33,537 nt of DNA from Thermoplasmatota archaeon (GTDB lineage Archaea; Thermoplasmatota; Penumbrarchaeia; Penumbrarchaeales; Penumbrarchaeaceae), in NCBI GenBank assembly GCA_016928095.1, contig JAFGLL010000095.1, positions 1 to 33,537 of the forward strand, given 5' to 3'. The position numbers were made by a program, and so were the translations under genes. Positions 1 to 33,537 of the stretch are shown piece after piece. Within the stretch, counting starts at the first letter, position 1. The number at the start of each line of letters is the position of its first letter. The notes beneath the pieces were generated by a model, which worked only from the letters and a program-made list of their open reading frames with translations, did not search any database and had not been told where the DNA came from.

Positions 1-162
1 GGAACGTTCAAGAAATATCTGATCTGGATGGTCGATCGCGACCTCCTGTCCCTCTCGACCGAAAAGGACGATACCGAGTATGTCGGACTCACCACGAAGG
101 GGCTCGAATCCTACAATCAGATCGTCGGTTGGATCAAGGACGTTGTCCTTGATGATTTTTGA
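1..162 (+). CDS. C-terminal fragment of a protein (window-truncated), wHTH-like tail
   Basis: Frame 1 is open from base 1 to TGA at 160-162: GTFKKYLIWMVDRDLLSLSTEKDDTEYVGLTTKGLESYNQIVGWIKDVVLDDF. 'YVGLTTKGLESY' resembles the wing/last helix of a wHTH. Absent from the ORF track because the start is outside the window. Confidence 0.6.
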   Translation, partial: GTFKKYLIWMVDRDLLSLSTEKDDTEYVGLTTKGLESYNQIVGWIKDVVLDDF

Positions 163-193
163 TGCTGCTCCATCATGAACAAAGGAATGATCC

Positions 194-3100
194 CTATTCC
201 TCGCCCTCCTCCTTCCTTGATGATGAAGCTACAATATATCCAACAAGAAGCAGGAGCGCTACTCCAAGGATGATCACGATCACCAGCCACCAGGGAAAAC
301 CTTTTTCGTCGTCATCATCGACAACTATATCGTCATCATCCGGTGGCTCGGGGATCTCGGGGACATCAACTGTCATTTCCTCCGAGACCGGGCTCTCTCC
401 GATGGAGTTCAAAGCGAGGACCGTATAGCGATACGTTGTTCCATTCTCCACGGTGGTGTCCAGATACGTCATCGCATCCGTGACCGTTGCGATCTCGGCA
501 GGTACTTCGCTCCCGTTGGAACGAATTATCCGGTATCCCGTGATGGGGCTTCCGCCGTCAGAGAGCGGCGGATCCCAGGATATCAGGACACCGTCAGGTG
601 TCAGCTCCAGTGTGATGTTCTGCGGAGCTCCCGGCGGTGTGAGTGCGGGTATCGAAACGGACACCACCGCCGAATGGTCAGATATACCCAGGGCGTTCCT
701 TGCCTGGACGGAATAATAATACGTCCTTCCCCTCTCGACGGAGTCATCAGTGAAGCTAATACCATCGACATCCGCAAGGAATGTCAGGTTCTCCTGGTCC
801 TCACCCCTGTTTACCACATATCCGATCACTGGCCAACCTCCGTCGGAAACCGGGGCCCCCCACGACAGGGACACCTGTGGTCCGTCAGCGACTGCAACAA
901 GGTCCAGAGGCGGCGATGGAACGGTCTCGCCCTCGACCACAACGAATGCGTTATCGAGGTCGAGCCAGTTGGTTGGATATATGACGACCGTCTCGCCGGG
1001 TCCAACCGTGATTCCGGATCGGGTGGCTGACGGCAGGGTTCCGTTCTGCGGAGGAGACGTACCGTTCCATACCTCTTCGGAGACAACGTTCCCCTGGAAC
1101 TCGACATCGAAGGTAACTGGCTCATCGCCATTATTTGTGAACCTGATCCCGGAATAGTCCTCGTTGGTACCGATGACGTGCGTTCCCGTATCGGTCAATG
1201 TGGCATTGATGATGCGGTAAACCCTCTCTCTGACCCCGAACCTGTTCACCTGGGCAAGTGTGTACACCTTCTCCTCGTCACTGGTCCCGTACTCCATCGA
1301 GCCGCGGTACGGGTTCCCGTCCGGATAATCGACCGACATCGTGTCCACCGTATTGTTGGATACTTCCGTACGCTCTATGGAGAAGGCGTTGGTCCCGTTG
1401 TTGATACATGACCAGTTGTAAACTCCGTCCTCGGTCCCTGTCACCGTTGCGGTGTAATTGCCTGTCGGCAGGAACCAGGACTGGGCCTTCCATCCGAGCC
1501 CGGAGAACATCGGCAGTGGAGCCGCCCCGTCGATACCCCACTCCAGGCTACCGCTCTCGTTGTAACCGACCCGGCTCCCGTTGTCATCCTCCACCGCCAC
1601 GGTAGCGCTACCCGCCAGCAGATGTATGATCCCATCGATGCTCAGGGGCATCGTTCTCGGCCCCCTTACAACTGACCAGGGAACAAAAGCTACCCCAACC
1701 GGGCTGTTCCACATGTTCCCGTCAGCATCCTCGAAGGACCAATCCCAGTAAAGGCCGCTCTTGTGGACCTCTATGTAAGGCGGATTGTCGATCTCGTCTC
1801 CTCCGCTTTTGCACTTATCGATGGCCTGGTCCGGGAAGGAGAACTCCTCCCTGTTCGAGTCATAGACATAGAACCGGATATGTGTGGGATCGACCTCCTC
1901 GTATGCGTAGGGGACGACCGCATGGGCGCCGTAATCGCAGATCAAGGTGGCTATACCGAGGTCCCCCGTATCGATCGAATGCTTCATGGAGTTCATCCAT
2001 AAACCAAGACCCGTGAAGTCGGATGACGGAACCAGACCGCTTATAAGCGACCCAAGATAGGCATGCAGGATCTCGGATGACATCTGGGCACCCTGCTGGT
2101 AATCGACATGCTCCCTGAGTTCTCCTGCGTTGTCGAGCTCACGGGGATAGGTAGAATAGGCCGGGGTATAGTCAGAAACGGAAAGCTCATCATGATAGAA
2201 CCTCAAGGCTGTGGTCGACATGCCGAAACATTCTCCGTACTGCGCCATCCACCAGAAGACGGCACCGTAGTAGATGGCTGCCAGGGGGTCGGGGCAGAAT
2301 GGCTCTTCTATCAGATACCCCCAGCAGTCCCAGCCGTCCCATGGGGTCCAGTAAGGGATCCCAAGACAGACCCAGAGACACAGGTATGCCTGGTTGCCGA
2401 AAGCATCCTTGTAACGACCCTCCCCCCAAGGGTTCCATGGATACGACAGCTCGTATCTGGTGGGATTGTGGAATCCCAGGCCGTTCTCGAATTGCCATAC
2501 TGGCTCCGGGAAGATCTCCACCTCATTAGCGGAGGCGATGTCCCCGGCCGTGGTCCTCAATGTGATTTTGTGCTTCCCGTGGGGGACACCGTCGTGTACG
2601 ATGAAGGTATAGGAATGGTCCGGGTCCGGATTGAGCGGTGGTAGCGGTTCTGAGAGAACGCGCCCCACACTCATCCCGCCCATCAGTATCTCCGCCCCTC
2701 TGAGGTCAGATCCTTCTATGGTCAACGGAGTTCCGACCCAGCCCGTATCTGGCCATACATTCGTGATGACCGGCGGACGGGGTTCGACGGTTATCGAAAC
2801 TTCGTCTGTATTGAAGAAAAGCGGGTCGGTATGCTCGAGGCCGTCGGTCACCGTAAGCCTGAGAACAAAGGTGACCGGATAGGTCGTGAGGGATACCGAG
2901 AATGTCGCCATTGCTGTGTCCGCCCCGGTCAGTGTAACATCGATTCCTCCGGGAGCGATCTTGGTCCATGAAAAGGTCAGCGGGTCACCCTCGGCATCAT
3001 ACGATCCGGAGCCATCCAGATATACCGTTTCTTCCTCTCCGACGGTCCGGTCATAACCGGCGAACACGATGGGAGGATAGTTATAGTAGATGGTATAGAA

Positions 3101-4480
3101 GATGTTGAAATCGTGATTGCTAGCTGCATAGATCGATGGCCCGCTCTTGGGGACCAGTTCGACCCTGACACGTGCAGTGTAGCAATCGACCTCCGGGACG
3201 TCCCAGGTATACCATCTGCACGGAGCCGTCGCCCCTGTGATCGATGTCCAGGTCGACCCGGAATCGATCGAATAATAGAGCTTGAACTGCTGTATATCGT
3301 CATTGGAGCCGGTGGTTGACCATGCAATACTGTAAGTATTGTTCGATAACAACACCTCTCCACTATCAACTGGAGGGTTCGGTGCGAGCAGTGTGACCGT
3401 AAGTGTGTTCGGGTCCGAGATGATACGGTTCGGGGACGAGCTCTGGTCATGGTCGAGATAGTACCACTCACCCCACTCGGCTGTCACCTTCACTATCACA
3501 TTCTGGGAATCGACGCTATTGGGTACTATCCATGCTTCCTCACTATCATCATAGGACCATCCGATGATGGTCCATGATGAACCTCCATTTGTCGAGTATT
3601 CCAGAACTATGTCCATTATCACCTGAGACGGGTCGAGCGAGGTCTTCCATTTGATGGTGTAGGTGGAGCCACCGACAAGAACGACCCCCCCATCGGGCTG
3701 AATGAGCGTTATGGTCGGGGAGGAGAGCTGTATCTGGTTCGTTATATCGACCCCGAGGACCGAACTCCCCACACTTGCTATGGCCTCGACCCTGATCTCG
3801 CACCAGGCACTCTCGTAATAGGGTGGCATCCACCATATCCAGCCTATTGTCGGATCATAAGTGGAGTAATCTCCCGGGAGAGGCTTCCAGCTCCCGAAAC
3901 CGGAGCCTTCGTCCACCCGCCATGTGAACCTGAGGTATCCGACCCTCCGGTTGGGGTCGAACATGTTGTATCTGAACAGTTTATAGCTTCCGTAGGACAT
4001 GGTGGTGGGGAACTCCGTGAACTCTATCACAAGGTTAGGTGTGATAGAGAAATTTCCGTCGGATATATCCTCGCCATATATTGTCCAGGGTTTTGCGGTA
4101 GAACTCCTCCAGATGACCTGGACCCTGCAGGTGGTCTCATTCAGGTTGGGAGGAACGAACCATGAGTAGCTCCCGAATCCATGGGATGGGGTATTGGATA
4201 TGGTATCAATGCCATCCCAGCTCGTGCCCCCGTCGATGGAGAGGTAGACCGATATGTATCCGCCTGCCCTGTTGATGGACCACTGGACCCTCTGGGTGGA
4301 ACCTGATACGATATTCTCCCCCCCGTTGGGGCTAACAATGGTTATCTCATCCTCCGCCCCCTCTGCGGCCTTCAACGTGAACATTGTCAGGACCATCATC
4401 GTGACGAGGGCATATACCAGAAAAATTGACACTTTTCCATTCTCTGGACGGGGCACTTTCGTTAAAAGAACCTTTTTCAT
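194..4480 (-). CDS. Large secreted, C-terminally membrane-anchored multidomain protein (Ig-like, PKD, TIG/IPT, putative papain-like peptidase domain, two FN3 domains)
   Basis: ORF 194..4516. Start at internal Met (MKKVLLTKVPRPENGKVSIFLVYALVTMMVL, signal peptide) preferred, because a TATA-like element lies at about 4517-4523. PKD-like 'AGYDRTVGEEETVYLDGSGSYDAEGDPLTFSWTK'; TIG-like 'PPVITNVWPDTGWVGTPLTIEGSDL'; FN3-like 'PSPPLDLVAVADGPQVSLSWGAPVSDGG'; acidic spacer plus TM 'WWLVIVIILGVALLLLVGYIV' at the C-terminus. Confidence 0.85.
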   Translation of the reverse strand: MKKVLLTKVPRPENGKVSIFLVYALVTMMVLTMFTLKAAEGAEDEITIVSPNGGENIVSGSTQRVQWSINRAGGYISVYLSIDGGTSWDGIDTISNTPSHGFGSYSWFVPPNLNETTCRVQVIWRSSTAKPWTIYGEDISDGNFSITPNLVIEFTEFPTTMSYGSYKLFRYNMFDPNRRVGYLRFTWRVDEGSGFGSWKPLPGDYSTYDPTIGWIWWMPPYYESAWCEIRVEAIASVGSSVLGVDITNQIQLSSPTITLIQPDGGVVLVGGSTYTIKWKTSLDPSQVIMDIVLEYSTNGGSSWTIIGWSYDDSEEAWIVPNSVDSQNVIVKVTAEWGEWYYLDHDQSSSPNRIISDPNTLTVTLLAPNPPVDSGEVLLSNNTYSIAWSTTGSNDDIQQFKLYYSIDSGSTWTSITGATAPCRWYTWDVPEVDCYTARVRVELVPKSGPSIYAASNHDFNIFYTIYYNYPPIVFAGYDRTVGEEETVYLDGSGSYDAEGDPLTFSWTKIAPGGIDVTLTGADTAMATFSVSLTTYPVTFVLRLTVTDGLEHTDPLFFNTDEVSITVEPRPPVITNVWPDTGWVGTPLTIEGSDLRGAEILMGGMSVGRVLSEPLPPLNPDPDHSYTFIVHDGVPHGKHKITLRTTAGDIASANEVEIFPEPVWQFENGLGFHNPTRYELSYPWNPWGEGRYKDAFGNQAYLCLWVCLGIPYWTPWDGWDCWGYLIEEPFCPDPLAAIYYGAVFWWMAQYGECFGMSTTALRFYHDELSVSDYTPAYSTYPRELDNAGELREHVDYQQGAQMSSEILHAYLGSLISGLVPSSDFTGLGLWMNSMKHSIDTGDLGIATLICDYGAHAVVPYAYEEVDPTHIRFYVYDSNREEFSFPDQAIDKCKSGGDEIDNPPYIEVHKSGLYWDWSFEDADGNMWNSPVGVAFVPWSVVRGPRTMPLSIDGIIHLLAGSATVAVEDDNGSRVGYNESGSLEWGIDGAAPLPMFSGLGWKAQSWFLPTGNYTATVTGTEDGVYNWSCINNGTNAFSIERTEVSNNTVDTMSVDYPDGNPYRGSMEYGTSDEEKVYTLAQVNRFGVRERVYRIINATLTDTGTHVIGTNEDYSGIRFTNNGDEPVTFDVEFQGNVVSEEVWNGTSPPQNGTLPSATRSGITVGPGETVVIYPTNWLDLDNAFVVVEGETVPSPPLDLVAVADGPQVSLSWGAPVSDGGWPVIGYVVNRGEDQENLTFLADVDGISFTDDSVERGRTYYYSVQARNALGISDHSAVVSVSIPALTPPGAPQNITLELTPDGVLISWDPPLSDGGSPITGYRIIRSNGSEVPAEIATVTDAMTYLDTTVENGTTYRYTVLALNSIGESPVSEEMTVDVPEIPEPPDDDDIVVDDDDEKGFPWWLVIVIILGVALLLLVGYIVASSSRKEEGEE

Positions 4481-4532
4481 GTTTTCATCCCCCTCATAAT
4501 TGTTAGGGAGCGACAACTATATGAAAGTTATC

Positions 4533-4578
4533 GGGGGATGTGAGGAGGTGTGATAAAACAGGGGGATGTGAGGAGGTG
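4533..4578. repeat. 18-bp direct repeat GGGGGATGTGAGGAGGTG (4533-4550 and 4561-4578)
   Basis: Two identical 18-mers with a 28-bp period in the intergenic region upstream of the TATA-like element of the 194..4480 gene. Confidence 0.8.
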
Positions 4579-4640
4579 ACCGTATATCCGATGTTATCGG
4601 AAGAATTAGCTCAAATAGTGTATCCTTTCCATCCCCGGGA

Positions 4641-5444
4641 TCACTGTTCATCTTCTTCCAGGGTCGCCACAAGCTCATCTTTCAGGGACAGAGCATCCTT
4701 CCTGGCGTTATCTATGCCCTTCCTTTCGAAGAACGTGGAGATGATGCGGAGGTCGCGATCGAGCATCTCAAGGGACCTGGGATGCGAGAGGTCAAGGCTC
4801 TGCCCCACGTCTATTAACATGGGGGCCCCGTCGTAGAGAATATTGTACTCAGAGAGGTCAGCGTGTACGAGCTCGCAGTCCAGGAAGAGCTTTTCCACCG
4901 TATCCAGCACTATCTTCCACATCTCCTCCCATTCATCATGGTCAGCATCCAGGACCTTCAGCTGGGGGGCCGGTTTCCCCTCGTAACCTATGTAATCCAT
5001 CACGAGGATGTTACGGAACAGCGCCTGGGTTTGGGGGACCCTGATCCCCTCCTCATGCATTGTCTCGAGGTTCATGAACTCCTTTCGGGCCCATGTGTAT
5101 ATGACGCCCCTGTGGGAGCGGTCTATTCGCTGGAACCTTCGGTCCCCTTCCATATATTCCAGGAAAGCCCCGAAAGTGGATGTCGAGGTTCTGAAGATCT
5201 TGACCGCTGCATCCTTTCCGAAGGTCTTCGCAAGGTAGACATTCGCTTCCTTCCCTGTGGAGATGGGGCACTCCACGGTCTTGATCTTCTTGCGTTTCAT
5301 CAATCTGTATATATTGTCAAGGTTCTGCTGATCGAAGACCTCGTCGTATGTCTTGAACCTTTCAGCATCGACGATGAGCTGCTCTCGTTTGATATGCTTG
5401 TCGAACTTCTGATCTATGATATCGTAGACGTCCTTCTTTGCCAC
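4641..5444 (-). CDS. rio1: RIO1-family serine/threonine protein kinase
   Basis: RIO signatures: 'STGKEANVYLA' P-loop, 'AVKIF', 'LVHADLSEYNIL' catalytic loop, 'LIDVGQSL' metal-binding loop. Lies directly downstream of aIF1A, a common archaeal arrangement. Confidence 0.96.
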   Translation of the reverse strand: MAKKDVYDIIDQKFDKHIKREQLIVDAERFKTYDEVFDQQNLDNIYRLMKRKKIKTVECPISTGKEANVYLAKTFGKDAAVKIFRTSTSTFGAFLEYMEGDRRFQRIDRSHRGVIYTWARKEFMNLETMHEEGIRVPQTQALFRNILVMDYIGYEGKPAPQLKVLDADHDEWEEMWKIVLDTVEKLFLDCELVHADLSEYNILYDGAPMLIDVGQSLDLSHPRSLEMLDRDLRIISTFFERKGIDNARKDALSLKDELVATLEEDEQ

Positions 5445-5486
5445 ATTGATGTAGCGTCGAGGGTTTAAAATAAACTTGCCTCTGGT

Positions 5487-5843
5487 CTAAACCAGAAGTG
5501 ACTCGAGGTGCTTGGGTACCACGTTCCTTCTGACCATGTTCTGGGCCTGTATCCTCGTGTAGCGGTAGAGGACGTCGCATTTGTCGTCCTGGAATTCCCA
5601 GGGACATATTATCACAAGGTCGCCCTCCCTCATCCACATCCTCTTCTTGAGCTTACCGCGGATGCGCCCGAGCCTCATCTTACCGTCCTGGCAGAATATC
5701 TTCAGATGACCGCCCCCCAGGGCCTGGTCCACTACTCCGAAGATCTCTCTCTTCTTCCTGTTGGGGAGCTTCACCCTGACGTACCCCTCCGGCCCTCCAC
5801 GATAGCTCTCCTTGACCTCTATGGTTTCCTCGTACTCGTCCAA
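5487..5843 (-). CDS. eif1A: Translation initiation factor aIF1A
   Basis: 118 aa S1-like fold: 'VRVKLPNRKKREIFGVVDQALGGGHLKIFCQDGKMRLGRIRGKLKKRMWMREGDLVIICPWEFQDDKCDVLYRYT'. Confidence 0.96.
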   Translation of the reverse strand: MDEYEETIEVKESYRGGPEGYVRVKLPNRKKREIFGVVDQALGGGHLKIFCQDGKMRLGRIRGKLKKRMWMREGDLVIICPWEFQDDKCDVLYRYTRIQAQNMVRRNVVPKHLESLLV

Positions 5844-5958
5844 TTAACCACCTTTATCTGCCAGCAGGGATGCAATGCTATACTCTACGTTTATTAAAGG
5901 ATTTCCAATCTTGTTCGGACCCCTCCATTGAAATACAGCAACTCCATTCCACCCCCCG

Positions 5959-7179
5959 GTGATAGGTTTGAAACCCATCAAGGCGAACCCGCTCTCTCTC
6001 GAGATCGAATATGCGATAAGGGATGTCACACTACCGGCGACCGAACTTGAAAGACAGGGGCATCGTATCCTGAAGCTGAACATTGGTGACCCCAACAAGT
6101 ACGATTTCGACACGCCCGGGTTCATCAAGGAAGCCGTGATCGAGGCCATGGGGCTGGGGATGAACGGTTATGCCCCATCGAACGGTATACCCGAGCTCCT
6201 GGATGCCATAAGGACAGATGAGAGGTCCCGGGGCAATGATATCGAGAAACAGGATATCATGGTGACCCACGGTGTCACCGAGGCTCTCCAGATGCTTTTC
6301 TATTCCACGCTCATGCCCGGAGACGAGGTGCTGGTTCCCGGGCCGTCATACCCACCCTACATCACCTATGCAAGGATGAGGGGGGCGATACCTGTCCCTT
6401 ACAGGACCATCGAGGAGGAAGGGTGGATCCCCGACGTCGATGATATCAGGTCGAAGATGACACGCCGTACCAAAGCGGTGGCGGTCATCAATCCAAACAA
6501 CCCCACCGGGGCGCTCTATGGCAAGAAGGTGATCAAGCAGATCGGTGACGAAGTGGCCGATCACGGCTCCTCTTACCTCATATCCGACGAGATATACAAC
6601 CTCATGACCTTCGAGGGAGAGACCCCCTCCACTGCCAAGGTCAATCCGGACCTCCCGGTGATAACCCTCAACGGAATATCGAAGATATACCTGGCCCCCG
6701 GGTGGAGGATCGGATATATGGCATTAAGGGACCCGGACGGGTCCCTCAAAGAGATAAGGGAGGGTCTGGAGAGGCAGTCCAGGGCCAGATTGTGTGCTAA
6801 TTCCATCTGCGAATATGCGTACTACAAGGCCCTCACCGGGGACCGCGGCCACATAAGAGAGACCATGGAGAAGCTCAGGAAGAGAAGGGACCTGGCCCAC
6901 AGGAGGCTCAACGAGATCGAGGGTACCTCGACCCAGCTTCCCGGCGGTGCCTTCTACATGTTCCCCAGGATCGACTGTCTGGAGAGGGGTCCCTGGAAGA
7001 ACGATAAGGAGTTCTCCCTGGACCTGCTCAGAGAGGAGAAGGTCCTGACCGTGTTCGGTTCGGGGTTCGGCCAGGAATACGGGTCAGGTCACTTCAGGAT
7101 AGTCATACTTCCTCAGGAGGAGGTTCTATCCAGCGCCTTCGACGGGATGGAGCGGTTCATAAAGGAAAGGATGAAGTGA
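5959..7179 (+). CDS. Class I/II PLP-dependent aminotransferase (alanine/aspartate aminotransferase-like)
   Basis: 'NPNNPTGALYGKK', 'YLISDEIYNLMTFEG', PLP lysine context 'LNGISKIYLAPGWRIGYMAL'. GTG start. Confidence 0.95.
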   Translation: MIGLKPIKANPLSLEIEYAIRDVTLPATELERQGHRILKLNIGDPNKYDFDTPGFIKEAVIEAMGLGMNGYAPSNGIPELLDAIRTDERSRGNDIEKQDIMVTHGVTEALQMLFYSTLMPGDEVLVPGPSYPPYITYARMRGAIPVPYRTIEEEGWIPDVDDIRSKMTRRTKAVAVINPNNPTGALYGKKVIKQIGDEVADHGSSYLISDEIYNLMTFEGETPSTAKVNPDLPVITLNGISKIYLAPGWRIGYMALRDPDGSLKEIREGLERQSRARLCANSICEYAYYKALTGDRGHIRETMEKLRKRRDLAHRRLNEIEGTSTQLPGGAFYMFPRIDCLERGPWKNDKEFSLDLLREEKVLTVFGSGFGQEYGSGHFRIVILPQEEVLSSAFDGMERFIKERMK

Positions 7180-9153
7180 TCAATCACCGCCCGAGATCGG
7201 GAACTCCAGTATGAACTGCGCTCCCTGACCACCGCTCTCTCCCAGTCTGATGGTCCCACCGTAACTCTCCATGATCTTGTTGGTGATGTAGAGTCCGATC
7301 CCGGACCCTTTCGTATCACCCCATGAGAACTCCCCGTGGAACAGCATCTCTCTTATGTTCTCGGGTATACCTTTGCCGTTGTCGGTGATCTCCACGGTGC
7401 ATGTGTTCTCCCCGGAGGATATCCTGACATCCATGCTCGATGCTCTTCCGTGTATGATCGCATTCGATATCAGGTTCTGAAAGACAGAGGATAGGGCATC
7501 GTCCGCGACCACCCGGCAGTTACCTTGGATGCTGATCTTCAACGGAAGGTCCGCCGATATCTCTCTGATCAGGATCCCCGGATCGTACTCCTTTCTGTCC
7601 TTCTTCCGAAAGACCAGTGATTCAAGCTCTCCCATTTTCCTTGTCAGTTCGATGGACCTCTTGACGGATGTGAGTATGTACCTCTGGATGGCTGGGTCGT
7701 AGACCTTCCTCTCCATGACAAGCCCCAGCAAGCCGTAGATGACTGTCAGCCGGTTCTTGATGTCATGCCTCATTATCCTGTTGATCAGTTTCAGGACCTC
7801 GTTGAGCTTCAACAGCTCCTCCTCGATCTCTTTCCTTGTTGTGACATCCCTCATGACCCCGTTGATGGAGACCAGCTTCCCATCCTCATTGGAGACTATG
7901 TGTATGGTCTCCTCGAGCCAGCGGACATGCCCGTCCCTGTCGACGAACCTGTAGATGATGGGAGAATCCTCAAGGTCATTGAACCTCCTTTTCAGGGATT
8001 CCCTGGCGAGATCCCGGTCTAGCGGATGAACGATATCTATCAGCTGTCTGGAGTCCTTGCCGACCATCCGGTCCCTGTCCAGGCCCAGATTGCCGATCTG
8101 TGGTGAAATGTATGTCAGGGTACCGTTCTCATCGAAAGAGAAGAGGATGTCACTGGTGTTTTCTATGATGCTCTTCAATTCGTCCCTGGCATGCTCTAGC
8201 TCCCTTTCGATACGCTTCCTCCTGGTGATATCTATACCTTCGGGGATTATGTAAACGACCTCTCCCTGCTCGTTCTTGACGGGTCTGACCGACAGCTCGA
8301 TGTCGCGGATACGGCCCTTGAGGTTGAAGTTCTCCACATCGAACCGGATATGCTCTCCCTTCCTTGCCTTCAGTATGGACCGCTTGACCTTCTCTTTGAG
8401 TGGCGGGTCATCTTTCCACCATGGTGCCTCCCAGAAGAGCATCCCTGTAAGTTTATCCTTTTCCATTCCCACGAAATCGGCAGCCTGCTGGTTCGATAGG
8501 AGGATGCTCCCCTCCGTGTCCAGAAGTTCCGTCCAGATAAGGGTCGTGTCGAAGACCGCGCTGAGAAGGGTCTCTCTCTTCCCCAGCTTTTCCTCCGCTT
8601 CCTTCCGCGTCTCGATCTCCGATCTCAGACTCTCGTTGAGGTTCCTGAGTTGTAAGGTCCTGTCCTCCACAAGAGCCTCAAGATGCTCGTTCGTCAATCG
8701 GAGCTTCCTGTCCGCCTCCAGAAGGTCGCTCATTATGGCCCGGTTGTCGGAATCATGGTCCTTCGTGACGAACGATAAGGCTGTTCTGTGAAAACCTGTC
8801 GAGAAGTATGCCATGAAGCTTGTGAGGTCATGGAACAGGGAGTGCAATTGAGGTGGCGTCAACTTCTTTGTCAATTCGAAGGAAAGGATATTCAGGGACC
8901 TCCCCAGGAGATCGGGAGCTCTGTTCCTCAACTTGGACACGGAAGAACCGATGTCCATGGCCACCTGAGGGTCGAAGGGACCGATATAAAGAGTTAGGAC
9001 GGACCGCTCAACCAGACCGGTCAATGCCGTCAGTACCCCCTCTCTATCCCCATCCATCGTTCCCTGAAATGCTCTTTTCATCCAGTTCTGCGCTATGTAC
9101 GGGGCATTTTCAAGGAGTTCGTCCTTTAGCCTTGTTCTTTCCGTCGGGTCCAA
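7180..9153 (-). CDS. Multi-PAS sensor histidine kinase
   Basis: N-terminal helical sensor-like region 'ENAPYIAQNWMKRAF', coiled coil, two PAS regions ending 'GIDITRRKRIEREL' and 'GVMRDVTTRKEIEEEL', H-box 'INRIMRHDIKNRLTVIYGLLGL', N-box 'QNLISNAIIHG', G-boxes 'ITDNGKGIP' and 'GSGIGLYI'. No adjacent response regulator. Confidence 0.94.
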   Translation of the reverse strand: MDPTERTRLKDELLENAPYIAQNWMKRAFQGTMDGDREGVLTALTGLVERSVLTLYIGPFDPQVAMDIGSSVSKLRNRAPDLLGRSLNILSFELTKKLTPPQLHSLFHDLTSFMAYFSTGFHRTALSFVTKDHDSDNRAIMSDLLEADRKLRLTNEHLEALVEDRTLQLRNLNESLRSEIETRKEAEEKLGKRETLLSAVFDTTLIWTELLDTEGSILLSNQQAADFVGMEKDKLTGMLFWEAPWWKDDPPLKEKVKRSILKARKGEHIRFDVENFNLKGRIRDIELSVRPVKNEQGEVVYIIPEGIDITRRKRIERELEHARDELKSIIENTSDILFSFDENGTLTYISPQIGNLGLDRDRMVGKDSRQLIDIVHPLDRDLARESLKRRFNDLEDSPIIYRFVDRDGHVRWLEETIHIVSNEDGKLVSINGVMRDVTTRKEIEEELLKLNEVLKLINRIMRHDIKNRLTVIYGLLGLVMERKVYDPAIQRYILTSVKRSIELTRKMGELESLVFRKKDRKEYDPGILIREISADLPLKISIQGNCRVVADDALSSVFQNLISNAIIHGRASSMDVRISSGENTCTVEITDNGKGIPENIREMLFHGEFSWGDTKGSGIGLYITNKIMESYGGTIRLGESGGQGAQFILEFPISGGD

Positions 9154-9331
9154 GTTCGAGATCCCTCATCAACATCGTTTGTTCACCCCAAATGGATTTT
9201 GTCTATAAAGAGGAGATGGTACGGGGGCGTTGTACAAATAGGTGTTTTACTGTAAGAACCATGACGAATGAGTTGGGATCGGGATCCATTCGATCCTTCT
9301 TCCGGATCGGTCCGGGATCTCAAAGAGTTTT

Positions 9332-9547
9332 CTAACTTACTCTATTTCTGTAATGAAATAATAAATATTGTTTTTTACATTCAAAAATGCAGTAATGCAA
9401 AGGGATCCTCTTGATCAATGGATCATTATAGAACTTGTTGATCATTTCCTTCTTATAATGTAATGATGAATGATACCCATTAATATTGACATATTTCTGA
9501 TATGACTTACTATTATTTACAATTTTAAAAATCTGTTCCATTTTCAT
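9332..9547 (-). CDS. Hypothetical 71-aa ORF in an AT-rich segment
   Basis: Open 71-codon ORF in very AT-rich DNA, where long ORFs are less likely by chance. No recognised family. Confidence 0.25.
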   Translation of the reverse strand: MKMEQIFKIVNNSKSYQKYVNINGYHSSLHYKKEMINKFYNDPLIKRIPLHYCIFECKKQYLLFHYRNRVS

Positions 9548-9828
9548 TTTTCACTTGAATTTTTGAGGATTGATGGTAATATAATCGGATTTTTCCTTAA
9601 TTTGTTTCAGATCATACTCCTTACCTGTCAGAATTATGAGGATATATATTCAAAAGAAAAGGAAAACATCAAGAAATAACAGTAAGAATATAGAACAAAT
9701 GATAGAAGGTCCAGTGGTCTGGGCTTGATCCACTATACTGTCAGGCCATCCCCCTATACCGTTAATTTTTTTTCACTATCCTGTTGATATCATCCATGAT
9801 CAACAGATAAGCGATCAATTGAGCAAGA

Positions 9829-10371
9829 TCACAGACTTTGGAGTCTGTCCTTCAAAGACCTGAACCTTTCAAGGCTGAGATCGCCCTTGAGGAAACGATC
9901 GACCAGTATCCGGAACATCTCTTCCTTGAACCGGTCCTTCGAGATCACCTCGAAACCCTGCCCGTTCCCGGTATCGACCTTCCATATCAATTTCATGTCT
10001 CCAAGCCTCCTCATGGAGTAGTTCAATTCTCTCCGGCTGAGCCTGGACCTTACCAGCAGCTCCTTCCGGGTGACCCCGGGAGAGTCCTTAATGAGGTCGA
10101 GGAGCAGCTTCTGGCTGTCATTGAGGTCAAGATCCGAAGGGCATTCGGGATGGTCCCTGTGGAAGCTGGAATAATAGACGAGGTTCTTTCCCTTCTTCTG
10201 ACTAACGATCCTCCTTGACCTCTGGAGCTGATCAAGATGATATCTAAGGGTACCCTCCGGGATCTTCAGAACGTTGAGGATGAATTGAAAGGAGGTGCCG
10301 GGATTCTCGATGATGAAACGATACAGGACCTTTCTCGTCGGATGGGTAAGTGCATCATCCATCACCGTCAC
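9829..10371 (-). CDS. Tandem winged-helix transcriptional regulator with SHOCT-like C-terminal tail
   Basis: Two wHTH units: 'HPTRKVLYRFIIENPGTSFQFILNVLKIPEGTLRYHLDQLQRSRRIVSQKKGKNLVYY' and 'LNDSQKLLLDLIKDSPGVTRKELLVRSRLSRRELNYSMRRLGDMKLIWK'. Tail 'FRILVDRFLKGDLSLERFRSLKDRLQSL'. Strong SD (AAAGGAGGTGA, minus strand) upstream. Confidence 0.88.
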   Translation of the reverse strand: MTVMDDALTHPTRKVLYRFIIENPGTSFQFILNVLKIPEGTLRYHLDQLQRSRRIVSQKKGKNLVYYSSFHRDHPECPSDLDLNDSQKLLLDLIKDSPGVTRKELLVRSRLSRRELNYSMRRLGDMKLIWKVDTGNGQGFEVISKDRFKEEMFRILVDRFLKGDLSLERFRSLKDRLQSL

Positions 10372-10402
10372 CTCCTTTCGGTTTTTTTCAATTCACTTCT
10401 AT

Positions 10403-13400
10403 CTATTTATCAATATTGTTCAACTTCCGTTTTATCTCCCGGTAGTCTCCGTTCGGGATCCTCCCTTCCTTATAGGCTACTTCCAGCCGTTCCAGAAGCG
10501 TTTCGCTGGAAGGTACCTCCTTCTCCGAGTTCATAATCTCATCGAAGAGGTCCGACAGATTATCGATCACATCATCCGGATGGCCTACGATACCATCTCC
10601 CTCTGCGTAATGTGCTTCAAGTTTTCCCCCGTTCACCTGTTCATGTGTTGTGGCAAGGCCCGGATCCGGAGCAAGGCGATGCATCGATGGTGTACCCGGA
10701 CCCGGTACCTTGCCGGTTATGGGGGTAGGACCCTGTTCCAAAAGGAGGACCTGTTTCCAGGCATCACTCCCTCGTCTGGAATCATCCCTCCTCTGGTTCC
10801 TCCTCCTGAGGACGAAGAAAGAGACGACAAAGGCTGCCACGACCAGGAGGAGAGCCGCGCCCAGGAGATAGGGTGCAATAGAATGTCCGGAGGAGGGTGG
10901 ATCGGTATGGGGTACGAGGTCGTCAACCGGAAGTACCATGATCTGCAAGGATGTCTCGATGTATTCACCCGATGGGTCCGTTACCCTGAGGACCAGGGTA
11001 TAGATGCCGGCCGGCAGATTAAGGTCTATGATCTCTCCGGTTCCAACGATACCCCTGCCCTCCACTCTCCATTCGTATGTCAGCTCGTCATCGATATCGA
11101 TATCCAATGCGGATGCGGAAACCCTCTGGGTCCCGCCCTCCCGGAACTCCTCCGTACCCGTTTCTATAACGGGGTCCCTGGGTGCGTCGTTGACGTTCTT
11201 GACCTCGACCGAGATGGTGGCTGTTGAAGAGAGTTCCCCGTCACTTGCGATGATGGTGAAGAACACAGTTCCGGTCCAGTCCGGGGACGGCACGAAGGTC
11301 ATGGTGCCCGTATCCGAGATGGTACATGAAACGTGATCATGGCCGCTGATGGAATATTGTAGTTCGTCCCCGTCGATATCGGAGAATATACTGTTTACAT
11401 TCAGCGAGGCGTCCGATCCGTCCTCGTCCATCATGACCATCCATGTTCCCTTAAGGGCTGAAGGAGCATTGTTTACCCGTATCACCTCGAGATCGAACCC
11501 GCGGCCGTCGATCCCTCCCATCCCGTCAGATACGGTGACGTTGACCTTGTAAATGCCCGCATCTGATTCTCCCGGGGTCCCGCTCAGAACTCCCGTCAAG
11601 GGATCGATGGAAAGGAAACCGCTGTCCGTCCCCATGCTCCATACGAGGGTGTCCATTGTGGGGTCGATATCTTCGGCTTCGTAGTCAACGAGGTAGAGTT
11701 CTCCCTCGTTCACGGACAGCACGTCCTCTGTTATTATCACCGGAGCATCATTGGTGTTCCTGACCTCAAGGATGAATTCCGTGCTGTCGAGGGACCATTC
11801 GTCCATCACGGAGATCTTCACGCTGTGATGGCCCACATCGTCGTTCGTCGGGGTTCCCGAGAGGATCCCGGATGACGGGTCCATTTCAAGGAAGCCTGCA
11901 CTCGTTTCCATTTCCCAGTGAAGTTCATCCGTGTCATCGGCCTCGTAATCGACGCGGTAGAGCTGGTCCTCGAAGCAGATCGGCACATCCGCGGTCGTTA
12001 TCTTCGGTGCAAGGTTGTTGTTGTTGACCTTCAGGGTGAAGTTGGTGAAGTCCATGTTGTCCCCGTCGGTGACACTCAGGTTCACCCAGTAGGACGATGT
12101 CGAGACATTGGGTACACCATAGAGCAACCATGAGCCCGTGAAGGTGAGCCATGAAGCATTCGTGTTCAGGGTCCATTTCAGCTTGGAAGCTTCGGTGTCC
12201 CAGTCGAATACATTGTATCTGACCGAATAATTCTGGTTCGTATAGGCCGTGGTGATGTCACTGGTAGTAATCTCCGGCGGGTTCGGGAAGACCAGTCTGC
12301 CGGCGAAGGGCTTGTAGTCCCTGTCACCCCCCTCCCCGTCGATCTGATAGCTCTGGTCAGCGAAATGATCGTTATTGACATCATAGTTCGTGTGGTCCGA
12401 CCAGTAATTACCACCACCGCTTGAGTTCCAATCGTTCGTTCCGTAATTATCGTATGCTTGACTGTCTACCCCGCCGTTATCGATGAAGTTGTTGAAGGCT
12501 ATCTCGTTGTATCTGATGGTGTATCCCGTTGACCCGAAATAGACAGCATATTCATCGTTGTCAATGAATTCGTTGTATCTGATGATATTTGATCTCGTGA
12601 TCCCCATTGCCTGGATGCCGTAGTAAGCATTTTTCTTCATAATATTGTTGGAGATCAGGTTCTCGCAGGCGTCAAAAAGTAGTACTCCGCCCCAGGTATT
12701 ATTGATGAGGGTGTTGCAGATGATCGTATTTTCATCACCGTCAACCTGGATCGCATACTCTTCCGTGTCGTTGACCCTGCATCCCTTGATGGTATTCCTG
12801 TCGCCTACCACCTGGATGTTGGCCGCTCTGTCGATATCGCACCCGGCAACGGTGCAGTCCTCTACCAGATTGTCATTGCTTGCATCCAGATAAATGGGCC
12901 CGCCGTATACCGTTGTGTTTCTCACTGTGTTCCTGTTTGACCAACTAAAACTGATCTGGGTGTTGAAAAGGACGCAATCAAGGACCTCATTATCATTTGC
13001 CCTGTAGAACCCGATCCCGTGATGCGCATCCTTGAAACTGCAGCGCTGGATCGTTATATAACTGCCACCCGAGATGTTGAAAGGATCGGTCTTTATCGCC
13101 CAGGACTGCAGGTCCCTGCCGGCTTCGAAGCCGATATCCCTGATGGTGATGCCACCTTTTTTCAGCCACCATATCACCTCGCTCGTGGTGTGGTTTATTA
13201 TTGTGATCGCTGAGCCGTTCCCCTGGAAAGTCAGGGATTTGGATATGGAAAGGGTCTCATGGTATATTCCCGCATATATCCTGATGGTATCCCCGTCACT
13301 CGCAGCGGCAACGGCCGCGTTGATGGTTTTGTAGGTCTGGTCATTGCCGACGTAAAGGGTCGATGCCCTTGTTTCCTCATCCGCATACGAACCCTCTATG

Positions 13401-13489
13401 GCAATCGGCATGATAGATACCATGAGTGCCATGGTCATAAGGGCGCAGAATGCTATCATTTCGCTTCTCTTCATATTCGTTTCCTCCAT
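10403..13489 (-). CDS. Secreted NosD-like right-handed beta-helix protein with cadherin-like/Ig repeats, C-terminal TM and cytosolic tail
   Basis: Signal peptide; 'YVGNDQTYKTINAAVAAASDGDTIRIYAGIYHETLSISKSLTFQGNG' beta-helix start; repeated 'N.I..N...G' turns; Ig/cadherin-like repeats 'SGFLSIDPLTGVLSGTPGESDAGIYKVNVTVSDG'; PKD-like unit; TM 'APYLLGAALLLVVAAFVVSFFVLRRR'; tail ending 'LLERLEVAYKEGRIPNGDYREIKRKLNNIDK'. Confidence 0.9.
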   Translation of the reverse strand: MEETNMKRSEMIAFCALMTMALMVSIMPIAIEGSYADEETRASTLYVGNDQTYKTINAAVAAASDGDTIRIYAGIYHETLSISKSLTFQGNGSAITIINHTTSEVIWWLKKGGITIRDIGFEAGRDLQSWAIKTDPFNISGGSYITIQRCSFKDAHHGIGFYRANDNEVLDCVLFNTQISFSWSNRNTVRNTTVYGGPIYLDASNDNLVEDCTVAGCDIDRAANIQVVGDRNTIKGCRVNDTEEYAIQVDGDENTIICNTLINNTWGGVLLFDACENLISNNIMKKNAYYGIQAMGITRSNIIRYNEFIDNDEYAVYFGSTGYTIRYNEIAFNNFIDNGGVDSQAYDNYGTNDWNSSGGGNYWSDHTNYDVNNDHFADQSYQIDGEGGDRDYKPFAGRLVFPNPPEITTSDITTAYTNQNYSVRYNVFDWDTEASKLKWTLNTNASWLTFTGSWLLYGVPNVSTSSYWVNLSVTDGDNMDFTNFTLKVNNNNLAPKITTADVPICFEDQLYRVDYEADDTDELHWEMETSAGFLEMDPSSGILSGTPTNDDVGHHSVKISVMDEWSLDSTEFILEVRNTNDAPVIITEDVLSVNEGELYLVDYEAEDIDPTMDTLVWSMGTDSGFLSIDPLTGVLSGTPGESDAGIYKVNVTVSDGMGGIDGRGFDLEVIRVNNAPSALKGTWMVMMDEDGSDASLNVNSIFSDIDGDELQYSISGHDHVSCTISDTGTMTFVPSPDWTGTVFFTIIASDGELSSTATISVEVKNVNDAPRDPVIETGTEEFREGGTQRVSASALDIDIDDELTYEWRVEGRGIVGTGEIIDLNLPAGIYTLVLRVTDPSGEYIETSLQIMVLPVDDLVPHTDPPSSGHSIAPYLLGAALLLVVAAFVVSFFVLRRRNQRRDDSRRGSDAWKQVLLLEQGPTPITGKVPGPGTPSMHRLAPDPGLATTHEQVNGGKLEAHYAEGDGIVGHPDDVIDNLSDLFDEIMNSEKEVPSSETLLERLEVAYKEGRIPNGDYREIKRKLNNIDK

Positions 13490-13671
13490 TCTTTTTCAAG
13501 GAGGCACCGCCTTTTCTGTCCTACGGAATGAAGAGATATATTATCTTTTAAAGGGGTTCTGACGGAATGAAAACCATATCTGGCTCTCATTTTATATTTA
13601 AGGTTTGTGGAGTGATCGATATCCTTCTCATCTTTTTTCTTTTCCGGTGACCACAATGATCAATAGGTTAA

Positions 13672-14077
13672 TTGCATAACTTCGTCAAGGAATACCTCCC
13701 CGTGATCCTGGCCATCGGTCTTCTTATATTCTTACACGAGTTCGGAGACTTTCAAACAGCCGCGAAGCTGGGGGCCCCCTTCCTCTGGGACCCCGGTAAT
13801 GGTCAATTCTACTCCCACTCTTCTCAAAGAAAACCGGGTGGATCACAGCAATACACGGATCCATTGACAGGGAGGATCGGACTCGAGAGGATGGACCATC
13901 TTTAACCTGGAATTACTGGGAAGCGATTCTTCCGGTACGAAAGGGGAAGGTGATGGGAATGACCCTTACCTTCTATCCGTGAGGATCGTCGTTACCTTAT
14001 TGATGTCGATCTCGGTCCTGGTTTCGGTGATAGTGATCATGAGGAAGAGATCATCATTGGATGAACTTGAAGAATGA
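13672..14077 (+). pseudogene. Putative decayed small surface protein (N-terminal TM and C-terminal TM anchor in different frames)
   Basis: Frame A 13672-13905 has a TM-like start 'HNFVKEYLPVILAIGLLIFLHEFG'. A second frame, open 13868-14077, has no start before its TM and encodes '...GNDPYLLSVRIVVTLLMSISVLVSVIVIMRKRSSLDELEE*', a C-terminal anchor like those of the neighbouring surface proteins. Confidence 0.4.
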
Positions 14078-14131
14078 TGTAAAGTTCAGGTCTGCTGTTC
14101 GAGTTCTATCCAAACGGACCCCCGGTCTCGA

Positions 14132-17100
14132 TCAGTGATCCGACGGTCCATCTAGCTCATCTTCATGGATCTTTTCTATGGTCTTTATCTTTCTGATATA
14201 AATGTAAGTGAGGATCCCCCCGACGGCCGCCATGAGGAGGAATATAGCCAGTGAGACGATGACACTGGTGAAGATCCCTCCCTTTTCTTCACCATCTTCG
14301 TCTATGATGGGTTCCTCGTCAACATCGATAGGTTCGTCGTCGGGTGGCTCCTCCCCGGGAAGGCCGGGTACCTTGAGGCTGGTCTCGGGGCTTCTTTCCG
14401 ATTCACCGTACCTGTTGAATGCAATGATGCAGTAGAAATAGACCTTTCCGGGTTCAAGGGTGCTGTCCATGCAGGAATTCACCTCCGAGCCTCCCTCGAA
14501 GATTGTCAAGGTAGTATTCTCATCCCTACGATAGACCCTGAAACCTTCGATTGGATGGTTCTTCTCGTTCACTGGATGGGTCCATGAGACCGTCGCGTTG
14601 AGGTTGTCAAAGAAAATGAATACCTCTTTCACCCCAGGAGGGGGGACCCCTACCGTTGTAAAATTGAAGAGATGATCCGATCCTATCAGGTTTCCCGCTC
14701 TGTCCTTCAAAGCAGAGTTCAGGACCACCTCGTAGAGCTCGAAAGGTTCCAGGGGTTCATTCGGTTCGAAGCTTGCTATGGTCGATAGGTTACAGAAGTC
14801 CACTGTCCCTCTTACTCGAATTCCTTTGTCGTCATAGACGGCGATGGGATCTCCTTCGAGCGGGTCGAGGAGGACCCCTTCATTGAAATTGACCACGATC
14901 CATGAATCCAGAGGAACGTTCTTCTGTTCGGGATACGGTTCCATCTCCATCAGGCCGGGAGGTGTCATGTCCAGAAAGATCGATCCGTCAATAGCCTGCT
15001 CCATTTCATTACCAGCCTCATCCTTTATCCTGACCTCGACGATGTTCAAACCCTCCTGGCCTTCCAGTTCATACTGGACCGAAGGATCGAGATCAATCCA
15101 ATCCCCCCAGTTCGAACCATCCGAGCGGATGCAGAGCTTCGAGCATCCGGAGATCGCATCGTATGCTTCGATCCCAAGCCGGATCTCTCTTGATGCGGTG
15201 TATTCGTCTCCGTCGTTGATGACCAGTTCCATGCATTGCGGGGACTCCCGGTCTATTCGGAACTCCAGGGACCTCGGGACCTCCGAATTTCCGGCAGGGT
15301 CCACGGACCAGTACAGAAGCTCATGATCTCCACTGTCCAAAAATAGTAGGGGAGAGGAATAGGACCTCTCTGGCCCCCCATTCTGGATGAAACGGGTGGT
15401 CACTTCATCATCTTCGATCGTGAAAAGAGTGATCATAACACCGCCCGTGTACCAATCGTTCTCTCCTTCCTCCCCTACAACCTCCAGATGGGTCATTGGT
15501 GCTACGGTGTCCAGGATTATCGAGGAAGAAGCCACTTTGCTGAAATGTCCGGCACCGTCCATGACCTGGATGTAAACGTATTTCTTTCCATCTCCTTTTC
15601 CGATATCGAAGGAGAACGAAGGTGAGAATTCCCCCCATCCGGACCATGAGACCCCATCTCTGCTGGTCCTGACCTTCTCAGGACCGGATAGATCGTCAAC
15701 GACATTGATGTTCAATATGATGGAAGAGATGCTGGTGTAAGTATCTCCATCATTTATAGTGACAGTTACAGGCTCAGGAGGGAGGGTGTCGTAGCCAACT
15801 GTCGCTGAGGCATCTGTCCATCCGGGTCCGAACCCGTTCCTCATCCTGAAATAGACCTTTCCAAAACCGAATCCAATGCTAAGGTCCCATTCCATCGTCG
15901 GTGCGAAAGGCACCCAATCCGTCCATTCACCACCTTCGTTCCTGAGGCTCATCTCTCCCGGATCGTTCGAATAGAGATGGAGGGTCACCCGGGTATCGTT
16001 CACGAACTTCCTACCGTCGTTCATAACGATCGAAAGGTCGCCAGGAATGTGATCGGAAGTGACGAATGGATCCCCGAAGAGGGCTTCGTCGTCGATCCAC
16101 ATGTCCAAACCGATGTTGGGATCAGTACGTATTCTAAGGGATCGATTATAGGAGTAGTCCTTGTATGCCAGATAGCCGTCACCAATGGCAGACCTGTTCT
16201 TGAGAGCGTGGAAGGTCTCTCTGAATGTCGTTCCGTAGGAACGGGTGCAGCCGGCCGAGACAAGGCCGTATTTTGTATTGAATGCGTAGTTGATGGCAAG
16301 GTTCTGGTCAATATCGGAGGACCATACATACCCGGTATCCCCAAAATCGGCAGCGTGACATCCCCATATCAGGGTAATGGTGGAGCCGTTCATCCCTCTG
16401 ATGTCTGCGTAATAGACCCCGGTGTAAGGGTATGTGGTATCCGAAGGGGGTTGGAACTGATGGGCCCTACCCCCCGCATGGGACCAGATCGACAGGAGTT
16501 CATATCCGGGTTCCAGATAATCCAGGTATTCCCAGGCATTGGTGGTGTTCTTGCCTCCGCCGACAACAAGGGATCCACCGTATAGCGGATAGAGTAGCTG
16601 GTCCCTTATCGGTTCGAGCATCTTGCTTTGATACCCGTAGGGGTAATCCATGAAGAGGAGTCCCTTTTCGGGTTGACCGAGCTTTCCGGTATGGTAGAGA
16701 TGGGTCTTTTTAAGATAATCGTTGTAGTTCACTATCTTGATCTTTGGGGAATCCCAGCCAAGGAACAATGAACCGTTGTTCAGGTATCCACCATCCCATT
16801 TGTAGTACTCGAGCAGGATGTCGTGTGAACCTTTGGTGAGATACTTTGTTGCTTCCCAATTGATCGCTGTGTTAGTCGACCCGGTCCTCTGGTCGATGAG
16901 AAGCGTGTTATCGATGTAAAGTCTCGCTCCTCCGGCGACCTCGAGTGAGAATTCAACGTGCTCCGACTCGTTCGCGATGATCTCCCCGGTCCATTTGATG
17001 GAGAACTTATCTGCATCCACCCCGGGAGGAAGAAAGGACTGGTTGAGGTTCAGGTCCATAAGGGGGTCCATTCTCTGCGAGACGAGGTCTGACATGGATG

Positions 17101-18109
17101 TGTCGTTGTAGTACCAGCCGTTGAGTCCACCGGTAGAACCTGTCCCCCATGGATCGAGGTTCTCCGAAGGGATCGTCATCAAGGGCATGAACCAGTTGCT
17201 TACCCATATCTCGGGTCCGTCATTGTCCCCCCAGTAACGCTTGTCGTACCTTCCGTTGCTATCGGTATCTGCGAAGGTCGCGTCGAGGTCCTCGTAGAAT
17301 ATCGGAATGGGACATGGTTCAGTGCTGGTATCATGGATCAACTCCCAGGTGGCGTAGGGCATATCCCCTATCAGGATAGCCCCGGTAATATGCTCATCCT
17401 CCCATTCGTCTATGAGGAGGTTCCTGAGGGATTCAGGGTTGCTCCATATTCCCTTGTGCAGAAAGAAGGTCGCGCTGAACTGGTCCTTGATATCTTTCTG
17501 GTATCTGTCAAGGTTATCCTTGATGCCATCGTACAGCTCGCTGTTCACTATCAGAGCTATCCTGGATCCGATCTCGGCTGGGAACACCTGATCCAGTGTA
17601 AAAATGCCCCCACTAAAGCTTTTACAGGTCGTTTTGACATGGAGTTCCAGTCTTGTAAGTCCAAGCCCTCTGAGATCGTTGAACTTCTGTTTTGAGATAT
17701 AAATCAGATAATTGTAGGTATTACTCCCTGCGGCGGGGACATCAAATCCGTTCAAGTTCCGGTCAGGGAGATCGAGAACCAGCTCTCCAAAGGGATCGAA
17801 AAGGTCCGCCTCGATCCGTGTGATGGTGGCACTCGTTCCGCAGTATTCCTCGAACCGAAGATCGATGGAATGGGAACCTTTGTTCGATATGACGAATTTC
17901 TCGGGGTCCATGAAGACTTCGACATGAGCGGAGTATGCTTCTGATCTTGAAGGGAGACCCTCTTCCTGAAGATACGGATCCACATCGTCCTCATGAGGAT
18001 CTCCCTCCGACGAGAGCGGTATGAGAACCACTGACGGCATTATAAAGAAGAAAAGTAATAGCAGGGACCACGCTTGTGCCACTGATCGCTTTTGGCGGTC
18101 AGGTTCCAT
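14132..18109 (-). CDS. Secreted putative clan CD (C25 gingipain-like) cysteine peptidase with PA14-like insertion, Ig-like/FN3 domains and C-terminal TM
   Basis: 'RIALIVNSELYDGIKDNLDRYQKDIKDQF...ITGAILIGDMPYATWE' (N-terminal C25-like), 'LLSIWSHAGGRAHQF' (His), 'STITLIWGCHAADFG' (Cys), 'ALFGDPFV'. PA14-like 'DKFSIKWTGEIIANESEHVEFSLEVAGGARLYIDNTLLIDQ...KGSHDILLEYYKWDGG' lies between. FN3-like 'NATVSWTHPVNEKNHPIEGFRVYRRDE'. TM 'FTSVIVSLAIFLLMAAVGGILTYIYI'. Confidence 0.85.
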   Translation of the reverse strand: MEPDRQKRSVAQAWSLLLLFFFIMPSVVLIPLSSEGDPHEDDVDPYLQEEGLPSRSEAYSAHVEVFMDPEKFVISNKGSHSIDLRFEEYCGTSATITRIEADLFDPFGELVLDLPDRNLNGFDVPAAGSNTYNYLIYISKQKFNDLRGLGLTRLELHVKTTCKSFSGGIFTLDQVFPAEIGSRIALIVNSELYDGIKDNLDRYQKDIKDQFSATFFLHKGIWSNPESLRNLLIDEWEDEHITGAILIGDMPYATWELIHDTSTEPCPIPIFYEDLDATFADTDSNGRYDKRYWGDNDGPEIWVSNWFMPLMTIPSENLDPWGTGSTGGLNGWYYNDTSMSDLVSQRMDPLMDLNLNQSFLPPGVDADKFSIKWTGEIIANESEHVEFSLEVAGGARLYIDNTLLIDQRTGSTNTAINWEATKYLTKGSHDILLEYYKWDGGYLNNGSLFLGWDSPKIKIVNYNDYLKKTHLYHTGKLGQPEKGLLFMDYPYGYQSKMLEPIRDQLLYPLYGGSLVVGGGKNTTNAWEYLDYLEPGYELLSIWSHAGGRAHQFQPPSDTTYPYTGVYYADIRGMNGSTITLIWGCHAADFGDTGYVWSSDIDQNLAINYAFNTKYGLVSAGCTRSYGTTFRETFHALKNRSAIGDGYLAYKDYSYNRSLRIRTDPNIGLDMWIDDEALFGDPFVTSDHIPGDLSIVMNDGRKFVNDTRVTLHLYSNDPGEMSLRNEGGEWTDWVPFAPTMEWDLSIGFGFGKVYFRMRNGFGPGWTDASATVGYDTLPPEPVTVTINDGDTYTSISSIILNINVVDDLSGPEKVRTSRDGVSWSGWGEFSPSFSFDIGKGDGKKYVYIQVMDGAGHFSKVASSSIILDTVAPMTHLEVVGEEGENDWYTGGVMITLFTIEDDEVTTRFIQNGGPERSYSSPLLFLDSGDHELLYWSVDPAGNSEVPRSLEFRIDRESPQCMELVINDGDEYTASREIRLGIEAYDAISGCSKLCIRSDGSNWGDWIDLDPSVQYELEGQEGLNIVEVRIKDEAGNEMEQAIDGSIFLDMTPPGLMEMEPYPEQKNVPLDSWIVVNFNEGVLLDPLEGDPIAVYDDKGIRVRGTVDFCNLSTIASFEPNEPLEPFELYEVVLNSALKDRAGNLIGSDHLFNFTTVGVPPPGVKEVFIFFDNLNATVSWTHPVNEKNHPIEGFRVYRRDENTTLTIFEGGSEVNSCMDSTLEPGKVYFYCIIAFNRYGESERSPETSLKVPGLPGEEPPDDEPIDVDEEPIIDEDGEEKGGIFTSVIVSLAIFLLMAAVGGILTYIYIRKIKTIEKIHEDELDGPSDH

Positions 18110-18198
18110 ACAGGTCGATCGAAATGGATTTTATATAAAATAATTAGTACAGTTTAGTATCGAATATAATATTCATGTAATCCTGACTTGAACCTGGC

Positions 18199-19470
18199 TC
18201 AATTGTTAGGATTTTCCACCTTCCCCATGAACAGGATCTGTCCAGTCGCCTTGTGCTCTATGAAGAATATGAACGGATGGTCCGCCCTGAATTCCACGGG
18301 CTCCGGTTCGCTTCCACCACCTTTTTTTGACATAACCACTGCAGTAGCGGCTGCGGCCTCTGTACCTTCCTCATTCACCTCCACGAACGATTGGTGGACG
18401 ACATCGCTGATGTATAGGTCTGACTCTCCACTTTCCTTGATCCCGCTGAAATCGGCACCGGACCCAAAAGCAAGATGCATTCCAAGATCCGACAGATCTG
18501 GTACTATCTCATATCTTAGTTCGAATTTGAACTTTGGAAGGTAGACATCGATCCATTCACCATACATATCTGACTTGAGATCATCGAAATAATCCCAGTC
18601 CAGATCTGTTTCCAAAGCTGAAATATCATCGGTCTTTGGTAGAAGTATGAACATGGATAGTTCCTCATCTTTGTAAGGAAGCTGAAGCATCTGAACATCA
18701 TCATTTTCCGCATAGTTCAGATCGAAATCCTTATCGCACATATTCATCAGATCGGCATATGTACTGGTACCATCTGAAAGATAAAATTTATGCTCCTGAG
18801 TCGCTTCTTCGTCAAACTGCCATTTCCAATCGGCTTTGAAGTAGATCGCATTTGTTAATATCAAATATGTCAATGGATCTATCATGTCAGGAGTGATGAG
18901 GTTCTTGATCCTGTTATTGGTCTCAGCCTCCACCCACTCGTTGATCGTATCTGCAGATCCGGAGGCATCCCCTGCAAAATTCAACTCTTGACCACCTGCA
19001 AGATAATCGTTTTCAATGGTGTTCTGATAATCATCATTCAGGTCTTCTCCTTGTCTTAGCCAATAAGCGTTGGCCGTACTCAACTGGTAATTGGTATTAC
19101 CAGGATTCAACTGTGATTGTAACGATCGGACCATAGCTCTCCTTTCCAGATCGTTTTCCGGGAGTTCTATGACATCCAGCATCTCAGATGCTGTCTCTCC
19201 CCTTGCACCCTCGTAAGCCATTCCCAATGCGATCGTTATTGAATAGGGAGAGAAAAAGATGTTATCGTCTCCGTTCAAAAGCTGTCTGTACATATCAAAA
19301 GAGAACTCATTTGATGAATTCACGAGATCGTTCATGGGAACGTATATGGATTCGTATCCGGGGGGGTCCTTCTCAATATCTCCATTATCGAGGCATCCCG
19401 CTATAAAAGCGACCGATATCAACAGTGCTACCCCAATGGCTCCCTGTATCTTCATTTTCTTACTCTCCAT
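18199..19470 (-). CDS. Serpin-family protease inhibitor, lipoprotein (copy 1)
   Basis: Lipobox 'VAFIAGC'; serpin core 'NIFFSPYSITIALGMAYEGARGETASEM'; hinge 'EVNEEGTEAAAATAVV'; C-terminal 'FRADHPFIFFIEHKATGQILFMGKVENP'. Confidence 0.96.
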   Translation of the reverse strand: MESKKMKIQGAIGVALLISVAFIAGCLDNGDIEKDPPGYESIYVPMNDLVNSSNEFSFDMYRQLLNGDDNIFFSPYSITIALGMAYEGARGETASEMLDVIELPENDLERRAMVRSLQSQLNPGNTNYQLSTANAYWLRQGEDLNDDYQNTIENDYLAGGQELNFAGDASGSADTINEWVEAETNNRIKNLITPDMIDPLTYLILTNAIYFKADWKWQFDEEATQEHKFYLSDGTSTYADLMNMCDKDFDLNYAENDDVQMLQLPYKDEELSMFILLPKTDDISALETDLDWDYFDDLKSDMYGEWIDVYLPKFKFELRYEIVPDLSDLGMHLAFGSGADFSGIKESGESDLYISDVVHQSFVEVNEEGTEAAAATAVVMSKKGGGSEPEPVEFRADHPFIFFIEHKATGQILFMGKVENPNN

Positions 19471-19533
19471 GATTTTCTTTTGTTTGTCTTCTTTGAAAGA
19501 CTGTAAATCATTCTATGAAATTTCTTGATCTTT

Positions 19534-20799
19534 TCAAACTGTCGGATCCTCGACTTTCCCCATGAACAGGATCTGTCCCGTTTCTTTGTGCTCTATGAAG
19601 AATATGAACGGATGGTCCGCCCTGAACTCGACCGGTCGAGGTTCGCTTCCCCCGATAGGAGAAGCGCTATTTTCCATTATCACGGCCGTTGCAGCGGCAG
19701 CTTCCGTTCCTTCCTCGTTCACCTCAACGAAGGACTGATGTATGACACGGCTTATGAAGAGCGGGTCCCCGCTCTCCTTGATCCCGCTGAAATCGGCCTC
19801 GTTGGGATCGAACGCCTTCTCCATCCCAAGAGCGATGAGAGGGTCGTTCAGGGTGTACTTCTGCTCGAACTTGAATTTGGGAAGGTAGACATCCACCCAC
19901 TCCCCGTACATGTCCGATTTCAGATCGTTGAGGTAATCACTGGTGAGTTCCGACTCCAGGAAGGAGATATCATTCTCCTTCGGAAGCAGGATGTACATCG
20001 AGAGTTCCTCGTCCTTGTAGGGAAGCTGGAGAAGCTGGACATCGTCGTTCTCGGCGTAGTTCAGGTCAATATCCTCGTCGCACATGTTCATCGTGTCGAC
20101 CATTTCGGAACTGCCGTCGGTGAAATAGAACTTCCTCTCCAGCGTGGCGTCCTCGTCGAACTGCCACCTCCAGTTTGCCTTGAAGTAGATGGCGTTGGTG
20201 AGGATGAGGTATGTGTCCGCCGAGATCATCGATGGAGAGATGAGGTCCTTGATCCTTCCGTTGGTCTCACCTTCGACCCATTGGTTAATCGTGTCTGCGG
20301 AACCCGAAGCATCGTTCACGAAATCGAGGTCCTGTCCTCCTGCGAGATAATCGTTCTCGATGGTATCCTGATATTCATCGTTCAGGTCCTCTCCGACCCT
20401 CAGCCAGTAAGCGTTGGCAGTGCTGAGTTCGTAGTTCATCCCTTCGGGGTTCAATTGTGACTGGAGGGACCTTACCATCTCCCTCCTCGCCTCGTTATCC
20501 CCGGGGAGATCTATCACGCTCTGGATCTCTATCGCTGTCTCCCCTCTGGCACCCTCGTACGCCATGCCTAAGGCTATCACTATGGAATACGGTGAGAAGA
20601 AGACATTATCATCTCCGTTCACGAGTCCTCGATACATATCGAAGGAGAATTCGTTGGAGATGTTCACGAGTTCGTTCATTCCGGTGTATCTGGTTTCGTA
20701 CCCCGGGGGGTCCCTGTCCCCCTCATTCGGTGTCAAACACCCGGCAAGAAAGGTGATCGATACGAGCATTACGACAGAGAGAAAGGTCGCGATCTTCAT
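19534..20799 (-). CDS. Serpin-family protease inhibitor, lipoprotein (copy 2)
   Basis: ORF runs to 20919, but the signal peptide begins at internal Met (MKIATFLSVVMLVSITFLAGC; ATG at 20797-20799). TATA-like GATATAAATT at about 20836-20845. Closely similar to the adjacent serpin; hinge 'EVNEEGTEAAAATAVI'. Confidence 0.95.
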   Translation of the reverse strand: MKIATFLSVVMLVSITFLAGCLTPNEGDRDPPGYETRYTGMNELVNISNEFSFDMYRGLVNGDDNVFFSPYSIVIALGMAYEGARGETAIEIQSVIDLPGDNEARREMVRSLQSQLNPEGMNYELSTANAYWLRVGEDLNDEYQDTIENDYLAGGQDLDFVNDASGSADTINQWVEGETNGRIKDLISPSMISADTYLILTNAIYFKANWRWQFDEDATLERKFYFTDGSSEMVDTMNMCDEDIDLNYAENDDVQLLQLPYKDEELSMYILLPKENDISFLESELTSDYLNDLKSDMYGEWVDVYLPKFKFEQKYTLNDPLIALGMEKAFDPNEADFSGIKESGDPLFISRVIHQSFVEVNEEGTEAAAATAVIMENSASPIGGSEPRPVEFRADHPFIFFIEHKETGQILFMGKVEDPTV

Positions 20800-20931
20800 C
20801 TTGCTCACTCCCGAGGTATCCATGGCCCTGTTGTGATATAAATTGAATGGAACAGTAACCGTACATTCATTCCCGGAGGCCGGTGCTATGACGGGGAGCT
20901 TTGATAGACCTTTGTTCATGGAGTGGTGTTA

Positions 20932-20950
20932 TACAGATCATTGATCTGTA
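20932..20950. promoter_or_regulatory. Perfect palindrome TACAGATCA-T-TGATCTGTA (operator-like)
   Basis: 9-bp arms with 1-bp centre, upstream of the TATA-like element of serpin copy 2. Confidence 0.4.
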
Positions 20951-21468
20951 ATGAAGATCCATGCGCACTGGTGTAGATCCGGATCCATAGGATCCTAATT
21001 GTGGATCGGATCGGGATCCTTTTTAGAACATGTTGGAGGAGAATCTCCGAACAGGACAATTGAATATTGATTTACAAATCATGTCTTCACTTCATCAGCA
21101 AGATCGGCGATATTGACTGTCTTCGAAAAACGAAACGCTTTTCCAATATGGTGCGAAAATATTAGTTCAGTCGTACAAATACAGGCGACACACGAAATAC
21201 TCACCCTCCTCAAGGATTCGATCTGACATAAACTCACGTGAAAAGAAAACTGTTATAGTGAGGATCGTGATTTGGAAACCACAGGAGTGACGGAAATACG
21301 GATATCACCTCCCATATAAAGAAAGGTCATAATGGATCGTTATCTGAGGTCAACCATTTCCTAAAAGAGAATCAGATCATCATTCTTATTTTCCTAGCCG
21401 GAACGTTCCTACGATTTTACAGGGTCTCCTTTCACCCTCTTTGGTGGGACGAGCTCTTCGATGTATGG

Positions 21469-22629
21469 ATGGGTGAGAAATCTTTCTTGGGAATAATCCA
21501 CTCTTCGAAACTTGATGTACATCCACCGCTCTATTATATGATGGTCAAGGTCACAATGGTAAACACTTCACCCTTCTGGGCACGTTTCCATTCGATGATG
21601 GCGGGTTCGCTGTCCATTATACCGATGTATCTTCTGGCCAAGGAACTGTTCGATAAGAGAACTGCTCTATATTCCGCTTTCATCTTTTCCATTTCCACCA
21701 CAATGATAATGTATTCACAGTGTGCCACGAGTTACAGCTTGTTCACCCTTGTTACCCTTTTGGTCACATACTTGTTTTTGAAGATCATGAAGAAGAACCA
21801 TTTGCGCTATTACATCCTTTTCACTCTGATCGGCGCATTATCCCTTTACATCCATTACTATTCCTTTTTTCACATCATGGCCTTGGTCCTATTCTATCTC
21901 CTTTACCACTTTTTCGGATTAAGGGACATTATCAAGGAAAAAGTAAAGAATGAGGACAGCAAACATCTACTCGAAATTAAGATAAGATCAAAGGCTCGTA
22001 TCTTGATAGATGATCTGAAAAGATACGTGAATATCAATAAATGGCAGATCATAAAGGTCTCCATTGCGTTCTGTCTGATCGCCCTGATATTTCTCCCCTG
22101 GCTCAATTCATTCATGTTTTCGAGTGAACATGGTGTCGGTGTCATCAAATGGAGGAATATCTTTCCCAATGACAGGGAATTATTTTTGCTGGTACATGAC
22201 GCTCTCATACCTGTTGACTGGGAATCCTCAGTGATCGGTGCACAGATATTTCCCGAGAATATCATCAGACTTGTAGCCATGCCTATCCTGTTACTTGGTA
22301 TCCTCTGGGGAACACACCGGATCTGGCTTCACAAAGATCCCAGGACATTGATCCTACTCTTCTCCTCGATATTTTCGATAACAATAATACTTCCATGCAT
22401 ATTGATGAATAGTTACGAACCCATGAGCGGAGCTTTCAGCACCAAATTCTTCGTTCATGAGTTTCCGTTCCTTTACATCGTTCTGGCAGCGGGCTTCTCA
22501 ACACGGCAACGCCAGTTCCTAATTCTCCTCGTATATTCTCTGATCAATGCGATCATGCTGTATGTTTTCTATTTTGATTGTAATACGAACCCGGATGTGT
22601 GGATATCAGACTCAGGGATACAGGTGTGA
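21469..22629 (+). CDS. Membrane glycosyltransferase, PMT/GT39-like (N-terminus unresolved)
   Basis: Multi-TM protein. The same frame is open upstream from 21271 and encodes 'IIILIFLAGTFLRFYRVSFHPLWWDELFDVWM', followed by 'KLDVHPPLYYMMVK'; this WWDE...HPPLYY pattern is typical of PMT-family glycosyltransferases. Confidence 0.8.
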   Translation: MGEKSFLGIIHSSKLDVHPPLYYMMVKVTMVNTSPFWARFHSMMAGSLSIIPMYLLAKELFDKRTALYSAFIFSISTTMIMYSQCATSYSLFTLVTLLVTYLFLKIMKKNHLRYYILFTLIGALSLYIHYYSFFHIMALVLFYLLYHFFGLRDIIKEKVKNEDSKHLLEIKIRSKARILIDDLKRYVNINKWQIIKVSIAFCLIALIFLPWLNSFMFSSEHGVGVIKWRNIFPNDRELFLLVHDALIPVDWESSVIGAQIFPENIIRLVAMPILLLGILWGTHRIWLHKDPRTLILLFSSIFSITIILPCILMNSYEPMSGAFSTKFFVHEFPFLYIVLAAGFSTRQRQFLILLVYSLINAIMLYVFYFDCNTNPDVWISDSGIQV

Positions 22630-22631
22630 TA

Positions 22632-23321
22632 ATGACCGACAACAATAATGGACATGATCCAAAAAAGGAGATGGGAACGGATTCATCCATATCCAATGGC
22701 AGATGGATGATCGGTAGTATAGTATTGTTTTCAATGATACCCCTTCTGCTCATTGTACCATTGAACACGAATGCATCAAGTGATGATCAAGACCTGGAGG
22801 TTCAGTGTTCCTGGGATAAGGACCTGATCATTCAATACAATGACAATGGTGTGGGGGTCTCTGAATCCTTGATCTCACCCATTATAATTGTAAGCAATAA
22901 AATGGATCTTGCTGTCACTATAATAAGTGTGGCCGTTCATATGGATTGGGAGCAGGTGGGAGATTATTTTTACTCGTGGACCCTTGGAAATGGCTCAATT
23001 GGTCGGGAGATCGATCCCGGAGAAGAATTGAGCGTCGATGACGTATGGTTCGATCTCAATGTAAACCTTGTAGGACATCATACATACACGATCCGGGTTG
23101 AATACTATGTCAGATCCGATCATACGCCGAGAACATTCATTACAACAGATCGATCGGATTTTACCATCGAGTTCAAAAAGATCCCCTTCATAATATCATT
23201 CCTCAATGGGCCCGATGTTCTATTGATCCCCATACCGATTGCATTATTGGGGATTGCGATATATAAGATCCAAAGAATCGAGGACAAAACAACAATATTG
23301 ACAGACCTTAAGGAGGAGTGA
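22632..23321 (+). CDS. Small secreted Ig-like protein with C-terminal TM
   Basis: Translation from ATG at 22632: 'MTDNNNGHDPKKEMG...WMIGSIVLFSMIPLLLIVPLN' (signal/TM), beta-rich middle, C-terminal TM 'VLLIPIPIALLGIAIYKI'. Starts 2 nt after the upstream glycosyltransferase stop. Confidence 0.7.
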   Translation: MTDNNNGHDPKKEMGTDSSISNGRWMIGSIVLFSMIPLLLIVPLNTNASSDDQDLEVQCSWDKDLIIQYNDNGVGVSESLISPIIIVSNKMDLAVTIISVAVHMDWEQVGDYFYSWTLGNGSIGREIDPGEELSVDDVWFDLNVNLVGHHTYTIRVEYYVRSDHTPRTFITTDRSDFTIEFKKIPFIISFLNGPDVLLIPIPIALLGIAIYKIQRIEDKTTILTDLKEE

Positions 23322-23354
23322 AGGGATCGGAGAAATTCTAACGAGGTATCCAAT

Positions 23355-23798
23355 ATGAAAAAAGCACTGCAACATATGGATCGCTTCTGTTCCAGGAATG
23401 GAATTCCCCTTTACTCCATATTGACGATCATAGCGGTGTTGTTGGTCCTTGGTGTGATCTCTCGGGGGGCTATCATGGCAACCATATCCGAACCGGAGAT
23501 ATCCCGGATCTCAATGATACCATGGCAACGGAATGTTGTTTTTCTGACCGATCCCGAATTGATGATCGTTGTCTGGGACAATTACAACAGTAAAATGGTG
23601 AATGTCGATGTCACAATATCAGGCTGCAATATAACTGAGCAGACCGGACGCACACAACATTGGGGCGCAACATATCCCCCCTTTTCTCTCGCGGGGATCT
23701 CCCTTCCCCTAGGGGTTCTGAAGGGTACGATCGAGGTTGTCACGAAAAAGGAGGGATATGATAAGATGACATTCCAGTTGATCGTCGTCGCCAAGTGA
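23355..23798 (+). CDS. Small membrane-anchored beta-rich protein
   Basis: N-terminal TM 'IPLYSILTIIAVLLVLGVISRGAIMATI', then a PEGA/Ig-like region 'VVWDNYNSKMVNVDVTISGCN...LPLGVLKGTIEVVTKKEGYDKMTFQLIV'. Same strand as the upstream genes. Confidence 0.65.
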   Translation: MKKALQHMDRFCSRNGIPLYSILTIIAVLLVLGVISRGAIMATISEPEISRISMIPWQRNVVFLTDPELMIVVWDNYNSKMVNVDVTISGCNITEQTGRTQHWGATYPPFSLAGISLPLGVLKGTIEVVTKKEGYDKMTFQLIVVAK

Positions 23799-24248
23799 TC
23801 CCGAAGGATAGGAAGAAAAGAAAGGATCTCATTCCAGTCCCCCTCAGATCGATTTTCCCCATTGTCACCCGAAAAGCGACCACCTCATATCTTGGGTATC
23901 GATGTATGCTCTCTTTTGTGGGCGTGGACACTTCGGTACCTCATCGCGATCATTTCATGACCCTGGATCATATCGTACTTTACGTTCCAATGCTTCTTGA
24001 ACTCTTGTAATCATGGTAATAGTTCACGCTGGTAGGATCGATGCGCTCCTCCATATCCCGGTCAAATGAGCGAAAAGGAGCTACAAAATGGGGTGCATGC
24101 AGTGGGGCTTGGAAGGTCTTTCTGAGCGAGAGAACGACCATTTATCTTTCATTTTTACCATAATTTATTGTGGAAAGACCTGTGAATTATATTATTATTT
24201 TAAATATAAGGTTCGCCATTGATTGACACAGGATGACCCGGTGGTGAA

Positions 24249-24809
24249 ATGATGAACGAGGAAATGTACAAGGTTAAGATAAAAGGAGAAGATATGGTAA
24301 TAGAATTGGCTGGAGACAAGAAATTCGTCAAGAAAGCCTTCAATGAGCTGAGGAAAGTCCTGGATAAAGACCTGAAGAAGCCAAGGAAGCTGGCCGACAG
24401 GAAGACAGCCAAGAGAAGGAAGAAGCCTGGCCGAAAGAAGAAGCCCGGTCCGAAACCCAAGAAGAAGGTGAAACCGAAGAAGATACCAAGGAAGGACAGG
24501 GTCGACATGAAGGATTTGACCCTGGAGGAGATCTTCAAGCTGAAGGCTCCCAAGAGGGAGAACCAGAGGGTCCTTCTGATGGGGTACTATCTGAACAAGG
24601 TGGATAGGAACAGAGAGTTCAGGGCGATGGACCTCCCGCCGCTTTATGGCAAATTGAAGATCAAGACCCCCAAGAACCTGAGCTACTTCCTGAGGAAGAT
24701 GTCCGAGGACGGGAAGGGATTGTTGGTCCACGGCAGGAAGCAGGGAAGGTACAAGATAACTCAGAAAGGCATCGATTTCATATACAACAACATACCGGAT
24801 GCCAAGTGA
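24249..24809 (+). CDS. Putative DNA-binding protein: N-terminal small domain, Lys/Pro-rich basic linker, C-terminal wHTH-like domain
   Basis: 'MYKVKIKGEDMVIELAGDKKFVKKAFNELRKVL', then 'RKTAKRRKKPGRKKKPGPKPKKKVKPKKIPRK', then 'VLLMGYYLNKVDRNREFRAMDLPPLYGKLKIKTPKNLSYFLRKMSEDGKGLLVHGRKQGRYKITQKGIDFI'. Confidence 0.75.
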   Translation: MMNEEMYKVKIKGEDMVIELAGDKKFVKKAFNELRKVLDKDLKKPRKLADRKTAKRRKKPGRKKKPGPKPKKKVKPKKIPRKDRVDMKDLTLEEIFKLKAPKRENQRVLLMGYYLNKVDRNREFRAMDLPPLYGKLKIKTPKNLSYFLRKMSEDGKGLLVHGRKQGRYKITQKGIDFIYNNIPDAK

Positions 24810-24826
24810 ACGCTACAATTATCGGA

Positions 24827-24900
24827 CGAGGTCCAGGTCCGGCCAACGTGACCACATGTGTGTAAGTTGTAGGTTGTTCCTTGGACCTCGACCCGATGGA
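24827..24900. other. Long-range inverted repeat CGAGGTCCA / TGGACCTCG (possible structured RNA)
   Basis: 9-bp perfect arms at 24827-24835 and 24892-24900 with a 56-nt loop, in an intergenic gap. Confidence 0.25.
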
Positions 24901-24962
24901 TGCTTGATCGATCTGCGGGATCGGGAGAACTTCCCGTATGCCGTAATTAGGCTGAAAAGGGG

Positions 24963-24980
24963 AAGTGCTCCCGACGGAAT
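24963..24980. repeat. Duplicated tRNA-Glu 3'-end fragment AAGTGCTCCCGACGGAAT (att-like)
   Basis: Identical 18-mer to 25169-25186, which spans the last 15 nt of the tRNA-Glu gene plus 3 downstream bases. Confidence 0.8.
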
Positions 24981-25168
24981 GTCGATGTTTGGGACGTGAG
25001 CAACGGATCATTCTAGCATCGACATCAGATAAAAACTGCATTGATCAATTTATTCTTCAGTTTTTATCGTATCTCAGAGGTCTCGAGTATGGATTTCTGC
25101 ATGCGAATTGGAATTGACGAGAAGAGATCCATACGGGAAGGGAGCACGCCAATAAGATAAAAATAATA

Positions 25169-25186
25169 AAGTGCTCCCGACGGAAT
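25169..25186. repeat. tRNA-Glu 3'-end copy of the 18-bp att-like direct repeat
   Basis: AAGTGCTCCCGACGGAAT, same orientation as 24963-24980, 206 bp apart. Confidence 0.8.
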
Positions 25187-25244
25187 TTGAATCCGTGTCG
25201 CTGGCTCGAGAGGCCAGCATGATTGGCCGCTACACTACGGGAGC
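25172..25244 (-). tRNA. tRNA-Glu (anticodon CUC)
   Basis: Minus strand GCTCCCGTAGTGTAGCGGCCAATCATGCTGGCCTCTCGAGCCAGCGACACGGATTCAAATTCCGTCGGGAGCA. 7-bp acceptor stem GCTCCCG/CGGGAGC; anticodon stem CTGGC/GCCAG with loop CTCTCGA; T-arm ACGGATTCAAATTCCGT. No encoded CCA. Confidence 0.95.
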
Positions 25245-25420
25245 ATAACTTGGCTTTGGTGAGACCGGTCAATGAAGATATTGGATATAAGATTTTTGTT
25301 GTCTCCACCGGAGACCCCTCCTCTTTCCATTTCCTCAACGGGTCACGATGGACAACCTTCTAATATCAATGAGGTCATCCATATATAGATTGAAAGGATC
25401 TGAATTCATAGGAGGAGTGA

Positions 25421-26689
25421 ATGGAACCTCTCAGATTGGGGGCCCCCAAGGGAATTCTCTGGAGGATGGACCGAAAGCTGCTTTTTGCTTCGAAGAAGAT
25501 GAAGACCCTGGTAATTGTACTCACGATCCTCTTCATCCTTATTGTAAGGGTCTGGTTCATTCCAGGGGAGGTCATCGATCTCGGCAGAATGAACAGGCAG
25601 GAAAACCTTGGAGGGGATTTCTTTGCAGACAACTACACCGGGAAAGTGGTCCTGAACGATCCATTGGACATGTATACCAAGGAAAAGGTCGACCTGAACG
25701 GGAGGGAAGCCAGTTACTGGGAAAAGGAGGAATGCTCGCCTTATCCGCCTCTTGCGATGTTCATTCTGGGTGGCCTTCACTTCATCGGGGACCTGACCGG
25801 GATCGAACTGATAGGCGTGGTGTACCTGCTAGAGCTCTCTTTCGTCGTAATGGTCCTGATATACTGTTTAAAGACGAGATGGTATCTATTCCCTCTCATC
25901 ATGCTGAACGTATTCGCTCCGCACCGTGTATACACGATGAACGGAACGACTAACCTGCTGGTGCTGATGTTCATGATGGCAGCGCTACTTGCAGCCAAGC
26001 ATCGGAGATCTATCTCGCATCACCTGGTGGCTATGGCAACCTGTTCCAAGTTCATGACGGTGTTCTATGCCGACAACGTATTCAGGATGCCGAGGAAGCA
26101 AGCAATGGTATATGTCGGGATACTTGTGGCCGGACTCGTCCTGCCCATCTTCATCTTTGACAATTACCTATATATCTATTCCTTCCATGCCACAAGGGGT
26201 TATTCCTTCGTCAGCAGCCTTTTCGACCATTTCGGCATCTCGATGTCCGATACTATCGCCATAGTCCTGACATGGACCGTCCCTTCGATCCTGACCATAT
26301 TCTTCACCATCCTGCTGTTCTACATAGAGAACAGGCTGGGGTATGATTGGGAGGAGAGGGTCGGATGGTCAGGTGTCCCTTTCGCGCTGTTCATAGGCCT
26401 GAGGCTTTTAACCGTGAGGTTCCTGTTCCTGATGCTCCTTCTTCCCGACAAGAGAGGAACGAGAACGTTCCTGGTGTTCCTTCTATCGATTGTCCACATG
26501 ACGCTCTTCTTCCTGGATGTAAGACGGTTTGCCGTTGACGGGATATGGGGCCTCTCCACGATCTCGTTGTTCACGCTGTTCATCTTCCTCCTGCTTGGAA
26601 AGGTCGGATGGGGCACTTTAAAAAAGGACCTGGGATCGCCCGTTTTCACAGTCAAGGAACTGTTCCTTTACAGACCTTCGGACACGTGA
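25421..26689 (+). CDS. Polytopic membrane protein, GT87/mannosyltransferase-like
   Basis: N-terminal TM, extracellular loop ending 'CSPYPPLAMFILGG' (YPPL motif as in GT-C enzymes), many TM helices. The true start may be one of the internal Mets (MDRKLL or MKTLVIV). Confidence 0.6.
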   Translation: MEPLRLGAPKGILWRMDRKLLFASKKMKTLVIVLTILFILIVRVWFIPGEVIDLGRMNRQENLGGDFFADNYTGKVVLNDPLDMYTKEKVDLNGREASYWEKEECSPYPPLAMFILGGLHFIGDLTGIELIGVVYLLELSFVVMVLIYCLKTRWYLFPLIMLNVFAPHRVYTMNGTTNLLVLMFMMAALLAAKHRRSISHHLVAMATCSKFMTVFYADNVFRMPRKQAMVYVGILVAGLVLPIFIFDNYLYIYSFHATRGYSFVSSLFDHFGISMSDTIAIVLTWTVPSILTIFFTILLFYIENRLGYDWEERVGWSGVPFALFIGLRLLTVRFLFLMLLLPDKRGTRTFLVFLLSIVHMTLFFLDVRRFAVDGIWGLSTISLFTLFIFLLLGKVGWGTLKKDLGSPVFTVKELFLYRPSDT

Positions 26690-26704
26690 ACTGCGATCTG
26701 GAGA

Positions 26705-28402
26705 TCATACATTCTGCTGTTGCACCTTCGCCCATGTGTCTTTGAGGGTTATGGTCCTGTTCACGATAAGATCGCCTTCTTTCGTATCGGGGTCGATCGT
26801 AAAATACCCCAGCCTCTCGAACTGGAAACGGTCCCCCGTGTTCAATCCGCCGACCGCGGGCTCCACCCTGCAACCTTTCTTGACCACCAGCGACCCGGGG
26901 TTCAGGTATTCGGTGAACTCTCCTTCCTCTCCCATGGGGTCCTCCACCGTGAAGAGCTTGTCGTAGAGCCTGATCTCTGCATCCAGAGCATGCTTGGCAG
27001 ATACCCAGTGGATGGTGCTCCTAACCTTTCTCCCGTCAGGGGCGTCCCCTCCTCTCGAATCCGGGTCCACCCTGCATATTAGCTCCTTCACCTCCCCTCC
27101 CTCTTTCATCACATCGGTACAGGTCACCAGGTAAGCGTTCCTGAACCTGACCTCCCTGCCAGGGGCCAGCCTGAAGAACTTCTTGGGTGGGTCCTCCATG
27201 AAGTCCTCCCTCTCGATGTACAATTCCTTTGCGAAGGGTACCTTCCTCGTCCCGGCAGAGGGATCCTCCGGATTGTTGATGACATCCATCCAATCCTCGT
27301 GGTCATCGGGCAGGTTCTCGATCACCACCTTCAACGGATCGAGAACACCCATGTACCTGGGGCAGCTCCTGTTCATCTCCTCGCGGACGGAGTGCTCCAG
27401 AAGCTCCAGGGCTATGGTTGAGTTGATCTTGGCCACCCCTATCCTCCCGCAGAAGTTCCTGATCGCTGACGGCGGGTACCCCCTCCTCCTCATTCCGGAG
27501 ATGGTGGGCATCCTCGGATCGTCCCATCCATTGACATACCCGCCCTTTACCAGCTCGAGAAGCTTCCTCTTGGACATCACCGTGAAGGTCAGGTTCAATC
27601 TTGCGAACTCGATCTGCTGTGGGTGGTACACACCAAGCTCATCCAGGAACCAGTCATACAGGGGTCTGTGGTTCTCGAACTCCAGCGTACAGATGGAATG
27701 GGTGATGCCCTCTATGGAATCCTCCAATCCGTGGGCCCAGTCGTACATGGGATAGATACACCATTCATCTCCTGTGTTGTGGTGCCTTGCGTGGAGTATC
27801 CTGTACATAACGGGATCCCTCATGTTCATATTCGGGTGCCCCATGTCGATCTTTGCCCTGAGGACCTTATCACCATCATTGAACTCCCCCGCCCTCATCC
27901 TTGCGAAGAGGTCCAGGTTCTCCTCCACTGTCCTGTTGCGATAGGGGCTCTCCCTTCCGGGGGTCGTCAGTGTCCCCCGATATTCGGAGATGGTAGCCGC
28001 ATCCAGGTCGTCCACGTAAGCTTCCCCCTTCTTTATAAGGTCCACCGCCCGGTCGTGCATCATCCCGAAATAATCGCTGCTGAAGAAGAGCCTGTCCTCC
28101 CAGTCGAAACCCAGCCACCTGACGTCCTCGATGATGGAATTGACGTATTCTTCCTCTTCCTTGGTGGGATTCGTGTCGTCGAAACGGAGGTTGCATTTCC
28201 CCCTGTACTCCGATGCTATCCCGAAGTTCAGGCATATGGATTTTGCGTGGCCGATGTGGAGGTATCCGTTGGGTTCCGGGGGAAACCTTGTATGGACCCT
28301 TCCCTGGAACCTGCCGGTCCGGTCATGCTCATCTATGATCTCCCTGATGAAATCCCTGCCGGTCTTTTCTTCGTCCCCCATATCGGGCACCTTCCGATCA
28401 TG
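26705..28402 (-). CDS. glnS: Glutaminyl-tRNA synthetase (bacterial-type GlnRS)
   Basis: '[56 protein letters not shown]', '[43 protein letters not shown]', 'TVMSKRKL', '[18 protein letters not shown]', anticodon-binding '[26 protein letters not shown]'. Matches the E. coli GlnRS layout closely. Likely start at the Met of [14 protein letters not shown], not 28435. Confidence 0.96.
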
Positions 28403-28507
28403 CATGAACAAAATAGTACTAAATATACCTGTCAATGGAGTGCGGTTCCTCCTCCGCTTTCACGTTAGCAGCCGGACACCCGGAGTGGCGGTGGATGGAA
28501 TTCTTGA

Positions 28508-28675
28508 TCAGGTGTCCTCGTTCATATTCTCCGTGCTGTTCAATGTGAACCATACAGTGATTATGAGCGATCCCGTCCCGATGGCACCGATCACCTCGTT
28601 CCCCGTGAGGAATACTCCGCCCACGGTAATTACCAGCAGGATTATCGTCAGTATCAACCAACCAGCAGGTCGCAT
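28508..28675 (-). CDS. 55-aa small membrane protein (not in the supplied ORF track)
   Basis: MRPAGWLILTIILLVITVGGVFLTGNEVIGAIGTGSLIITVWFTLNSTENMNEDT*. Two predicted TM helices. SD-like GGAGG on the minus strand (TATGGAGGAAATGGC-ATG). Confidence 0.6.
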   Translation of the reverse strand: MRPAGWLILTIILLVITVGGVFLTGNEVIGAIGTGSLIITVWFTLNSTENMNEDT

Positions 28676-28883
28676 GCCATTTCCTCCATAGGACCCATGG
28701 ATGCCCCGGATATGGTCCTATCTCTTTCTCTGACACGAAGATGACGTGGTCCATATTCATTAAGAGTTGGGGATGTCCTGGGGACCTCCAATTCCTCCCC
28801 GGAACTCTGTCAATCATGTCATGACCGAACTCACGACCACAAACGAAAGAATGACAAAAGAGTCCAACAGGTATATCCAGCGG

Positions 28884-28901
28884 TTACAAATTGATTTGTA
28901 A
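28884..28901. promoter_or_regulatory. Perfect palindrome TTACAAAT-TG-ATTTGTAA (operator-like)
   Basis: 8-bp arms with 2-bp spacer, about 15 bp upstream of the TATA-like AATATATG preceding the DOMON-b561 gene. Confidence 0.45.
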
Positions 28902-28995
28902 AATCATTGGTAATCATTAATATATGCTACAATAATGTCCATGAAGGACCGGAACGGGGTACCGATCCAGGTTTTTTCCCGATAGAGGTGTCGTT

Positions 28996-31900
28996 ATGCA
29001 GACCCATTCTCCGAAAAAGAGAGAGCCTGTAGGAGAAAATGAGACTGGTCATTTCGATCGGTTTGCCACATATCTATTGACAGGTCTTTTTTTACTTTCA
29101 GGATTAGTGTTGAACAATGCAACTGAAGAGGTTTCCGGTGCGGACCCCACTATCGATGGTACGATCGGTCCCACGGAGTACGAGGACTCGATAAACATAG
29201 ACGAAGGGAAGTTCGAACTGTTCTGGACGACGACGGGGTCCACGATCTTCATCGGAATGAGAGCAGAAGCGACAGGATGGTTATGCCTGGGTCTGGACCC
29301 TGTCAACATCATGACCAACTCGGATATGATCTTCGGAGGAGTTGACGCCGGGACACCGTACATCTATGACGCATGGTGTACGAATGACGTCGGTAACCAT
29401 CCGGAGGATACAACGTTCTCCGGTGGGACCTTCGATATCGATGAATACGACGCTACAGAGGTCTCGGGTACGACGACGGTTGAGTTCAAGCGGGCCATGT
29501 CCACGGGCGATCCCTACGACAAGAAGTTCGTCAACGGCACCAAGATGAAGGTAATGTGGGCGACACACAAGGATAGCGATGACTGGACCGACGAACACGA
29601 CGATGCCGAATATACGACGATCACTCTGGACGGGACACCCCCGCCACCTCCACCGGTCTCGGATGAGTTCGACGGTGTCATCACCGATGGAGAATACTCG
29701 AACAGCACCACGTTCGATGGAGGGAATTTCCAGCTTTTCTGGAAGGTCAATGAGACCAACATCACCATCGGTATGAAGGTACTCGCGACGGGATGGGTTT
29801 CCCTCGGGATCTCGCCAACGTCCATGATGCTGGGCGCTGACTTCCTGATGGGAGGATATGAAGGGTCCAGGGCCTACGCCGAAGACCATTACGCTACGAC
29901 GACCACGTCGCATGTCCTGGACACTGACCTCGCCAGCGGGACCAATGACATCGATGCGTTCAATGCCACCGAATCCGGGGGTTGGACCCATTTCGAGATG
30001 AGGCGCGCGCTCGTCACGGGGGATCCAAACGACAAGGACATCATGATCGGAACGATGAACATCATATGGGGATACAGCACATCCGATGATCTGGCAGCGA
30101 AGCATACGAAGGTGGGCTATGATACCTGGAGAGTGGATGCCGCTCCTCCTCCACCGCCCCCCCCCCCACCATCCAATGAACTGGATGGGGTGATAAATGA
30201 AACCGAGTACGGGAACATGACCAAATTCGACATCGACAGGTTCGAACTACATTGGAGGATCAACGGGTCCGTCGTTTACGTCGGGATGAGGGCTGAGACG
30301 ACAGGCTACATCTCCATCGGGATCGATCCGACGGAGATGATGAAGGATGCCGATATGATATTCGGCGGCTTCTCGACCGGATCATCATACGCCGAGGACC
30401 ATTATGCCACAGGCACCACCGGCCCCCATCTGAGGGACGAGGACCTGGGTGGAACCTTCGATCTTTTAGCATACAACGCGACGGAAGATTCAGGGTGGAC
30501 GACCTTCGAGTTCAAGAGGAACCTGACCACTCCCGACACCTATGACAGGACCATCCCTTCGGATGGAGAGGTCACTTTGATCTGGGCGGTGGGACCCACG
30601 GATGACGTGACCGCGACCCATTCGAGGAGAGGCACCGCAATATGGAACCTATCGATGTCCGAGCCTCCTCCACCCCCGCCACCTCCGCCTCCGCACGAAT
30701 CCGATCTCGATGGGATCATCACTGCAGGGGAATACACCAATTCCACCAAATTCGATTCCGACCGTTTCGAGCTTCACTGGAACGTTTCGGGCGATATGAT
30801 ATTCGTCGCCATGAAGGCGGAAGCCACTGGATATATTTCGATCGGGATCGACCCGACAAGTCAGATGGCCCAGGCGGATATGATACTTGGCTGGGTCGAT
30901 GGGGACAGAATAGCGCATGTTCAGGACATGTTCTCAACGGGAGCGCTGGGCCCTCACCCTCTCGACACTGCCCAGGGGGGCACCGATGATATACTGGATT
31001 ACAATGGGACCGAATACGGAGGCTGGACCACAATCGAGTTCAAGAGGAACCTCTCCACAGAGGATACCAAGGACAGGAATATCTCGACAACCGGGCTCAT
31101 GACGTTGATCTGGGCATTGTCGGATTCGGACGATCCATCGGCAGCTCACACAAGGAGAGGTACGACCACCTGGATGATACGTTCCAGTGGTGGCGAGGAG
31201 CCGGAACCCGAGCCGACCGGAGAGATGGACGGTATGATCGCCGCTAATGAGTATGATGATTCCCAGACCTTCGGCGGAGGTATGTTCGAGGTATACTGGA
31301 AGATATTCAACAACTCCATCGACCTCGGTCTCAGGGCCCAGACCACCGGATGGTTGTCGATCGGGTTCGAACCAAGCCGTTACATGAAGGATGCGGACAT
31401 GCTCTTCGGGTGGGTGGACGGGAGCGGTATCCCGCATGTTCTCGACACCTTCTCGACAGGCGATTACGGCCCCCACCCGCCGGATACCCAGCTTGGCGGA
31501 ACATCCGATGTCTCATCCTACAATGGGACAGAGTCGGGTGGTTGGACCACCATAGAACTGAAGAGGGCTCTCTCCACCGGAGACACCTACGACAAGGATA
31601 TCCCAACTGAAGGGTCGATCAATATCATCTGGGGGACCGGGTCTACCGACAACTACGAGGACACTCACACCGATAGGGGTTCCGGGACCCTTCTCCTCTA
31701 CATGGATGAACCGGTTCCGAACCAGGATCTCGATGGTATCGTCACGGCCGGGGAATACGAGGATTCTGCCACCTTCGATTTCGAGAACTTCCGCGTTCAC
31801 TGGACGATCATAGGGGACAGCATAGACATGGCGATAGTGGCTGCAACCACGGGATGGATCTCCATCGGGTTCGATCCGGAGGACCAGATGAACAACTCCG

Positions 31901-33390
31901 ATGTGATCCTCGGATGGGTGGAGGACGACGGGAAGGTGAACGTTCTTGATGCATTCTCCACGGGACCCCTTGGTCCACATCCTCCGGACACCCATCTCGG
32001 TGGCACGAAGGACCTGATCGCTTACAACGGAACGGAGATCGATGGCCACACGACCATCGAATTCACGAGGAAACTGGCAACCGGGGATGCATACGACAAG
32101 GACATCCCGACCGCGGGGACGATGAAGATAATGTGGGCATTCGGAGAGACGGACGATTTCAGTGATTCTCATTCCAAAAGAGGTATAGGTACCCTTACAA
32201 TGGGCCCGGAGATACCCGATGATGACGATGACGACATCTCCGGTGACCTGGACGGGATCATAACCGACGGCGAGTATGATTTCAACGGGACCTTCGGGGA
32301 CGGTATCGTGGAGCTTCACTGGAAGGTCCACGAGGACAAGATCTACTTTGCTATGGTAGGGAAGACTACTGGCTGGGTGTCCATCGGCATTGATCATTCC
32401 ACCGCCATGGCGGATTCCGACATGATATTCGGCTGGGTTGAGGATGACGGCACGGTCATGGTCGTGGACGCATATTCCACCGGTCCGATAGGGCCGCATC
32501 CTGCAGATTCGGACCAGGGAGGAACGAACGACATCCTGGATTTCGGAGGGAAGGAGATCAATGGAGTCTCGACCATCGAATTCGTGAGGAAGCTCGTCAC
32601 CGGGGACCGCTATGATAATCCAATACCGACGAACGGCACTCCTTTGAAGATGATCTGGGCCACCAGCGCCTCGGACGATTTCAATGCAAAGCACGACAAG
32701 GTCGGATACGGGACCATAAATATCGGATCCGGTGAGACGACCAGCGAGGACGTTGTGAAGCTCTGGCCCATCCATGCGATGTTCATGACATTGGGCGTGG
32801 GAGGAATGGTCCTCGCGACCATTGTTCTCTACAGAAGGAAGTGGAAATCGTTCTTCAAGTTCCACATGTGGGTGATGACCGCCGCAGTGATATTCGCTGT
32901 CGCGGGAACCGTGCTTGGGGTCATAATGGTCGAGAACTCTACAGGGGTCCACCTGAGAGTACCCCATTCATGGGTAGGGCCGCTGACACTTTTAGTGTCG
33001 TTGTTTGCTCTTGGGGTCGGCTTCTATTTCAAGTATACGAAGAACATGAAGCACAAGAAACCCTCCCGCAACATCCACAAATACGTGGGCTGGACAGGTG
33101 CGGTCCTGTTCGTCCTCACAACTATATCGGGATTCCTTCAAGCGCTCGTCCAGGCCAAAGAGACCGCCCCGGTCTGGTTCATCATCGTCGAAGCCTTAAT
33201 CCTTACCCTCCTGGTCGGAACCGGGATATACGTAGTTCTCATGGGCAGGAAGAAGCCCCCGGTGAAACCATCGACCCCTTCACCTCCCCCCCCACCTCCG
33301 GTGGAAGAGAAAAAGGAACCTGATGAGGGGCCCTCACTTATCGAAAATGAACCGCCTTTAACGGGACCACCGGAAATGGATGAGGAATAA
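28996..33390 (+). CDS. Secreted/membrane protein with seven tandem DOMON domains and C-terminal cytochrome b561-like transmembrane domain
   Basis: Signal/TM 'FATYLLTGLFLLSGLVL'. Seven repeats of 'DG.I...EY..S..F....F.L.W...(~30)TGW.SIG..P...M..ADM..G...(~90)IWA....DD....H..RG'. C-terminal four-His TM region 'IHAMFM', 'KFHMWVM', 'VPHSWVG', 'NIHKYVGWTG'. SD-like GAGGTG before ATG. Confidence 0.92.
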   Translation: MQTHSPKKREPVGENETGHFDRFATYLLTGLFLLSGLVLNNATEEVSGADPTIDGTIGPTEYEDSINIDEGKFELFWTTTGSTIFIGMRAEATGWLCLGLDPVNIMTNSDMIFGGVDAGTPYIYDAWCTNDVGNHPEDTTFSGGTFDIDEYDATEVSGTTTVEFKRAMSTGDPYDKKFVNGTKMKVMWATHKDSDDWTDEHDDAEYTTITLDGTPPPPPPVSDEFDGVITDGEYSNSTTFDGGNFQLFWKVNETNITIGMKVLATGWVSLGISPTSMMLGADFLMGGYEGSRAYAEDHYATTTTSHVLDTDLASGTNDIDAFNATESGGWTHFEMRRALVTGDPNDKDIMIGTMNIIWGYSTSDDLAAKHTKVGYDTWRVDAAPPPPPPPPPSNELDGVINETEYGNMTKFDIDRFELHWRINGSVVYVGMRAETTGYISIGIDPTEMMKDADMIFGGFSTGSSYAEDHYATGTTGPHLRDEDLGGTFDLLAYNATEDSGWTTFEFKRNLTTPDTYDRTIPSDGEVTLIWAVGPTDDVTATHSRRGTAIWNLSMSEPPPPPPPPPPHESDLDGIITAGEYTNSTKFDSDRFELHWNVSGDMIFVAMKAEATGYISIGIDPTSQMAQADMILGWVDGDRIAHVQDMFSTGALGPHPLDTAQGGTDDILDYNGTEYGGWTTIEFKRNLSTEDTKDRNISTTGLMTLIWALSDSDDPSAAHTRRGTTTWMIRSSGGEEPEPEPTGEMDGMIAANEYDDSQTFGGGMFEVYWKIFNNSIDLGLRAQTTGWLSIGFEPSRYMKDADMLFGWVDGSGIPHVLDTFSTGDYGPHPPDTQLGGTSDVSSYNGTESGGWTTIELKRALSTGDTYDKDIPTEGSINIIWGTGSTDNYEDTHTDRGSGTLLLYMDEPVPNQDLDGIVTAGEYEDSATFDFENFRVHWTIIGDSIDMAIVAATTGWISIGFDPEDQMNNSDVILGWVEDDGKVNVLDAFSTGPLGPHPPDTHLGGTKDLIAYNGTEIDGHTTIEFTRKLATGDAYDKDIPTAGTMKIMWAFGETDDFSDSHSKRGIGTLTMGPEIPDDDDDDISGDLDGIITDGEYDFNGTFGDGIVELHWKVHEDKIYFAMVGKTTGWVSIGIDHSTAMADSDMIFGWVEDDGTVMVVDAYSTGPIGPHPADSDQGGTNDILDFGGKEINGVSTIEFVRKLVTGDRYDNPIPTNGTPLKMIWATSASDDFNAKHDKVGYGTINIGSGETTSEDVVKLWPIHAMFMTLGVGGMVLATIVLYRRKWKSFFKFHMWVMTAAVIFAVAGTVLGVIMVENSTGVHLRVPHSWVGPLTLLVSLFALGVGFYFKYTKNMKHKKPSRNIHKYVGWTGAVLFVLTTISGFLQALVQAKETAPVWFIIVEALILTLLVGTGIYVVLMGRKKPPVKPSTPSPPPPPPVEEKKEPDEGPSLIENEPPLTGPPEMDEE
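29148..32735 (+). repeat. Seven in-frame DOMON-domain repeats (approx. starts 29148, 29661, 30175, 30697, 31219, 31723, 32240)
   Basis: Protein-level repeat of about 165-180 aa. Linkers are Pro-rich after repeats 1-3, Glu/Pro-rich after repeats 4 and 5, and Asp-rich after repeat 6. Confidence 0.9.
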
Positions 33391-33537
33391 ATGGTAGCCC
33401 CACCCAGGTCCTTCTTACAATTGAGTGTTAGGCTTTTATCATGATCGGTCCTTAAGCACTCAACTTGCGCAAAATCAAATGAGAATATAATTATCTGGTG
33501 AATTTGCTAAGTTCGAATCTGGTCGGTGAGATGTGAA

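Follow-up and report, generated by a model that had tools for sequence, protein, structure and literature searches.

A seven-DOMON cytochrome b561 gene of a Thermoplasmatota archaeon and its predicted role as a CYBDOM-type transmembrane electron conduit

The gene and its parts

The window analysed here, a stretch of 33,537 nucleotides (positions 1–33,537 of contig JAFGLL010000095.1, GenBank assembly GCA_016928095.1) from a Thermoplasmatota archaeon of the Penumbrarchaeaceae, was found to carry a complete open reading frame (ORF) on the forward strand at 28996–33390, which runs from an ATG to a stop codon and encodes a protein of 1464 aa. The parts of the gene, with the candidate heme ligands of each repeat, are as follows.

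28985–28990, +, ribosome-binding-like motif GAGGTG, 5 bases upstream of the ATG (sequence reading)
28996–33390, +, seven-DOMON cytochrome b561 protein, 1464 aa (ORF; seven Pfam DOMON matches and Cytochrom_B561)
29059–29142, +, N-terminal hydrophobic segment, residues 22–49, putative export signal (sequence inspection)
29146–29661, +, DOMON R1 and poly-Pro linker; M106/H201 (Pfam, repeat alignment)
29662–30174, +, DOMON R2 and 9-Pro linker; M278/H370 (Pfam, repeat alignment)
30175–30699, +, DOMON R3 and 10-Pro linker; M449/H542 (Pfam, repeat alignment)
30700–31218, +, DOMON R4 and GGEEPEPEPT linker; M624/H718 (Pfam, repeat alignment)
31219–31722, +, DOMON R5; M797/H891 (Pfam, repeat alignment, model)
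31723–32241, +, DOMON R6 and acidic PDDDDDDIS linker; M965/H1059 (Pfam, repeat alignment, model)
32242–32736, +, DOMON R7, adjoining the membrane; M1138/H1233 (Pfam, repeat alignment, model)
32770–33147, +, cytochrome b561 core of four helices (Pfam; profile match to 4O6Y/5ZLE; model; Foldseek)
33181–33237, +, fifth transmembrane helix (hydropathy; model helix 1393–1416)
33241–33387, +, charged, Pro-rich tail, probably on the cytoplasmic side (sequence; positive-inside rule)

The array could be distinguished from an assembly artefact because the seven repeats are only 36–53% identical to one another and a second genome (G005, CSMAG_272) carries the same seven-repeat ORF in the same order. A search of a plasmid collection gave no match. 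Neighbouring genes were dropped as a guide to function, as they are not conserved between the relatives compared; no gene for a redox partner adjoins it consistently, and the adjoining genes include neither a heme transporter gene nor an iron-uptake gene.

DOMON repeats and the b561 module

The seven DOMON repeats proposed in the initial annotation were recovered by Pfam as seven separate segments (573.4 bits in total, E 4e-175, cut-off 32.7), which confirmed the DOMON identity of each repeat; the EB_dh family also scored on the protein (49.6 bits). The motifs quoted there, TGW.SIG.(D/E)P...M...D and DD....H..(R/V)G, are all present, with the Met and the His in each repeat. Both of these columns are invariant among the seven repeats; with 28 of the 161 gap-free columns invariant, the chance that two columns named beforehand would both be so is p ~0.03. 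Across the host and its relatives, the Met is kept in 46 of 47 repeats and the His likewise in 46 of 47, and D60 of A1, an Asp close to the Met ligand, does not vary in any of the 47. No CXXCH motif occurs in the chain, which contains only two Cys, and a c-type cytochrome was excluded.

The correspondence with the heme ligands of the cellobiose dehydrogenase (CDH) cytochrome, which had been drawn by eye, held in four MAFFT protocols, all of which aligned the Met and His of all seven repeats with CDH Met65 and His163. The hhalign comparison with CDH was weak (E 0.04), with the Met inside the aligned part and the His outside it, so that the equivalence of the His rests on the multiple alignments and the fold. 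A profile HMMER search did not reach CDH, and a single-sequence search of the PDB with the whole protein gave low-complexity matches only. Foldseek searches with the models of R5–R7 returned 6JT6, the CDH entries 1PL3 and 1D7B, and 2IVF_C, the heme subunit of ethylbenzene dehydrogenase (probability 1.00, 3.5–4.7 Å), 4QI3 being a further CDH-like fold found at probability 1.00, and the predicted folds thus bear out the suggested kinship to heme-b DOMON cytochromes. From the alignments and models, heme b is predicted with good confidence in most of the DOMONs.

Pfam placed Cytochrom_B561 at residues 1259–1384 (33.2 bits, cut-off 23). The four b561-type His that had been pointed out earlier (1260, 1290, 1324 and 1361) all align with the diheme structures 4O6Y (Arabidopsis) and 5ZLE (human), the only PDB entries matched by the b561 profile; H1319 is an additional conserved His. 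In the relatives the first three of the four His are invariant and the fourth is almost always kept. The b561 model matched 4O6Y/4O7G with TM-scores of 0.63–0.65 (of the target), and positively charged loops follow TM1 and TM3; together with the hydrophobic N-terminal segment, these would put the DOMONs outside the cell. Two hemes in this module are highly probable, and we infer that H1260 and H1324 would hold the outer heme and H1290 and H1361 the inner one. The placement of R7 against b561 was modelled with moderate confidence (pTM 0.63).

Distribution in Thermoplasmatota and relation to CYBDOM proteins

DOMON-b561 proteins were detected in 11 of 390 Thermoplasmatota genomes, which agrees with the earlier remark that a seven-DOMON b561 fusion would be unusual in an archaeon. 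Repeat number does vary among homologues: it is fixed at seven in four genomes, is mostly one outside this group, and reaches five in G004, the comparison being one of Thermoplasmatota genomes with no claim of uniqueness across life. In most relatives the DOMON is joined to b561; the five-DOMON protein of G004 has a single transmembrane anchor and no b561, and it retains the Met and His. In single-DOMON relatives the corresponding N-terminal position is taken by Ig/Big_7-type spacer domains. An apparent count of ten DOMONs in G005 includes three that were set aside, as they lie on a contig 99.5% identical to a contig of G007 and probably mis-binned. Two further genomes of the genus, both less complete, yielded no seven-DOMON gene.

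In a tree of the repeats from the four genomes, which represent three genera, repeats group by position, which makes the seven-repeat array ancestral. The orthology of the seven repeat positions across three genera points to selection on the array.

With DOMONs N-terminal to b561 in one chain, the protein is a CYBDOM by architecture, a type known from eukaryotes as transmembrane ferric/cupric reductases. It shares with plant HYP1/CRR, animal SDR2/FRRS1 and insect CG8399 a DOMON Met/His pair, predicted here to be extracellular, fused to a b561 with two His pairs, and with HYP1 a five-helix b561; a three-heme electron path has been proposed for CYBDOM proteins (PMC10784544, PMC10691727). These usually contain one DOMON, and two are rare in insects (19/888), whereas here seven stand in conserved order, joined by poly-Pro linkers, in archaea. 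The donor of the eukaryotic proteins is ascorbate. The archaeal host, the seven DOMONs and their fixed number are new, and no conserved form with seven domains turned up in the literature. Of the initial view of an unusual conduit, the rarity stood; the protein is, however, a multi-DOMON form of a known architecture and not a new kind of conduit.

Other systems are more distant. The cytochromes of CDH (1D7B) and pyranose dehydrogenase (6JT6) agree with the repeats in fold and in the positions of the Met and His that ligate heme b, but each is a single, secreted domain whose fusion partner is a dehydrogenase and not a membrane b561, and sequence similarity to them is weak. The gamma subunit of ethylbenzene dehydrogenase (2IVF_C) has a DOMON-like heme-b fold, with Met/Lys ligation of the heme, but is a subunit of a soluble enzyme. 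Cytochromes b561 (4O6Y, 5ZLE) share the fold and the four aligned heme His, but stand alone without DOMONs. Multiheme c-type conduits and nanowires (MtrCAB, OmcS type) resemble the protein in possible electron transport across the cell envelope and differ from it in heme attachment, predicted here to be non-covalent and of b type.

Electron exchange with the surroundings, other readings and heme supply

The preferred reading as a whole, with a probability of roughly 0.6, is that of an archaeal CYBDOM-type membrane redox protein, and exchange of electrons with the outside, judged separately, is favoured to the same degree as its main job. It would most likely serve to conduct electrons across the membrane, with as many as nine b-hemes in the chain, and electrons probably pass through it between the cell and its surroundings. 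The precedent of HYP1 supports such a role: this eukaryotic protein, of the same architecture with one DOMON, passes electrons through the plasma membrane and acts as a reductase of ferric and cupric substrates (PMC10784544). The DOMONs would lie outside the cell, each with one b-heme, and electrons would pass from a cytoplasmic or membrane donor to the inner heme, the outer heme and the R7 heme, and from there, as DOMONs on flexible tethers touch one another, to acceptors beyond the cell, of which Fe(III), other metals, humics or a partner protein are the likely ones. In the three-DOMON model the domains were confident, the pTM was only 0.46 and linker pLDDT fell below 50. This low pTM despite confident domains, together with poly-Pro or acidic linkers, is more in keeping with beads on a string than with hemes packed in a stack, and the string would most likely extend reach and store electrons. 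A rigid, continuous heme wire is improbable. Most discussion of extracellular electron transfer centres on multiheme cytochromes of c type; the seven-DOMON b561, if so employed, would give uncultured Thermoplasmatota an alternative built on b-hemes and encoded by one gene. It also extends to archaea the CYBDOM proteins studied as iron reductases in plants and animals.

The b561, perhaps with the last DOMON, could be the sole redox-active part, the other six DOMONs lifting the tip above the S-layer or binding glycans or surfaces. The spacers of the single-DOMON relatives, the poly-Pro linkers and the anchored G004 protein fit this reading, and DOMON folds also bind sugar; sugar-binding DOMONs, however, do not keep the Met and His (PMC10691727), which are retained in all seven repeats and even in the b561-less protein, and a spacer or adhesin is judged unlikely. 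Local reduction of metal for iron assimilation, and not for respiration or extracellular electron transfer, would accord with the ferric reductase activity of HYP1, CG8399 and SDR2, and with the invariant Asp, since an Asp pocket is the proposed iron site in CG8399 (PMC10691727). Eukaryotic ferric reductases of this class need one DOMON, though, which leaves seven repeats unexplained, and with no iron-uptake gene adjoining this reading is very unlikely. As a last alternative, the DOMONs may form a surface heme array for capture or storage, like multi-NEAT hemophores, with b561 reducing heme or iron for uptake. The DOMON array, probably extracellular, is very acidic, with 205 D+E vs 67 K+R over 1200 aa. 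The gaps in heme synthesis described below, shared by host and relatives, would suit this reading, as would the CcmC/F-type heme-handling proteins that many of the relatives keep. Six-coordinate Met/His ligation is, however, typical of electron-transfer DOMONs and not of heme-donating hemophores, the fusion to b561 in most relatives points to electron flow, and no heme transporter gene adjoins; heme capture as the main job has little probability.

The supply of heme weighs against the preferred reading, electron exchange through b-hemes: the host would have to draw its heme from its surroundings, as neither HemB nor HemC was detected in it, although its genome is ~96% complete. With positive controls, HemB was not found in 10 genomes including the host and HemC not in 13; for AhbD nothing scored above the cut-off, and radical-SAM paralogues respond everywhere, which made that search uninformative. 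Cytochrome c assembly and cytochrome bd were likewise undetected in the host. The full proposal of a nine-heme, b-type, single-chain conduit with scavenged heme, serving a heme-auxotrophic archaeon as an extracellular route independent of c-type cytochromes, is tentative and, taken as a whole, rather unlikely. The gaps in the heme pathway had not been foreseen in the initial annotation, and they connect heme scavenging with redox chemistry at the surface in a way that can be tested.

Domain architecture and candidate heme ligands

The host genome (2.8 Mb, 96% complete), placed in Thermoplasmatota by its relatives, encodes a single DOMON-matching protein, which also carries the genome's only b561 match. 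Its gene lies on contig G000:C19, the whole of which (33.5 kb) is the window.

28996-33390, + strand: seven-DOMON b561 ORF, complete, 1464 aa

The seven DOMON repeats and b561 domain proposed in the initial annotation were recovered by Pfam (DOMON seven times, 573 bits; Cytochrom_B561 once, 33 bits, cut-off 23). Two heme-binding families also gave secondary scores: EB_dh passed its cut-off at 49.6 bits, and CDH-cyt, at 26.8 bits, fell slightly short of its own. Repeats R1-R7, numbered from the N-terminus, display 36-53% pairwise identity and 28 invariant columns, including the Met and His singled out earlier as conserved in all seven. With relatives included, each residue occurs in 46 of 47 repeats; another His, within a GPHP motif, is near-invariant, as are Asp residues. 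The sole Met exception is a Lys in R6 of G005, a genome of the host's family (L039:4664-5146, + strand); since Lys ligates heme in ethylbenzene dehydrogenase, this repeat could, by analogy, still bind it.

Alignment with three fungal heme-b DOMON references (1D7C, 6JT6 and 4QI3, sequences via PDB search) placed the repeat Met on Met65 and the repeat His on His163 of cellobiose dehydrogenase (CDH) under all four MAFFT settings, in agreement with the match first made by eye. The CDH domain holds heme via one Met and one His, a pair missing from sugar-binding DOMONs and from DBH (PMC10691727).

Searched with a profile built from ten archaeal b561 domains, the PDB gave exactly two matches: Arabidopsis b561 (4O6Y, E 1e-4) and human Dcytb (5ZLE, E 1.5e-4). 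The four His, previously described as placed like those of diheme b561 proteins, each coincided with a counterpart in both. In an N-out topology, H1260 and H1324 would face the outer side of the membrane, and H1290 and H1361 the inner; Lys/Arg-rich loops follow TM1 and TM3, as expected of the cytoplasmic side. The same pairing occurs in HYP1 (H211-H278 apical, H245-H314 cytoplasmic; PMC10784544), and in both proteins a fifth helix follows the b561 core.

The AlphaFold2 model of R7 with b561 (10 sequences; pLDDT 76.5, pTM 0.63) has a beta sandwich with five helices C-terminal to it, and for this model Foldseek returned the DBH DOMON, b561 (TM 0.63-0.65 of target) and the heme subunit of ethylbenzene dehydrogenase. 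That of R5-R6-R7 (6 sequences; pLDDT 80.5, pTM 0.46, linker stretches below 50) matched 6JT6, 1PL3, 1D7B, 4QI3 and 2IVF_C, each with probability 1.00. Low pTM is weak evidence, since the underlying alignments are shallow; together with the linkers below it points more to tethered beads than to a rigid stack.

R1/R2, R2/R3, R3/R4: poly-Pro linkers, 6-10 residues
R4/R5: linker GGEEPEPEPT
R6/R7: linker PDDDDDD

History of the repeat array

DOMON was present in 11 of 390 sampled Thermoplasmatota genomes, a rarity in line with the initial view of the protein as unusual; outside the host's family most are fusions of one DOMON with b561, some preceded by Ig/Big_7-type domains (G010, G027; also G028, G048). 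The repeat number, whose variation among homologues the initial annotation proposed to check, does vary (mostly one outside the family, five in a b561-less protein of G004). Within the family, a complete ORF of G005 carries seven DOMONs and b561; that of G003, its 5' end lost at the contig edge, has six together with b561; and in G007 six complete DOMONs and the start of a seventh run up to the contig end, with the last DOMON and b561 on a separate contig. Counts for G005 exclude contig G005:C144 (L040), which has 7.7 kb in common with G007:C47 (L042) at 99.5% identity in genomes of different genera, probably by cross-binning of one contig.

In a tree of 48 repeats, some forks of which have modest support, clustering is by position: R1-R7 of the window group with d1-d7 of G005, d1-d6 of G007 and d1-d6 of G003 (taken as R2-R7). 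The seven-repeat order is therefore older than these genera. A second family is represented by G043, whose pieces cluster with R1, R2, the R2/R3 region, R6 and R7; the order is possibly older than the split of the two families, or may have been transferred between them. That the number stays seven while the repeats diverge argues for selection on the whole array.

G004:C69 (L037:8205-11852), - strand: five-DOMON surface protein, adhesion-like N-terminal region, single TM anchor, without b561

This G004 protein is a multi-DOMON surface protein with no membrane electron path of its own; a separate single-DOMON b561 is encoded in the same genome.

Proposed electron transport and heme supply

A CYBDOM-like transmembrane electron carrier is the best supported reading of the protein, whose architecture, ligand conservation, fold similarity and positional orthology are established. 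HYP1, a working precedent for the mechanism, carries electrons across the membrane and reduces ferric and cupric substrates. It has two b561 hemes and, by modelling, a single DOMON heme whose Fe lies about 21 A from that of the outer b561 heme (PMC10784544). Seven DOMONs would lengthen the reach through a surface layer and could store several electrons; we infer heme occupancy, electron direction, acceptor and donor. The protein may otherwise be a heme reservoir, a spacer or adhesin, or a reductase for iron assimilation.

For the nine hemes (7+2) initially envisaged, the most serious difficulty is heme supply. Neither HemB (PF00490; 10 genomes, the host among them) nor HemC (PF01379; 13 Thermoplasmatota genomes) was found by searches that were positive in 11 of 14 control genomes; AhbD gave no match above cut-off, cytochrome bd was absent from all 14 genomes tested, and among the heme users tested no further one was found in the host. 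CcmC/F-type cytochrome c assembly proteins (PF01578) occur in 9 of 11 DOMON-bearing genomes, and searches of the host, both of its congeners and G036 detected none. Their occurrence without detectable HemC (nor HemB where tested) in G003-G005, G010, G027, G043 and others suggests that Thermoplasmatota relatives import heme, and from these results together the group probably works with imported heme.

Among the papers searched, none combined DOMON, cytochrome b561 and archaea, and multiple DOMONs are uncommon in insects (two in 19 of 888; PMC10691727); as far as checked, with Thermoplasmatota as the genomes compared, a seven-DOMON b561 of conserved order in archaea is thus new within CYBDOM.

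Neighbouring genes

Judging by the large proteins encoded on it, the contig carries many genes for surface proteins.

194-4516, 10403-13489, 14132-18109, - strand: large surface-type proteins with fn3/PKD, beta-helix/cadherin-like and PA14/Big_5 domains

Two adjoining genes (18199-19470 and 19534-20919, - strand) encode serpins, at about 380 bits each, protease inhibitors uncommon in archaea. Gln-tRNA in archaea is normally made via the amidotransferase route; this archaeal genome has, at 26705-28435 (- strand), a gene for the bacterial/eukaryal type of glutaminyl-tRNA synthetase (TIGR00440, 724.6 bits, cut-off 425.8).
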